Virus record (IMG/VR): IMGVR_UViG_3300021185_004305
Span: 1 to 53,570 of that record
DNA from: a virus
Direction: 5' to 3' (one strand)
Length of the DNA stretch: 53,570 nucleotides
This document shows, piece by piece, positions 1-53,570 of this stretch (position 1 is its first letter; the number at the start of each line of letters is the position of its first letter). The position numbers and the translations under genes are program-made. The notes under the pieces were generated by a model. The model was not told the DNA's origin, ran no database searches, and saw nothing but the letters and a program-made list of their open reading frames with translations.

Positions 1-652
1 TACCAACGTATATTGTAGGTTCTTGTAATCCAGCTTCTATCATTGCTATTTGTTTTGCAAAAGTTGATTCTGAGAATACATCACCTCTTCTTGGACCTGT
101 ATGTGTAAACATTCGTGTTGTCATTATTTTAATATCAAACGCTTCTGCATAATACCTACCCAACAAATCCGTTCCTACTTTTGAAATTGCATATGGGGAT
201 GCTGGATGTACTGAACACTCCTCATCTATTGGTAATTTCTCTTTTGGTACTTTTCCAAATATTTCAGATGATGCACATACATGAACTACAATATTATCGT
301 TTCCATAATTACCAATTGATTCTAAAAGATTTGCAGTTCCTATGATATTTGTTTGTAAAGTTTCAAGTGGGGCTCTAAATGATGTTTTTGGGTACGATTG
401 AGCGGCTAAATGAAATACATAATCAGGTTCAGATTCATTAATAGCGGATTGTACTGATGGCAAGTCATTTAAATCACCATTGATAAGAAATATTCTATCT
501 TTTTTGTTAATTCTATCAAAATGATGTTCCAAATTATCTAATCTATCATTCCATCTGATAAATCCATAGATATTCCATTCAGTATTCTCAATAAGGTAAT
601 CTACCAAATGAGAACCAACCATTCCTGTTATTCCTGTTATTAGTGCATTCAT
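1..652 (-). CDS. GDP-mannose 4,6-dehydratase-like NAD(P)-dependent sugar dehydratase (3' end outside window)
   Basis: Short-chain dehydrogenase/reductase (extended SDR) that most resembles GDP-mannose 4,6-dehydratase, the enzyme making GDP-4-keto-6-deoxymannose. The start ATG lies at 652 and the frame stays open to the window edge, so the last part is missing. Visible motifs: N-terminal TGITGMVGSHL nucleotide-binding loop, HLAAQSYP after the fourth strand, a CASSEIFG serine motif, and the catalytic YAISK (Y-x3-K) in SPYAISKVGTDLLGRYY. Its ATG overlaps the TGA of the upstream epimerase by 4 nt, so the two are probably translationally coupled and may act in sequence on one nucleotide sugar. Gmd versus another 4,6-dehydratase cannot be settled without the missing end. 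Confidence 0.8.
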   Translation of the reverse strand, partial: MNALITGITGMVGSHLVDYLIENTEWNIYGFIRWNDRLDNLEHHFDRINKKDRIFLINGDLNDLPSVQSAINESEPDYVFHLAAQSYPKTSFRAPLETLQTNIIGTANLLESIGNYGNDNIVVHVCASSEIFGKVPKEKLPIDEECSVHPASPYAISKVGTDLLGRYYAEAFDIKIMTTRMFTHTGPRRGDVFSESTFAKQIAMIEAGLQEPTIYVG

Positions 653-1605
653 TTATTTCTCTTAAACCATTCAATTGTTTCTTCTATACCTTTTTCAAAG
701 GAGTAACTTGGTGTAAATCCAAGATTATTTATTTTTTCAGTATCTACCATTCTAAATGGTATGGTTGTTGGTTTGGAATTATCCCAAACTATCTCTGGTG
801 TAAGACCAGATACCTTCTGAATTGTATTTACTATATCTCCTATTGTAATTGGAGCTCCATATCCAACATTATACGGTTCCATTGGGTTACCATGTTCGAT
901 TATTGTTAATGCACCCTTAATCACATCCTTAACATACAAGAAATCTCTTACAACATCAGGTGAACCCCAAGCAGTGAATGGATTTTCTCCACCTAACATA
1001 CGATTTATAATTGCAGGTATCACATGACAAGTTTTTACATTGAAGTTATCGTTTGGTCCAAATATTGCCGAACCTCTACCTAAGAATATCTTTAATTTAG
1101 AGAAGTTTGAAGTATGTTCCATCAATTTTTCTCTATATCTTCTCATCCAACCATAACCAAAGTACGCAATGTAAGGTTCTTCATCCCAAAACTCATCTTC
1201 CTTCACAGGATATCTTCTATCGGGATAACCAGTTGATGAATTTAGGTCAAAAAATGAATCTACTTCATTCCTAGCACACGCATCAAGTACATTTCCAAGT
1301 AAGGTGATGTTTCCAAGTGAACCTTGTATATCAGTTCGTACTGAACCAGGATGTAAAACATGACCTGCACAATGAATTACCAAATCTGAACCTTTTGTTA
1401 GTTTGATTGCATCATCAATATTATTCAAATCAATGTTTTCTAGTATTGTTATATCTTTTTGTATCTCTTCACTAACTTGTAGTGGTGAATTGTAAGTGTG
1501 AGTAGTAATATCTGCACCCAACTTATGTAGTTCGTTGATAAAGTGTGTTGCAAGGAAACCTGCCCCACCTGTAATCACTACATTTTTATTTTTAAAGTAA
1601 CTCAT
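649..1605 (-). CDS. NAD(P)-dependent epimerase/dehydratase, GDP-fucose-synthase-like
   Basis: A 318-aa extended SDR protein. The Rossmann loop ITGGAGFLATHF is at about residues 11-22, followed by LVIHCAGHV and the serine motif LNSSTGYP. The usual catalytic Y-x3-K is not obvious: the matching segment reads GYGWMRRYREK, giving Y-x3-R, so either Arg replaces Lys or the active-site alignment is shifted. FLYVKDVIKG near residue 225 is a typical substrate-domain motif. It sits immediately before a Gmd-like dehydratase with an ATGA overlap. That pairing suggests a two-step route such as GDP-mannose to a GDP-6-deoxyhexose (fucose-like), which is inference. The start ATG follows the preceding stop by one base. 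Confidence 0.75.
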   Translation of the reverse strand: MSYFKNKNVVITGGAGFLATHFINELHKLGADITTHTYNSPLQVSEEIQKDITILENIDLNNIDDAIKLTKGSDLVIHCAGHVLHPGSVRTDIQGSLGNITLLGNVLDACARNEVDSFFDLNSSTGYPDRRYPVKEDEFWDEEPYIAYFGYGWMRRYREKLMEHTSNFSKLKIFLGRGSAIFGPNDNFNVKTCHVIPAIINRMLGGENPFTAWGSPDVVRDFLYVKDVIKGALTIIEHGNPMEPYNVGYGAPITIGDIVNTIQKVSGLTPEIVWDNSKPTTIPFRMVDTEKINNLGFTPSYSFEKGIEETIEWFKRNK

Positions 1606-1606
1606 A

Positions 1607-2350
1607 TTAATAATTTATATTGTTTATACCTTGTTTCATTAGTGTTTTTAAGTATTTGTATTGAATCTTTGGTTGATGTAATCCAATTGGGTCATTATAG
1701 TATAAGTCTTCAACAGCAAATCTTTGTGCAACCTCAATTGGTGCAATCTCCTTATTGTCTAAATATTTGATAAAATAAATATCCTCTTTAAAATAAGAAT
1801 CATTCGGATGTGTTTCAATGATATCAATCATTCTATTTTTGTTTCGTATAGATAGACCACCATTTCCTACATACTTTTCTTCTTTTGGTTTTAACCATGG
1901 TGCACCCACATAAGAATAATCCAAAAATTCATCAATACCTGATTTAATTAATATTGCATCTGTTTGGAATATTAAAATATTATCAGATGTTATCATTTTC
2001 CAAAAATCAGTTGTTCTGAATAGGTTATCGTAATCATTTACTATCATATAATCATAATCTACATGATGTAGTTCTACATTATCAATACCATCAACTATTT
2101 TTTTACAATATTCTTCATTTAGATTACCATGAAATAATTCCAATTTCCATTTTTTATTAGAATCTGATTCATTTAGAAAATACATTGTGTTTTTTATAAC
2201 AGTTTCTAAATGTGGATGTTCACGAGTTTCCATTATAACAGCAGAATAGTTATCATCATATGATTTTATTTTATAATCACTTAACTTCTCTCTAAATAAT
2301 TCTATATGAGTGTTCCATATGTTTTTATGTTCATTTGTTTGTATTCCCAT
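1607..2350 (-). CDS. DUF5672-like putative glycosyltransferase
   Basis: A 247-aa protein that matches from memory the DUF5672 pattern: VIMETREHPHLETVIKN near residue 40, then an LFHGN strand, an ILIFQTDAILIKSG segment (D-x-x acidic motif), SYVGAPWLKP, and GNGGLSIRNKNRM. GAPW and NGGLS(I/L)R are hallmarks of this family, which looks like a GT-A glycosyltransferase fold but has no assigned substrate that I know of. An EDIYFIKYL segment follows. It is packed between an SGNH hydrolase (shared TAATG junction at 2350) and a sugar epimerase, supporting a role in glycan assembly. The specific sugar cannot be stated. Confidence 0.65.
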   Translation of the reverse strand: MGIQTNEHKNIWNTHIELFREKLSDYKIKSYDDNYSAVIMETREHPHLETVIKNTMYFLNESDSNKKWKLELFHGNLNEEYCKKIVDGIDNVELHHVDYDYMIVNDYDNLFRTTDFWKMITSDNILIFQTDAILIKSGIDEFLDYSYVGAPWLKPKEEKYVGNGGLSIRNKNRMIDIIETHPNDSYFKEDIYFIKYLDNKEIAPIEVAQRFAVEDLYYNDPIGLHQPKIQYKYLKTLMKQGINNINY

Positions 2351-2961
2351 TATAGTAATTTTTGTATTTCATTAAACATAAAGTCTGATATGATTTTATA
2401 TCCATTTAAGTTTGGATGATAGTCTCCCTCATAGTAGTTTTTCTCATCATTCCAAACAGATTTACTTCCATACTCCCAAACACTAGTTCCTTTTTCTAAT
2501 TCTTCTACTTGTAAGATGTAAGATAATGTTCCTTTTGGATTAATATAATTTTTTGGTAATTTAATAGATGTAGTATCATCTAATAATGGATAAAACCCAT
2601 TAAAATAAAATCTATTATATCCAATCAACGTATCTTCAAATTTTTTGTATAACTCAATTGGTGATAATCTATTATGCTTTTTGTATCGAAACGGATATGT
2701 AAAAACTACGATTATAATATCATCTTTGTGTAAAAACTCTTTACATGATTCAATCTTATTAAGAATAAATTCATTTCCAAATCCACAATATCCCATATTA
2801 ATATAAGGTATCCCCAACCTCTCGGATAACCACCTTGGCCAAGAGTTTTGTTCTCTCAGTTTTTGTATAAATTCAGGTGGTGTTGCATTTTCTTTATATG
2901 TAGAATTAGTTTCCACACCATGTCCAGCTGTCCAACTATCACCAAATGCAACTAATCTCAT
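2350..2961 (-). CDS. SGNH/GDSL-family hydrolase
   Basis: A 203-aa protein with SGNH hydrolase signatures in order: FGDSWTAGHG at residues 6-15 (nucleophile Ser in block I), YCGFGNEFI near 58-66 (the Gly and Asn of the oxyanion hole), and EGDYHPNLNGYK near the C-terminus (Asp-x-x-His type block V). Such enzymes hydrolyse esters, often removing or transferring O-acetyl groups on polysaccharides. No signal peptide is evident, so it should act in the cytoplasm of the infected cell or on an assembled particle. Its start ATG overlaps the upstream stop by 4 nt. A role in O-acylation or deacylation of the glycan made by this operon is inference. Confidence 0.75.
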   Translation of the reverse strand: MRLVAFGDSWTAGHGVETNSTYKENATPPEFIQKLREQNSWPRWLSERLGIPYINMGYCGFGNEFILNKIESCKEFLHKDDIIIVVFTYPFRYKKHNRLSPIELYKKFEDTLIGYNRFYFNGFYPLLDDTTSIKLPKNYINPKGTLSYILQVEELEKGTSVWEYGSKSVWNDEKNYYEGDYHPNLNGYKIISDFMFNEIQKLL

Positions 2962-4316
2962 ATAATAGGAGTATTGTGTATATTTTGTTTATACTCGTTC
3001 ATTGTGTTTTTAAAAAATTGAATATCTTTAATTTTATGCTTCCTTGCAGCTTTTATTAGTATTTCTCTGTTTTTATAAAACCTATCCTTATAACTTGAAT
3101 AATTTTTTATAAATTCTGTCTTAATTTTTTCAATTCTATCTAATTCTTTACAAATTGCTTTAAACCGCAATCCATCATCTTTTATTAAGTCATATGAGTG
3201 GTCTATAATATCATCAAATAAATCCAATCCCATCTTTCTTAATTCATTCACATGATTTGGTGATGCAAAAAATATAGGATATTGATAATAATAGAAAGGT
3301 CTATATGATTTTTCTGTAATATGTACAACTTCAGTAGATGAATTAAATTCAGATTCAGTAACCACATTCATATAAGAATTAGAAAATGCTTCATGTAACT
3401 CAGGTACTAGATATATTGGAGCAAGGTCTTTATGAATAAACTCTCCTCCCTCACCTATCCAATTTTTACCAGCTTCATAATCATCTTCTTTGTAAAATTC
3501 CTTAAGTTCAAATATTTCTCTAGCATTATCTATTATAAACTGTGTTTCGAAGAATGGTTTTAGTTTTCTCACCAAATCTCCATAATATACGTTTCCTATA
3601 CAAGAATAGTTAGTATTTTCTTCTAAATCTTTATTAGCTCTAAGAAACGCTATTAAACCCATTCTATGTGGTTTAGCTCCTTTGTTTCTACACATGAAAA
3701 ATTTACCAGTTTTTTCTTCATTAAACTCAAATTCATATGCTTTATATTCATCATTTTTAAATGCCATTACTTGGTAGGATGACCATTGTAGAAAATTAAG
3801 TTTGTAAACTTTTGCTTTCGTATTAAAGTTATGTATTTTTTTTATTTTTTCAAGATTCTCATTTATATTACTATCATTATTACAAATAATTACTTTATGG
3901 TCTATTCCAAGTCTGTTTAATTTATCAATTATCAAACCCAATCCACCTATCCTATCGGCTTCATGTTCTCGTAAATAGACTAAGTAAAAGTTTATATTTG
4001 TTTTCAATCGTTTAATAATCTGAGCAGATAATCCTAAATTAGGCAAATCACATAAATCATGATATGATAATCCAGGATGCGAAACCATATAAAAATAAAG
4101 GTCAGTTGGATTTATTAGAATATTTTTTAAAGGATGCTTTAATACATTAAACTTCTCATCATCACCTAAATAATCAAAATCATTTTCGCTATCATTTAGA
4201 TATGACGAGAAAAAATTACTTGAATCAAACCATTTATTACTATTCCCATTTTTAGAACAATTTGCAAGTGGATATCCATCATCCGAAAAATCATTATAAA
4301 CAAAATTTACATTCAT
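2958..4316 (-). CDS. Putative glycosyltransferase-like protein with TEKSYRP C-terminal motif
   Basis: A 452-aa protein of a type repeatedly found in large phages. The C-terminal third carries NVVTESEF, then HITEKSYRPFYYYQYPIF, then NELRKMGLDLFDDIIDHSYD. This E.TEK.(Y/F)(R/K)P....P..F pattern resembles the nucleotide-sugar-binding half of some GT-B-like enzymes, but I cannot name a family. The downstream gene (4313-5608) has the same C-terminal pattern and a comparable N-terminal opening (MNVNFVYND versus MNFVISD), so the two look like diverged paralogues. It overlaps its upstream neighbour by 4 nt (ATGA). A glycosyltransferase function is inference from the motif and from the surrounding sugar genes. 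Confidence 0.6.
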   Translation of the reverse strand: MNVNFVYNDFSDDGYPLANCSKNGNSNKWFDSSNFFSSYLNDSENDFDYLGDDEKFNVLKHPLKNILINPTDLYFYMVSHPGLSYHDLCDLPNLGLSAQIIKRLKTNINFYLVYLREHEADRIGGLGLIIDKLNRLGIDHKVIICNNDSNINENLEKIKKIHNFNTKAKVYKLNFLQWSSYQVMAFKNDEYKAYEFEFNEEKTGKFFMCRNKGAKPHRMGLIAFLRANKDLEENTNYSCIGNVYYGDLVRKLKPFFETQFIIDNAREIFELKEFYKEDDYEAGKNWIGEGGEFIHKDLAPIYLVPELHEAFSNSYMNVVTESEFNSSTEVVHITEKSYRPFYYYQYPIFFASPNHVNELRKMGLDLFDDIIDHSYDLIKDDGLRFKAICKELDRIEKIKTEFIKNYSSYKDRFYKNREILIKAARKHKIKDIQFFKNTMNEYKQNIHNTPII

Positions 4317-5608
4317 ATTAAATTTGATTTTTGATTTATTTTAACAAAGTGGTCATATACTGATTGAAATGCATATGATATATTTTTAGTTGTATTAATT
4401 TTTATTTGATTTCTGTTGTGGACTAGTACTTCTTCCATTTCTTTAAACCAACTTAGTTTATCATCTATTGATATTATCTTTTTTAAATTATCTATAATTT
4501 TTTCAAATCGTTCACAGTCTGATGATGTATCATATGATTCATCAATCCACTTATCAAAAGTTTTATATCCAAGTTTTTTTAATTCAGTTAATGAGTTTTT
4601 ATTACCCAATACCATAAATGGATGAGAACACATCATAACCTTGAATATTTTTTCACTTAAAAATATAGTGTTCTGTGTATCTTCATATTGTGCCTCACTA
4701 ATTACGGAAAAGTAACTATCTAGGCAAACCTTATCATTAAATCTAGTTACATAGTAATTAGGGTCATGTGCTTCGTTTGATTTATCATAGATTAAACTTG
4801 GAAGTGTTTCTTTAATTTTTTCCGTTTCTGAATGTGATAATCGATAATCACAAAATTCAACAGATTCATGAAAAGTATTCATACTAACAAGACCATCTTT
4901 TAATAAATTATTTCTATGAAGTAGTGAATAAAAATTTATTCTATGTCTTCTTGGTTTTTTATTCAAGTTACAAAAACTAACAATATCATTATTGTTCTTA
5001 TATTTGATATGGTCATCAAATGTTGGAGGAAAGTTTTTATTTCCAGGTGGTAAATCATTTGAAAGTAAATAAGTATCAAACTCAAAATGAGAGTAGGGTA
5101 CTACTTTAATGTGCTTGGGATGTGGATTATTTATTAACCAATTCTCATAACAAGTTTCTACTATTGAATTACCCGTAACAAATATTATATGAGTTGGATT
5201 TATTTTTCGTTCTTTACATTCTTTATGAAAAAATTCAAATATCCAATCATCATGATAACCTTCAAAAGAACTATCAACTAATAGTAGTGCCTTTTCGTTT
5301 TTTAAATCAGTTAAATAATCATCATCTAGTAAATCAAATAAAGATTCATAATTATCATGATTTGATGAACTACCACCTCCCCAATTATGTGGGTCATTAT
5401 GAACACCAAGTGGTATTATATATTTTTCTGGTTTTGAATCTTTTGTAAAAGTATTTACTTTGAATAAATTGTGATTTATATTTCCACTAGAAATTCTCAT
5501 AGCATTAAAAATAGGTGCAAGGGTAAATCTATTACCACCCAAGCTATTTTTAAATGTACCACCATCCATTACAATGTGATTTTCAGTATCACTTATAACA
5601 AAGTTCAT
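4313..5608 (-). CDS. Putative glycosyltransferase-like protein, paralogue of the neighbouring gene
   Basis: A 431-aa protein when started at ATG 5608, one base after the TAA of the upstream radical SAM gene. Longer versions exist (ATG 5632, TTG 5638) but would overlap that gene, and 5608 gives an N-terminus (MNFVISD) similar to the paralogue at 2958-4316. The C-terminal region reads SVISEAQYEDTQN, FLSEKIFKVMMCSHPFMVLG and ELKKLGYKTFDKWIDESYD, matching the E..SEK.(F/Y)K.....PF...G pattern of the neighbour. An FCNLNKKPRRHR segment precedes it. The function is probably sugar transfer, but no family is certain. Confidence 0.6.
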   Translation of the reverse strand: MNFVISDTENHIVMDGGTFKNSLGGNRFTLAPIFNAMRISSGNINHNLFKVNTFTKDSKPEKYIIPLGVHNDPHNWGGGSSSNHDNYESLFDLLDDDYLTDLKNEKALLLVDSSFEGYHDDWIFEFFHKECKERKINPTHIIFVTGNSIVETCYENWLINNPHPKHIKVVPYSHFEFDTYLLSNDLPPGNKNFPPTFDDHIKYKNNNDIVSFCNLNKKPRRHRINFYSLLHRNNLLKDGLVSMNTFHESVEFCDYRLSHSETEKIKETLPSLIYDKSNEAHDPNYYVTRFNDKVCLDSYFSVISEAQYEDTQNTIFLSEKIFKVMMCSHPFMVLGNKNSLTELKKLGYKTFDKWIDESYDTSSDCERFEKIIDNLKKIISIDDKLSWFKEMEEVLVHNRNQIKINTTKNISYAFQSVYDHFVKINQKSNLI

Positions 5609-5609
5609 A

Positions 5610-7067
5610 TTAGTTTGGATTGTATTCGCCATCTTCAAAATGTGTTATATCACCCGGTCTTATTTCTACATCTGGTATTGTTTTATCAACATCTATGTTT
5701 TGATACCAAACAGCAAGTTCTGGAAACGTTTTACAAAAATCCTTTCCTCTTCTTTTATCATATTGTTCGTAGAATGATTTGAAATCATGAAATTGAATTT
5801 CATCCTCTCCCTCAGTAGTAACATGACCCGTTTTAACAACTTCTATATAATCAATTAATCTTTCTATCTGTGCAATTTCTCCTTCACTAAATAATTCATA
5901 GAAATCACTTTGTTTCTTTTGTACCTCAAACCAATTATTTAGTTTTTTGTGTAAAAACATTTTTACATCATTGGGTAACGCTAATGGTGACATAAATGCT
6001 GGCCATCTGAGTATATTAAAATCCACATTAGGTCTATTAGAACCATACTTCTTTTTTAATACAATCATATCATCTAAAAATTCAGTAATAGAAAATAAAC
6101 ATAATGAATTAATTGTCATCATGACTGTTAGTGAACGAAATATTTTTTGATTTACTCCTTCAAGAAAGGCAACCATATGACTTCTCCATTCAGGATAAAT
6201 TAAACCATCTCTAATATATTCAGCATGAGGACCAAATGATTCGTTTGATGTATATAAATCAAACTCCTTAATTGGCAACTCATACGATGCATCGATTAAT
6301 CGTTGAATTCTTTTAAAATTACCACCAAGATTTGAATTTACAGCAAATCTAAGTTTATCAGATTTATGTCCTTTCATCTTTTCTAAGAAACTCCAAAAGT
6401 TTGGAGATGCACATGGTTCACCACCTGTAATTCTTATTTCTTCTAATCCACCTTCAATTAAATCAGGCCACCATTTTAAAAATGCTTCTACATAAGGATT
6501 TTGGTCATTATATTTACCATTTGCATCTGCCCAAGAACCATTGTTTTGATATGCACCAGCTGATACTGATTTAAACTTTTGATATGGTCCAAATTTATCA
6601 ATATCCTTACCCCAAGTTGTAGAGTAACCAGCATTACAATATGAACATCCAAAATTACAAGTTCTATCAAAAGAAGCTTCAATTGTTTTTGGTATAATAT
6701 CAGCATCCCATGGTACATCTTTAATTGCAGCGATATCTTCTTCTTTATAAATCTTAGATTTGTAAATTCTATCTGCTATATTATCTCTACCAATATCTTC
6801 AATCTTCCAACAATAAGAACACTCAGCAGGTCGTTTACCTTCTAACATCATCTTTCTTTGTTTTTTAGAAAAATCAGTATTATGTAATTCAGATGGTCTA
6901 TCTTTTAATTTATCTACATCAATTGGATGAGGTAGTGGTAAGTGACATGAGTTTTTAAAACCATGCCCTAAATGCAATGATACATTGTACCATTTTGCTG
7001 CACAAAAACTTGGTGATATACTATTGAGATTATCATCTCTCCATTTTCTTAAATTTTCTGTTGACAT
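5610..7067 (-). CDS. Radical SAM protein (twitch-domain type) A
   Basis: A 485-aa radical S-adenosylmethionine enzyme. The 4Fe-4S/SAM motif is CNFGCSYC (C-x3-C-x2-C) near residue 137 in FDRTCNFGCSYCNAGYST. EIRITGGEP, the SAM-contacting GGEP element, follows about 80 residues later. Before the core is a cysteine/histidine-rich region (FCAAKW near 22, SCHLPLPHP, ECSYCWKIED) that could hold an extra iron-sulfur cluster or a metal. The same pre-core pattern recurs in the gene at 7819-9237, so the two are paralogues. The acceptor is unknown: radical chemistry on a sugar, a peptide or a modified base are all possible. It is 8 nt after a LamG-like protein gene in the glycan operon. Confidence 0.85.
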   Translation of the reverse strand: MSTENLRKWRDDNLNSISPSFCAAKWYNVSLHLGHGFKNSCHLPLPHPIDVDKLKDRPSELHNTDFSKKQRKMMLEGKRPAECSYCWKIEDIGRDNIADRIYKSKIYKEEDIAAIKDVPWDADIIPKTIEASFDRTCNFGCSYCNAGYSTTWGKDIDKFGPYQKFKSVSAGAYQNNGSWADANGKYNDQNPYVEAFLKWWPDLIEGGLEEIRITGGEPCASPNFWSFLEKMKGHKSDKLRFAVNSNLGGNFKRIQRLIDASYELPIKEFDLYTSNESFGPHAEYIRDGLIYPEWRSHMVAFLEGVNQKIFRSLTVMMTINSLCLFSITEFLDDMIVLKKKYGSNRPNVDFNILRWPAFMSPLALPNDVKMFLHKKLNNWFEVQKKQSDFYELFSEGEIAQIERLIDYIEVVKTGHVTTEGEDEIQFHDFKSFYEQYDKRRGKDFCKTFPELAVWYQNIDVDKTIPDVEIRPGDITHFEDGEYNPN

Positions 7068-7075
7068 ATGTTATA

Positions 7076-7822
7076 TTATTTTATAAATTCTGTTGGTACT
7101 TTTTCCACAAAATATGTATTTTTTGAATTATCATATATAATTCCTTGATTATTTACTGTATTAAAGTCATAGTTAAATATTACTTTATTATATTCATCGA
7201 TTTTGTTTAAGTTATTGATATCAGTTTTATATATTTTTTTAATTGTTTCTATATCTGTAATATCTTCTACAAAGAGTAAATTATCTATATCTACTGAACC
7301 ATGATAACGATGCTCAGGTACTTCAGTACCAGGATTACCAGTTCCTAGATACAATCCTTCTGTTCTATAATCATCTATTAGATTTTTATCGAAATCAATT
7401 TCACCTACTTTTTCAAAGTTTTTATAAATTATAAACTCATCATTTTTTCTAACTATGGTAATTACAATACCATTTGAAATTTCATCATAATTTACTCCAT
7501 GAAATGGTAGATAATGAAACTCATCATCTGCAACTTTAGTTGTTGCTTCCGTCCAAAATTCTAAAGCTAATGTATCCGCTTCATTATTATATGTTAAACC
7601 AAAGTTTTTACCAGGTTTCCCAAATATACAAAATATATTATCAGATTCTAAATCTTTATCTAATTTAAATTCAATATTAATCGAGTATTCTAATTGATGA
7701 AACAAATTAGATATTTTTTCAGATTCACTTTTATTAAACTCAGTAACGTACTGATGGTCTTTATGTTCATTTAAATCCCATTCATATTTAATCCAATATG
7801 GTTCTTTATAATTTATTATCAT
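7076..7822 (-). CDS. LamG/concanavalin-A-like lectin-fold protein
   Basis: A 248-aa protein whose strand pattern matches a LamG-like (ConA-like) jelly roll: YSINIEFKLDKD, IFCIFGKPGKNFGL, LALEFWTE, then IVITIVRKNDEFIIYKNFEKV with the typical 'no effect on the particle, small marker' hairpin, and LYLGTGNPG with FHGSVDIDNLLF at the end. The same modules are inserted in the three GT7-like proteins of this operon; here the module stands alone. It lies exactly between two radical SAM paralogues, overlapping one by 4 nt, so it may bind the glycan or protein substrate those enzymes act on. That role is inference. No signal peptide is seen. Confidence 0.6.
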   Translation of the reverse strand: MIINYKEPYWIKYEWDLNEHKDHQYVTEFNKSESEKISNLFHQLEYSINIEFKLDKDLESDNIFCIFGKPGKNFGLTYNNEADTLALEFWTEATTKVADDEFHYLPFHGVNYDEISNGIVITIVRKNDEFIIYKNFEKVGEIDFDKNLIDDYRTEGLYLGTGNPGTEVPEHRYHGSVDIDNLLFVEDITDIETIKKIYKTDINNLNKIDEYNKVIFNYDFNTVNNQGIIYDNSKNTYFVEKVPTEFIK

Positions 7823-9237
7823 TTTATATCATTTATAAATTCACTCATTTCAGGATAAGTTTCTTCACAATCCAATCCTCTTCTTTGTTTATAATCTTTA
7901 ATGTAATGTTTAAATTTCTTTTTACCCAATGAGAAGTCAACATCAGATTTCGCATCTTCCAAAAACATATCTTTTATTCTTGTTATTTTTTCAATTTCTT
8001 TTAATGTGAATCCACTATCAGTTGGTTCTTGTAATTGATATGAATTTAAACTTCTATATGATGAGAAAAACTTCATATATTTTTCTAATTTTTCAAAATA
8101 TGAAATATCTAAATATCCTTTTAATAATCTAAAACTTAAAAAGTCAGGATATCTTAAATAAGATGTATCTATTATTAGTGGAGAATTCCAATATCGTTTT
8201 GTATTAAAATGTTTAACTTTAAAATCATATATTTTTCTTAAAAGTTTTTCATAACTAAATGGTGAAAATATATTAAAGGTAGACATTACAACAATTGTTA
8301 ATTCAGGTATCTCCGTAAGTATTTTATCTATATTATCAAATAGTTGATTAAAGTTTAATCCAAATCTAATATATTCGGCTTGGTCTCCAAATGCATCTAC
8401 TGAAGTGTATAATATAAATTCTTTTACTCGTTTCTCCTTAATTATTAATTTAGCTTTTTCTATGAACTTATCTATTAGTTTATCTTCTACACAAAGATTA
8501 CTATTTATAGAAAGTTTTAAATTCTTATTAGGAGTATCTGTTTCTATAATTTCATCCAATACCTTAAATGTATCTTTAGAAAGTAAAGGTTCTCCTCCTG
8601 TTATTCTAAATGTATCCATACTTTTATAAAGTTCTGGCCACCATTTCCAAAAAGCTTCTATGTAAGGATTGTGTTCTGATTTTTTATAGGGAATCATATC
8701 TTCATTCTCTAATGTTTTCAATGAATTAAATCCATCTCCTGTTGAAAACTCTCCATGTTTTCTCATCTCCTCTACCCATTTAGAAGAATAAGATGGTCCA
8801 CAATACCCACATTTAAAATTACAAGTATTAGAAAAAGATACCTCTACATACTTTGGTAAAAAATTATCCCTCCATTGAGAATCTTTTATTTGTTCAAAAA
8901 ATGGTTTTGACCAAGATTCCTCTGATTTAAAAATTCTATCTGAGTATGAATTTGAATTATCTTCTACTTTCCAACAATAACCACATTCCTTTGGTCGTTT
9001 GTTTTCCAACATTTCTTTTCTAGCTTTCTTCTTTTGAGAACTATTATGTAATGCAGTATGGTCTTTTTGTATTTCTCTTAATGAAATTTTATGAGGTGCA
9101 GGATGATGACAAGAGTGAGTAGTTCCATCATGTAAATGCATTGTAACTTGTGTCCATTTAGCTAAACAAAACCCACATCCAACAGAATCTAACTTCTGTT
9201 TCATTTGTTCAAAGTTGTTACCTATAACTTTACTCAT
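7819..9237 (-). CDS. Radical SAM protein (twitch-domain type) B
   Basis: A 472-aa radical SAM enzyme and paralogue of the one at 5610-7067. The cluster motif is CNFKCGYC in FSNTCNFKCGYCGPSYSS near residue 138, and FRITGGEPLLS is the GGEP element. The N-terminal Cys/His set is conserved too: GCGFCLAKW near 20, SCHHPAPHKI, ECGYCWKVED. Overall order and spacing match the sister protein, but sequences between motifs differ widely, suggesting different substrates or an old duplication. ATGA overlaps link it to the genes on both sides (GT7-LamG upstream, LamG-like protein downstream). Substrate unknown. Confidence 0.85.
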   Translation of the reverse strand: MSKVIGNNFEQMKQKLDSVGCGFCLAKWTQVTMHLHDGTTHSCHHPAPHKISLREIQKDHTALHNSSQKKKARKEMLENKRPKECGYCWKVEDNSNSYSDRIFKSEESWSKPFFEQIKDSQWRDNFLPKYVEVSFSNTCNFKCGYCGPSYSSKWVEEMRKHGEFSTGDGFNSLKTLENEDMIPYKKSEHNPYIEAFWKWWPELYKSMDTFRITGGEPLLSKDTFKVLDEIIETDTPNKNLKLSINSNLCVEDKLIDKFIEKAKLIIKEKRVKEFILYTSVDAFGDQAEYIRFGLNFNQLFDNIDKILTEIPELTIVVMSTFNIFSPFSYEKLLRKIYDFKVKHFNTKRYWNSPLIIDTSYLRYPDFLSFRLLKGYLDISYFEKLEKYMKFFSSYRSLNSYQLQEPTDSGFTLKEIEKITRIKDMFLEDAKSDVDFSLGKKKFKHYIKDYKQRRGLDCEETYPEMSEFINDIK

Positions 9238-10682
9238 AATTTTATGTTTATAAATTTAGCATTTGGTGTTATTTCTTCAACACTTACTAATTCATATTTT
9301 AATGAATTCATTCCATCTGATTTGTAATCCCATGTACCTTGTTGCATTTGATGGACAAATCTTTTTTCATTTCTTGCAGTAGTTTCTCCTTTTGCCCAAA
9401 CTTCCTTACCATCACTATTTTTGACCAATCCCTCATCCTTATGTGGTAAACAATACATTTTACCAGGTACTCTATGTGGTACGGTTGTGTATGGTATTTT
9501 TACAACATCTTTTTTGAATGTACAATTATGTACAATTGCATTGTTATCATTGTTAGTTTTATCCATCATTAATCCATCTTTACAATCGTAATGTAGGACT
9601 AAACCATCATCTTCAACTTCGTTATGAATATTAGATACCTCATCCTTAGTTAACGCTCTGTTCCACATTCTCACATCTGCAATATCACCTCTAAACCATT
9701 TTGATGGTTCTGTATCTGCAACTGATGTAGTTGTTCCAAGATAATAACTTGTATTACCATATCGTTTTAACATTCCCTCAAATGATTGTGGTGAAGGTGT
9801 TCCCGTTCCCCATCTTGCATCAGATTCCTTTCCATTCATATAAAAATGAATATCATTTCCATCAACTACTAAGGTAATCCAAGACCATCTATCTTCATAG
9901 TTTTTCATCCATTGATAGATGTGTTCTCTTTGGTTGTTCCAAAGAGTTGCGGTATATGTTCTTGAGTTATTGTAACTAAATCCATAGTCATATCCTGGTC
10001 TACGAAGAATTGGATATTCACAAAATCTCCTATCCATATCACCAACTAACCAAATTGGAACTTTTTCTTCTTGTTGATGTGCTCTTACTAATACTGAAAT
10101 TGTATGTGAACGAGATGTTAAATTTCGTAATTGCCTAGTACATGGTATTTCTACATAAGATTTATATCCATCAAATGAAATAAAATCTTGTGGAGTTTTA
10201 TCGAAATCCATATATTCATAATTAGCGTATCCCTCTAAAACACATCTCCAAAACAAATCATCATCTTCCATTCCCCAATCCCAATAATCATTTGAATAAC
10301 CATTAGTTCTTTCAACTTGTTCTTTAGAAAATAAAATTGCACCACCAAAATACTCTTCATATTTTAGTTCATAGTTCATTTGTGAGATTTGAGTTGCAAT
10401 ATGTCTAGGTTTATCTTTTGGAAAAGAATAATCAGCACCTCCATCTTCTTCAGGAATCATATCAATATCATGATATACAACATAATCACATCCTTCTTTG
10501 AACGCCCACTCAGCAGCGATGTTTTTAGTTGCTCCTCTGTTGAACAACTTATCATCTACTTGATGACCAAAATAAATTTGATAATCAATTCCCCTATCCT
10601 TAAGGTATTTACCAATCTTTGGTATAAATTCTTTTAGATGTGATTCTCTGTTTCTATATGGTACACAAACTCCTAACTTCAT
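9234..10682 (-). CDS. Beta-4-galactosyltransferase-like (GT7) enzyme with inserted LamG domain (copy 1)
   Basis: A 482-aa protein with a GT7 catalytic domain split by a lectin-like insert. Residues 1-155 follow beta-1,4-galactosyltransferases: GVCVPYRNRESHL, FNRGATKNIA, HDIDM at 71-75 (metal-binding D-x-D), EYFGGAILFS, NGYSNDYWDWGMEDDD ending at 142. Residues about 165-392 are LamG-like (TISVLVRAHQ, FYMNGKES, YYLGTTTS, RGDIADVRMWNRALT). Residues about 400-482 resume GT7: YCLPHKDEG with the metal-ligand-like His, and SDGMNSLKYELV, which parallels the DGLNSLTY ending of vertebrate beta-4-GalT1. It should transfer a hexose from a nucleotide sugar; donor and acceptor are not known. Confidence 0.8.
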   Translation of the reverse strand: MKLGVCVPYRNRESHLKEFIPKIGKYLKDRGIDYQIYFGHQVDDKLFNRGATKNIAAEWAFKEGCDYVVYHDIDMIPEEDGGADYSFPKDKPRHIATQISQMNYELKYEEYFGGAILFSKEQVERTNGYSNDYWDWGMEDDDLFWRCVLEGYANYEYMDFDKTPQDFISFDGYKSYVEIPCTRQLRNLTSRSHTISVLVRAHQQEEKVPIWLVGDMDRRFCEYPILRRPGYDYGFSYNNSRTYTATLWNNQREHIYQWMKNYEDRWSWITLVVDGNDIHFYMNGKESDARWGTGTPSPQSFEGMLKRYGNTSYYLGTTTSVADTEPSKWFRGDIADVRMWNRALTKDEVSNIHNEVEDDGLVLHYDCKDGLMMDKTNNDNNAIVHNCTFKKDVVKIPYTTVPHRVPGKMYCLPHKDEGLVKNSDGKEVWAKGETTARNEKRFVHQMQQGTWDYKSDGMNSLKYELVSVEEITPNAKFINIKL

Positions 10683-11092
10683 AGTGTATCCGCTATTAAC
10701 TTTTTAAACTTAGTTGTACTCCAACCATGGTCTCTATTTAAATAATGAACTGGTACATCTAATTCGAAACCTGTGTATGTTTTACCACGATAATCATCTC
10801 CTAAAAATCTGATATCTGGATTTAATCTGTATATTAAATCTACCAATTCTTTTTCGTAAGTATAATACGCAATTCCATTTATAAATTTTATTGAAGTTAA
10901 AATTTCTGTTCTTTCTTGTTTAGTAAGAATTGGTTTTAGTTTCTCTGGTCTTTCTATTGATGGGTCTATATGTAAAAGAACTATAAGTTGTTTACAATAA
11001 GTTTTACACTCTTTAAACATCTTAATATAACCTGGATGTATTACATCGAAGTTACCGGCAATCACTCCCATATTATATTTATTATCCATCAT
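10679..11092 (-). CDS. Cytidylyltransferase-like nucleotidyltransferase (TagD-type)
   Basis: A 137-aa single-domain nucleotidyltransferase of the length usual for glycerol-3-phosphate cytidylyltransferases. The nucleotide-binding motif is AGNFDVIHPGY at residues 12-22, where the canonical H-x-G-H has Tyr at the last position. RTEILTSI near 78-85 and a C-terminal WSTTKFKKLI correspond to the R-T-E-x-I-S-T-T region of TagD-like enzymes. It would activate a phosphorylated polyol or sugar as a CDP (or ADP) derivative for transfer. It sits between two GT7-LamG genes with ATGA overlaps on both sides, which supports a precursor-supply role. The exact substrate is not visible. Confidence 0.75.
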   Translation of the reverse strand: MMDNKYNMGVIAGNFDVIHPGYIKMFKECKTYCKQLIVLLHIDPSIERPEKLKPILTKQERTEILTSIKFINGIAYYTYEKELVDLIYRLNPDIRFLGDDYRGKTYTGFELDVPVHYLNRDHGWSTTKFKKLIADTL

Positions 11093-12543
11093 AACTCTAT
11101 TGATATTTTACTTATTATTCCGTTTTCTTCTTTTTTTACTTCTTTAAATCTAAGTGTATTGATTCCATCAATTCTAAAATCATCTATGTTAGTTCTAACT
11201 TGATTATAATATTTTAATTGATTTTTTCTTGTTTCGTTATGTACCCACTTATTTCCAATAGAAGAATTACTTTTATGTTTTAATGACTTAAAACGAGATT
11301 CTCTACGATGTGGTTTTGGTAGAAAAGTTTTAAAGGATTCACTAGACTTATATAAATATATATTGTTTAAATAAACATCATATTTTCCACCCAAATCGAT
11401 TGATGTAGTTGATGTTGATATTTCTGGTAATATTTGTGTATGTAAAAATTCACTTGATTTAAAGTTTCCAAAATTTCTAAGTTTTGGTTTAGTTGGGTTT
11501 TGTGATATCTCAAAAACTTCATCATCATTAAGAGCAATATCATATATCTCGATACTCGATATTAATCCATAAAAGAAATCTTTATTTGATGGCTTACCAT
11601 TTCCAATACCAATAAAAATTTCATCAGATGATAATTGTAATATTTCATTATTCATTTTTTCTGTACCAACAAGCTTACCATTCATGTATAATTTTATTGT
11701 ATCTGAATTTTCATATACCATGGTTAGATGAACCCATCTCTCACCAACAACATCGGTTGAAACCGAATATGGTTTTTTATCCAAATCATATGATTGACAG
11801 AAAAATCTTCTAAATGAATTATAAAATAAACCCGTATTGTAACCAGGTATTGATAGTATAGGAAATTCATCATATTCTTTATTTTCACTTAAAGGTATAT
11901 CTTCTGGCTTTACCATAACAGAAATAGTAAACTCATCTTCAAGTAAATGTAATTTTTTATTAGAAAAACACTTTATAAAAGAATTCGTCCCATTAAACTT
12001 AAATGATTCTATTTCTTTAATAGTTTCATTACCGAAAGATTCAGTATCAATTTCTAAATCTGATTCGATACATCTAATTAATAAATCATCATCTTCGAAT
12101 CCCCATCCCCAATAATCATTTGAGAATCCATTAATAGTTTTGAAATCTTCTTTTGTAAACATTGTTACTCCACCGAAGTAATCAAAGAATGTAGTTTCGT
12201 AATCGTGTTCTTGTAGGTGTGTTGCTAAATGAAGTGGTTTATCTGAATAAGAATAATCCACGTCTTCAGGTAACATATCGACATCATGAAATACAAAATA
12301 ATCGCACCCCTTATCCAAGGCATACTTATATCCTGCATTCAGAAGTTTACCTCTGTTAAAAGGTTTATCATCTGATTGTTCAATGATGAAGATTTCGTAA
12401 TCAATATTCTTAATATAATCTTTCATATGAGATAAGAACCTTTTCAGTTGTTGTTCTCTATCTCTATATGGAACTATTATACCAAGTTTATGATTTACTC
12501 TCTTCTCCTTGAGTTTCTGTGTTCTCTTGGATTCTCTCAGCAT
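11089..12543 (-). CDS. Beta-4-galactosyltransferase-like (GT7) enzyme with inserted LamG domain (copy 2)
   Basis: A 484-aa relative of the gene at 9234-10682. GT7 first part: LGIIVPYRDREQQL from about residue 20, FNRGKLLNAG, HDVDM at 86-90, DYFGGVTMFT, GFSNDYWGWGFEDDD ending at 153. The LamG-like insert spans roughly 180-400 (FTISVMVKPED, IKLYMNGKLVG, IFIGIGNG, GLISSIEIYDIAL). GT7 last part: LKHKSN, then IDGINTLRFKEV near 460. The first 19 residues (basic, MLRESKRTQK...) lie inside the upstream 89-aa gene's end, a 56-nt overlap. No closer in-frame start codon exists before the catalytic domain. Catalytic acidic residues are all present, so it is probably active. Confidence 0.8.
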   Translation of the reverse strand: MLRESKRTQKLKEKRVNHKLGIIVPYRDREQQLKRFLSHMKDYIKNIDYEIFIIEQSDDKPFNRGKLLNAGYKYALDKGCDYFVFHDVDMLPEDVDYSYSDKPLHLATHLQEHDYETTFFDYFGGVTMFTKEDFKTINGFSNDYWGWGFEDDDLLIRCIESDLEIDTESFGNETIKEIESFKFNGTNSFIKCFSNKKLHLLEDEFTISVMVKPEDIPLSENKEYDEFPILSIPGYNTGLFYNSFRRFFCQSYDLDKKPYSVSTDVVGERWVHLTMVYENSDTIKLYMNGKLVGTEKMNNEILQLSSDEIFIGIGNGKPSNKDFFYGLISSIEIYDIALNDDEVFEISQNPTKPKLRNFGNFKSSEFLHTQILPEISTSTTSIDLGGKYDVYLNNIYLYKSSESFKTFLPKPHRRESRFKSLKHKSNSSIGNKWVHNETRKNQLKYYNQVRTNIDDFRIDGINTLRFKEVKKEENGIISKISIEL

Positions 12544-12757
12544 CTCTTGATGGTCTATTTGATGTTCCTACTGTTTTTGATTTTGCAATTTGATAAAATT
12601 CGTTTAGATACCATTCAAATCTTTCTTGCCACATATCTGCATCCAAGTCATATATCCAATCGTTAATTTCACCAATTGATTTACCAATTGATTCAAGAGC
12701 TTTTACACCTCTTTCCTCCAAGTTATCGTTACTTGTTGTTTTCGTTGTCTTTGCCAT
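12488..12757 (-). CDS. Small hypothetical protein (89 aa)
   Basis: An 89-aa protein of unknown family. The N-terminal third is polar (MAKTTKTTSNDN), the middle is a predicted helix with several Trp (EINDWIYDLDADMWQERF, WYLNEFYQIAK), and the C-terminal 25 residues are low-complexity and charged (rich in Glu, Ser, Thr and Gln). Its 3' end overlaps the next gene by 56 nt and its 5' end overlaps the coiled-coil gene by 29 nt, which is more than the 4-nt overlaps usual in this operon. A single codon track with no stop and an ATG on the expected strand make it likely real. No function can be assigned. Confidence 0.6.
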   Translation of the reverse strand: MAKTTKTTSNDNLEERGVKALESIGKSIGEINDWIYDLDADMWQERFEWYLNEFYQIAKSKTVGTSNRPSRDAERIQENTETQGEESKS

Positions 12758-13367
12758 AATTGTAATTTAGTTTTTTATTTTCTACTAATTCTGTTAATAA
12801 TTTTTTAAACATCCATCCTTCGTGTGATTTAAAATCAATAGAGAACGATGCTTCTTCTATATAATCTTTAAGTTTTACTGGTTTCCATTTTAATTTTTCC
12901 AATTCTGATTCTAGTTTTGGAATATCCCACTTTACTTCTTCTAAGTAGTCTTTTATCTTTTTTGGCTCCCACTTTAACTTTTCAATCTTTGCTTTGAGTT
13001 CTTCTATCTTCCACTCTAATTCTTCTATTTCGTTATTTTTATCATCTAATTCAAATTCAAGTTTTTCCATTTCTGCAGTTTTTACAACTACATTTGTATT
13101 TGCTTCATCTAACCTAAAAGTTTTTTGTTTTATTTCTTCCTCGGTTTCATCTATTCTTGGTTGATTATCCCAATACCTTTCAAAGTATTCACCAATATGA
13201 GAATTATTATGTTTAGAAGTTTTAAGTAAAGTTTCTAAAATCATAATAATTTTTAAAAATATAGCATTATCCTTAACACCTGGTTCAATAATATCTTGTA
13301 GACTATTATCTATGTGCTCAAGGGTTCGTACTACCTTTTCGTTATGTAACAATTCTAATAAGTTCAT
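12729..13367 (-). CDS. Coiled-coil protein with internal repeats
   Basis: A 212-aa protein, mainly helical. After an N-terminal helical part (LLELLHNEKVVRTLEHIDN) comes a heptad-rich stretch from about residue 75 to 145 (EIEELEWKIEELKAKIEKL). Two near copies of a 20-30-residue unit follow: LKWEPKKIKDYLEEVKWD and LKWKPVKLKDYIEEASFS. The repeated KW.P..(I/L)KDY(L/I)EE element is distinctive and I do not recognise it from any family. It starts inside the end of the GT7-like gene (26-nt overlap) and overlaps the 89-aa gene by 29 nt. It could be a scaffold for the glycosylation enzymes, but that is a guess from context. Confidence 0.65.
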   Translation of the reverse strand: MNLLELLHNEKVVRTLEHIDNSLQDIIEPGVKDNAIFLKIIMILETLLKTSKHNNSHIGEYFERYWDNQPRIDETEEEIKQKTFRLDEANTNVVVKTAEMEKLEFELDDKNNEIEELEWKIEELKAKIEKLKWEPKKIKDYLEEVKWDIPKLESELEKLKWKPVKLKDYIEEASFSIDFKSHEGWMFKKLLTELVENKKLNYNYGKDNENNK

Positions 13368-14799
13368 AATCTTCTTTATCTTGTTTATCTAATATTTTAT
13401 AAGTTAATGATGATAATCCAATAGTGGTATAATCTAATTTATCTGTTAGTACCTCATGAAAAAATATATCAGCATTTTCTTCAATATCAGGATTATATTT
13501 ATAATATTTTTTTATTATCTCAGTATCATCCTCATGTACTAATGATTTATATTCTCCTTGCAATCTTATTGGTAAATATATTGGAGTTGTTACATCTAAA
13601 GTAATTTCCTCTACATCAAATGGTCCTTCCAATTTTAAGTGATTTAAATTTTTACCCTTATCTAATAATAATCTATTTTTATAAAAAGTTTTAAAGTCAT
13701 ATATACTACAAATATTAAACCCAAATTTATTTTTCAAATTATTAAATGAACTTTCTCCATCGTAAAATAAAGCAGATACTATTTCTTCATTAATTTTTGT
13801 ATTTGAAGTTAATATTGATGAGATTTTAATATCACTTTGTGTATCTGAAATTTTAACTGTATGTTTTGTATAATCAAATAAATCGAAATTTTCTTTTAGT
13901 TTAAGAGTTTCTAATTTATTATTGAGGTACATAAAGATACCATTGTTATTTTTACCAAATATAACATGATTCCATTTTTCTTTTTTATAATCATGAGATA
14001 CCTCATAGTGTATTTCATCTTTATCCCATATCTGACCTAGTACATGCTTTCCATGTGATAAGAATACACCAGTATCACAACCTTCAAATGAAAATAAGTT
14101 TTTTACTTCTTCTGTATTCTTTGAATCTTTGAACCAAAATGAAATAAAAAAATCTCCATTTATTAATTCATTTGTCATATGATTTATATTTCCATAAAAT
14201 CTACTTTCAGCACCAAGTGATATTGTATTTATTTTATGGTTTCTTTTATCTGTACCTATTTCTACATTTTCTATCCTATATGGTAACACATCAGTAATAT
14301 CATATCTTTCATATGTTTGATTTATATCATAAAACTTTTCTAAATACGCTCCACTTCTTTCTAATCTATAAAGTAAGTCTAAATCATGAAAACCATAACC
14401 CCAATACTCATTTGAGTATCCGTTTGCATTTTCAAAATCTTCTCTACTGATAACATTAACTCCACCAAAATATTGTGGATATGGCATCTTGTTATCATGT
14501 GCTTCAACATTAGTTGCTAAGTGAGTTGGTGATTCGGGATAAGTATAATCACACTCATCATTCATTGGTAACATATCTATATCATGAAAAGCAAAGTAAG
14601 TGTATTCTTTACCAACTTCTTTACTAACAATATTACATAATTTACCATAGTTAAAAGGTCTATTATCTGTTTGTTCTGCAATAAAAATAGTGTAATCGAT
14701 TCCCTTATCTTTAAGAAACTCTTGCATATGAGGTATAAACACATCTAAGTGGTCTTGCCTATCTCTATAAGGAACAATAATTGCTAACTTATCTATCAT
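13342..14799 (-). CDS. Beta-4-galactosyltransferase-like (GT7) enzyme with inserted LamG domain (copy 3, altered active site)
   Basis: A 485-aa third copy of the GT7-LamG design. First part: LAIIVPYRDRQDHLDVFI, FNYGKLCNIV, HDIDMLPMND at 72-81, QYFGGVNVIS, GYSNEYWGYGFHDLD ending at 141. Where the other copies have WG(M/F)EDDD, this one has YGFHDLD, so the usual catalytic Glu and one Asp are replaced. The insert (about 185-400) is LamG-like but more diverged (FFISFWFKDSK, GIFMYLNNKLE, and SALFYDG). The end (SLVHEDDTE, TTIGLSSLTYKILD) again matches the GT7 C-terminus. It may have changed specificity or act without catalysis. ATGA overlap with the upstream gene. Confidence 0.78.
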   Translation of the reverse strand: MIDKLAIIVPYRDRQDHLDVFIPHMQEFLKDKGIDYTIFIAEQTDNRPFNYGKLCNIVSKEVGKEYTYFAFHDIDMLPMNDECDYTYPESPTHLATNVEAHDNKMPYPQYFGGVNVISREDFENANGYSNEYWGYGFHDLDLLYRLERSGAYLEKFYDINQTYERYDITDVLPYRIENVEIGTDKRNHKINTISLGAESRFYGNINHMTNELINGDFFISFWFKDSKNTEEVKNLFSFEGCDTGVFLSHGKHVLGQIWDKDEIHYEVSHDYKKEKWNHVIFGKNNNGIFMYLNNKLETLKLKENFDLFDYTKHTVKISDTQSDIKISSILTSNTKINEEIVSALFYDGESSFNNLKNKFGFNICSIYDFKTFYKNRLLLDKGKNLNHLKLEGPFDVEEITLDVTTPIYLPIRLQGEYKSLVHEDDTEIIKKYYKYNPDIEENADIFFHEVLTDKLDYTTIGLSSLTYKILDKQDKEDYELIRIVT

Positions 14800-15638
14800 A
14801 CTTTTATTATAACATTTGAAAGTTCATTCCACTTTGTATAATCAAAGTAAGAATTATCTTCCATTTTTTCAAACATAAATTCAGGATTATTTATATCGAT
14901 TTTCCAATCATTAATCTGAATTCCTCTGTACATTTTTTTATATTCCTGCCAATAGGAATAATCTTTTTTTGTTTCTGATACTTCTTTTAATCTTTCAAGA
15001 ACGGTTGAATCCCATTTAAAATGATGAACTTGTACAATCCCATTTTCTATTGGATATCTTTTAGGATGATTCCATCCTCGTTCTCTCCAAGTATCAGTAT
15101 CACCGATTACTGCAAAATGTTGTCCATGTGTTACATCTACTGAACCTTTCATTACACAACATTTGTTTGGCATCGCTCCACTCATAGGATATCTAAAAAA
15201 TCCTGCAAGTGGAAACGATTTCCAAATATTAGTTTCTTTTGTTACCAAAGGAAACTCTCCTCCCTCTCCTATCCTATCGAGGAATCCTCCTGTGATAAAC
15301 TCCCATCCGTTTTCATCACACTCTGAAATCATTTCTCTGATATCAGTTGGATAAACATGAAGTTCATCATCATCCGAAACCACCCACCATTCGTTTGGTT
15401 TGGTTTGTTTAACTTCGTTATATAATTGAGTTACTCTTTCCCAATTAAATTTTTCTTCGGTAACTATTTTGTAGGGTTTGATACCGAGATTTATTACATC
15501 TTCTAAAATACCATCTAAGGTATGTTGTCTATAAACTACTACATAAATTTCATCTACAATATCTTTGTAGTGATTTATCATATGTGGTAGGATTGTTGTA
15601 TTGTGGCCAACTACTGTGACCAAGTTTACTTTTGGCAT
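14796..15638 (-). CDS. GT-A type glycosyltransferase (GT2/GT92-like)
   Basis: A 280-aa protein with a GT-A glycosyltransferase look: VNLVTVVGHNTTILPHMINH opening, DEIYVVVYRQHT second strand, then WWVVSDDDELHVYP near residue 108 with a D-D-D acidic motif, and GGFLDRIGEGGEFP. The pattern 'stay at home, look at the interlocutor, DDDE' fits the Glyco_tranf_2_4/GT92-like families, which use nucleotide sugars and a metal. A late HHFKWDSTVLERLKE segment is also typical of that group, where an H-x-K-W element follows the catalytic part. ATGA overlap downstream and 13-nt overlap upstream place it firmly in the operon. Confidence 0.7.
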   Translation of the reverse strand: MPKVNLVTVVGHNTTILPHMINHYKDIVDEIYVVVYRQHTLDGILEDVINLGIKPYKIVTEEKFNWERVTQLYNEVKQTKPNEWWVVSDDDELHVYPTDIREMISECDENGWEFITGGFLDRIGEGGEFPLVTKETNIWKSFPLAGFFRYPMSGAMPNKCCVMKGSVDVTHGQHFAVIGDTDTWRERGWNHPKRYPIENGIVQVHHFKWDSTVLERLKEVSETKKDYSYWQEYKKMYRGIQINDWKIDINNPEFMFEKMEDNSYFDYTKWNELSNVIIKV

Positions 15639-16408
15639 TTCTGAAGAATTGTTAGACCCGTAGAAGATGGTCTAGTTTTAAATATACCATTATTGAAAAA
15701 GTTAAAAATTTCCCAATCACTATCATCACTCAGTTCTTTTACTAATTTAGATGGTCCGTTTGTTATATTATCTTGATGATTTTGACTCTTAACATCTTCT
15801 GTAACTATTAAATCTTTTTCGAATGATTCATCTGTATCATGTATTGATATAATTCCATTTGGAGAAAGTATTTTAGAGTATAACTCGAAGTCTTGTTTTA
15901 CATCTTCATAAGAATGACCTGCATCAATATGTAAATAATCAATTTTAATATCTTCTTTTACAAAAAAGTTATAATATGCGTTTTCTGTTGTTTCTAATAT
16001 AATTCTTGGAAAAAAGTTTTTTCTTAGAAAAGAATCCCCATTCTTCCAATCTACGTTTCCACCAATTCCATTTGCAGCATCAACAAGATATGTACTTCCT
16101 ATATCACCCCAATTAAAATCTCGGTTTCCTTCAAAGATTTGTGAATCATACAAATCAACTCTTGCTTGTGTCATTATTCTAGGAATGAATCCACCCCCAC
16201 TACCCAAACAAACACAAACTTTTGCTCTCATATAATGAATTATAGAGTAAATTAATAAACCATCACCTAAAGTTAAATCAGTAGCACCATGTGTCCAACG
16301 ATATGGAACAGGAATATGCTCATGAAATTCCTTTCCATTTACATCTAATTTTGGTTTTTGATTATTTGTTAAATATTCTCGAAGATAATCAAGATTTAGT
16401 AATGTCAT
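15626..16408 (-). CDS. Class I SAM-dependent methyltransferase
   Basis: A 260-aa Rossmann-fold methyltransferase of the Methyltransf_24 type. Motif I is VCVCLGSGGGFIPRIM near residue 70, the binding acidic residue is in RVDLYDSQ, and the post-II region IDYLHIDAGHSYEDVKQDF has the D-x-G-H-x-Y-E-D-V signature of this family, followed by LSPNGIISIHDTDES. Enzymes of this kind methylate sugars or small molecules, for example in surface polysaccharide tailoring. It is the first gene of the long operon, and two copies of the proposed late-promoter motif lie in the 59-nt gap just before it. A role in capping or decorating the glycan is inference. Confidence 0.75.
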   Translation of the reverse strand: MTLLNLDYLREYLTNNQKPKLDVNGKEFHEHIPVPYRWTHGATDLTLGDGLLIYSIIHYMRAKVCVCLGSGGGFIPRIMTQARVDLYDSQIFEGNRDFNWGDIGSTYLVDAANGIGGNVDWKNGDSFLRKNFFPRIILETTENAYYNFFVKEDIKIDYLHIDAGHSYEDVKQDFELYSKILSPNGIISIHDTDESFEKDLIVTEDVKSQNHQDNITNGPSKLVKELSDDSDWEIFNFFNNGIFKTRPSSTGLTILQKCQK

Positions 16409-16426
16409 AACTTTCTTATTGTCTTA

Positions 16427-16435
16427 TATAAATAT
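16427..16435 (-). promoter_or_regulatory. Putative late promoter motif (coding strand ATATTTATA), glycan operon
   Basis: The plus strand reads TATAAATAT, so the coding strand reads ATATTTATA, ending 18 nt before the ATG of the methyltransferase gene. The same nonamer precedes seven other gene starts in this window at 18-31 nt. With a gp55-like sigma factor in the window it is a candidate late promoter. It would drive the 17-gene operon running to position 1. Confidence 0.5.
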
Positions 16436-16455
16436 AATAAAAAATAATAAATGTA

Positions 16456-16464
16456 TATAAATAT
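16456..16464 (-). promoter_or_regulatory. Second copy of the putative late promoter motif
   Basis: A second exact TATAAATAT (plus strand) lies 20 nt further upstream in the same gap, just after the stop of the preceding glycosyltransferase gene. Tandem copies are seen only here. It could be a second promoter or simple AT-rich coincidence. Confidence 0.35.
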
Positions 16465-16467
16465 ATA

Positions 16468-17460
16468 TTAGTTAAATAGATTTACAACATCAGTTGTCCA
16501 TCTTGATTTATCATCATATTTTTTTAAATATTCTTTTAATTTATAAAATTCATTTGTATGAACTGATTCACTATCGGATAAAATTAATTCATATATTTTT
16601 TTAAACTCATTTTTTGATGATGCTCTATATCGATAATCAACATCTCCCCAATCAGAATGTATGATAGGTAATTTACCATAATCAACTGATTGGAATATAG
16701 AATAACCAAATGGTTCTTTAGTATGACATGAATGTGAAATACTCCATTTAAGGTTCATAAAAGAGTTTAGTATATCGATACTCCATTTAAAATATTTAGT
16801 TCGTTTAAAATCATAATATCCACTTTCATTTATATTTTTCCAATCATAATATCCACTTAAAACATATGATGGAAGTGAATCTAAATAATGTACATTTTTC
16901 CTTGATTCTATTCTTGATGCAAATCCTATTTTATTATTTATTTTACCAAGTTCTATATTATGCTTAAATTCGTAAAAGTTTGTTATAGTTTCTGTTTCGA
17001 AATCATTAAATATTTCAGATGGATTATTTCCAATCCAAATTCTTTTTTTACAATAAGTAAGTAATTCTATTACATCATCTTCTACTACATTTGTACTAAA
17101 CTGTCTAAGAGAATCTCCATATTGTAACATATCAGGTAGATATGCTTGTACAAAAATAGTTCCCCACTTATCTTTATATTTCCATAGATGGTCTCGTTTG
17201 TGATAATTTGCATGCAAAAAATGTATTTCACTACACATTTTTAAAATAAAATCTGTCTTTTTTGCATCTTCTAAGTGAAAGTGAAGTTTTCCTAGTTTTT
17301 CAAGATTGTAAGTATCTCTCCATCCAATTGGTTTTTTAGAATCTACCAAAATATAATATTCAGAAAGATGAGGTAAAACTAATTCTATAAAATTATTAGT
17401 CCACATATCAGCACCACCTTGAATGATGTTACCACAACCTGTTGTTACAAAAACCTTCAT
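16468..17460 (-). CDS. GT4-like (GT-B fold) glycosyltransferase
   Basis: A 330-aa protein. The frame extends to a TTG at 17481, but ATG 17460 is a better start: it gives MKVFVTTGCGN directly at the first strand and avoids overlapping the tail-fibre gene. The C-terminal domain has GT4 features: KIGFASRIESRKNVHYLDSL (start of the donor-binding domain), and KEPFGYSIFQSVDYGKLPII, matching the E-P-F-G....E..A.G.P(I/V) element that holds the nucleotide sugar. It is transcribed directly behind the giant fibre gene (11-nt gap) and ends before the promoter motifs of the glycan operon. Modification of the fibre is a reasonable guess. Confidence 0.7.
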   Translation of the reverse strand: MKVFVTTGCGNIIQGGADMWTNNFIELVLPHLSEYYILVDSKKPIGWRDTYNLEKLGKLHFHLEDAKKTDFILKMCSEIHFLHANYHKRDHLWKYKDKWGTIFVQAYLPDMLQYGDSLRQFSTNVVEDDVIELLTYCKKRIWIGNNPSEIFNDFETETITNFYEFKHNIELGKINNKIGFASRIESRKNVHYLDSLPSYVLSGYYDWKNINESGYYDFKRTKYFKWSIDILNSFMNLKWSISHSCHTKEPFGYSIFQSVDYGKLPIIHSDWGDVDYRYRASSKNEFKKIYELILSDSESVHTNEFYKLKEYLKKYDDKSRWTTDVVNLFN

Positions 17461-17471
17461 TAATTTTATTT

Positions 17472-20400
17472 TTAACCACAATAGAGGTAACCATATACAC
17501 CCACTGCTAATCCACTAGAATCAAATGTTACATCTTCCATTGCTTTTGCAACCGTATAAGAACATTGTGATTGTCTTGCTTCGTACTGAGGATTATTATC
17601 TCCATCAAATGAAGTAATTACAAATTCTGATGGTTGTTTCATTAAATACCCTGCAGTATCAGAAGAACATAATAAATCACCTCTTGAAACATCTCCACCT
17701 TGGTTACATACTTTAAATCCTGGTAACAGGGAACGGGAACCCGATTCATAACTATCTCCAATAGATGCAACTTTCCACATAGTTTTAGTATCTCTTTCAT
17801 TTTCAGCAAACGTATCACCCAATGAGTCATATGCATCCGAACCACTTCTTGGTTCTTTCCATAAGATACCAACAATCTCAGTATCTTTAGCTGTAGTTGA
17901 TTTTATTATTTGATTATTTGAATCTAATTTTACTAAATCACCAACATCTACACTTTCACTATTTAACTTTACATATTGGTGACCTGCCGTAAATACTTCT
18001 TTCAATAATTGAATATTATGAGAAAGTATTCCATCTGATATATAATTATGTACTATACTTAAATGATAGTTCCATACATCAACTTCTTCTTTAAATCTTT
18101 CAATACTTTTAACTTTATCAAGAACCAATTCACCATCAATTACAGTATATATTTCAGAACCCTCGGATAAAAAACTAACAGGTTGTGTTTGTTCTTTAAA
18201 ATCAGGATGATATAGTGAATGAGATTTAGAACACCTAAGTTCCTTACCTGATTCTGTTTTTATAATAGACCACCCTTTACTTTTACCTACAATAATTTTA
18301 TCAATAGATGACCATCTCCATTTATTTGTTTCAAAATCAAATACTTTTATAAGGTCTTCTTTTGTTGTATCTTCTATGTTAACTTCACCTCTTTTTGTAA
18401 TAATTTTTGTACCAGGTAAAACACAATTTTCTTGTGCAAAAGATGCAAGGTCATTAAAATCAGTATTTAAACTAGAAATAGAAGTACCATACCCATCGTA
18501 TGTCGAAAACCTTGTGCTTAAACGCGTAGTTCCTACTAGTGCAGTTGATTTTAATTTCACTTCTGATGAATCAATTTCAAAAAGAGTACTCCACGCTTTT
18601 GTGTTAGTTCCATCAGTTAATGTTGCTCCTGAAGAAATAGATACACCCGTTGAAACCGCACCTGCAGTTACCGTTCCTTTAAAGTATGCATCACCAGTAG
18701 ATGTAACTCTCATACCAGGTGTAATGATATCACCAGATGATAAATCAAATGTTGAACCTGCAGTTGAAAAGTTTCCACTTGAGTATGAATAGTTTGTTGA
18801 AGTAACTAAGTTTGTAGCAACTTGAGAAGTAACGATACTTCCTGCTCCTATGTAAGTTGTTGAAGTTCCTGAATTGATTGAATCGATTGCTGCCATCGCT
18901 CCCAATGAACTGGTAAATGAGTTTAACCCACCAATTCCCGCAGCATTTGCAGTTACACCTGCTTGAGCAGCAGCTGCCGCCTGAGCCGCAGCAGTTGCTG
19001 ACTGAGCCGCAGCAGTTGCAGATGATTGAGCAGCGGAAGCGGAAAGAGCAGCATTTCCTGATGCCGTAGTTGCAAAACTTTCAGCATTTGATTGAGCGGC
19101 AGAAGCGGAAGTAGCCGCATTTCCTGCTGCCGTAGTTGCAAAACTTTCAGCATTTGATTGAGCGGCAGAAGCGGAAGCGGCGGCTCCTAATCCAAAATCA
19201 ACTGCAGATGTTGAACCTGCTGCAATCGTAATAGCACCATTCATTGATAAGTTACCATTTTGGTCAAATGTTAATTTATCTCCAAGTGAAAATTTTCCAT
19301 CACTATCAATAAAAAGTTGAGTGTTTGCGTTTCCAAAAGTTCCTGTTCCTACTTTGAATACAGTACTTGTTACAGATACAGGTCCAATTGTTGCTGAGTT
19401 CATTACAGCATTTCCACTCATGTCTACACTAAATGGAGCATCAGCAAATGTAGCATCACCTAATTGAATACCACTAGCACCTGCTTTAAATACATTATCA
19501 TTAGTACCAATAGTTACTGAACCACCAAATGTACCTGTTGCTGCTGATATATCACCATCGAATGAACCACCTGCTGCAGATAAGTTACCTGAGAATGTAG
19601 CAGTACCATCCGATTCGATTTTAAATTGTTCAGCATGAATCGAACCAGAATCTAAATTAATTGCCATACCTGCTGCAGCATAACCAGTTGAAGTTAAAAT
19701 TCCATTAGTTGTACCAGAAGCTGAATCATTCCAATTTGTAGATATAATCCTACCGGTTGAAATATTATCTCCATGAATTGCAGTTGTACCACTAGTTCCA
19801 AATGATAATGCATTTCCACTACCATTTGAAACCGAATCATCTGCGGTAAACGTTACTAAACCAGTAAATCCAATTGCTTGTTGAGCATCACCAAATGTTG
19901 GTGTACCTGTCCCACCCCCAGCAGTTGTTTCAACAACAGAATAGGTTGAGTACCAATATTTATTTTCATTACCACCCGAATATGTTGGTGCACCCAATCC
20001 CCAATCAGCGGTTAAACTAGTAAATGTACCATTAGAAAAAGTATATGAAGTTGCACTTGGTGTAGCTGGTTGAGTTGAACCAGTTTCTTGATAATGAATC
20101 ATTCCAGTTGCAGTTCTCTTACCATCAGCACCAGTTATTGATTCACCTTGAACTGCAACTCCTACATTAACTGTAATTGTTTTACCTGTAAGTGTAGTTC
20201 CTTCTGAATTGGTGTAACTTAGTGTTACAACGGAAGTTGTACCATCACCATCACTTGGTGTGGTTGGTGTAATCGTTCCATTATTATTATTTGAACCACT
20301 TGTTACACCAGTAATTCTAAATTTATTTTTGGCTATTGCTCCACTAGTATCATATCCATAATCATCACCACCTTGATTTACAATAATACTTACTGCAGAT

Positions 20401-23400
20401 GGATTACCAACTGTACTAAAATTCGCATTTGAATCCACCGTTTGTGCTTGTGGATTTGCAGATATTATTGTAGTTGGTGTTGCACTTAGAGATTTGGATA
20501 AAGTAAATTTAATAGTTGTTGTACCCTCAGTTCCTTCGTTATCTTTAAATGCAATACTAGCAGTACCAGTTGCAGAATCTCCTGTAAATCCTGTAACATC
20601 TATTATAGATGAAGCTGGAGTTGTATCATCAACAGTTACACCAGTTACATTAGTTATTTTATATTGACCTGCAGCAAGAGTTGCTGGATTATATGTTAAT
20701 GCAGTATTACCATCAAACCCATCTATCCTTACATCGGTAATACTACTATTTAAACTACCAACCGAATCTGCATCAATTGTTTGAGCTGCTGGTGTTACTG
20801 AGAAATTTGTATTTGGTTGAGCTACCCTAACTCTTGATACGGTTGCTTCAATTGTTTTAGTACCACTAGTTCCCTCACCATCTGTAAAGTTTACTGGTAT
20901 TGATACAGTTCCTGTATCTGATGTCATATCAGATGCATCTGAAGTAAATGTGAAAAGTTCAGTTGAATTATCACCACTACCAGCAAGTCCTCCAGTAAAG
21001 GAAATTGTACCAAATGATGTAAATCTATTTGTACCACCTTCTCTTGCATCAATCCTTAATGAACTTGGTACATCCGAACCACTACCAACTGAATTTGCGT
21101 TAATTGTTTGTGCTTGAGGTGTTACAAAAACTTCCACATTTGGAACGGCAGCAGTTGCTTTTGAAAAACTAAATTTAACTTCTTGTGTTCCAAGTGTTCC
21201 TTCAAAATCTTTAAAAGAAATAGAAGCTATACCTATTGCAGAATTTCCACTAAATGAAGTTACATCTATTGTAGATGTACTTGGAGTTGTATCATCAACA
21301 GTTACACCAGTTACATCAGTTATTTTAAATTCACCTGCATCAAGAGTTCCTTGATTATATGTTAACTCTGTATTACCATCTGCACCCTTTATAGTTATAT
21401 CAGTAATATTACTATTTAAACTACCCAATGAATCTGCATCTATTGTTTGTGCTTGTGGGTCTGCTTTAAAGTTTGAACTTGGTTGTGCCTTTCTTACTCG
21501 TGTAACAACCACCTGTACATCTTTTTGACCAAGTGTTCCTTCTCCATCTGTAAATTTTACAGGAATTAGAATAGTACCGGTATCATCAGTCATATCAGAT
21601 GCAGTTGATGTAATAGATAATGTGTTTGAAGATATAGAACCCGTTAACCCATTACTAAATGTTGGAGTGTGTATTGAAGTAAATCTATCCGTACCTCCTT
21701 CAGTTGCTTTAACTAAAATATTTTGTGGAGTTGCTGAACCACTACCTAGTGAGTTAGCTTCTATTGTTTGTGCCAATGGTCTACCAGAAACTTCTACGTT
21801 TGGTTGACCAACTCTTGTTCTTGAAATAGTAGATACAATAGTTTTAGTACCTTGAGTACCTTCACTATCAGTAAAGGTTACAGGTATTGTTATTGTTTCA
21901 GTATCCGATGTCATATCAGATGCAGAATCTGTAATCACAATAGTATTTGTAGATATAGAACCCGTTAATCCCCCACTATATGTTGGATTACCAATTGAAC
22001 CAAATCGTGAAGTACCACCCTCGGTTGCACTTAATGTTAAGTTATTTGGTGTTGCTGAACCAGAACCTCTTGAGTTTCCAGCAATTGTTTGTGCAATAGG
22101 AGAAACAGCAAGTTCTATATTTGGTACAGAATTTTTAGCTTTAGTATAGGATACTATTTTTTGAAATGATTGAGATGTTGCATTATCACCTGCAAGATAT
22201 TCAATATTTAATGTTAAAGAACCACTATCCTTAGTGTTTGAAAACGCAGATATTCCATATGAATTTGAAGTTGGTGATGTACTGATAGGAGTTACATTAG
22301 TACCACTAACACTTGTTATATCAAATGTATTTTTTGCTCTACCATCTCCTACATCATCATGTGTTATTTGTGAAGAACCAATATTCATTTGAACAGTTCC
22401 TACCGATGATGCCAATCCACCAATTACAACACCAGTTGATTTTGCTGGAAATGTTGTGGATTCGTTTGATAGTACAAGTGAAACTGCATCAAAGTTAATT
22501 ACTTTAGATAATGTGATTTCATCCGATTGTTTATTACCAAAAACATCAGAACCTGTAAATGAATATGTTACCTCATCAAAGTTATTTGATGCAAATGATG
22601 CAGAGAACTGATTAGATGTTATACTATATGAATCAATACCATTTACAGTTTCTACAAAATTAAGTGGTGGTCTATTACTTCCACTATTTACTTCAATTGG
22701 TGTTATCAATGAAGCTAAGTTTTTTCTTTGTGCTCTTACAGTTATACTTTGTCCACTTGGTTTTGAAGAAAGAGTTGTTGGTTCATATGTAAATTGATTT
22801 GCATTAGAAGTTACAATAAGTTGAGGTGCATTATCACCATCTTCTAATCTATATACAGTTTCGAATTCTTGTTCACTTTCCAAAGAAGCAGTATAAACAA
22901 CAGAACCTACAAATGGTTCATATAATCCATCTGTTCTTGAACCAGTAAAGTTGTTAATAGTAATAATACCACCTGCAGGATTTACACTTGTTAGTAAACC
23001 TGGATATTGTGTATAATCACTAGGATTTAAATAGTTACCATCCGTATCAAATGCAGATGATTCAAATAAAGTAGAACCTGTTAAGTTGTTCTGTGTTAGT
23101 TTAAATTGTATTTGTTGTCCTTTTGGATTTTGTACTGAACCACTTGAGAATCTAAATGCGTTTCTATCAGATTCAAATGTTAGTAACTTAGCACTCGTTG
23201 GAAAGTCATTACCACCATCAAATACACCAACTGCTAATACATCAACAGGTATGTAATTATTATTTATATCATAAAACTCAAATTTAAAATCAAAAGTTTC
23301 TGATATTGTTTTTCTTGGTATATCTTGTATTAAAGTAAACTCATCTGGTGAAAATGATGTATCTTGTGCATTTCTTAAAGATGCATTTGAAATATACCAA

Positions 23401-24815
23401 TCATCTCCTTGTACTTCAAATACTAATTTTGCATCACCTGTATTTTCTGATATTATATTTTGAGATACCGATTGTCTTGCTCTATAAATTGCAGAACCAT
23501 CGATTGTTAAAAAGTTTTGTGTAAAATTAGATGAACTAAAATATGCAGTAATACTCTTATCGGTATCATCGAGAGCCCCACTTAATATTGTTTTAAAGTT
23601 AAGTGTATATTCTACATCTTTAGATACTGAAAGTGATTGTGATGTTATTAATTTTTGAACTCCACCAGCAGTAGTATCATAATCGAATTTTAATGCTTGA
23701 GATAATGTATCTGAATCTACACTTACTACATGGTCGTTTGAAGAAGTAATCCAATAATTTGAAAGGTTACTTTCATCAAATCTACCATATGATAATTCAG
23801 TATCAGAGTTTGTTGTAATATCTCTAAGTAATTCGGATGATTCTAATTTTGATTCTTGAACGAATTGGAAATCACCAACTGCATTTCTTGATTTTCTAAA
23901 TACCTTAACACGAGCAACATCACCCACAAAAGTTTTAAGTTTTGAAAAATCAATTTTTGCAAAAGAACCAGTTAATGAAGTTTCTCCAATTACTTGATTT
24001 TGAAAATCAGTATAACTTACAGAATAAGAACCAGATTCAAACTCTTCTACGATGTTATTTACAGTATATGGTACATCAACAAGAACTTGTTTAGAATTTA
24101 ATACTTCTATAATTCTAGGAGAATAGTTTAAACCGGCAAGATTAATTACATTTTCATCTACATCAACATCCCAAGAACCACTTGTTCTTTCTAAACCATA
24201 TGATACTCCAGCTCTCCATGTAGATAAATCAGAACCAACATCTGGTACTAGTGCAAATCCATGTACATGACCAGTTTCAGTTACGGTTGGAATACTTTTT
24301 GAAAATATAGGTTTTATTAACTCTGTAATTTCAACAGTAGGTCTTTTATAGAATCTTACAATACTTTCGTTTGATAGATTTTTGTTTACTTGAAATGTTT
24401 TTTCCCACTTAACATTATAAACACCCTTCCATTCATTTGGTACATCTACTAGAGCTCCAAAAGAATCTCTATATTTTTTTAATTCACCAAGTATGGTTAT
24501 TTTTCCTGCTCCAATTGGAGTATCATCATAGATATGAACTGATATTAATTTAGATGTACCTTCATAATATTCTGGTACACCATTACCAGGTTCAAAGTAT
24601 ATAGGATTTCCTTCTACATCGAGTAACTCTATTTTAACGTCAGAACTTTCTTTTAATTCAGGACAACCTTCTATAAGAAATCCATTTTTTCCACCTGTTA
24701 ATGTTTCCCTAAGTTCAGTAATTTTGAAATATTCCGAATTTGGGTTATCATCATTAACAAATGTTGAAAAATTACTAAGATTTTGAAAAGGTGAGAATTT
24801 TTTAATAATTGCCAT
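17472..24815 (-). CDS. Giant tail fibre protein with Ig-like repeats, coiled-coil stalk and Hint domain
   Basis: A 2447-aa virion protein. In order: an N-terminal beta-rich part (1 to about 880) with many FTGS and TSSN segments; six repeats of about 110 aa (about 905-1560), each opening with AQT(I/V); Gly/Ser-rich fibre repeats (about 1600-1850, such as GTFGGSVTIGTND and FKVGTGTFGN); an Ala/Ser/Gln coiled coil with a 22-aa repeat (SNAESFATTAAGN...); a stalk; a Hint domain at 2131-2267 starting CVLPGTKI and ending GILSHN; and a C-terminal domain of 180 aa with VDVGDLVKLDSNN and VSRGDLLCSSDTAGYLM. The composition and size fit a host-recognition fibre. It starts 23 nt after a late-promoter motif. 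Confidence 0.8.
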   Translation of the reverse strand: MAIIKKFSPFQNLSNFSTFVNDDNPNSEYFKITELRETLTGGKNGFLIEGCPELKESSDVKIELLDVEGNPIYFEPGNGVPEYYEGTSKLISVHIYDDTPIGAGKITILGELKKYRDSFGALVDVPNEWKGVYNVKWEKTFQVNKNLSNESIVRFYKRPTVEITELIKPIFSKSIPTVTETGHVHGFALVPDVGSDLSTWRAGVSYGLERTSGSWDVDVDENVINLAGLNYSPRIIEVLNSKQVLVDVPYTVNNIVEEFESGSYSVSYTDFQNQVIGETSLTGSFAKIDFSKLKTFVGDVARVKVFRKSRNAVGDFQFVQESKLESSELLRDITTNSDTELSYGRFDESNLSNYWITSSNDHVVSVDSDTLSQALKFDYDTTAGGVQKLITSQSLSVSKDVEYTLNFKTILSGALDDTDKSITAYFSSSNFTQNFLTIDGSAIYRARQSVSQNIISENTGDAKLVFEVQGDDWYISNASLRNAQDTSFSPDEFTLIQDIPRKTISETFDFKFEFYDINNNYIPVDVLAVGVFDGGNDFPTSAKLLTFESDRNAFRFSSGSVQNPKGQQIQFKLTQNNLTGSTLFESSAFDTDGNYLNPSDYTQYPGLLTSVNPAGGIITINNFTGSRTDGLYEPFVGSVVYTASLESEQEFETVYRLEDGDNAPQLIVTSNANQFTYEPTTLSSKPSGQSITVRAQRKNLASLITPIEVNSGSNRPPLNFVETVNGIDSYSITSNQFSASFASNNFDEVTYSFTGSDVFGNKQSDEITLSKVINFDAVSLVLSNESTTFPAKSTGVVIGGLASSVGTVQMNIGSSQITHDDVGDGRAKNTFDITSVSGTNVTPISTSPTSNSYGISAFSNTKDSGSLTLNIEYLAGDNATSQSFQKIVSYTKAKNSVPNIELAVSPIAQTIAGNSRGSGSATPNNLTLSATEGGTSRFGSIGNPTYSGGLTGSISTNTIVITDSASDMTSDTETITIPVTFTDSEGTQGTKTIVSTISRTRVGQPNVEVSGRPLAQTIEANSLGSGSATPQNILVKATEGGTDRFTSIHTPTFSNGLTGSISSNTLSITSTASDMTDDTGTILIPVKFTDGEGTLGQKDVQVVVTRVRKAQPSSNFKADPQAQTIDADSLGSLNSNITDITIKGADGNTELTYNQGTLDAGEFKITDVTGVTVDDTTPSTSTIDVTSFSGNSAIGIASISFKDFEGTLGTQEVKFSFSKATAAVPNVEVFVTPQAQTINANSVGSGSDVPSSLRIDAREGGTNRFTSFGTISFTGGLAGSGDNSTELFTFTSDASDMTSDTGTVSIPVNFTDGEGTSGTKTIEATVSRVRVAQPNTNFSVTPAAQTIDADSVGSLNSSITDVRIDGFDGNTALTYNPATLAAGQYKITNVTGVTVDDTTPASSIIDVTGFTGDSATGTASIAFKDNEGTEGTTTIKFTLSKSLSATPTTIISANPQAQTVDSNANFSTVGNPSAVSIIVNQGGDDYGYDTSGAIAKNKFRITGVTSGSNNNNGTITPTTPSDGDGTTSVVTLSYTNSEGTTLTGKTITVNVGVAVQGESITGADGKRTATGMIHYQETGSTQPATPSATSYTFSNGTFTSLTADWGLGAPTYSGGNENKYWYSTYSVVETTAGGGTGTPTFGDAQQAIGFTGLVTFTADDSVSNGSGNALSFGTSGTTAIHGDNISTGRIISTNWNDSASGTTNGILTSTGYAAAGMAINLDSGSIHAEQFKIESDGTATFSGNLSAAGGSFDGDISAATGTFGGSVTIGTNDNVFKAGASGIQLGDATFADAPFSVDMSGNAVMNSATIGPVSVTSTVFKVGTGTFGNANTQLFIDSDGKFSLGDKLTFDQNGNLSMNGAITIAAGSTSAVDFGLGAAASASAAQSNAESFATTAAGNAATSASAAQSNAESFATTASGNAALSASAAQSSATAAAQSATAAAQAAAAAQAGVTANAAGIGGLNSFTSSLGAMAAIDSINSGTSTTYIGAGSIVTSQVATNLVTSTNYSYSSGNFSTAGSTFDLSSGDIITPGMRVTSTGDAYFKGTVTAGAVSTGVSISSGATLTDGTNTKAWSTLFEIDSSEVKLKSTALVGTTRLSTRFSTYDGYGTSISSLNTDFNDLASFAQENCVLPGTKIITKRGEVNIEDTTKEDLIKVFDFETNKWRWSSIDKIIVGKSKGWSIIKTESGKELRCSKSHSLYHPDFKEQTQPVSFLSEGSEIYTVIDGELVLDKVKSIERFKEEVDVWNYHLSIVHNYISDGILSHNIQLLKEVFTAGHQYVKLNSESVDVGDLVKLDSNNQIIKSTTAKDTEIVGILWKEPRSGSDAYDSLGDTFAENERDTKTMWKVASIGDSYESGSRSLLPGFKVCNQGGDVSRGDLLCSSDTAGYLMKQPSEFVITSFDGDNNPQYEARQSQCSYTVAKAMEDVTFDSSGLAVGVYGYLYCG
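18015..18425 (-). other. Hint (bacterial intein-like) domain inside the tail fibre, residues 2131-2267
   Basis: A 137-residue block within the fibre with intein-type motifs: block A starts at Cys2131 (CVLPGTKIITKRGEVNIED); block B is ESGKELRCSKSHSLYH, holding the conserved His; block F/G is VWNYHLSIVHNYISDGILSHN split by a short turn, ending in His-Asn. The residue after Asn2267 is Ile, not Ser, Thr or Cys, so standard protein splicing is not expected. Cleavage at the N-terminal Cys or C-terminal Asn, as in type A bacterial intein-like domains, is possible. It is too short to contain a homing endonuclease. Confidence 0.75.
19023..19184 (-). repeat. 66-bp tandem repeat in fibre coiled coil (about 2.5 copies)
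   Basis: Units starting at 19023, 19089 and a partial one at 19155 on the plus strand share long identical stretches. Each encodes a 22-residue unit (SNAESFATTAAGN followed by AATSASAAQ, with small changes). Continuous with further Ala/Gln repeats down to about 18955. The identity at DNA level implies recent slippage or duplication; copy number may vary between related phages. Confidence 0.85.
20130..22120 (-). repeat. Six tandem about-110-aa Ig/cadherin-like repeats in the tail fibre
   Basis: Each repeat opens with AQTIxxNS or a variant near plus positions 22090, 21763, 21445, 21103, 20780 and 20445, and ends with an EGT.G or similar turn and a basic R-x-R or SK strand. Two subtypes are visible: one with (T/R)EGGT and ASDM, one with DGNT and VTGVTVDDTTP. 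Copies 3 and 5 are the second subtype. A duplicated DNA segment (ttgtatcatc at 20621 and at 21287) shows a 666-bp period, so a two-repeat unit was duplicated. Confidence 0.75.
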
Positions 24816-24838
24816 ATATAATTTCCTATTATTCTTAC

Positions 24839-24847
24839 TATAAATAT
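24839..24847 (-). promoter_or_regulatory. Putative late promoter motif, tail fibre
   Basis: Exact TATAAATAT on the plus strand, 23 nt before the ATG of the giant fibre gene. It also lies upstream of the divergent small RHH gene (24895), so a regulator binding here could affect both. Confidence 0.5.
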
Positions 24848-24894
24848 ATTTAAATTATATTTACTAATATATATTCAATAGAAATCTATACACT

Positions 24895-25068
24895 ATGGGA
24901 AAATACACTACAATACAAGTAAAACGAGAACTATATAAGGAATTACATAATTACTGTTGTGAGAATGGTTATTCTAAAAGTGGGTTAATTGAAAGATTAA
25001 TAAAACAAAGAATCAATCAACCCAATCAACCAAAGCCTACAAATGCTTTAAGAGTTTCTAAAACTTAA
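24895..25068 (+). CDS. Ribbon-helix-helix (RHH) DNA-binding protein, 57 aa
   Basis: The only well-supported plus-strand gene. ATG 24895, TAA 25066-25068. The sequence opens with a beta strand YTTIQVKRELYKELH, then YCCENGYSKSGLIERLIKQ, matching the RHH pattern (strand, helix, G-(Y/x)-S-x-S-x-(F/L)-I turn, second helix) of Arc/MetJ/CopG-like regulators that bind DNA as dimers. A short polar tail (NQPNQPKPTNALRVSKT) follows. It is divergent from the tail-fibre gene across a 79-nt AT-rich gap and runs 11 nt into the end of the convergent gp47-gp46 gene. Probably a small transcription regulator; the target is not known. Confidence 0.75.
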   Translation: MGKYTTIQVKRELYKELHNYCCENGYSKSGLIERLIKQRINQPNQPKPTNALRVSKT

Positions 25069-28000
25069 CGTTTGAGAATCCTTTTTCTTTTTTAATTGTA
25101 ATCAAGTCATCTACTACATCTCTCATAGAATCTATGTGTGAGATAATCATTACGAAATCAAATTGAGTTTTAAGGTATGTAAACAACATAAATAAAGATT
25201 GTAAGTTCTCACTATCTAAAGTACCAAATCCTTCATCTATAACGAGGAAATTAGGTCTAGGAAGGTTACATACATTTATAAGTGCAACTCGAATTGCCAA
25301 TCCACTAATGAATCTTTCCATTCCACTACACATTTCTAAACTCCATCTCTGGTCTCCATACACTAAATACGCATTAATGTTTTTACCATCCATTTCAAGT
25401 TGCATTCCAAATTCAACGATTTGAGCCAAGATATTGTTTACCTCACCTTCAATCATTGGTAATGCCTTTTCAATTAATTCATAAGAAACACCATCTTTAG
25501 AAAGAGCATTTAAGTAGAAATCAAATAACCTACTCTGAGTTTCCATTTCTTTAACCTCGTTGATTCTATCTTCAATAGTTTCCTTTTGGTTCTGTAATGC
25601 CGATACTTTACCATTTAATTTAAGAACTTCTGTATTTACTTTTCTTAAATCATCTTTAGTAACATTCAGTTTTTCTCTAACCGATTGTATTTCAGTTCGT
25701 ATCTCTTTATTCTTTATAATCTGCTTTTCATTCTTATAATATTCCTTTATAAGTTGGTCCTGTTGACTAATTTGTTGTTTATTTCGTAATTCTTCAGTTT
25801 CAATTGTTGATAACTTGTTGATAAGTTGTGATATCTCTCTATCAATTTTATCTTCTTTATCTTTTGCATCTAAATAGTTATTCCACTCATCAGCATATCC
25901 TTTTAAAGAATCAATCACCAACATCAATTGCAATCGTGTCTTATCATTATCTGTAAATAACTCTTGATAATGAGATATATCGGCTTCTACCTTTTCTTTT
26001 TGTTGTAGAATAGTTTCAGAGTTTTCCATACAAATATCACACTCTTCATTATATTTGTGTTTATCTAAGTGGTCTTTTCTTTCATATAAAGAATCTTTTT
26101 TAATATTGATTTTATCAATTGTAGATTCAATATCTCTTAGTTTATCCTTCGAATCTTTTAATTTACCAATACCATCTTCTAATTCTTCTTCATCAAATTT
26201 ATCAACGATTTCATCTAAAGTGATTTGTAATTCTTCTCTATGGGTAATTCTATCTTGTGTAGATTTTTTATCCGATTGGATTGTATCTCGTTTGGTTTCG
26301 AGTAATTTAAATCTTTTTTCAAGTTCTTCAATAGCTACACCACTATCTGCGTTTAATTTTACAACCTTCTCATTTAGAGATATAATCTTTTTATTTAAAA
26401 CATCTTCCTCATCTTTAAGAGATTTTTGATTCATCTCATAAAGTTTATACTCGTTTTTATTTGATTTTAAATCAGTGTCGATTCCCGCTAATTTTGTGGT
26501 AAAATCATCACTCTTAAATTTTCTGATAAGTGTTGCATTATCTCGGTTCTCATCAGATGCTTTCTGATGGAGTTTATCAAAGATGTTGACTCCAATAAAT
26601 TGGGAAAGTATTTCTTTTCTTTCACTTTGTGATTTATCTATAAAGAGTGCATTGTTTCCTTGTAAGGATAGTGCAGTTAGAACAAAATCTTCGAATTTAC
26701 CCAAATACTTCTCTATCTCCTTATTAGTATCTTTTCGTTGTTCACCATTAAGTGATTCAATAACTCCGTTGTTATCTCTCCAAAAATCTACATCTACTTT
26801 TACCGATGTTGCTTTTCTAACATATTTGGCTCTTCTTTCAATATAGTAATTGATACCATCTATCTCGAAGTTAAACTTACAATAGAAGTTTGTCTTACGA
26901 TTATTAATGATGTTTTTAGAGATGTTTGTACGAGAAGTCTTATCGTAGATACAAAAAGATAATGCATCGAACAGAGAGGATTTACCAGAAGCATTTGGAG
27001 CAAAGATACCAACGATACCTTGTGCTTTATCAAACCTTACTTTATTATCCTCACCATAAGAGAACATATTAGAAAACTGAAACTCTTTAGGTGTCCATAA
27101 AATGTTACCCATCATATCTGATTCATCTATATGTGAATTCAATTCTGAGTTTATTTCTGCTATCTTATCTAACTCTTCATCTTCTAAAAGATATTGTCTT
27201 TCTAAGTAATCTCTGATTAGTTGGTTTTGGAATGTTTCATTCTTAACATCACCAACAATATTTTTGTTTACTTTTTGATTTGTTTTTAATTGTCCGATTG
27301 TATCGGTTCTTGTTACAGTAACTTCAGCAACTTTGAATAACTTCTTTAATTCAGTTATTCTTCTTTTCATATCAGAAGCTTCTGTCTTTGTAAACCTTAA
27401 TCTCAATCGTGGATACCTTGGTAGTTTAGTATCAATTTCATCATATACCCATTGAGGTATCTTACCATTAACCACATCAATTGTAAGAAATCCATAATCA
27501 TTATGTAAGTGATGTTCTGTGAAAGTTCTTGTAGGAATATCCCAAAGTAAGTAACCATGATTTTCTAGCAACTCCCCATGATTCTGTTGAACCATAGAAC
27601 CAGCATAAGCAATATGTTCGTAACCTTCTCCGAAAGTTTGTCGTTTGTGGATATCACCCAACATAGCCATATCGAATCCATCGAACATATCCACTTGGAA
27701 TGAGTTAGAGGAAACGGTATAGCCAATATCTGTTTGAGCTTTGTTTACTGGTCCATGAAAAAGACAGATTGTATTTTCTCCATCAACGGTATTTCCTTTA
27801 GGCCAATTTTCCTTGTTATCCAATATAGAATAGACAACAAAAGTAAGATTGTGAATAGGGTAAACACCAGTATCACGAAGATAATGAATTCTATCATTTC
27901 CAAGATTTTCGATAATAGGTGTGAGTACATCAAGTCTGTGGGAATTATTTAAATTACAATCGTGGTTACCTGTGATTAACACAGTTTCTCTCAACTTTGC

Positions 28001-28216
28001 ACACTCGGTGAGAAACCAACTTATTTCGTGTACAAGTTCGGGTGACATCTCAGTTTTAGCATGAGCAATATCACCTGCAATATAAATGAGGGAATCCTCA
28101 ATTTTATCTTCTTTAACTTTTTTTAGGAATTTTTTGAATACTATTCTATATTCTTTGTGCCTTTGTAGATTTCTAATGTGTAAATCTGCAAGGTGGTAAA
28201 CCTTATTTATTATCAT
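25058..28216 (-). CDS. Fused SbcD/Mre11-SbcC/Rad50 recombination nuclease-ATPase (T4 gp47-gp46 equivalents in one chain)
   Basis: A 1052-aa protein joining two subunits that are separate in T4. N-terminal metallophosphoesterase (nuclease): HLADLHIR (D11, H13), IAGDIAH (D49), ITGNHDCN (N-H-D at 84-86), then LFHGP and AMLGDIHKRQ. From about residue 380 the ATPase starts: FAPNASGKSSLFDAL (Walker A near 404-412), long coiled coils, a zinc hook CDIC near 726, coiled coils again, CSGMERFISGLAIR (ABC signature near 963) and FLVIDEGFGTLDSE (Walker B near 990). It should process DNA ends in recombination-dependent replication and host DNA degradation. ATGA overlap with the primase gene. Confidence 0.9.
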   Translation of the reverse strand: MIINKVYHLADLHIRNLQRHKEYRIVFKKFLKKVKEDKIEDSLIYIAGDIAHAKTEMSPELVHEISWFLTECAKLRETVLITGNHDCNLNNSHRLDVLTPIIENLGNDRIHYLRDTGVYPIHNLTFVVYSILDNKENWPKGNTVDGENTICLFHGPVNKAQTDIGYTVSSNSFQVDMFDGFDMAMLGDIHKRQTFGEGYEHIAYAGSMVQQNHGELLENHGYLLWDIPTRTFTEHHLHNDYGFLTIDVVNGKIPQWVYDEIDTKLPRYPRLRLRFTKTEASDMKRRITELKKLFKVAEVTVTRTDTIGQLKTNQKVNKNIVGDVKNETFQNQLIRDYLERQYLLEDEELDKIAEINSELNSHIDESDMMGNILWTPKEFQFSNMFSYGEDNKVRFDKAQGIVGIFAPNASGKSSLFDALSFCIYDKTSRTNISKNIINNRKTNFYCKFNFEIDGINYYIERRAKYVRKATSVKVDVDFWRDNNGVIESLNGEQRKDTNKEIEKYLGKFEDFVLTALSLQGNNALFIDKSQSERKEILSQFIGVNIFDKLHQKASDENRDNATLIRKFKSDDFTTKLAGIDTDLKSNKNEYKLYEMNQKSLKDEEDVLNKKIISLNEKVVKLNADSGVAIEELEKRFKLLETKRDTIQSDKKSTQDRITHREELQITLDEIVDKFDEEELEDGIGKLKDSKDKLRDIESTIDKINIKKDSLYERKDHLDKHKYNEECDICMENSETILQQKEKVEADISHYQELFTDNDKTRLQLMLVIDSLKGYADEWNNYLDAKDKEDKIDREISQLINKLSTIETEELRNKQQISQQDQLIKEYYKNEKQIIKNKEIRTEIQSVREKLNVTKDDLRKVNTEVLKLNGKVSALQNQKETIEDRINEVKEMETQSRLFDFYLNALSKDGVSYELIEKALPMIEGEVNNILAQIVEFGMQLEMDGKNINAYLVYGDQRWSLEMCSGMERFISGLAIRVALINVCNLPRPNFLVIDEGFGTLDSENLQSLFMLFTYLKTQFDFVMIISHIDSMRDVVDDLITIKKEKGFSNVKF

Positions 28217-29157
28217 AAACCTTTTAATTTTTGTGATATAATATCACCGAATCCTGTTTGCTTGGATTCTTTTAATTTATTATTTACTTCTATGAATCCC
28301 ATATCAGATGCATCTTTATCTGTGGGTTTAATATTTTTTGTAGTGATTCCTTGATTTTGGAATTGCATAGTATAACGCAATGCTTGTTGTTGAGCATCTT
28401 CATCTAATAAGATGTTAATACTTTTTACTTCGTTTTTATAAATAGCTTCATTTAATTTAGTAGGAATAAATTTACCTAAAATTGGAATAGAATTTCTCTT
28501 AACAGCCATTGCATCAAATACACCTTCTACTAATGTTATTGGTTCATTCCAATTTATTTGATTTTCAAACATGATAACATTCTTCGAAACTGGTGGATTT
28601 TTATATTTAAACTTTTCCTCAGGATGTACAGACCTTGCGATGAAGTAATTGAGTCTATTGTCCAAATCATAGGAAGGAATGATAATACGATTGGAATACA
28701 TACCACCATCACAATAACCGATATTGTACTTTGTAATATCTTCTTTAGTAATACCTCTATCTTCAGCATACTTAAGAGCCTTTCTGTACACAGGATTTAC
28801 TTTACCCTCTGGTACTTTTAGAAGTGATTTAAATTCAATTGGTAATCGTAACTCTACTTTTTCTTCTTCAGTATCTTTTGAGTAAACTATATAATCATCT
28901 CCATAGATTTCAAATAACTTTTTTAATCTACGAGCATCTACATGAAGTCTTTTTAATAACCTCTGTATCTTTCTTCCTTTTGCATCACATACCCAACAAT
29001 GCCAATATTGTGTTTTTAAGTTAACCTGTAACTTTTTCTTGTGGTGGTGACAGAATGGACAATGATGTGCTTGTTCATCATTTTTCATTGGTGTACCAAC
29101 ACCCAATACATCATTTAATATGTTTATAACTTCTTGTTTCTCGTGATGTGAGAGCAT
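28213..29157 (-). CDS. DnaG-type DNA primase (zinc finger plus TOPRIM)
   Basis: A 314-aa primase-like protein. A zinc ribbon is formed by CPFC (33-36) and CWVC (54-57) in HHCPFCHHHKKKLQVNL and YWHCWVCDAKG. The catalytic core contains YAEDRGI and YNIGYCDGGMYSNRIIIP in the RNAP-basic region, then the TOPRIM motifs ITLVEGVFDAMAV (catalytic Glu) and INILLDEDAQQQA (D-x-D). Phage primases of this size lack the DnaB-binding domain. It makes RNA primers for lagging-strand synthesis. A weak version of the late-promoter motif sits 17 nt before its start; the gene itself would be expected early, so that copy may be fortuitous. Confidence 0.85.
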   Translation of the reverse strand: MLSHHEKQEVINILNDVLGVGTPMKNDEQAHHCPFCHHHKKKLQVNLKTQYWHCWVCDAKGRKIQRLLKRLHVDARRLKKLFEIYGDDYIVYSKDTEEEKVELRLPIEFKSLLKVPEGKVNPVYRKALKYAEDRGITKEDITKYNIGYCDGGMYSNRIIIPSYDLDNRLNYFIARSVHPEEKFKYKNPPVSKNVIMFENQINWNEPITLVEGVFDAMAVKRNSIPILGKFIPTKLNEAIYKNEVKSINILLDEDAQQQALRYTMQFQNQGITTKNIKPTDKDASDMGFIEVNNKLKESKQTGFGDIISQKLKGL

Positions 29158-29174
29158 AATTACACTTTTAACAA

Positions 29175-29183
29175 TACAAATAT
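29175..29183 (-). promoter_or_regulatory. Weak promoter-motif match upstream of primase
   Basis: TACAAATAT on the plus strand (one mismatch to TATAAATAT), 17 nt before the primase ATG, in a 38-nt gap. Placement fits the pattern, sequence does not fully. Confidence 0.25.
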
Positions 29184-29195
29184 ACGAAAAATATT

Positions 29196-29663
29196 TTAAT
29201 TTTCCAAGTCTTTTCTAAAAAACTTTCCTAATAGGTTATCATTTAGAGATAACTCATCTCCTAATACGTTGTGTGAGAACTGTTCTTGTAGTTCATAATA
29301 GGTTAAAGCTTTCTTTCCTTTACAAAATCTAAGTATTTCTAACTTTAGTGTATCGTTTATCTCTCCCCTCGGTTCTTCTTGTAGTGCCATCTCGTTTGAA
29401 TGAAACCAAAGTTGTACTGAAGCATTTGATGAACGATAATCTAACCACTTAGATTCTTTTACTACTTTTCTTTTTCGTTTATAACCTTTTAATGGCGGTA
29501 ATGTTCTGTGTGAATATAGGGATTTTTTCCCAATATAATATTGACCAGTTTCTCCGTTGGTTATTTTGTATATGAATCCGATAGTACCTTCTGGCATATC
29601 TGATATCTCTGTTATACATTTTCCTTTATATGTCCATCCCATAGTTAAAAATCTTGAAATCAT
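29196..29663 (-). CDS. GIY-YIG domain protein (putative endonuclease)
   Basis: A 155-aa protein with a GIY-YIG-type start: GTIGFIYKITNGETGQYYIG at residues 26-45, where GFIY and YYIGKKS give the family's two short strands. A basic stretch (KGYKRKRKVVKESK) and SKWLDYRSSN follow, resembling small phage proteins of this fold whose length (about 150 aa) fits. ATG 29663 has AGAGAGG 8-13 nt upstream; ATG 29642 is the alternative and would remove seven residues. It starts inside the end of the sulfotransferase gene. It may be a repair or homing-type nuclease; catalytic Arg and Glu positions were not confirmed. Confidence 0.65.
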   Translation of the reverse strand: MISRFLTMGWTYKGKCITEISDMPEGTIGFIYKITNGETGQYYIGKKSLYSHRTLPPLKGYKRKRKVVKESKWLDYRSSNASVQLWFHSNEMALQEEPRGEINDTLKLEILRFCKGKKALTYYELQEQFSHNVLGDELSLNDNLLGKFFRKDLEN

Positions 29664-30198
29664 TATAATACCTCTCTCTAACCCACTCTTTCATCCACTC
29701 TTCAGAATACAAATATTTGTAGTATTTATGTTGATTTAAGTTAGGGTGTTTTTCGTAAATTGGATTACGGTTTATATGAGGAATATCTTCTTTTATATTT
29801 AATTTATTAAAAACATAATCAGTATCTTCTTTAAAGTTTTCATATCTACCAATAAAGGTCATTTCTTTATCATTGGAATCTATCTGATGTGTGTAGTATG
29901 ATTGGTTCAAAAACCACAAATCATATGCATTTGCATTTTTTAAAAAATGCTCAAAACTCATATGTTGTGTTTTTCTAGTTTCATGAAAGTATGCTGATGC
30001 TATTCTTGTGAATGGATTTCTCACAAAAGTAAATTTAAAATATTCCATCATGTTATACTCTAATATTCTTAGAGAATCGTGACCGGCAGGATTAGTAGTA
30101 TTTGGTTGAACTCTTAATACCTGAGAAATACTTGTACCACCTGTTTTAGGAATATGAACATATGCCCATTTATCCTTCGAGTTAATATATAAACCCAA
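29626..30198 (-). CDS. PAPS-dependent sulfotransferase-like protein
   Basis: A 190-aa protein with both PAPS-binding motifs of the sulfotransferase family: HIPKTGGTSISQVL at residues 15-28 (5'-phosphosulfate loop) and FTFVRNPFTRIASAYF near 57-71 (3'-phosphate site). It should transfer sulfate to a hydroxyl or amino group, typically of a carbohydrate. The frame starts at TTG 30198 right after an in-frame TAG, so TTG (or ATT just before) is the only practical start; an ATG is absent before the first motif. It is 11 nt behind a 59-aa gene and overlaps the GIY-YIG gene by 38 nt. Sulfation of phage- or host-made glycans is inference. Confidence 0.75.
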   Translation of the reverse strand: MGLYINSKDKWAYVHIPKTGGTSISQVLRVQPNTTNPAGHDSLRILEYNMMEYFKFTFVRNPFTRIASAYFHETRKTQHMSFEHFLKNANAYDLWFLNQSYYTHQIDSNDKEMTFIGRYENFKEDTDYVFNKLNIKEDIPHINRNPIYEKHPNLNQHKYYKYLYSEEWMKEWVRERYYNDFKIFNYGMDI

Positions 30199-30209
30199 AA
30201 TCTAAGGTT

Positions 30210-30389
30210 TTAGCGTGAAACAGAATCGGAGTATTTTTTCTCGTTGAGTTTTCCACCCCTAGCTTTAGCTAAGTTTTCTTCATTTGATAAATCTTTACCA
30301 CCATCCAAGTCGATTGGTGTTTTATCATTTTTAGATTTGCCTACTTTTGCGAATTCTGATTTGTTGTATAGTTCTTCTATTGATGCCAT
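30210..30389 (-). CDS. Small hypothetical protein (59 aa)
   Basis: A short gene from ATG 30389 to TAA 30210, with AAGGAG 10-15 nt before the start and a late-promoter motif 23 nt upstream. The protein is polar and charged (MASIEELYNKSEFAKV, KTPIDLDGGKDLSNEEN, GGKLNEKKYSDSVSR) with no hydrophobic core, so it may be unfolded or structural, for example a small virion peptide. The combined promoter, ribosome-binding site and codon pattern support it as real. It is not recognised as any known family. Confidence 0.65.
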   Translation of the reverse strand: MASIEELYNKSEFAKVGKSKNDKTPIDLDGGKDLSNEENLAKARGGKLNEKKYSDSVSR

Positions 30390-30412
30390 AATTTAGTATC
30401 TCCTTTGTATAA

Positions 30413-30421
30413 TATAAATAT
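30413..30421 (-). promoter_or_regulatory. Putative late promoter motif, 59-aa gene and sulfotransferase
   Basis: Exact TATAAATAT on the plus strand in the 35-nt gap after the virion protein gene, 23 nt before ATG 30389. Confidence 0.5.
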
Positions 30422-30424
30422 AGA

Positions 30425-31558
30425 TTAAGTATCGAAACGAACAATAAAGTTCATATCCATATCTGGTAAATTCTTAATTGGTGTTGGTAATTTTGCTACT
30501 GCAACCATATCTCCATCATCATCGTATAATGCAATAGTTGTAATAAATGGTGCTAGATAAGAACCAGTTGGGTCGGTTTGTCTATATGTATCATAATCAT
30601 CCCAACTACCAGTTGAAGTTCCTATTGAACCATAGAACTCACTTTTTTTACTAATATCCAACACTTGTTTTATTTTTATACTACCATCTCGTGAATGTGT
30701 ACCTGTTCGAGTAACCTCATGAAACTCAGGTGTAGCAAATAACTGAACATCTACTGCTGATGGATTTTGTGAGGTATTAAACTCACCTGCCTTAACACTA
30801 ACAAGTACTTCGGTTTCATGTATTGTTTTAGTACTTCGATATCCCATAGTATAATTATCAATAGGATAATCCCATACAACAAGTGTTCCATCTGAATAGA
30901 ATACATTACCATACCTTGCTTCATCGATTTCTAATCCATCGAAATCCATTGGTACTGCAGTAGTAATTGATGAATTGGTTAAATCTAATATACCTACACT
31001 TATTTGGTCTGTATCACCATTAAAAGTCATTGTACTAACACCCGTATCAAAATCAATTCCTAAAAAACTACCTGAAAATAATTCGTTATCCGCATCTTTT
31101 ATAATAATATCACCTGTTTCAAAATCAATTGATTCTAGTCCATAGAGAGGTACAGATGATACAATATTTCCTTGCCCATCATCAGCAAAATCTATACTAT
31201 TAGTAGGGTCTTTTAATGTAAGTGAATTCCTTTTTATTGCTTCACCATACTTTTCTTGGTCTATTGAAATAACATATGCAGTAGAACCAGTAACTCGGTA
31301 TCTATCAATTTGACCGATATCAGGAACTTCACCAAATAAAGTAAATGGATTTGTATCAGGATGATAATACTTAGAAGTTATAGATTTTAATAAAGGATGT
31401 GTAAATATCGTTCCTTGTTTATTAAATGAACCAGTATCAAAATCCCCTACCTCAAGTGAACCAGAAATTACTTCACTATCCTCTTTGGTTAGGGTGAATT
31501 TCTTGTACACAGGAAAACTCTTCCTCCATACCGCTGATTTAGGTATATTCTTTATCAT
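30425..31558 (-). CDS. Virion structural protein (377 aa), shares C-terminal module with the 409-aa protein
   Basis: A 377-aa beta-rich protein of a type seen in large marine myoviruses, with no certain family. Its C-terminus (FITTIALYDDDGDMVAVAKL, PTPIKNLPDMDMNFIVRF) closely parallels the end of the protein at 32272-33501 (FISTIGLFNDSNEILAVAKT, SFDKEVLIKVKLDF), so both carry one common module of about 45 residues. Mid-part motifs include LESIDFETGDIIIKDADNE. Gene has GAGGAG 11 nt before ATG and the late motif before that. Likely a tail or fibre component with a shared attachment module. Confidence 0.7.
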   Translation of the reverse strand: MIKNIPKSAVWRKSFPVYKKFTLTKEDSEVISGSLEVGDFDTGSFNKQGTIFTHPLLKSITSKYYHPDTNPFTLFGEVPDIGQIDRYRVTGSTAYVISIDQEKYGEAIKRNSLTLKDPTNSIDFADDGQGNIVSSVPLYGLESIDFETGDIIIKDADNELFSGSFLGIDFDTGVSTMTFNGDTDQISVGILDLTNSSITTAVPMDFDGLEIDEARYGNVFYSDGTLVVWDYPIDNYTMGYRSTKTIHETEVLVSVKAGEFNTSQNPSAVDVQLFATPEFHEVTRTGTHSRDGSIKIKQVLDISKKSEFYGSIGTSTGSWDDYDTYRQTDPTGSYLAPFITTIALYDDDGDMVAVAKLPTPIKNLPDMDMNFIVRFDT

Positions 31559-31576
31559 AGTATTATTACTCCTCTA

Positions 31577-31585
31577 TATAAATAT
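31577..31585 (-). promoter_or_regulatory. Putative late promoter motif, 377-aa virion protein
   Basis: Exact TATAAATAT on the plus strand, 18 nt before ATG 31558 and directly followed on the coding strand by a GAGGAG ribosome site. Confidence 0.5.
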
Positions 31586-31598
31586 GATGAAATTAAAA

Positions 31599-32192
31599 TC
31601 ATAGAAGTTCTTTGGATATTTGATAATCTAACAAAGAAGTTATATCAGAATCAGGAGCTCCCATTCGTTGAGTAAAGTATTCATCACTCAAACTTTCTTC
31701 TCTTAGATAACCAGTATCTTTTATAATATGCCACATATCATCCAGTCCTTTTATTAATCCACCTTTTTTATCTACACATTTTATTAGCTTTTTAGCTCCT
31801 GCAGGCCAAACTACATAACAAAGTATAGATGATTGTTTAGGCATTAACCAAAACACATCCAAATCTTTTTTTACGATATCTTCAAATTTAAAATCAATAG
31901 GTTTTATTATTTCAGTATCATCTTCAAATATAATGTAAGGGATATTATCTGATATACATTGTTTTAACATTAAGATATGTGATTTATTTGCACATACTAA
32001 TGATGGTATGTGTATTTTATAATGAGCATATATGTTACCATCAATCCAATTAGTATCGTATTCAGATAAGGTGTAATTTTTACCATCCAATCCATAAAAA
32101 TATTCATATTGAAAATCAGAAAATCTTGAATCAAAGAGTTCTCTTCTATCGTTTCTTCTTTTTAATGATAATACTTTTATTTTATAACTCAT
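31599..32192 (-). CDS. GT25-family (LPS-type) glycosyltransferase
   Basis: A 197-aa glycosyltransferase from ATG 32192; a TTG at 32204 would extend it into the terminator hairpin and is rejected. Motifs: IKVLSLKRRNDRRELF at the start, IHIPSLVCANKSHILMLKQC near 65-84 (matching the G..AC..SH..L element of family 25), IPYIIFEDDTEII (E-D-D), and a late MPKQSSILCYVVWPAGAKKL. Family 25 members add galactose or glucose to lipopolysaccharide or collagen-like acceptors. It sits between two virion genes with a terminator just upstream and no promoter motif, suggesting a late insertion or weak read-through expression. Confidence 0.78.
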   Translation of the reverse strand: MSYKIKVLSLKRRNDRRELFDSRFSDFQYEYFYGLDGKNYTLSEYDTNWIDGNIYAHYKIHIPSLVCANKSHILMLKQCISDNIPYIIFEDDTEIIKPIDFKFEDIVKKDLDVFWLMPKQSSILCYVVWPAGAKKLIKCVDKKGGLIKGLDDMWHIIKDTGYLREESLSDEYFTQRMGAPDSDITSLLDYQISKELL

Positions 32193-32200
32193 GGGTAACA

Positions 32201-32227
32201 ACAAAAAACCCCACTCGTGGTGGGGTT
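32201..32227 (-). terminator. Rho-independent terminator after the structural block
   Basis: On the minus strand an 8-bp perfect stem AACCCCAC / GTGGGGTT with a 5-nt loop is followed by six T residues. It lies in the gap after the 409-aa virion protein gene. Confidence 0.85.
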
Positions 32228-32271
32228 ATATTCGTGAACGTTATGTTTGCAACCACAACAATTCGTGTTTA

Positions 32272-33501
32272 TTAAAAGTCAAGTTTTACTTTGATTAATA
32301 CTTCCTTATCAAATGATTTAGGAACAGGTTGTGATGTTTTAGCTACTGCTAATATTTCATTTGAATCATTAAATAATCCAATTGTTGAAATAAAAGTTTT
32401 AGGGTCTGTTTCAAAAGTTGATTCAGCAAATGAACCATCTGAACCAGTTACAAATGTAGGATTGTTTGAGAAGTTAAATTCTCTGTTTGTTGCTCTTATG
32501 AAGTAATGTGAAGTAGAAACGTTTTCTGTTCTTCTTGCTTCGAAATCTGCACCACCTCGAATTGCTTCATGCAATAAGAAATGATTTTTACCTTCATATG
32601 CTTGTGATGTTGAAATACTTTTACCACTATTTGAACCACTATCGATTGATGTTCCAATTATACTATGTACTGCTGATGGATTAAGTATTACTAATCCTTG
32701 GTCAGGATAAAATAAACCTAAACCTTGACCAGTTGAAGCAGTAAGTGTATTTACAGTTGCTTCATTTTCAGTTCCTAAGTTAAGTGAACCACTACATACA
32801 TTAAATACTCTACCTGATTTTCCAACACTATCTGAGAATTTCTTTCCACTATCATCAATAAAGGTTGAAATTCCATTAGAACCACTTAATTTTAATGACC
32901 AGTTTCCTGCATCCATTTTCTCTTTGTAACGGGCACGAGCTACATTGATTACATAGATATCATCGGAATCATGGATTCCTGCTGCTGATGAAGAAAAGAA
33001 AGTAAATTTAGTATCATCGTTATCTAATAAGATTGAACGATATTGTGCATAAGTTGCTTTTGATGCTAAAGTTGATGTATCTGAGTTTGCTAACGAGATT
33101 GAACCACTACCTAGTATCTCACCATATGCAACTGCATATTGTACAGCTGCTGATGTATCACTTGATGGATTCTTATCATATACATTTATATAATAATTTG
33201 AACTTCCCTGCCCAACTTCAGTTGATGAAGTAAAGAATGAAGTTAAACTTCCAGTATCACCACTCCAAAGTCCAGTTGTAACAACTTCTACTTTACCAGT
33301 AATTTGGTCAAATTCACCAAATCGTTTATAGATACCTTGTGCAATTGCTCCACCACTTGCACCCAATTTATCACCACCAGTTAAATACTGATTTACGATA
33401 GATGCTAATTGTTCAGAAGTAAGTGTACCTTGATTATCTGCCAAATAGGTAGATAACTCCGTTGTTAAATTTACTCCAGCTTGTCCTGATATTTGTGCCA
33501 T
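32272..33501 (-). CDS. Virion structural protein (409 aa)
   Basis: A 409-aa protein typical of large marine phages. N-terminal helical part (LTTELSTYLADNQGTLTSEQ, SIVNQYLTG), then a Gly/Ser-rich beta region, with AVQYAVAYGEILGSGS, ATYAQYRSILLDNDDTKF, DIYVINVARARYKEKMDAGN, and the C-terminal module shared with the 377-aa protein. The central AVQYAVAYG and YAQYRSILL elements recur in baseplate-associated or tail proteins of uncultured myoviruses as I remember them. It is the last gene before a strong terminator and lies 26 nt behind the 218-aa gene. Exact place in the tail unknown. Confidence 0.7.
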   Translation of the reverse strand: MAQISGQAGVNLTTELSTYLADNQGTLTSEQLASIVNQYLTGGDKLGASGGAIAQGIYKRFGEFDQITGKVEVVTTGLWSGDTGSLTSFFTSSTEVGQGSSNYYINVYDKNPSSDTSAAVQYAVAYGEILGSGSISLANSDTSTLASKATYAQYRSILLDNDDTKFTFFSSSAAGIHDSDDIYVINVARARYKEKMDAGNWSLKLSGSNGISTFIDDSGKKFSDSVGKSGRVFNVCSGSLNLGTENEATVNTLTASTGQGLGLFYPDQGLVILNPSAVHSIIGTSIDSGSNSGKSISTSQAYEGKNHFLLHEAIRGGADFEARRTENVSTSHYFIRATNREFNFSNNPTFVTGSDGSFAESTFETDPKTFISTIGLFNDSNEILAVAKTSQPVPKSFDKEVLIKVKLDF

Positions 33502-33527
33502 TTTTTATTTTCCTTTGTTTTATTTTA

Positions 33528-34184
33528 TTATGAACCTAATACATTTCGTACAGTAGCTCTTTGTCGTAAATCTGTTACGGTTACTGGAATAGTTTGTGAA
33601 CCACCCGTTTCATTTCCATAAACAGTTATAGTTGTTTTAACTGAACCTCTTAAACTTGGGTTTGGTATGAATTGGAATGTTAATCCTGTTTCAATAGCTG
33701 CAGTTGCAGTTATTTCATCTCCTAAGAATGATGGTGTAGTTGCTGCTCCAGCTGCTAAACCACTACCAACGATAGTACCTGCATTTTTATTAGCTAGTAT
33801 TACGGTATATCCACTTTGTGTATTACCACTTGGTGAAGTTGTTGGTGATAACTGTACTTGTCCAGAATCTGAATTTACTGCTATCGAAGGGATACCAAAT
33901 TCTACTTTTGGAATTTTTGTAGTACCTTTTGGTAAGGTAACTAATTTATGTCTCAATACTTGAGTTTCATCTGGTGAAGCTTCTGTAATTGGAATAGCTT
34001 TAATTGCTGCATCATAATATGCACTTCCTTTTGGATGTGCGGGTTCGTAAAGGGTATAATCTATTTCATCATCACCCAAAGCAAACTTTGTGATGTTTAA
34101 ACCATCACCAGCTGCTAATTTCTCTCTACCCTTCTTCGTGAGAATCGCATCTACTGTGATTTCTGTATTATTTAAATAAGCCAT
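33528..34184 (-). CDS. Virion structural protein (218 aa)
   Basis: A 218-aa protein opening with MAYLNNTEITVDAILTKKGR, then EKLAAGDGLNITKFALGDDE and IDYTLYEPAHPKGSAYYDAA. This start is typical of a structural protein found near tail genes of large marine phages, though I cannot name a T4 counterpart. The second half is beta-rich (VEFGIPSIAVNSDSG, GLTFQFIPNPSLRGSVKTTI). It is the first gene after the 1875-aa gene with the late motif 31 nt upstream and is cotranscribed with the 409-aa gene. Confidence 0.65.
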   Translation of the reverse strand: MAYLNNTEITVDAILTKKGREKLAAGDGLNITKFALGDDEIDYTLYEPAHPKGSAYYDAAIKAIPITEASPDETQVLRHKLVTLPKGTTKIPKVEFGIPSIAVNSDSGQVQLSPTTSPSGNTQSGYTVILANKNAGTIVGSGLAAGAATTPSFLGDEITATAAIETGLTFQFIPNPSLRGSVKTTITVYGNETGGSQTIPVTVTDLRQRATVRNVLGS

Positions 34185-34215
34185 AATTTAAATTCCTTGT
34201 TATTGTTGTTCAATA

Positions 34216-34224
34216 TATAAATAT
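34216..34224 (-). promoter_or_regulatory. Putative late promoter motif, 218-aa virion gene
   Basis: Exact TATAAATAT on the plus strand, 31 nt before ATG 34184 with an AAGGAA ribosome site between. Confidence 0.45.
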
Positions 34225-34254
34225 AAGTATTTTAAAAATTAGATAATATTTCTA

Positions 34255-37200
34255 CTAATCTACTTCTAAAATTGGTTCTCCACTTCCCCTTCCACTATCA
34301 GATACCTTAAGAGTATTAGGATTAGTAGTAAATGTAACAATTGGCGAACCACCATCTAAAGTAGTTGCCGCAGTTTGTTTAGAGCCATTAAAAAATGAAT
34401 TTTCCAATCCACTTGTTAAATCTCCAACGTTTCTATAATGTGTTGGGAAATATCCATTTAATGGAGTAACACCAACAATATCCCCACTTACAGTTGGGTC
34501 TACTGATTCATTTCCATCTGAACCAGTAAATGGTAAAATATTTACAACTTCTTTAAATTTAGTTGTAGTTACAAATCGTGTACCTTGTGATGAATCTTGA
34601 GTTATGTTCTCAGGAATATCAACTGTATATGATTTTTTAAGTAAAAATACTTTTACTCTTTCTTTTACAAGTTGTTTACTAGAATCAAATCTAGTTCTGA
34701 TAGCGTTTGCATCATTTCCAAATAATCCAAATCCTGCTACTGAAAGAGAATCTGGTCCTGTTCCTATCTGTGTGAACATATCAGACTCAAATTCACCACT
34801 AAGTGATTGACCAATTTCTGTATTATTAATCGAAAGTGATAACCCAATATTTTCACCAGATAAAACGGTATTATCGTGAGTTAATATAGTACTATCTATT
34901 CCTATATTATCTGCAGATAATTCTTCAGATGTATCTAATGGTATAACTCCAGTGAAATCCTTAGATTCTGCCGAAAGATTGGTACTATTTTTAGTATCTA
35001 TTACAGTTAGGTAATTTTTAGTTTCGCCACTTGGTACTAAATCATTTACATTAATATTAGTTTTGTAATCTTTTTTAACCGCAGTTGATGGTTTCCATTC
35101 TGTTTTACTTCTTTCAAGAATATGTGGTTCAATTAATAAACCTTCACTTGTTTGTGCTCTAACAGGTATTAAAGATAATATAATCTTAAATAATGATTGG
35201 TCAATATATCTAACTAATTGTATATATTCGTAAATATTTAAAGTATATCGGTCAAAGTAGTAGTTTCTTAATTGATTAAGTTTATTGTATGTTGGTTTAT
35301 AATCATCAGATGGGTCTCCAATATAATCATCTATATTAAACTCACCAAGTGAACGAATTATATCCATATTTATCTCTTTTGTTGGAGAGAAAAATAATCC
35401 TAATCTGTTTGAATCAACAGGAGATTGGTCAAATGATTTTTTAGTAGCTCTACTTCTATAATTTAAATCCGATACTAATGTTTGTGTTTCAAATCTAACT
35501 TTATTTCCAAGACTATTACCCGTTGATGGTACAACTGCAGTTACTTCTCTATCATATGATTTATATTGAAATGGATATGAACTAATATCTGTAAAATTAG
35601 AAGCAATCGATTCAGTAACATATGTTTGTATTATTGATACGTTTTTAATAGAGGTACTTGAGTATCTGTTTTTAGGATACTCATAATCATTTCTAAATAA
35701 TAAATCAGTAGATGATGCAGATATATGATTTCCATCTACTGCATCTGGTAATAATGTATGATTATCAATTCTTGATTGTGATAATGGAGTTCTCCATAAT
35801 CTATACTCATCAACCGAAGCAGTTAAGTTAGTACCACCTAACGTTAGTAAACTACCACTCTTCCATGAATTTGTTCCTGAACGTATTTCTAAACTTGAAC
35901 TAAGTTTAGTTCTAATTCTTCCTTGAAATGATTCCTGTGCATATACATCAAATACATCAAATGAACCAGATACTACTTTTTGTACTACTATTTGAGTATA
36001 TTCATCATTAAATAAAGAACCAGTTCCAGTTGAAGATGAAAGTATAGTATTACTTCCACTAATTTTAAATTGTACTTCTGCAAGAGAACCTGTATTTGCG
36101 ATTAAATTCAATGACCACCCATCGGTACTCACTATCTCTTGGTCTTGTCTTTGTTCCGAGTTTATTCTTAGTTCAACTGCATTAGGATAATCATCACTAA
36201 ATACTGATGTGTGTTCTTTCCAAGGTAAAGTAATAGCTGCAGAACCACTTAGTAATATTGAAGCAGTTCTATCATCATATGTGAATTTGGTTGGAGTATC
36301 TCCATCCGGGTCACTAGGTCCTCCAAATTCCATCACAGTCAGTAATGAAGCAGGAACACCATAACAACTTAACGCTGCGGATATTGCTCGTTTTGTACCT
36401 TTATGTTTATACAAATATGGTAGATTGTTTAATAATCTTCTCCATATTTCATTTTGTCTATCCTTACCACTTAAGGAAGTTGTTTTATTACCATCCTTAT
36501 CTTTACCAAATGCATATTCCCAAAGTGCTTGTCCAGAAACACCCATATCGGCATTCCATCCCAAGGATTCTAACATATGATATAACATAGTATCATCTAT
36601 ACCATATTCATGTGTATTTTCAATTCTATTACTTTTAGATATTGCTTTGATATGTGTGTATATAACATCAAAGTGTTGTCCAATCATATCAGAGAATAAA
36701 ATGAAATCAGAATTGTTTTCATCATCTTTAATATGTTTTGGTAAATTAAATGATAATCGAGATGTGTTATTATAATCAAATGATTGAGCTGAGTTTAATA
36801 TTCCAGCAAACCAACTTATAGTAGATGAGTCATCTGATGATGAAAGTGTATTCTCTCCCGCTCCAGGATACGTTAATGAACCTGATTCGTTATATAGATA
36901 TTTTTCAAAAGAATCAAATCCCCTTCTTACTTCACCTATTTTAAATTGTATATTTTTAGCTTCTTGAGTTGTTGCAATTGATGAAGTTAGTGAATTTACA
37001 ATATCATATTTAGATTGATATGATTCTAATAATTTTACTTTATAGTAAAAATTTTGAACTCTCTCATCTGCAGATGAATATTTAATAAACTCTTTCCAAT
37101 TATAATCTTCATCACCAGTTTGTTCTAATATTAGTCCAGTACCAACTTCATTTATTATTGAAGATTGACTTACAAATTCTATATTTAAATTATCTAATGA

Positions 37201-39882
37201 AAAATTACTAGATGATACAAATTGATTTACAACATCGGTAGATGAGGTAGAACCACTTGTTATTAAATCATCCATTATTTGATATCCAATTGTATCAGTA
37301 ACATCTAATTCAAAGTTAGGAGTTAATGGAGTACAGTTGTTAACTATATCATCTGTAATTGTTATTCTATCAATTAATGGAATTGATTGTATTTTGGATA
37401 TCCAAATTTTATCATTAGGATTTATATTTCGTGGTAATGGGTCATATAGTTTTAAAACTAATGATTTCTGTACCTCACCATATAATTCCTTTTTGTTAGT
37501 TGCTGGATTAATTCTAAAATCTGAAAATGTTGTTTCATCGATTCCCCATGTACCAATTAACCTATTATCACCATCACCTAGGTGCAAATAGTGTGTTAAA
37601 AATGGAGATGTATGTTCATCAAGTCCTTTATCTTCAAATTCACTAACAAATGCATTTCTTATATCACCAACAACTCTTCCTCTACGAAGTGTTAAATCTC
37701 CCTTATCAAAAGTAATATTTATTGATTCAACTTTACCTTTTGTTTTAGAATCACCTTCTGTATTATAAGGAATTAGTAATATTTTAAATTGTAATAAATC
37801 TCTATTATTTCTTAAAGTTTGAAATCTTCTACCTTTTCTAATAATATCTTGTATATTAAGTTGAGAAACTCCTTGTGGTTCGAATTTACCTAAGAAAGAT
37901 TCTCTTCTTGGAGTATCAAGATATATTTCAACATAGTTCGTATTAATAGATTGCCAAGATATATTAAAATCTGCATCATATCCTTTAAAATCCGCTCCTT
38001 TAATTAATTGTGGATAGTTTATATGAGTAATATCTGGACCAGGTAAATATGCTTTACTTTCTACTGCAATTACTACCTTTTGAGTTTCACCACTTCCTCC
38101 TCGTTTTGAAACAGGCTGAACATATAATGTATAATTTCCTGCACCATTGGGAAAATCACTTGGTGATAATGTAATAGTACCTCGTAATGGTATTGTTTTT
38201 TTGTTCTTACCAAGGATATATAATAAACTATCTGCATCAATTGACTCATATGATATCTTAACAGAGTTTCTATCCGCTAGATTTAACTTAACACTACTTC
38301 TATTTAATTTAACTGCTGGTTGTGTAGGTACACTTGCAATAGGATTTTTAAATACTTGAACTTGTATATCTGTTTGACCACCTACAAGTTGAATTGTTGT
38401 TTCCAATCCCTTTCTTGAAGTAACCTTTTTACCATTAGATGAATATTGAAATTCTCCCCTATGTGTAAAATCAGTTATACCATTTGCATAAAATGAAATA
38501 CTTGGTATAGGGTCTCCTTCTTGTCTTTCAATTTTAAATGTTACAATATCATCATCATCTAATACACCCCCAACTTGTCCATAATTAGTTTTCCAAAGAA
38601 TGGTATCATCTGTTGGTACATCACCAATTATGCTAACTGAATAGCTTTCTTCAATGATAGGTGGTTCTATAATTTCAACAGATGATTTTCTTAAACTAAA
38701 TCCACATCGTAGTGCGTGTGATTTAGGTCTTATAGATACATCTGCAATTTTAGCATTTGAATTCGGTTGTTGTACCCATTTACCATTTATTTTTCTCTCT
38801 AATACAATTTCGAAATAATTAAATCCAACTGTACCTAATGATAGTTTTGGTGGTGCTGGTTTTGGTAAAGACTTTCCCTTAACAGGTCTCGAAAATAGTG
38901 GCTCAATACCAAGACGATTGTTAAAATTAATTTTTGGAGATGATGGTTTAGGAGCTCTTCTTTTTAATAGCCTATTAAAATTGGGATTAATTCCTCCCCT
39001 AAAATTACGTTCAAAGGGATTGTTTCCTCCGAAGTTGATATTTTCTCCTTTTCTACCAAATTGTTCAGTTATTGGGTCAAGGAAGTCCACATCCATGTAA
39101 TCTCTAAACTGACCACTACCATCAGTAGTTGCAGTGATTGTAGGAGTGTTATTTCTTACATTACCTCTAGTTGGTTGTGGGTTAGTACGAATTGGTGGTG
39201 GTAAATCAGGTCGTACAATATCAATAACTGGTTTTACATCTTTATATAAAGTTTTTTGTTTAGAAGATATTCTCCACTCATCTCTTGATGTAAATCCTGC
39301 TTTTTCTACTGTTATTGTCTTTCTACTAAGTAATTCTTTTTCTGTAAAATTTAAAACTTTGGAATGAAAATCACCTGAACCATTTGTTGTACCCACAGAT
39401 TTACCATTTACTTTAACTTCAGCTGGTCCTCTATCACTCGCTATGGTCACAGTAACTGGTGCATTTTTATCCTTTACCACAGGTTTAATCTCTGGTTTTG
39501 GATATCTACATTTACCATTATCGTAAGTTGCTCTTCTATCAAAGTTAGTTGCCTTCGAATCCATACACCCACCTTTTACAAAAACACGAGGTGGTATTTT
39601 TATTGGGATAATTGGATTTGGTGGCAAATCAGGTTTTATTGGTGGTGGTGGTGGAAGTATCGGTTTTACGAAACGAGGTTTACTTATTTCTGGCACAGGA
39701 CGTTTCGGTACAATTATAGGTGGAGTAGGTCTTGATACTCTACCTCCACCTCCGCCTCCACCGTTACCAATAGGACGAAGTACCTCTGGTTCATATCCGA
39801 AAGGATTTTCCCCATTAGTTCTTCCAAAGTTATCCTCATAACCTCTGAAATCATCGTAATTAAATTCTCTTCTGTTTCTCAT
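34255..39882 (-). CDS. Very large baseplate/tail protein (1875 aa) with LamG-like and Cys-repeat modules
   Basis: An 1875-aa virion protein. Starts with a Gly-rich then Pro-rich linker (NGGGGGGGRVS; PILPPPPPIKPDLPP), a CMDSKATNFDRRATYDNGKC cysteine repeat near residue 105, Ig/PEGA-like beta domains, a long beta-rich middle, a segment WRRLLNNLPYLYKHKGTKRA and LSCYGVPASLLTVMEFGGP resembling tail proteins of the P2 gpI type, a LamG-like domain (about residues 1195-1390; ITLPWKEHTSVF, DEYRLWRTPLSQSR), and a C-terminal part with NYYFDRYTLNIYEYIQLVRY. Likely a peripheral baseplate/fibre-anchor protein, by comparison with marine myoviruses. The gene has its own late motif 23 nt upstream. Confidence 0.7.
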   Translation of the reverse strand: MRNRREFNYDDFRGYEDNFGRTNGENPFGYEPEVLRPIGNGGGGGGGRVSRPTPPIIVPKRPVPEISKPRFVKPILPPPPPIKPDLPPNPIIPIKIPPRVFVKGGCMDSKATNFDRRATYDNGKCRYPKPEIKPVVKDKNAPVTVTIASDRGPAEVKVNGKSVGTTNGSGDFHSKVLNFTEKELLSRKTITVEKAGFTSRDEWRISSKQKTLYKDVKPVIDIVRPDLPPPIRTNPQPTRGNVRNNTPTITATTDGSGQFRDYMDVDFLDPITEQFGRKGENINFGGNNPFERNFRGGINPNFNRLLKRRAPKPSSPKINFNNRLGIEPLFSRPVKGKSLPKPAPPKLSLGTVGFNYFEIVLERKINGKWVQQPNSNAKIADVSIRPKSHALRCGFSLRKSSVEIIEPPIIEESYSVSIIGDVPTDDTILWKTNYGQVGGVLDDDDIVTFKIERQEGDPIPSISFYANGITDFTHRGEFQYSSNGKKVTSRKGLETTIQLVGGQTDIQVQVFKNPIASVPTQPAVKLNRSSVKLNLADRNSVKISYESIDADSLLYILGKNKKTIPLRGTITLSPSDFPNGAGNYTLYVQPVSKRGGSGETQKVVIAVESKAYLPGPDITHINYPQLIKGADFKGYDADFNISWQSINTNYVEIYLDTPRRESFLGKFEPQGVSQLNIQDIIRKGRRFQTLRNNRDLLQFKILLIPYNTEGDSKTKGKVESINITFDKGDLTLRRGRVVGDIRNAFVSEFEDKGLDEHTSPFLTHYLHLGDGDNRLIGTWGIDETTFSDFRINPATNKKELYGEVQKSLVLKLYDPLPRNINPNDKIWISKIQSIPLIDRITITDDIVNNCTPLTPNFELDVTDTIGYQIMDDLITSGSTSSTDVVNQFVSSSNFSLDNLNIEFVSQSSIINEVGTGLILEQTGDEDYNWKEFIKYSSADERVQNFYYKVKLLESYQSKYDIVNSLTSSIATTQEAKNIQFKIGEVRRGFDSFEKYLYNESGSLTYPGAGENTLSSSDDSSTISWFAGILNSAQSFDYNNTSRLSFNLPKHIKDDENNSDFILFSDMIGQHFDVIYTHIKAISKSNRIENTHEYGIDDTMLYHMLESLGWNADMGVSGQALWEYAFGKDKDGNKTTSLSGKDRQNEIWRRLLNNLPYLYKHKGTKRAISAALSCYGVPASLLTVMEFGGPSDPDGDTPTKFTYDDRTASILLSGSAAITLPWKEHTSVFSDDYPNAVELRINSEQRQDQEIVSTDGWSLNLIANTGSLAEVQFKISGSNTILSSSTGTGSLFNDEYTQIVVQKVVSGSFDVFDVYAQESFQGRIRTKLSSSLEIRSGTNSWKSGSLLTLGGTNLTASVDEYRLWRTPLSQSRIDNHTLLPDAVDGNHISASSTDLLFRNDYEYPKNRYSSTSIKNVSIIQTYVTESIASNFTDISSYPFQYKSYDREVTAVVPSTGNSLGNKVRFETQTLVSDLNYRSRATKKSFDQSPVDSNRLGLFFSPTKEINMDIIRSLGEFNIDDYIGDPSDDYKPTYNKLNQLRNYYFDRYTLNIYEYIQLVRYIDQSLFKIILSLIPVRAQTSEGLLIEPHILERSKTEWKPSTAVKKDYKTNINVNDLVPSGETKNYLTVIDTKNSTNLSAESKDFTGVIPLDTSEELSADNIGIDSTILTHDNTVLSGENIGLSLSINNTEIGQSLSGEFESDMFTQIGTGPDSLSVAGFGLFGNDANAIRTRFDSSKQLVKERVKVFLLKKSYTVDIPENITQDSSQGTRFVTTTKFKEVVNILPFTGSDGNESVDPTVSGDIVGVTPLNGYFPTHYRNVGDLTSGLENSFFNGSKQTAATTLDGGSPIVTFTTNPNTLKVSDSGRGSGEPILEVD

Positions 39883-39905
39883 TTATATCCCAACAATATT
39901 TCTAC

Positions 39906-39914
39906 TATAAATAT
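39906..39914 (-). promoter_or_regulatory. Putative late promoter motif, 1875-aa gene
   Basis: Exact TATAAATAT on the plus strand, 23 nt before ATG 39882, in a 58-nt gap. Confidence 0.5.
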
Positions 39915-39940
39915 ATAGTTATTATCTTCTCCTGTATCTT

Positions 39941-42178
39941 TTAGAAGAAGTTGGCATTATACCCACCCATTCTCAACGTTGAATTATTACTTCTGTTATT
40001 TCTTCCGTTATTAAATTCAATTGCTCCATTAAAATTTCCTCCCATTGCATCTAATATCTCCTCAACTTCTCTTGAACCACCAAAACCTCCAGAATTTCCA
40101 CCAGTGATTCTAGGTGGTGTATTTTGAACTATTTGAATTGGTTTATCCACAACATCAACAAAAATTGGATAAGTACAAGTCCCATATTGCTGATAATTAT
40201 CTGCATTTGGGTCAAGACACCTTTTTCGTGGTGGTGGAGTTGGTGGAACAAATGGTATTACTGGGTCAGCTGGTTTTGGTGCATATTTACACACACCAAC
40301 TTCACCAAAGTTTATCGCTCGTGAATTATTACATTTATATTTTGGTTTAGGTACGGTAATTACTTGTGGATATGTTCCTCCACAGGTTCCTACTCGTGTT
40401 ACTTTAAGACCAGGTACACTTGATATTGAATTTTCAACTGCACATATTATTAACGAATCATTCGGTTCTATTGTAGAACTTGTTTTTTGTTGATTTAACT
40501 TATTCTTATAAGAAAAAGATAAAGAAGAACCCACAAATATTTCTTCAAACTCTTCAATTACATTTGGATACTTTTGTAAACGGTTGTTACGTCTGTTATA
40601 TCCTTCTATATCACCAAATGGGTGAATATCATTAAATCTCTTTCTTTCTAAGAATTCTGGTCTTTGTCTTGTTACCCTACTTTGGTTCTGAACTCTATAT
40701 TCAACAACAAGTGGTGGTGTAATTTTTATTTTTGGTATTTCTCTTACATCATTAACAAACTTCGGAGGTCCATCATCTCTAAAAGTTATTTTTAGAGCAT
40801 CGTATTCAATACCAGATGATACAACCTTTCCTCCAGTTCTATCGGTATAATTTATTGAACCAGTTTCTGACCAAACATAGTATATTTTTGTTGTATATTT
40901 GTACACTGGTTTTGGTGGTGGAGGTGGTGGAGGGTCAACTACAACCTCTGTATCGGTATCAAGTCCTCCTCCTAAATCAGCAAAATCTTCAACCACTTCT
41001 TGATATTTACAACTACCATCATCTTTATTTGCATACTGATTATAGTTTACTGCACTCTTATCAGTACAACCCTCTACAACAGCAGCTGCTACTTCTGTTT
41101 CTTTATATCTACAACTACCATCGTTTTCTTTTGCTCGTGGATTATAGTTAAGTGCTTCTTTATCTGTACAACCTCTAACTATACCTCCTACTTCAGATGG
41201 TATGGTACTTGGAAATTTTTGATTTGCTTTAATAGTTTTTAATATTTTCTTAACCTTATCAAACGTAATTTGTTCATCTGCGGTTAATTCAATACTATTT
41301 TGTATTTTACGTTTTGGTAAATAATACTCAACAGAATTTCGTATAGCAGTTTCTGCTACTCTTTTTATTTTTGAAATTGTTAATTCTAATAAATCAGGAT
41401 TATTAATTGATTTACCATAAGTGTTTGATGTTATATCCCAATCTTTTCCAACTATGAAATAATCCATAGACTCAAGATATCTAGCTTTTATATCATTTAA
41501 CAAATTATCAAATGAACCTACTTTAAATTCTTGTTGAACTAGTTTTTGATATCGTCTTCCATCACGAATTCTACCCTTACTTCTTATAAAGCTATCAACA
41601 ACCTTAAAGATATCAATACTATCAATAAAGTTTCTAACATAATAAATGGTATCATCTCTAAAGTTTCCTTCATCGGTGAATAACCCATACCTTCTTAGTA
41701 AATCTTCATTAGGTTTATTTGTATTTTTTAAAGGAACAACTCTTATTTCGGTTCGTGTTGGTGATATTTCATGTATCCATAATTTATCAGTTTCTCCTTC
41801 TTCTGAACCGATTCTTCTGTTTAGTAATGTTATTTGAGTCTTGAATATACCATTAGAATATCCAGCTTCTCTAATTAATCTTTCTAAATCAATTATAAAC
41901 TCAGATGCATCATTTGTCTTTTTAGTTTCTTCATTTCTTGTTATTAAAAAATAATCATTAATGTTTTTATCATCTATATGAATATATCTAACAAGTTTTG
42001 CATCCTCTCCTTGTGGTAGTTGATTATCATTTGAATCATATAAAATGAATTCAATCATATCAGACACACCAAGTCCGAAGTTAGATTTCTTAATTTCCTT
42101 TTCGAAAATTTTTCTATCTTCATTTTCTACGAGATATCCTTTTCTCTCTACTATTTCTTTAAATGTTTCTAAAGCCAT
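39941..42178 (-). CDS. Baseplate-associated protein (745 aa) with four Cys repeats
   Basis: A 745-aa virion protein. The first 330 residues are a distinct domain (SDMIEFILYDSNDNQLPQGE, DLERLIREAGYSNGIFKTQI, YVRNFIDSIDIFKVVDSF) seen in baseplate regions of large phages. Then come two cysteine repeats of the CTDKEALNYNPRAKENDGSC type, a polyproline linker (PPPPPPPKPVY), a beta domain, and two shorter repeats (KCNNSRAINFGEVGVCKY, RCLDPNADNYQQYGTCTY). The C-terminus is Asn/Gly-rich. The repeats resemble extracellular Bacteroidota modules. It lies 6 nt behind the coiled-coil gene. Confidence 0.65.
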   Translation of the reverse strand: MALETFKEIVERKGYLVENEDRKIFEKEIKKSNFGLGVSDMIEFILYDSNDNQLPQGEDAKLVRYIHIDDKNINDYFLITRNEETKKTNDASEFIIDLERLIREAGYSNGIFKTQITLLNRRIGSEEGETDKLWIHEISPTRTEIRVVPLKNTNKPNEDLLRRYGLFTDEGNFRDDTIYYVRNFIDSIDIFKVVDSFIRSKGRIRDGRRYQKLVQQEFKVGSFDNLLNDIKARYLESMDYFIVGKDWDITSNTYGKSINNPDLLELTISKIKRVAETAIRNSVEYYLPKRKIQNSIELTADEQITFDKVKKILKTIKANQKFPSTIPSEVGGIVRGCTDKEALNYNPRAKENDGSCRYKETEVAAAVVEGCTDKSAVNYNQYANKDDGSCKYQEVVEDFADLGGGLDTDTEVVVDPPPPPPPKPVYKYTTKIYYVWSETGSINYTDRTGGKVVSSGIEYDALKITFRDDGPPKFVNDVREIPKIKITPPLVVEYRVQNQSRVTRQRPEFLERKRFNDIHPFGDIEGYNRRNNRLQKYPNVIEEFEEIFVGSSLSFSYKNKLNQQKTSSTIEPNDSLIICAVENSISSVPGLKVTRVGTCGGTYPQVITVPKPKYKCNNSRAINFGEVGVCKYAPKPADPVIPFVPPTPPPRKRCLDPNADNYQQYGTCTYPIFVDVVDKPIQIVQNTPPRITGGNSGGFGGSREVEEILDAMGGNFNGAIEFNNGRNNRSNNSTLRMGGYNANFF
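40165..41177 (-). repeat. Cys-repeat (C.D..A.NY...C) set in the 745-aa baseplate protein
   Basis: Four copies at about 41103-41177, 41005-41075, 40278-40340 and 40168-40222; a fifth lies in the next gene near 39505-39572. Each has C, an A.N(Y/F) core and a final C followed by (K/R/T)Y. Two are full (NDGSC or DDGSC), two lack the DGS part. Confidence 0.7.
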
Positions 42179-42184
42179 AATCTA

Positions 42185-43480
42185 TTAGGTTCTTCTCCTA
42201 CTTCTTGCTTGCCAATAACGAGTTTTCATTTTAAATTTCTCATTAGTGGTTGTGTTTGTCCATTCTATTTCTGTTTCATAAGTTCCCTTACCAATACTTC
42301 CCCTAGCAAAAGTAACTGTTTTCTTACCAGGTGTTGAACCACCATCAGGACTTGCAGGAATAGTAAGTGAACTAGGAACACCTGTTAACCATTTTTTGTT
42401 TTTAATTACAGTTTCCGTTACGCTAAGTGTGACTGCTTCTTCACCTAAGTTATACCAATCATATTTAAGACCAGTTAATCTTCCCCTATCACCTTTCTTT
42501 CTATCATCCCATCTAGCAGCTTGTTCTGGTTTTCTATTTTTACTTGATGGATGAAGTGCCCAACCAACTGTACCCTTAACTTGGTATTGTCCTTTATCCT
42601 CAACTAACCCCAATAAACTTGTTTGTTTAGCTGCCTCAACTTGTTGTTCCGCTGCTTCTTGTTGTTGTTCGGCAACTTGTTGTTGTATCTCTTGTTGATT
42701 TTGTAACGATTTTACAATATCTTGTTGTGATGCTAATTGTGCTTGTAAGGTTTCTTTTTGTGCTTGTAACCCTTGAGCTTGTGCAGATAAAGATGCTCGT
42801 TCAATACCTTCCTTTGTACCCTTTATTAAAGAAGTCTGAAAATCTTTTAGTAAATCACTATATCTATCGGTTGCTTTTTCGGTTTCTATAATCTGTGCAT
42901 CAAGTTGAGCTTGGCATGAATCAAGTTGTGATTGTAAAGATGATATCTCCCCCTCAAGTGAAGCAATACTAGATAACGCATTATCTCGTTGTGAGGTTAT
43001 TGTCTTTATTTGTTTTTGTGCCTCTTCATACTTTTTTTCTAAACTAGTATATCTTGGTTTAGGAATAAAATCACCTCTTTGAACTTTTTTGGGTTTTATT
43101 AACTCATCAACTTTTACATCAATTGCCTTTTTAAGTTCACTTTCATCATAATTAGGTTTTTCAATGAAACCAGATGTTTCTCCCCCAAATGATTTTTGAG
43201 CTTCTAAATCCGCAAGACTCTTTAGTGGAGGCAATGTATCTACAAAATCAGCTTTGAATTTTTTTGTATCGTTTGGAGATTTGATTGGCTTTTTACCATA
43301 TGGTATAAATTTCTCTGGTAATTTTACTGGATATTTAGAACCCTCTTTGAAATAGTATCCCGGTGGTAAAGCTTTACCATCTCTTTTGCGCACTCGGATT
43401 CCACCTCGTTCATCACGAGGAATTGCTTTAGAACCTTTTTTAACAAGTTCATCAATTCGAAATCTATCTTTTAACCCCAT
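42185..43480 (-). CDS. Coiled-coil virion protein (431 aa)
   Basis: A 431-aa protein. Basic N-terminal part with a short RKRDGKALPPGYYFKEGSKY motif, then a long coiled coil from about residue 155 to 290 that is very rich in Gln (QLDSCQAQLDAQ; LQNQQEIQQQVAEQQQEAAE). A C-terminal domain from about 295 (YQVKGTVGWALHPSSKNRKP, TWTNTTTNEKF-type strands) looks like an Ig-like beta sandwich. The order basic head, coiled coil, beta tip would fit a short fibre or connector between baseplate and fibres; no family identified. It sits between the DNRLRE-like and 745-aa genes with only a few bases between. Confidence 0.6.
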   Translation of the reverse strand: MGLKDRFRIDELVKKGSKAIPRDERGGIRVRKRDGKALPPGYYFKEGSKYPVKLPEKFIPYGKKPIKSPNDTKKFKADFVDTLPPLKSLADLEAQKSFGGETSGFIEKPNYDESELKKAIDVKVDELIKPKKVQRGDFIPKPRYTSLEKKYEEAQKQIKTITSQRDNALSSIASLEGEISSLQSQLDSCQAQLDAQIIETEKATDRYSDLLKDFQTSLIKGTKEGIERASLSAQAQGLQAQKETLQAQLASQQDIVKSLQNQQEIQQQVAEQQQEAAEQQVEAAKQTSLLGLVEDKGQYQVKGTVGWALHPSSKNRKPEQAARWDDRKKGDRGRLTGLKYDWYNLGEEAVTLSVTETVIKNKKWLTGVPSSLTIPASPDGGSTPGKKTVTFARGSIGKGTYETEIEWTNTTTNEKFKMKTRYWQARSRRRT

Positions 43481-43481
43481 G

Positions 43482-44549
43482 TTATTTCTCTACGGTAAAT
43501 GTTAAATCTTTATCACTAAAATATTCTACTACACCACTTCTTATTGTTTTTATTTCAATATAGTAATCTCTATTATATTCAAAGTTAGATAAATCTAATT
43601 TAAAATAATTACCATTGGCATCACAACTAACTTTTGTATAGTTATCATTGAATGGTATTATTACATCACCTGTTACGATATCTTTTATTTGATAATATGT
43701 TGTAGATGGTAAATAATATAAATCATTATAAGCGTATGTATTTGTATAGGTTTTAAGAGGATACTTTTCTCTACCAAAAACTCTAATCATTGGTGTACTC
43801 CCTACCTTATATCTTACTTTTAATCTTTTGAACGTTACATTAATTTCTTCAGAAGTTAATTCTGTTAATGAACCTGTTGTAAATACCGAATCATCCCAAC
43901 CAATTCTAATTTTAGGTTGGTATATTGTTGCAGTTTCTTTACCGAAGAATTTTAATTCTCCATAATCAACTGTATCTGCTTCTTTTGCATCTGAATGTTT
44001 TACTATAAATCCTTCATTTGGTAGTGTACCACCAATCCAACTATTCATTGAACTGAGTACATTCATTTCTATATCACTCGATTGATATGAAAAATCTTGT
44101 GAACCAACCGAACCAGTGTACCATGTACCACCCTTTCCGTTAAAAGAACCACTCGTACCACTCGCATATCCACCATCTCCTAACCAACTTTCTGTGGATG
44201 TTCCTCTGTTTTCCCAACTTACACCATCGGTTGATATATCATCAAATCGTGTTCCAATACCCATATCCCATGATTGTGATATAGGATATGCATAAATTGT
44301 GTAATCCATAGGAATCTCATTTGCATCAGATTCTTTTAATAATAAATGAGCAGAACTCATTGTGATATCTCCACTAGCAATTGATTGTGATAATGGAGTA
44401 GTATCAAATTTTATTAATGCTCTTGCATTATCTTTAAGATTACCATAGAAAGTTTTAGATACCTCAATTATCTCATCCAATCCAGTGTTTTGACTTGGTT
44501 GTTGTAAATAAATTGTTGAATCTTTGGATGATGTTACGAAATGATACAT
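43482..44549 (-). CDS. DNRLRE-like beta-sandwich virion protein (355 aa)
   Basis: A 355-aa protein whose opening (TSSKDSTIYLQQPSQNTGLD, then ARALIKFDTTPL and SAHLLLKESDA) follows the DNRLRE/CBM-like pattern: 'S-x-D-T-x-I' strand, 'LIKFD' strand and 'A-x-L-x-L' strand. IYAYPISQSWDMGIGTRFDD and a WENRG segment continue it. The second half is a different beta-rich domain (EINVTFKRLKVRYKVGSTPM). DNRLRE domains occur in extracellular binding proteins. It shares a single base overlap with the gp6-like gene (TAATG-type junction), so a baseplate-attached role is likely. Confidence 0.6.
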   Translation of the reverse strand: MYHFVTSSKDSTIYLQQPSQNTGLDEIIEVSKTFYGNLKDNARALIKFDTTPLSQSIASGDITMSSAHLLLKESDANEIPMDYTIYAYPISQSWDMGIGTRFDDISTDGVSWENRGTSTESWLGDGGYASGTSGSFNGKGGTWYTGSVGSQDFSYQSSDIEMNVLSSMNSWIGGTLPNEGFIVKHSDAKEADTVDYGELKFFGKETATIYQPKIRIGWDDSVFTTGSLTELTSEEINVTFKRLKVRYKVGSTPMIRVFGREKYPLKTYTNTYAYNDLYYLPSTTYYQIKDIVTGDVIIPFNDNYTKVSCDANGNYFKLDLSNFEYNRDYYIEIKTIRSGVVEYFSDKDLTFTVEK

Positions 44550-46561
44550 TATACTACTCTCCCTTTTAAATCTTTATTTGGAAACTTAACCTCAAATACA
44601 GAAGGGTCTACTGATGGATACACCATTTTACCCTTTGTTGCTGCTTGTATATCATATGAATGTTCTGAGTATTTTCCTAAACACTTATTAGTAACTTCAC
44701 ATTTTGGTACAGATTGTACTCCCTCAATACTTGCTAGTAAAATTTCTATTGCAGATATATTAATTGGCATATTAAACGTCCAATTATCTATATTAAAATA
44801 TTGCTTTAATTCTGATATACATTTTGCAAGTACTTCTCTTTTATTATATCCACCATAAACTCTTATTTCAAAATCAAGTCCTATGTTTATAACATACCCA
44901 TCAATAATATTAATTCCATCTGTTAACATTCTATATTCTCCAATATATGTTTTCAGATTTTCTTTAACTGCTCTATTCAATATAGATAAATTTTTATCTG
45001 AGTTATATCCAAGAATATATAAGTTAATTGCAAATGGATTATTTTTTTCACCAGGACTACCCTTTTTACTTTTTAATAATCTTTTAACTTCTTCTCGTGT
45101 TTCTGCATCTGATAGGTTTTGGTCTTTAACCATGTTAACCACACCCATTAGTTCTTCAATTGAATCAGTATCTTTTAATAATGAACCAGGTGAGTTATTA
45201 TCCAATTGACCATCTGGTGAACAATATGCCTTTGCGATTCCACCATATTTAGGAGGCAATGCCAATGCTCTAACTTGATAATCTTTTCTTGTTACTGCTC
45301 TACCTTGTGAACCAAAGTTAGCTAATGCGTTTTCTCTAATCTCATCAATAGTTTCTTCACCCCTACCACCAGTTGCTGGAGTTTCATTATCAACTGCTAC
45401 CGAAGCTTTCATTTTATTATATAAAGTAGATTCGTTTTGTGAAAATGTTTTTACATCATCATCGAATTCAATTCTTTTTATTGATGTTAGTTCTCCCTTA
45501 GAAACATTAGAAGATACACCACCACCCACTAGATAAGAAATTGTAAGAGTTGTATTTGAAGGTGCTTGTCCATAAGATGATGTTCTTAAGAAATTAGCAG
45601 GGTCAAACGTAGAACTCATTTTATCTATGGATGAATTTAATCCCAATCCAACATTTTTTGTACTTGGTATTAATACTTCATCATTTGTTGAATTACCACC
45701 ACCAAATACTAGTGTAGTTGTATTATCTTGATTAATCTTAGTTACATATCTTTTTGAAGTTTTCAATACTTTTAATATATTTGATACAGAATCTTTAAAT
45801 TGAGCTAAATCTTTATCAGTTTGCTCTGAAACTGGATAATCAACATATACCATTTCTTGTGCTAAGTATGGAACTTGATACCACTTACCACCATTTGCAT
45901 CTCGTACATCAAATACATCAATTACATTTTTATCTGCAAGATTTATTTTAGAAAATTGTTGAGGTGAACTAAATGTTTTAGTTACGGTTTTTAATGTAGC
46001 TGAAATTGCTTTTACATATTTTTTAATAAGGTATTGTGTTGCTTCTCCCGCTGAATCAGTATAAACCGTAATTTCTCTATCAGTTGCATCATTAAAATCA
46101 ACAAGTTCGGTTGTTCTAAACTGAACATTTGTTTTAGCTGCTTCTACAACCATACCTTCTCTTATTCTTAAGTAATAATCAGAATCTGGTCTGTTATCTT
46201 CTCCACTACCAATAGAAGGTGCTAATTGATACACCGCAATTGTTACGATTGCAGGTGAAGTAACTTTTGGTTTATATCCTAAGTAGTTTGAAAGAGCAAT
46301 TACATTTTGTTTATCTTCTGCATATAACATTAATGATTCTTTCAATGAATCATCTGTATAGTATGACAATATATCTCCAAGATAAGATGCCATTTCTATA
46401 AACATCATACCAGGAGAAGCTTCGTTAAAATCAGAATATGTTTTAGGAAAATAAGTTTTAGAGTATTCAATTAAGTTACTTCTAAAAGACGCAAAATCTT
46501 TACTTAGATATTTTATATCTCTTCCATTGTTACTTTTAAAATTAGCTGAGTTTAATGCCAT
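44549..46561 (-). CDS. Baseplate wedge protein, gp6/baseplate J-like
   Basis: A 670-aa protein, close to T4 gp6 in length (about 660). The N-terminus (RDIKYLSKDFASFRSNLIEY, FNEASPGMMFIEMASYLGDI, LSYYTDDSLKESLMLYA) has the classic gp6/J-like motif in which a helix with a G-M-(M/L)-(F/L)-I-E-M element is followed by YLGYKPK. Later QGRAVTRKDYQVRALALPPK and AYCSPDGQLD match the J-like core. It forms the baseplate wedge ring on the inner tail. Immediately upstream lies the gp25-like gene (4-nt gap), the same order as in T4-like and P2-like phages. Confidence 0.88.
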   Translation of the reverse strand: MALNSANFKSNNGRDIKYLSKDFASFRSNLIEYSKTYFPKTYSDFNEASPGMMFIEMASYLGDILSYYTDDSLKESLMLYAEDKQNVIALSNYLGYKPKVTSPAIVTIAVYQLAPSIGSGEDNRPDSDYYLRIREGMVVEAAKTNVQFRTTELVDFNDATDREITVYTDSAGEATQYLIKKYVKAISATLKTVTKTFSSPQQFSKINLADKNVIDVFDVRDANGGKWYQVPYLAQEMVYVDYPVSEQTDKDLAQFKDSVSNILKVLKTSKRYVTKINQDNTTTLVFGGGNSTNDEVLIPSTKNVGLGLNSSIDKMSSTFDPANFLRTSSYGQAPSNTTLTISYLVGGGVSSNVSKGELTSIKRIEFDDDVKTFSQNESTLYNKMKASVAVDNETPATGGRGEETIDEIRENALANFGSQGRAVTRKDYQVRALALPPKYGGIAKAYCSPDGQLDNNSPGSLLKDTDSIEELMGVVNMVKDQNLSDAETREEVKRLLKSKKGSPGEKNNPFAINLYILGYNSDKNLSILNRAVKENLKTYIGEYRMLTDGINIIDGYVINIGLDFEIRVYGGYNKREVLAKCISELKQYFNIDNWTFNMPINISAIEILLASIEGVQSVPKCEVTNKCLGKYSEHSYDIQAATKGKMVYPSVDPSVFEVKFPNKDLKGRVV

Positions 46562-46565
46562 AATA

Positions 46566-47000
46566 TTATTCCTGTACTACCAATGTTATTTCTTGTAAAT
46601 CAATATCGTTTCCAACTGTAAATTGTAAATTTAAATTTACTTGATTTTTATCTTTTAATTCACTTGCCATATCTACATCAATTGCTTCTATTCTAATGTA
46701 AGGTAACCAATACTCTACACTTTTTAAAATAGTTTGTTGGATGTTTTTTTTAAATTCAGTATCATCCATTTGTTCGAATAATAATGACCTTAGTCCTGAA
46801 CCAAAGTCTGGCTGCATTATTCGTTCACCCTTTGCAGTTAATAACAAATTTTTAAGATTAGCTTTTGCTTGCTCAAGTGATGTAAATGCTTGTGAAAAAA
46901 ATCCTGTATTACCACCTTGTATTGGTAGTGTAATTCCATATGCATAAGAATCAAATTCTTCGGAATCTTTAAGTGTTTTTTTACCAAGTATAAATGCCAT
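46566..47000 (-). CDS. Baseplate wedge protein, gp25-like (GPW/gp25 family)
   Basis: A 144-aa protein of the GPW/gp25 family (T4 gp25 is about 132 aa). Typical segments: SLEQAKANLKNLLLTAKGER near 40-60, MQPDFGSGLRSLLFEQMDD, and SVEYWLPYIRIEAIDVDM. The E-R-x-M-x-P-x-F-G-x-G-L-(R/x)-x-L-L-F-E run is the family's signature. In T4 it joins gp6 and the sheath to the wedge. It lies before gp6 with a 4-nt gap and behind an unassigned 193-aa gene. Confidence 0.9.
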   Translation of the reverse strand: MAFILGKKTLKDSEEFDSYAYGITLPIQGGNTGFFSQAFTSLEQAKANLKNLLLTAKGERIMQPDFGSGLRSLLFEQMDDTEFKKNIQQTILKSVEYWLPYIRIEAIDVDMASELKDKNQVNLNLQFTVGNDIDLQEITLVVQE

Positions 47001-47017
47001 TACTCACTCCCCTTATC

Positions 47018-47599
47018 TTATTTTTTAAATTTCTTAACCAATGCAGAATTATCTCTGTTTAGTATTTTATCAAGACCGGCTAAACCTGTCTTAACTCCAA
47101 GACCATTTTTACTTGGTCCTCGTGATACATCTCCATACCCCATTTTTTGTGCCATCTGTGTTCTCATTCCCTCAACTCCAGCTCCTGCTCCTTGAGATGT
47201 AAATGATACGGTTTTATCCATACTCTCTTGAATTGGTTCTTGTTGTGGTAGAGTATCTAATACTGATTTTCCACCAACTGGTCCGCTACTTCTCTGTGCC
47301 TTTGTAAAGGGAGTTGTCATATTTAAAACCTCGTTTATAGATTTGTTTTTAGAATATGTTTTCTTTGGTGTTGCTCGTTCTTGTTCTAACGCAAGTTCTA
47401 CTTGTTGGAAAGGGTCTATCTCTTCACTAACGACTTGCGTTGAGGGAACGGCTACACCCCCCTTCACCTCTGCTAATCTTCTACTTACTTCCTCTTCCAA
47501 TATCCTTGGAAAAGTTTTCGATAAAAAACGTTCTTGTTGTTTGGCAGTTTCTACCTCAACAAGAGTTCTTATTACTTTTATTAATTGTTTGTTGTTCAT
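47018..47599 (-). CDS. Hypothetical baseplate-region protein (193 aa)
   Basis: A 193-aa protein of unknown family. A charged helical N-terminus (MNNKQLIKVIRTLVEVETAK, QERFLSKTFPRILEEEVSRR) is followed by polar, low-complexity linkers (ALEQERATPKKTYSKNKSIN, QPQEPIQESMD-like) and a short C-terminal piece (LGVKTGLAGLDKILNRDNSA). Lack of a compact core suggests an extended tail-assembly or scaffolding protein. The late motif lies 20 nt before its start, and it is followed by gp25, so it leads the wedge transcription unit. Confidence 0.6.
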   Translation of the reverse strand: MNNKQLIKVIRTLVEVETAKQQERFLSKTFPRILEEEVSRRLAEVKGGVAVPSTQVVSEEIDPFQQVELALEQERATPKKTYSKNKSINEVLNMTTPFTKAQRSSGPVGGKSVLDTLPQQEPIQESMDKTVSFTSQGAGAGVEGMRTQMAQKMGYGDVSRGPSKNGLGVKTGLAGLDKILNRDNSALVKKFKK

Positions 47600-47619
47600 T
47601 TTGATTCTGTTTATCTTAA

Positions 47620-47628
47620 TATAAATAT
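47620..47628 (-). promoter_or_regulatory. Putative late promoter motif, wedge unit
   Basis: Exact TATAAATAT on the plus strand, 20 nt before ATG 47599 in a 51-nt gap. Confidence 0.5.
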
Positions 47629-47650
47629 ATTACTATTAATTTTATGGTTA

Positions 47651-48214
47651 TTAACCTGGTACTAAGTATGCTGGATGTATCAAAACACCAGGTGCTACGG
47701 GTGGTGGTGCACCAGGATAAATGGATATTGTTGAATACATAAATACGGTTGTTGTTAGATGGGTTTGCATACCAGCTGCAAGTAGTGATAAAAAAGTACT
47801 TGTTTCATTAGTATTTGATAAAGGACCGATTGGAGACCAAGCACCTGGATTCATACACACCGCTGCAGTTGTTGTTATGTTTTGAATTGCTCCAGTTGCT
47901 GGTATTATAGGAGGAATTCCAACTGTAAGTGTAGCACCTGTCCAAAACGCAACTACTCCCTTACCAATATCATCTGCAAATGTATGCAACCCATCAGTTT
48001 TTGATAAAGCAGTTGCACACGCTATAGCTACCAACGCTTCCATTCCTGCAGTATTTCCCGCAGATAATGGAATCATGTTTGTATCTTGAAACCCTCTCAA
48101 AATACACATATTATATTCTTGAGTAATCTTTTTAGCAAAATCAGTAAATGCACCTATACCACCTTGGTTGGTCATATAGTTTTCCATATTTGCTTTAAAT
48201 GTATTGAATGACAT
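47651..48214 (-). CDS. Hypothetical virion protein (187 aa)
   Basis: A 187-aa protein. The first part is helical (MSFNTFKANMENYMTNQGGI, AFTDFAKKITQEYNMCILRG); the rest is rich in small hydrophobic residues (MEALVAIACATALSK, GVVAFWTGATLTVG, FLSLLAAGMQTHLTTTVFMY) with a Pro-rich end (GAPPPVAPGVLIHPAYL). Phage homologues of this kind sit in the hub/spike region, but I do not know their function; I see no signal peptide. It follows the spike gene with a 4-nt gap and ends the hub transcription unit. Confidence 0.6.
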   Translation of the reverse strand: MSFNTFKANMENYMTNQGGIGAFTDFAKKITQEYNMCILRGFQDTNMIPLSAGNTAGMEALVAIACATALSKTDGLHTFADDIGKGVVAFWTGATLTVGIPPIIPATGAIQNITTTAAVCMNPGAWSPIGPLSNTNETSTFLSLLAAGMQTHLTTTVFMYSTISIYPGAPPPVAPGVLIHPAYLVPG

Positions 48215-48218
48215 ATTA

Positions 48219-49451
48219 TTACTCCGTATAATTTAAAGTAGATAAAAATGTATTCAATTTTGATTTAATCTGATTAAAGGTAGGTTTGTTAGTTGGACCA
48301 GGTGCAGTTGGACCACATGGAGTTTGAAATACTTGTACATTTATGGCATCAATTAACTCTTCCATTAATCCAAGTAGAGTTTCACCTCTTACCAAAGGTT
48401 CTGTTGTTTCTTCGGTATTTAAATATATTTCACCACTACCACCTAAAAAATACATATTATTATCATTAGTAGTTGTTCTATATTCTCCATTTAAATCTAT
48501 TTCAGCACCATCTAATCCATTATCGATTGTAAGCTTACCATCGGAAATAAATGAATAATCTCCTTTAGAAAAGAATATCATTTCTGAATCTTTAGAAGAT
48601 AGTATTATTCTACCACTATTAATTAAAATTTGGTCTGTTGCCTTTAGTTCTTCAGGTGGGGTATGATATATAGGTTCAGTTTCAAATGGAACATCAGCAG
48701 TACCAGGAGTAAATGCTAACTCATAATCTCCACTAGTTATAGCGATAGTAGAACCATCTTCTACAACATCCTCTTCTGTTATTTCAAACTCTTTTAAATC
48801 TTCAATAGATTTATCATTTTGCCTATTTCTTATTAGTATAGTTGGAGCAAAAACATTTTCTTCATTGTTATATCCACTAAAACGAATTGATTGTCCAAAT
48901 CTCGATTGTATTACCTTATCACCTTCATAATATACAAGTGGATTGATTTGTGTTGGTTCAAAATATTCTCCAAGTTTATTACTTCTATCACCATCACCTC
49001 CTGAGTTTGGAGTTCCTGTTTGAGATGTTTCTGAATATCCGGATGAATTTGAATCTGAGTTTTCTACTGGCAATCCTTGTAGTTGTGCATCCTCAACTGC
49101 ATTACCTGCATTGATATCTATATTATGAATTCTTTTGTAATGTGAATTACCACCCACTTTAATTAATTCAACTACCTCACCAAGTAATGGAAGTCCTTCA
49201 TCGATATTAAATGGTGGGTAATCATTTAAATCATCGAAATCATATGAAGTATCTCCCTTTTCAACAATTTTAGCAAATCCAAGTACTGAATCTAAATCCG
49301 ATACATCTGAAGTTATATCATCTGGTATTGTTATTGATTCAAACTCTGTATCATTAATATGAACATATACTACGGTACCTGTAACTAACTTTTGTTTATT
49401 ATTTTGATTGTTAGTTAAAAAACTAGAATTTGATTTTTGTATTCTTTGCAT
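48219..49451 (-). CDS. Baseplate hub/spike protein, gp5-like
   Basis: A 410-aa protein with gp5/spike features. It opens with an OB-like part (LVTGTVVYVHINDTEFESIT, LPLLGEVVELIKVGG), then YYEGDKVIQSRFGQSIRFSG (a stretch seen in hub/spike proteins of T4-like marine phages), then a beta-helix-like region (LINSGRIILSSKDSEMIFFS, GDYSFISDGKLTIDNG) as expected for the needle. No lysozyme domain is visible, unlike T4 gp5, so any cell-wall activity must lie elsewhere, for example in the hydrolase at 53214. Ends with a helical C-terminal part. It overlaps its upstream neighbour by one base. Confidence 0.72.
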   Translation of the reverse strand: MQRIQKSNSSFLTNNQNNKQKLVTGTVVYVHINDTEFESITIPDDITSDVSDLDSVLGFAKIVEKGDTSYDFDDLNDYPPFNIDEGLPLLGEVVELIKVGGNSHYKRIHNIDINAGNAVEDAQLQGLPVENSDSNSSGYSETSQTGTPNSGGDGDRSNKLGEYFEPTQINPLVYYEGDKVIQSRFGQSIRFSGYNNEENVFAPTILIRNRQNDKSIEDLKEFEITEEDVVEDGSTIAITSGDYELAFTPGTADVPFETEPIYHTPPEELKATDQILINSGRIILSSKDSEMIFFSKGDYSFISDGKLTIDNGLDGAEIDLNGEYRTTTNDNNMYFLGGSGEIYLNTEETTEPLVRGETLLGLMEELIDAINVQVFQTPCGPTAPGPTNKPTFNQIKSKLNTFLSTLNYTE

Positions 49452-49861
49452 TACTCTCCAACCTTTTGTTTAAGTTCTTCTATTTCGTTAGTAAGTTCAT
49501 CAACCTTAACATCTTGTTCATCTGCTACTTGTAGAATAGTTTCATCTAATTGTCTTAGTAGTTGTTCTTTTTCAATATCAGAAAGAAAACCAGTATCTCC
49601 TTCTGATTTTTGTGCTGCACCTATAATTCTTTGTGCAATTGCACTCATCTTAATTAATGATTCATCGTTTCTGATTGATGAATCAATTAAGTCTTTTAGG
49701 ATTGGTCCTATTACTGCCATATCCCCAGCATGTCTGATTACATTTCTCATTTCTGAAATCAGTTCTGATATTCTTTGTTTCTTGTTTTGTTGATTATCAT
49801 AGATATCTTTAAACAATCCACTAAGGTTTTTTCCAGGAAATAATTCAAATTCTATACTCAT
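49451..49861 (-). CDS. Hypothetical helical protein before the spike gene (136 aa)
   Basis: A 136-aa all-helical protein: LSGLFKDIYDNQQNKKQRIS, MRNVIRHAGDMAVIGPILKD, SIRNDESLIKMSAIAQRIIG, then a C-terminal coiled coil (DVKVDELTNEIEELKQKVGE). Nothing in it marks a known enzyme. Its place directly in front of the spike gene, with the TAATG junction, suggests a tail assembly or hub factor. A late motif and then a terminator lie upstream, so it is the first gene of the whole tail block. Confidence 0.6.
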   Translation of the reverse strand: MSIEFELFPGKNLSGLFKDIYDNQQNKKQRISELISEMRNVIRHAGDMAVIGPILKDLIDSSIRNDESLIKMSAIAQRIIGAAQKSEGDTGFLSDIEKEQLLRQLDETILQVADEQDVKVDELTNEIEELKQKVGE

Positions 49862-49882
49862 GATTATACCATATTAGTTGTA

Positions 49883-49891
49883 TATAAATAT
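49883..49891 (-). promoter_or_regulatory. Putative late promoter motif at the start of the tail block
   Basis: Exact TATAAATAT on the plus strand, 21 nt before ATG 49861 and just after a terminator, which isolates the tail block from upstream transcription. Confidence 0.55.
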
Positions 49892-49896
49892 AGTAA

Positions 49897-49927
49897 ACGA
49901 AAAAACCCCACTTTTAGTGTGAGGTTT
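49897..49927 (-). terminator. Rho-independent terminator after the holin-like gene
   Basis: On the minus strand a 9-bp stem (one G-U wobble in RNA) closes a loop of about 7 nt and is followed by a run of T residues. It lies between the holin-like gene and the late motif at 49883. Confidence 0.8.
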
Positions 49928-49962
49928 AATCTTAAACGCGTTGTTAGAATTACTTCTAATCC

Positions 49963-50193
49963 TTACTTCTTAATAATGTGGTACAGTACAAAAGCCCCTA
50001 CAAGTCCTAACAGACCTTCAGCACTTAAACTTCCTAGAATGCCCATAATGTTATCAACTACTGATACTTCTGGCCAAAAAGGGATGTTTGTACCTTTGAA
50101 GAGTACTTCAAGTACAACTCCCAAGGCAATGATGCTAATACCAATTTTTGTTAATTCTTCAGCCCAAGAGCCTATTTTTTTCAAAAATTCCAT
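49963..50193 (-). CDS. Small membrane protein, holin-like (76 aa)
   Basis: A 76-aa protein with two hydrophobic segments: IGISIIALGVVLEVLF (about 17-33) and GLLGLVGAFVLYHII (about 59-74), separated by a polar loop with FWPEVSVVDN. The N-terminus is short and charged (MEFLKKIGSWAEELTK). Size and topology fit a phage holin or similar inner-membrane protein. AAGGAG lies 8-13 nt before the ATG. Flanked by terminators, it forms its own unit, as expected for a separately timed lysis gene. No endolysin motif lies next to it except the hydrolase 3 kb upstream. Confidence 0.6.
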   Translation of the reverse strand: MEFLKKIGSWAEELTKIGISIIALGVVLEVLFKGTNIPFWPEVSVVDNIMGILGSLSAEGLLGLVGAFVLYHIIKK

Positions 50194-50476
50194 ATTGTTC
50201 TCCTTTTGTTTTAATTAAATGTGAATAACTTTTCCATCTTGCAAAACTAAGGGATATCCGTTAATAACTATGGTATATATGATAAAAAAAATTACAATAT
50301 ATATTCAACCTTCAATTAAATAAGTGTATTAGGGGTTTATATATTTATGTATAAAAAAACCCCACCGATTGGAGGGGTATTTTGTACTAACCACTTTATT
50401 ATACGATTAGAGATTTCCGAGGTAATTTATAACTTAAAACAGTGTCCTCTATCTTTCAATAAGTATATTTTAATAA
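50194..50476 (-). other. Non-coding gap between holin-like and carbamoyltransferase genes
   Basis: A gap of 283 nt, the longest without a gene. It holds the terminator at 50351-50383 and an AT-rich leader of the holin-like gene. I see no convincing gene. A short open frame ending at about 50218 (reading INGYPLVLQDGKVIHI) has no normal start codon. No tRNA was found. No late motif in the usual orientation lies close to the holin start. Confidence 0.5.
50351..50383 (-). terminator. Rho-independent terminator after the carbamoyltransferase gene
   Basis: On the minus strand ACCCCTCC and GGTGGGGT form a stem (one U-U mismatch) around an AATC loop, followed by seven T residues. About 95 nt downstream of the carbamoyltransferase stop. 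Confidence 0.75.
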
Positions 50477-52177
50477 TTAAATAATTGTTTTTCTAATAAT
50501 ATAATTTCCAAGTACAAGAGTGTCCATTTCACAATCAAGGAATGTTTTTATTGCATCTTCTGGTGTTAGAACCATTGTTTGGTCTTTTAAATTGAAAGAG
50601 GTATTGATAACAATTGGATACTCATTATCTATTTCAAGTTGAGTTAATAAAGAGTATATTCTTGGATTATCTTTAGAATCTAAACTCTGTATTCTTGCAG
50701 AATTATCAATGTGTGTTATAGCAGGAAGTTTATCAACGAATTCTTTCTTAACCTTTACTACTTGATTCATATATGGAACTAATCTATTATATTTAAAATA
50801 TTTAATCTGTTTTTCTCTATGTACAATAGGAGCAAATGGTCTAAACCCTTCTCTTTTTTTAATCATCATATTTAAACGAGATTTCATTTGAGGGTCTCTT
50901 GGATTTGCTAATATAGAACGATTACCTAGTGCTCTTGCACCAAACTCCATTCTACCCTCAAACCAACCAATTATATTTCCATCAGTAATTTCTTTAGATA
51001 TAATTTTTATTATTTGAGGATTAACTACATATTCTCCATAGATATATTTCTTAAATTTATCAATAGTAGATTTTATAGATTCCTTTGAATATTCTGGACC
51101 TAAATATGGATTGGTGTTTATCTTTCTCAATGATACATTATTATCATAGTAATAATGTAAAGCACATCCAATTGATGAACCAGAATCAGATGGTGCAGGT
51201 GGTATCCATAAATTATTATAAGAAGTTTTTTCTAATATCTTTCCATTTGCAGTTCCATTATACGCACAACCTCCACTTAAACATAAGTTACGAGATGATG
51301 ATAACGAAAAAGCTTTTTCCAATAAATTAAAAAAATATTTTTCATATATAGCTTGTACAGATGCCGCTAAATCTTTATGGTCTTGTGTAAGTGGTTCTTC
51401 TGGTAATCTGTTTGGTAGTTCAAGTAACATTCCAAGTTTTTCATTAAACATATGTGTATCTGAATATTCATATGTAAATAAATCCATGTTTAATTTAAAG
51501 TTACCCTCTTTACCTGATATAATTGAATCGAATTTATCTATATACCTAGATGAATCACCATACGGTGCCAATCCCATCATTTTATATTCCCCTTCATTTG
51601 GTTTAAATCCCAAGAATGCAGTAAATGCAGAATAGAACATTCCAAGTGAATGTGGAAATTTTATTGAATCTAATTTTTTAAGTTTGTTTTTTGTTCCCTC
51701 ATATATTGTAGTTGTTTCCCATTCACCAACCCCATCAACTGAAACTACAATAGCGTTATTGTATGGAGAAGTATAATATGAATACGCTGCATGAGATAGG
51801 TGATGTTCGGTAAACACAACATTTGTTTTACTACCAGTATAAGAATCAATATCTAACATTAATTCTTTATATGCAGTTTTGTTATTACTAATAATACTTT
51901 TTCTGTTAAAGTATTTTAATACTCCACCTTTTTTTGTAGAGGTTTCTATTCTATCTAATTTTTCAAAAGGAACTTCATAGAAACAAATAGAATCTAAATC
52001 TTCTTTGGTTATAGAATACTTTTTAAATAACCAATCAATCGTATTATGTGGAAATGAAGAATCGTGTTTTATACCTGTGAATCTTTCTTCTTCACACGCT
52101 CCTAATACTATACCATCTTTTATTAAAGATGCCGCTGAGTCATGATATCCACAACTAATTCCTAATATATAACTCAT
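50477..52177 (-). CDS. O-carbamoyltransferase (NodU/CmcH/TobZ family)
   Basis: A 566-aa protein of usual family length. The N-terminal Kae1-like domain shows LGISCGYHDSAASLI at 5-19, EERFTGIKHD, TEHHLSHAAYSYY near 123-135 (metal-binding His pair), VVSVDGVGEWETT, and LSGGCAYNGTANGK. The C-terminal YrdC-like domain shows GRMEFGARALGNRSILANPR and REGFRPFAPIV. The family transfers carbamoyl from carbamoyl phosphate through carbamoyl-AMP to hydroxyls of sugars or antibiotics. In phage context it may decorate glycans or modified nucleotides; acceptor unknown. It lies 12 nt after the late sigma gene and is closed by a terminator. Confidence 0.9.
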   Translation of the reverse strand: MSYILGISCGYHDSAASLIKDGIVLGACEEERFTGIKHDSSFPHNTIDWLFKKYSITKEDLDSICFYEVPFEKLDRIETSTKKGGVLKYFNRKSIISNNKTAYKELMLDIDSYTGSKTNVVFTEHHLSHAAYSYYTSPYNNAIVVSVDGVGEWETTTIYEGTKNKLKKLDSIKFPHSLGMFYSAFTAFLGFKPNEGEYKMMGLAPYGDSSRYIDKFDSIISGKEGNFKLNMDLFTYEYSDTHMFNEKLGMLLELPNRLPEEPLTQDHKDLAASVQAIYEKYFFNLLEKAFSLSSSRNLCLSGGCAYNGTANGKILEKTSYNNLWIPPAPSDSGSSIGCALHYYYDNNVSLRKINTNPYLGPEYSKESIKSTIDKFKKYIYGEYVVNPQIIKIISKEITDGNIIGWFEGRMEFGARALGNRSILANPRDPQMKSRLNMMIKKREGFRPFAPIVHREKQIKYFKYNRLVPYMNQVVKVKKEFVDKLPAITHIDNSARIQSLDSKDNPRIYSLLTQLEIDNEYPIVINTSFNLKDQTMVLTPEDAIKTFLDCEMDTLVLGNYIIRKTII

Positions 52178-52189
52178 TAATATTTTTTA

Positions 52190-52942
52190 TTATAAGTAAT
52201 CAGTATCTATAAAATCATTATTCTTTTCTACACCAAACTTTTCTTTTTCTGTTCTGAAATCCCCATGTTCAAGATAATCATTTAACATTCTCTTTTGATG
52301 TATTTTCATTACATTGACAACTTTAGTAATGTAGTGAGTTTTACAATCAGTCATTTCTCTGATTAACAGATATAAATGTTTTTTATTAAAGTTTTCAATA
52401 TGCTCACTTCTTCTAAATAATTCTAATACAGCATCTGCTATTTGTAAATCTCTTTTCTTTGTAAAGATTGAGTTTAAATTACTATCCCAAAATTCTAACA
52501 TCAATTGTTTAAAATCTTTGAATTCATTATTTTCTTCAACTTCATTAAAATCATTTTCAGGATTCCATGTTTCGGGCATCTGTGAAAGGAGATTGTTTTG
52601 TTTCCATCTTTTGTAGTTACCATTATTTTTTAAAATTAAATGGTTCTTTGCTATAATTGTAAAGTAAGAAAATGCTCTACCTTTACCAGGTTTGAACATA
52701 TGCATTTTTTCTACCATCGTAGATACTACTTCTGTTTGGATATCTTTTTTTGGTACATCGAAATAAGAAAACTTGAATGTATTAAGAACATTTTCTGCAA
52801 GTTTTTCGAATGGGTATTTGATTCCTTCTTCATATATCTGAGACCTTTCTTCAAAATTATCACTTGCATTATATTTTATTATTGCTTCCTGTGCAGGTGT
52901 ACCAAAATAAATTTTGGATTTTTTTCTCCTTTTTTTCGCCAT
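52190..52942 (-). CDS. Late transcription sigma factor, gp55-like
   Basis: A 250-aa protein resembling T4 gp55. Basic N-terminus (MAKKRRKKSKIYFGTPAQEA), then a region-2-like helix set: DIQTEVVSTMVEKMHMFKPG, KGRAFSYFTIIAKNHLILKN and NYKRWKQNN, in which the F-S-Y-F-(T/x)-I-I-A-K-N-H element corresponds to the sigma 2.2-2.4 helix that binds core polymerase and the -10 region. A C-terminal helical part (LREMTDCKTHYITKVVNVMK-type) may hold the residual promoter-binding helix. gp55 directs host polymerase to late promoters in T4. Longer than T4 gp55 (185 aa). It is cotranscribed with the carbamoyltransferase. Confidence 0.78.
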   Translation of the reverse strand: MAKKRRKKSKIYFGTPAQEAIIKYNASDNFEERSQIYEEGIKYPFEKLAENVLNTFKFSYFDVPKKDIQTEVVSTMVEKMHMFKPGKGRAFSYFTIIAKNHLILKNNGNYKRWKQNNLLSQMPETWNPENDFNEVEENNEFKDFKQLMLEFWDSNLNSIFTKKRDLQIADAVLELFRRSEHIENFNKKHLYLLIREMTDCKTHYITKVVNVMKIHQKRMLNDYLEHGDFRTEKEKFGVEKNNDFIDTDYL

Positions 52943-53217
52943 TATATTTCGTTGTTTAACTCTTCTATTATTTTTTTTATTTCACTAAAGCTTATACCAA
53001 CCTCATCATCTTTTTCAAATGCTTGTTTAGTATCTAGTTTTCTCATTGAAGTTAATGCATTTTCTACCTTATCTCTAGTTGAATAAATGGTATTTACTAC
53101 CCTATCTTCTAATTGTTCGTTTTGTTTTAATAGGTTTCGAACTCCTATTAGTAGTACGATATTTATGACTACCGAAATTCCTATAACAATATTATAGGTA
53201 GTTAATAATTCTATCAT
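52942..53217 (-). CDS. Small membrane-anchored coiled-coil protein (91 aa)
   Basis: A 91-aa protein with one N-terminal hydrophobic segment (NIVIGISVVINIVLLIGV, about 9-26) followed by a helical, charged body (LLKQNEQLEDRVVNTIYST, SEIKKIIEELNNEI). No signal cleavage site is clear, so it is probably an inner-membrane protein with a cytoplasmic or periplasmic coil. It shares one base with the sigma gene start (TAATG junction) and overlaps the hydrolase gene by 4 nt. An i-spanin-like role is possible but not shown. Confidence 0.6.
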   Translation of the reverse strand: MIELLTTYNIVIGISVVINIVLLIGVRNLLKQNEQLEDRVVNTIYSTRDKVENALTSMRKLDTKQAFEKDDEVGISFSEIKKIIEELNNEI

Positions 53218-53570
53218 GAATTTGGTTTTAATTTAATTTCATAACCACTAAACTTATTCATATAAGAAGTGATTTTTGTTCCATTACCATCCTTAAAAAC
53301 TTTTCCATTTTTAAAGTATCGTTTTACAGAACCCTGTCCTCCAAGATGTGCAGCTGCTAATATACCACTTTCTGTTATTAACATTCCATTAACAGTTTGT
53401 CCATCGAATACATCAATGTACTTTTGTAATTTTTCTTTGTTGTGTAGTAATAAAGCCATCATTGCTTCTTCTTGTAGTTGTGGGTTATTTAGAAATTCTT
53501 GTTTAGTTACTTTGAATCCTAATCCTTTTAAAGTACTTCTTCCAAATTGATACTTACCCATGTATCCCCA
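53214..53570 (-). CDS. Peptidoglycan hydrolase, lysozyme/transglycosylase-like (5' end outside window)
   Basis: C-terminal part of a cell-wall hydrolase. The frame stays open to the window end: codons before the ATG at 53561 read W-G-Y, giving WGYMGKYQFGRSTLKGLGF, a phage lysozyme/lytic-transglycosylase consensus, so the true start and the catalytic Glu lie outside. Further parts: FLNNPQLQEEAMMALLLHNK, and ILAAAHLGGQGSVKRYFKNG with an A-A-H-L-G-G element, ending in a short polar tail. It could be the tail-associated lysozyme that the spike protein lacks, or the endolysin. Confidence 0.7.
   Translation of the reverse strand, partial: WGYMGKYQFGRSTLKGLGFKVTKQEFLNNPQLQEEAMMALLLHNKEKLQKYIDVFDGQTVNGMLITESGILAAAHLGGQGSVKRYFKNGKVFKDGNGTKITSYMNKFSGYEIKLKPNS

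Follow-up and report, generated by a model that had tools for sequence, protein, structure and literature searches.

Three minus-strand genes of the virus record IMGVR_UViG_3300021185_004305 encode a GT7 (beta-4-galactosyltransferase-type) domain that is interrupted by a LamG jelly roll. The split arrangement is securely established in the window, by which we mean the whole stretch of 53,570 nt analysed here; such insert-bearing GT7s are frequent in uncultured phages and rare in cells. As for their function, we tentatively infer that copies 1 and 2 are active and that their LamG domains would guide glycosylation of the virion, most likely of the adjacent fibre.

Domain organization of the three GT7 genes

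The three genes and their parts are as follows (LamG limits of copy 2 are approximate).

9234..10682, minus strand: GT7 copy 1, 482 aa; LamG insert in the GT7 catalytic domain, catalytic residue set complete
10203..10682, minus strand: first GT7 half of copy 1, residues ~1-160; DxD, Tyr of YFGG and WDWGMEDDD (Pfam 7N 2-80, 7C 93-153; model)
9489..10193, minus strand: LamG insert of copy 1, residues ~164-398 (Laminin_G_3 171-350; Z 21.3-21.4 to PAPP-A)
9237..9488, minus strand: second GT7 half of copy 1, residues ~399-482; His414 is the metal His by alignment; SDGMNSLKY
11089..12543, minus strand: GT7 copy 2, 484 aa; LamG insert, catalytic residue set complete
11335..12012, minus strand: LamG insert of copy 2, residues ~178-403 (Laminin_G_3 200-343; alignment)
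11092..11334, minus strand: second GT7 half of copy 2, residues ~404-484 (alignment)
13342..14799, minus strand: GT7 copy 3, 485 aa; LamG insert, with the equivalents of Arg228, Glu317 and Asp319 changed to Tyr, His and Leu
13585..14238, minus strand: LamG insert of copy 3, residues ~188-405 (structure only)
13345..13584, minus strand: second GT7 half of copy 3, residues ~406-485 (alignment and structure)

An earlier note on this DNA had described three genes with an inserted LamG domain, and all three ORFs were found where it placed them, on the minus strand. The motif WG.EDDD, which it gave for all three, does not fit them all: the corresponding segment is WDWGMEDDD in copy 1 and WGWGFEDDD in copy 2, and copy 3 has WGYGFHDLD. 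Glyco_transf_7N and Glyco_transf_7C matched above the Pfam cut-offs in copies 1, 2 and 3. Laminin_G_3 (PF13385) was above its cut-off in copy 1 (E 1.3e-14) and copy 2 (E 6.5e-18), and copy 3 gave a sub-threshold match only (E 0.05). In an alignment of 101 members (A2), including the three window copies, both GT7 domains were found in 101/101 and LamG in 95/101 (E 0.001), and chance is therefore ruled out.

We gathered 158 distinct phage proteins, 157 of which showed a match to the N-terminal half; the remaining one (L211) was trimmed at a late start, and its full frame contains that half. The gap between the two GT7 halves is 205-261 residues in 157/157 phage proteins, as against -3 to 34 residues in 42 uninterrupted cellular GT7s, and the former spacing rules out misassembly or chance. 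We found no point in favour of an artefact in which separate genes were fused by misassembly or by a misread frame, and we consider it negligible: the arrangement is a single open frame in the 157 distinct phage proteins, which come from many contigs, and it gave confident single-chain models.

Predicted fold and site of insertion

Structures were predicted by AlphaFold for copy 1 (pLDDT 93.1, pTM 0.85) and copy 3 (pLDDT 91.5, pTM 0.82), and copy 2 is known from its sequence. In both models the GT7 halves form one domain resembling nearly the whole catalytic domain of beta4GalT1, into which LamG is inserted, as the earlier note had anticipated. Against the bovine beta4GalT1 structure 1tvy, the match of copy 1 has Z 27.8 (215 aligned residues of 272, 2.1 Å) and spans model residues 1..482, and that of copy 3 has Z 26.9 (212 aligned, 1.7 Å) and spans residues 1..485. 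These matches reach the chain ends, and a profile built from the phage tails detects a tail in each of the 42 uninterrupted cellular GT7s, immediately after the N-terminal half; the possibility that the C-terminal part is not GT7 is thereby ruled out, in agreement with its first assignment. The jelly roll resembles that of PAPP-A in copy 1 (Z 21.4) and in copy 3 (residues 189-405; Z 20.1, 194 aligned, rmsd 2.5 Å). For a protein of two domains, such a high pTM suggests that LamG would be held in a fixed packing on GT7. Among the 50 listed of 367 viral structure-library matches (E 0.001), many of which are nameless, the composite was not recognised by name or aligned length.

LamG lies between the catalytic-base helix and the metal-binding histidine of the GT-A domain. 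According to PMC7185993 and PMC7948508, hypervariable (HV) regions build the acceptor sites in GT-A enzymes, and HV2 and HV3 are used by B4GALT1. The insertion point is near such an acceptor-forming region, and it is therefore plausible, by analogy, that the LamG insert binds the acceptor. The window offers a natural case of a glycosyltransferase whose catalytic domain contains a whole inserted lectin-like domain, close to the acceptor side.

Conservation of the catalytic residues and of LamG

Bovine residue numbers were mapped onto phage positions by motif alignment, following the numbering of the bovine enzyme. The equivalents of Arg228, Asp252/254, Glu317, Asp318 and His347 are present in 73/73 copy-1 rows and 66/66 copy-2 rows, and that of Tyr289 in 73/73 and 65/66 (138/139 together). 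A tyrosine at the latter position favours galactose. The protein collection had left out 14 ORFs (four short ones and ten without the motif P[YFHW][RK][ND]), and the ten motif-less ORFs, one of them a duplicate, were reinstated to check their residues; DxD, Glu-Asp and the C-terminal His are also kept in the 1 + 2 reinstated rows. The copy-1-like row among them (L012), a distant relative outside the copy clades, is without the first Arg of the RxR motif. PMC7565966 gives the metal site of beta4GalT1 as Asp254/His347/Met344, and the effect of R228K is described in PMC7185993.

Copy 3 of the window retains the equivalents of DxD, Asp318 and His347 and has lost those of Arg228, Glu317 and Asp319. 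In its clade, Tyr replaces the Arg228 equivalent in 24/24 rows, and the metal-binding His is also gone in six; more catalytic residues are lost in these relatives than in the window copy. The initial description of three galactosyltransferases would fit copies 1 and 2, which keep their catalytic residues; judged by sequence, copy 3 is unlikely to be a galactosyltransferase of the ordinary kind.

The LamG domain evolves faster than GT7, with mean identities of 54 vs 73% in copy 1 and 33 vs 52% in copy 2. In copy 1, 41 LamG positions, polar and aromatic ones included, are kept at at least 97%; in copy 2, only nine positions are conserved at 90%. Because LamG diverges so fast and has few conserved positions in copy 2, a shared ligand is not implied. 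In addition, protein binding and oligomerisation are other functions of LamG folds, and sugar binding by the insert is therefore putative. The domain might instead be a pentraxin-like protein-binding or oligomerising module through which the enzyme attaches to the fibre or to partner enzymes without any sugar, a reading that we consider fairly unlikely. It would agree with the next-best structural matches of copies 1 and 3, which include pentraxins and PAPP-A, with the preservation of the fold in copy 3 while its clade loses catalytic residues, and with the presence of a free-standing LamG homologue, a coiled coil and a small conserved protein in the same gene cassette (below). However, the insert stands near acceptor-forming GT-A regions, and the strongly conserved positions of the copy 1 LamG also count against this reading, although these could equally serve a protein partner.

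A conserved gene cassette behind a large fibre-like gene

The GT7 copies are part of a cassette of minus-strand genes, listed here together with the large gene preceding it.

649..1605, minus strand: NAD-dependent nucleotide-sugar epimerase (PF01370, E 1.4e-35; phrog_540)
5610..7067, minus strand: second twitch-domain radical SAM protein (NF033640, E 2.4e-82)
7076..7822, minus strand: free-standing LamG-like protein, homologous to the insert (hhalign of the family against the insert profile, prob 98.9, E 1.7e-17; no Pfam match)
7819..9237, minus strand: twitch-domain radical SAM protein, encoded right after copy 1 (NF033640, E 3.6e-96)
10679..11092, minus strand: cytidylyltransferase-like nucleotidyltransferase between copies 2 and 1 (PF01467, E 1.2e-9)
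12488..12757, minus strand: small conserved protein (89-aa family) before copy 2 (78 ORFs in 71 loci, some loci sharing one contig)
12729..13367, minus strand: predicted coiled-coil protein between copies 3 and 2 (weak matches only, mostly of coiled-coil type)
14796..15638, minus strand: GT2-like protein, conserved cassette member (PF13704, E 7e-5, below cut-off)
15626..16408, minus strand: cassette methyltransferase (PF13578, E 5e-11)
16468..17481, minus strand: probable GT-B-type glycosyltransferase, from a reading of the sequence (family search without meaningful match); recurs at the cassette head
17472..24815, minus strand: large protein of 2447 aa, called tail-fibre-like only for its size, repeats and position; proposed acceptor

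PHROG and Pfam searches gave no match for the small 89-aa protein. The cassette was compared in the best 80 loci (70 distinct copy-1 proteins), a sample that favours near relatives. Among the 59 relatives with sufficient upstream sequence, copy 2 is present in 58/59, the GT2-like gene in 58/59, the methyltransferase in 51/59 and the nucleotidyltransferase between copies 2 and 1 in 17/59. A radical SAM gene comes next, at most 700 bp downstream of copy 1, in 67/68 relatives. The exceptions are one locus without copy 2 (L159) and one without radical SAM as the next gene (L210). The gene order is kept in distant phages.

A homologue of the fibre-like gene lies upstream of the cassette in 5/5 large relatives, with the cassette directly behind it or at most two ORFs away. 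The fibre-like protein itself gave no PHROG match and no Pfam fibre match. Its Ser+Thr content (24.7%) is the highest of the 39 listed window ORFs, the next-richest having 22.7, 20.6 and 20.2%. By position and Ser/Thr content only, it is most likely the candidate glycan acceptor, other window ORFs being nearly as rich.

Possible roles of the cassette

In the preferred reading, copies 1 and 2 would be active, metal-dependent, inverting transferases, probably using UDP-galactose, and next to the active site their LamG domains would hold or select the acceptor, either a glycan under construction or a protein that already carries sugar. Copies 1 and 2 may act jointly with the cassette's methyltransferase and its GT2-like, GT-B-like and sugar-nucleotide enzymes and, in the cytoplasm of the host, assemble a glycan on a protein of the virion, most likely the adjacent fibre. 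Copy 3 would be a modified or inactive paralogue that may serve as a binding or scaffold subunit. A role in the virion is proposed because the cassette is constant (58/59, 58/59 and 67/68) and a fibre-like homologue precedes it in all five large relatives. These features suggest a glycosylation cassette, conserved in uncultured large phages and linked to a fibre-like gene, which may put sugars on the virus particle; such a phage would then coat the apparatus with which it binds its receptor. As a counterpoint, the architecture also occurs in a MAG of the Fibrobacter phylum, where its neighbours are a GT2 gene, an ABC transporter and an HlyD-like protein, a context that needs no virion. Moreover, the preferred reading gives no part to the radical SAM proteins, the coiled coil or the 89-aa family.

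The enzymes might instead alter the host surface (lipopolysaccharide, capsule or teichoic-type glycans) against superinfection, with LamG binding the host glycan; we hold this to be possible but rather unlikely. Iyer et al. (PMC7824862) describe clusters in jumbo cyanophages that combine paralogous glycosyltransferases with sugar-modifying enzymes and nucleotidyltransferases, and assign them to the host outer polysaccharide and not to the virion; a host-surface role is also mentioned in PMC10202952 and PMC12619734. The window cassette likewise includes a nucleotidyltransferase and an epimerase. However, the published argument concerns clusters that are sporadic and polymorphic, from which the constancy of the present cassette in distant phages (copy 2 and the GT2-like gene) differs. 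Its place close behind a fibre-like gene also speaks against this role. Moreover, general annotation of the genes brought no lipid-carrier or membrane transferase to notice.

Hypermodification of phage DNA by the transferases appears very improbable. Phage glycosyltransferases are often assigned to DNA protection, as stated in parts of PMC12619734 and PMC10202952; however, the closest solved relatives of the GT7 copies are beta-1,4-galactosyltransferases, which act on glycans, and general annotation of parts of the window, itself the lesser part of the genome, brought no base-modification gene to notice. A variant of virion glycosylation, which we regard as unlikely, is that the enzymes themselves would dictate the sequence in which sugars are added: every GT7 would read the preceding glycan via its LamG and then add to it, and copy 3 would be a catalytically modified lectin scaffold that organises the others on the fibre.

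Comparison with known systems

Animal beta-1,4-galactosyltransferases are Golgi membrane proteins. Animal beta-1,4-galactosyltransferases 1 and 7 (CAZy GT7) have the GT-A fold in common with the phage GT7s over nearly the whole domain, and their DxD, Glu-Asp and C-terminal His are kept by phage copies 1 and 2. Unlike the phage proteins, the animal enzymes of known structure show no insert at the LamG site when aligned, and copy 3 departs from them at the Arg228, Glu317 and Asp319 equivalents. The uninterrupted bacterial GT7s (Azospirillum, Pelagibacteraceae, Parachlamydiaceae, Planctomycetota and others) have N- and C-terminal halves homologous to those of the phages, but the halves are adjacent in the 42 ORFs.

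GT27 polypeptide GalNAc-transferases are related GT-A enzymes in which a lectin domain guides acceptor choice. That lectin is a C-terminal ricin-type domain of another fold, appended rather than inserted in the catalytic domain. If the LamG insert chooses the acceptor, the phage proteins would represent GT-A specificity gained by domain insertion and may provide starting points for glycan engineering. GT7 and GT27 fall in one clade in PMC7185993.

The jumbo-phage polysaccharide clusters of Iyer et al. (PMC7824862, in part) bring together paralogous glycosyltransferases, HIGH-type nucleotidyltransferases and sugar-modifying enzymes, as in the window. The same portions place Laminin G3 domains on tail fibres and other virion components of jumbo phages, not within an enzyme, and the words 'LamG', 'radical SAM', 'galactosyltransferase' and 'GT7' are absent from its main text as available. 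Moraphages are likewise large phages from aquatic metagenomes, and their core genes include four putative groups of glycosyltransferases (PMC12619734, in part); 'LamG', 'lectin', 'galactosyl' and 'radical SAM' are absent from the available main text of that paper. The moraphage markers HSP70 and tRNA-synt_2 were found in 0/12 large relatives and Terminase_6C in 0/6, where the records may be fragments and only some moraphages encode DnaK. In PMC9413028, PMC10266531, PMC9563170 and PMC10434189, as far as their accessible portions show, the glycosyltransferase and the LamG domain are not one protein. A GT7 with LamG is not described in the titles or abstract openings found in the open literature, subscription papers being outside this scope.

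Distribution and origin of the insert

With copy 1 as the query, 173 viral stretches matched, and the 80 that were fetched are all full-length matches. Large uncultured water phages carry two or three insert-bearing GT7s, and the insert is retained in paralogues across a wide phage range. In 12 large records, GT7C matched above the cut-off 29 times, in each case within a frame of 431-502 aa, which, judged by length, would accommodate the insert; a thirtieth match, below the cut-off, falls in a frame of 415 aa. In 50,697 phage records no match was obtained for any of the GT7 copies or for the GT2-like protein.

Among 55 cellular loci, found by GT7 patterns drawn from phage sequences, which diverged cases may escape, the insert occurs in six (nine ORFs; two loci from one MAG), three of the six with the phage cassette. 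The 42 uninterrupted ORFs come from the same set, and seven others, extending only 27-104 residues past the N half, are without a tail match. The phylum of one positive MAG was searched in 167 genomes; 71 of them showed some match, and two matches were full-length, both already known; the others concern the LamG region, save one short match at positions 113-171. A common bacterial architecture, which would have spoken against the interest of the finding, is therefore unsupported by the searches made. The earlier description of the architecture as unusual is right in that it is rare in cells and was not found in the phage records searched, but it is recurrent in a group of large uncultured phages.

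A tree of the GT7 parts only (103 rows) was built with phage rows thinned to 18 per copy and without rows that lacked either half or started past profile position 15, L109 included. It requires two changes of the insert label, and one change was obtained in 0% of 200 bootstrap trees. One change, and with it a single origin of the insert, is nevertheless compatible with this tree; a long-branched Simkania row sits among the insert-bearing rows with weak support.

Other window proteins have distant matches in named phages. No GT7 is named in the annotation of the 42 kb around the baseplate wedge matches in Microcystis phage Mel-JY01 (41.7%) and Flavobacterium immuto phages (37.7%); an uncultured 484 kb phage matches the same protein at 37.1%. 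The window radical SAM protein matches two Vibrio phages at 24%.

Architecture of the GT7-LamG proteins

The window, a viral record 53,570 bases long, carries baseplate, primase and SbcC-like genes on its minus strand. The three ORFs to which an earlier note had assigned a GT7 domain with a LamG insert were all found at the positions reported there:

9234-10682, minus strand, GT7 copy 1
11089-12543, minus strand, GT7 copy 2
13342-14799, minus strand, GT7 copy 3

Pfam Glyco_transf_7N and 7C score above cut-off in each copy; Laminin_G_3 does so in copies 1 and 2, and copy 3 has a sub-threshold hit (E 0.05). By sequence, copy 1 matches beta4GalT1 over residues 2-152 (E 2e-30), and the second match, in the tail, is faint (0.5 bits), so that structure was required to judge the tail. 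The predicted model of copy 1 (101-sequence alignment; pLDDT 93.1, pTM 0.85) was aligned to bovine beta4GalT1 (1tvy) by VIA-align with Z 27.8, 215 of 272 residues and an rmsd of 2.1 Å, model residues 1-482 covering chain residues 180-398. The model of copy 3 (71 sequences; pLDDT 91.5, pTM 0.82) gave Z 26.9, 212 residues and 1.7 Å (1-485 onto 178-398). The middle parts (about 164-398 in copy 1 and 188-405 in copy 3) resemble pentraxins and proteins that contain LamG (Z 16-21). Since both chain ends match 1tvy and the middle matches LamG, a single GT7 domain is interrupted by a single jelly roll, and the packing of the GT7 halves into one domain suggested previously is borne out by both models. 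The GT7-LamG architecture is real; judging from its sequence, copy 2 appears to share it. No description of this architecture was found in the open-access literature searched.

The alignment served to build one profile for the N half of GT7 and one for its tail, and the distance between their matches was measured. This distance is 205-261 residues (median 242) in 157 of 157 phage proteins, and -3 to 34 residues in 42 cellular ORFs. The insert follows the helix that carries the catalytic base (xED) and precedes the metal-binding His. As described in parts of two papers (PMC7185993, PMC7948508), three hypervariable regions build the acceptor sites of GT-A enzymes, HV3 being the tail beyond the last core strand; in B4GALT1, HV2 and HV3 serve this purpose. 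The position of LamG suggests that it helps to choose or hold the acceptor; alternatively, it could serve to dock the enzyme on other proteins or to form oligomers. In the window, the radical SAM gene is followed by a gene for a free-standing LamG, whose family hhalign shows to be a homologue of the insert (probability 98.9, E 1.7e-17). Of the 12 sequences in that family's alignment, 9 remained after filtering, and two of the 12 had been included by position only. This gene may have given rise to the insert or may derive from it; the insert itself may have had a single origin.

Catalytic residues

Equivalents of Arg228, Asp252, Asp254, Glu317, Asp318 and His347 (bovine beta4GalT1 numbering) are kept in 73/73 copy-1 and 66/66 copy-2 rows; Asn replaces Asp319 in four copy-2 rows and Asp320 in three. 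The bovine metal site comprises His347, Asp254 and Met344, according to part of one paper (PMC7565966). The Tyr289 equivalent is retained in 138 of the 139 copy-1 and copy-2 rows. Tyr289 favours UDP-Gal over UDP-GalNAc. By analogy with known GT7 enzymes, copies 1 and 2 would catalyse a UDP-sugar-using, Mn-dependent inverting transfer.

The 24 copy-3 rows form one clade (support 0.993), in which Tyr occupies the Arg228 position in all 23 rows aligned there and, by eye, in the 24th (L211, a relative's locus). In the bovine enzyme, Lys at Arg228 moved the catalytic base and changed the donor, as stated in part of one source (PMC7185993). All 23 aligned rows carry another residue at the Asp319 position, and the His347 equivalent is lost in 6/24; among these six, DxD is lost in two and the Asp318 equivalent in three (and, by eye, in L211). 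The window copy 3 retains the DxD, Asp318 and His347 equivalents. We read copy 3, from its residues, as a paralogue with probably altered or lost activity. Because of these changes, the earlier description of three galactosyltransferases gives way to two probable ones (copies 1 and 2, residues kept) and one modified.

Gene order and possible acceptor

A profile query matched at least 598 viral stretches, at least 573 of them relatives. The best 80 were fetched, representing 70 distinct copy-1 proteins, and the cassette was counted in these. Where at least 4.5 kb upstream was available (n=59), copy 2 was present in 58, a GT2-like gene in 58, a methyltransferase in 51, a small conserved protein in 43, copy 3 in 20 and a nucleotidyltransferase in 17. 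A radical SAM gene lies within 700 bp downstream of copy 1 in 67 of 68 relatives with 1 kb downstream; those of the window belong to the twitch-domain family NF033640. The five largest records share their gene order with the window: primase and SbcC come first, followed by the large fibre-like gene and, in some cases, one or two further large ORFs; next are the GT-B-like gene, the methyltransferase and the GT2-like gene, then the GT7s with radical SAM, and finally epimerase-like genes. Some records have extra genes among primase, SbcC and fibre. Two further features belong here:

12488-12757, between GT7 copies, small conserved family without known family assignment (78 ORFs in 71 loci), which could be an adaptor or substrate
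17472-24815, minus strand, fibre-like protein with an intein/Hint-like stretch near the C-terminus (residues ~2227-2267; PF14890, E 2e-5, below cut-off)

Copies 1, 2 and 3 form separate clades across distant phages (supports 0.85, 0.996 and 0.98; one row, from locus L012, stands apart), suggesting that duplication predates the diversity of these phages or that the cassette was transferred as one unit.

In both models (copies 1 and 3) the GT7 core begins at the very start of the chain, which leaves no space for a signal sequence or a membrane anchor; the enzymes are therefore expected to reside in the cytosol. The fibre-like protein has the highest Ser+Thr content (24.7%) of 39 listed window ORFs, the second having 22.7%. 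Judging from the genomic context, the acceptor would be a protein of the virion, with the fibre as the likeliest candidate. The main alternative is that the cassette enzymes modify the host surface, a role that Iyer et al. suggest for clusters in jumbo cyanophages in the part of their paper considered here (PMC7824862); however, their argument there rests on sporadic, polymorphic clusters, whereas the present cassette is constant among the relatives examined.

Distribution in phages and cells

The copy-1 query matched 173 viral stretches, every one a relative, and the best 80 align from residue 1-2 to 480-482; records with relatives reach 288 kb. The GT7 copies had no match among 50,697 phage records. 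Among 84,980 species (one genome each), six of the 55 loci matched by GT7-derived patterns have the insert. Three (L097, L098, L101) carry the phage cassette and probably represent phage contigs that were binned into MAGs; another of the six (L109) encodes a protein resembling copy 3. The insert-bearing loci L099 and L100 are distinct from the cassette-bearing three and share one phylum, probably Fibrobacterota (from the title of L100), in which GT7-LamG occurs in 2/167 genomes. In L099, GT7N, GT7C and LamG are all above cut-off, and the neighbours include a GT2 gene (PF00535, E 1.4e-12), an ABC transporter (E 1e-28) and an HlyD-like protein (E 0.001, below cut-off); the system possibly exports a glycan or glycopeptide. 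The bacterial run occupies L099:3244-11076, with an LRR-kinase gene nearby. Uninterrupted GT7 genes of Pelagibacteraceae genomes (L137, L139-L148, L150) provide an insert-free comparison set. GT7-LamG is a variant of a known enzyme family, set in a conserved phage cassette.

Other genes in the window are:

1607-2350, DUF5672 protein (E 1.4e-28)
2350-2961, GDSL-like hydrolase (PF13472, E 1e-5, below cut-off)
29626-30198, sulfotransferase (PF03567, E 1.5e-19)
50477-52177, Nol-like carbamoyltransferase near baseplate genes (phrog_1601, E 2e-116, and both Pfam domains)

The PF03567 family acts on glycans in animals, and, within the sequence fetched, one of the five large relatives (L253) has a homologue upstream of its cassette. 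The GDSL-like hydrolase and DUF5672 protein belong to one gene run.
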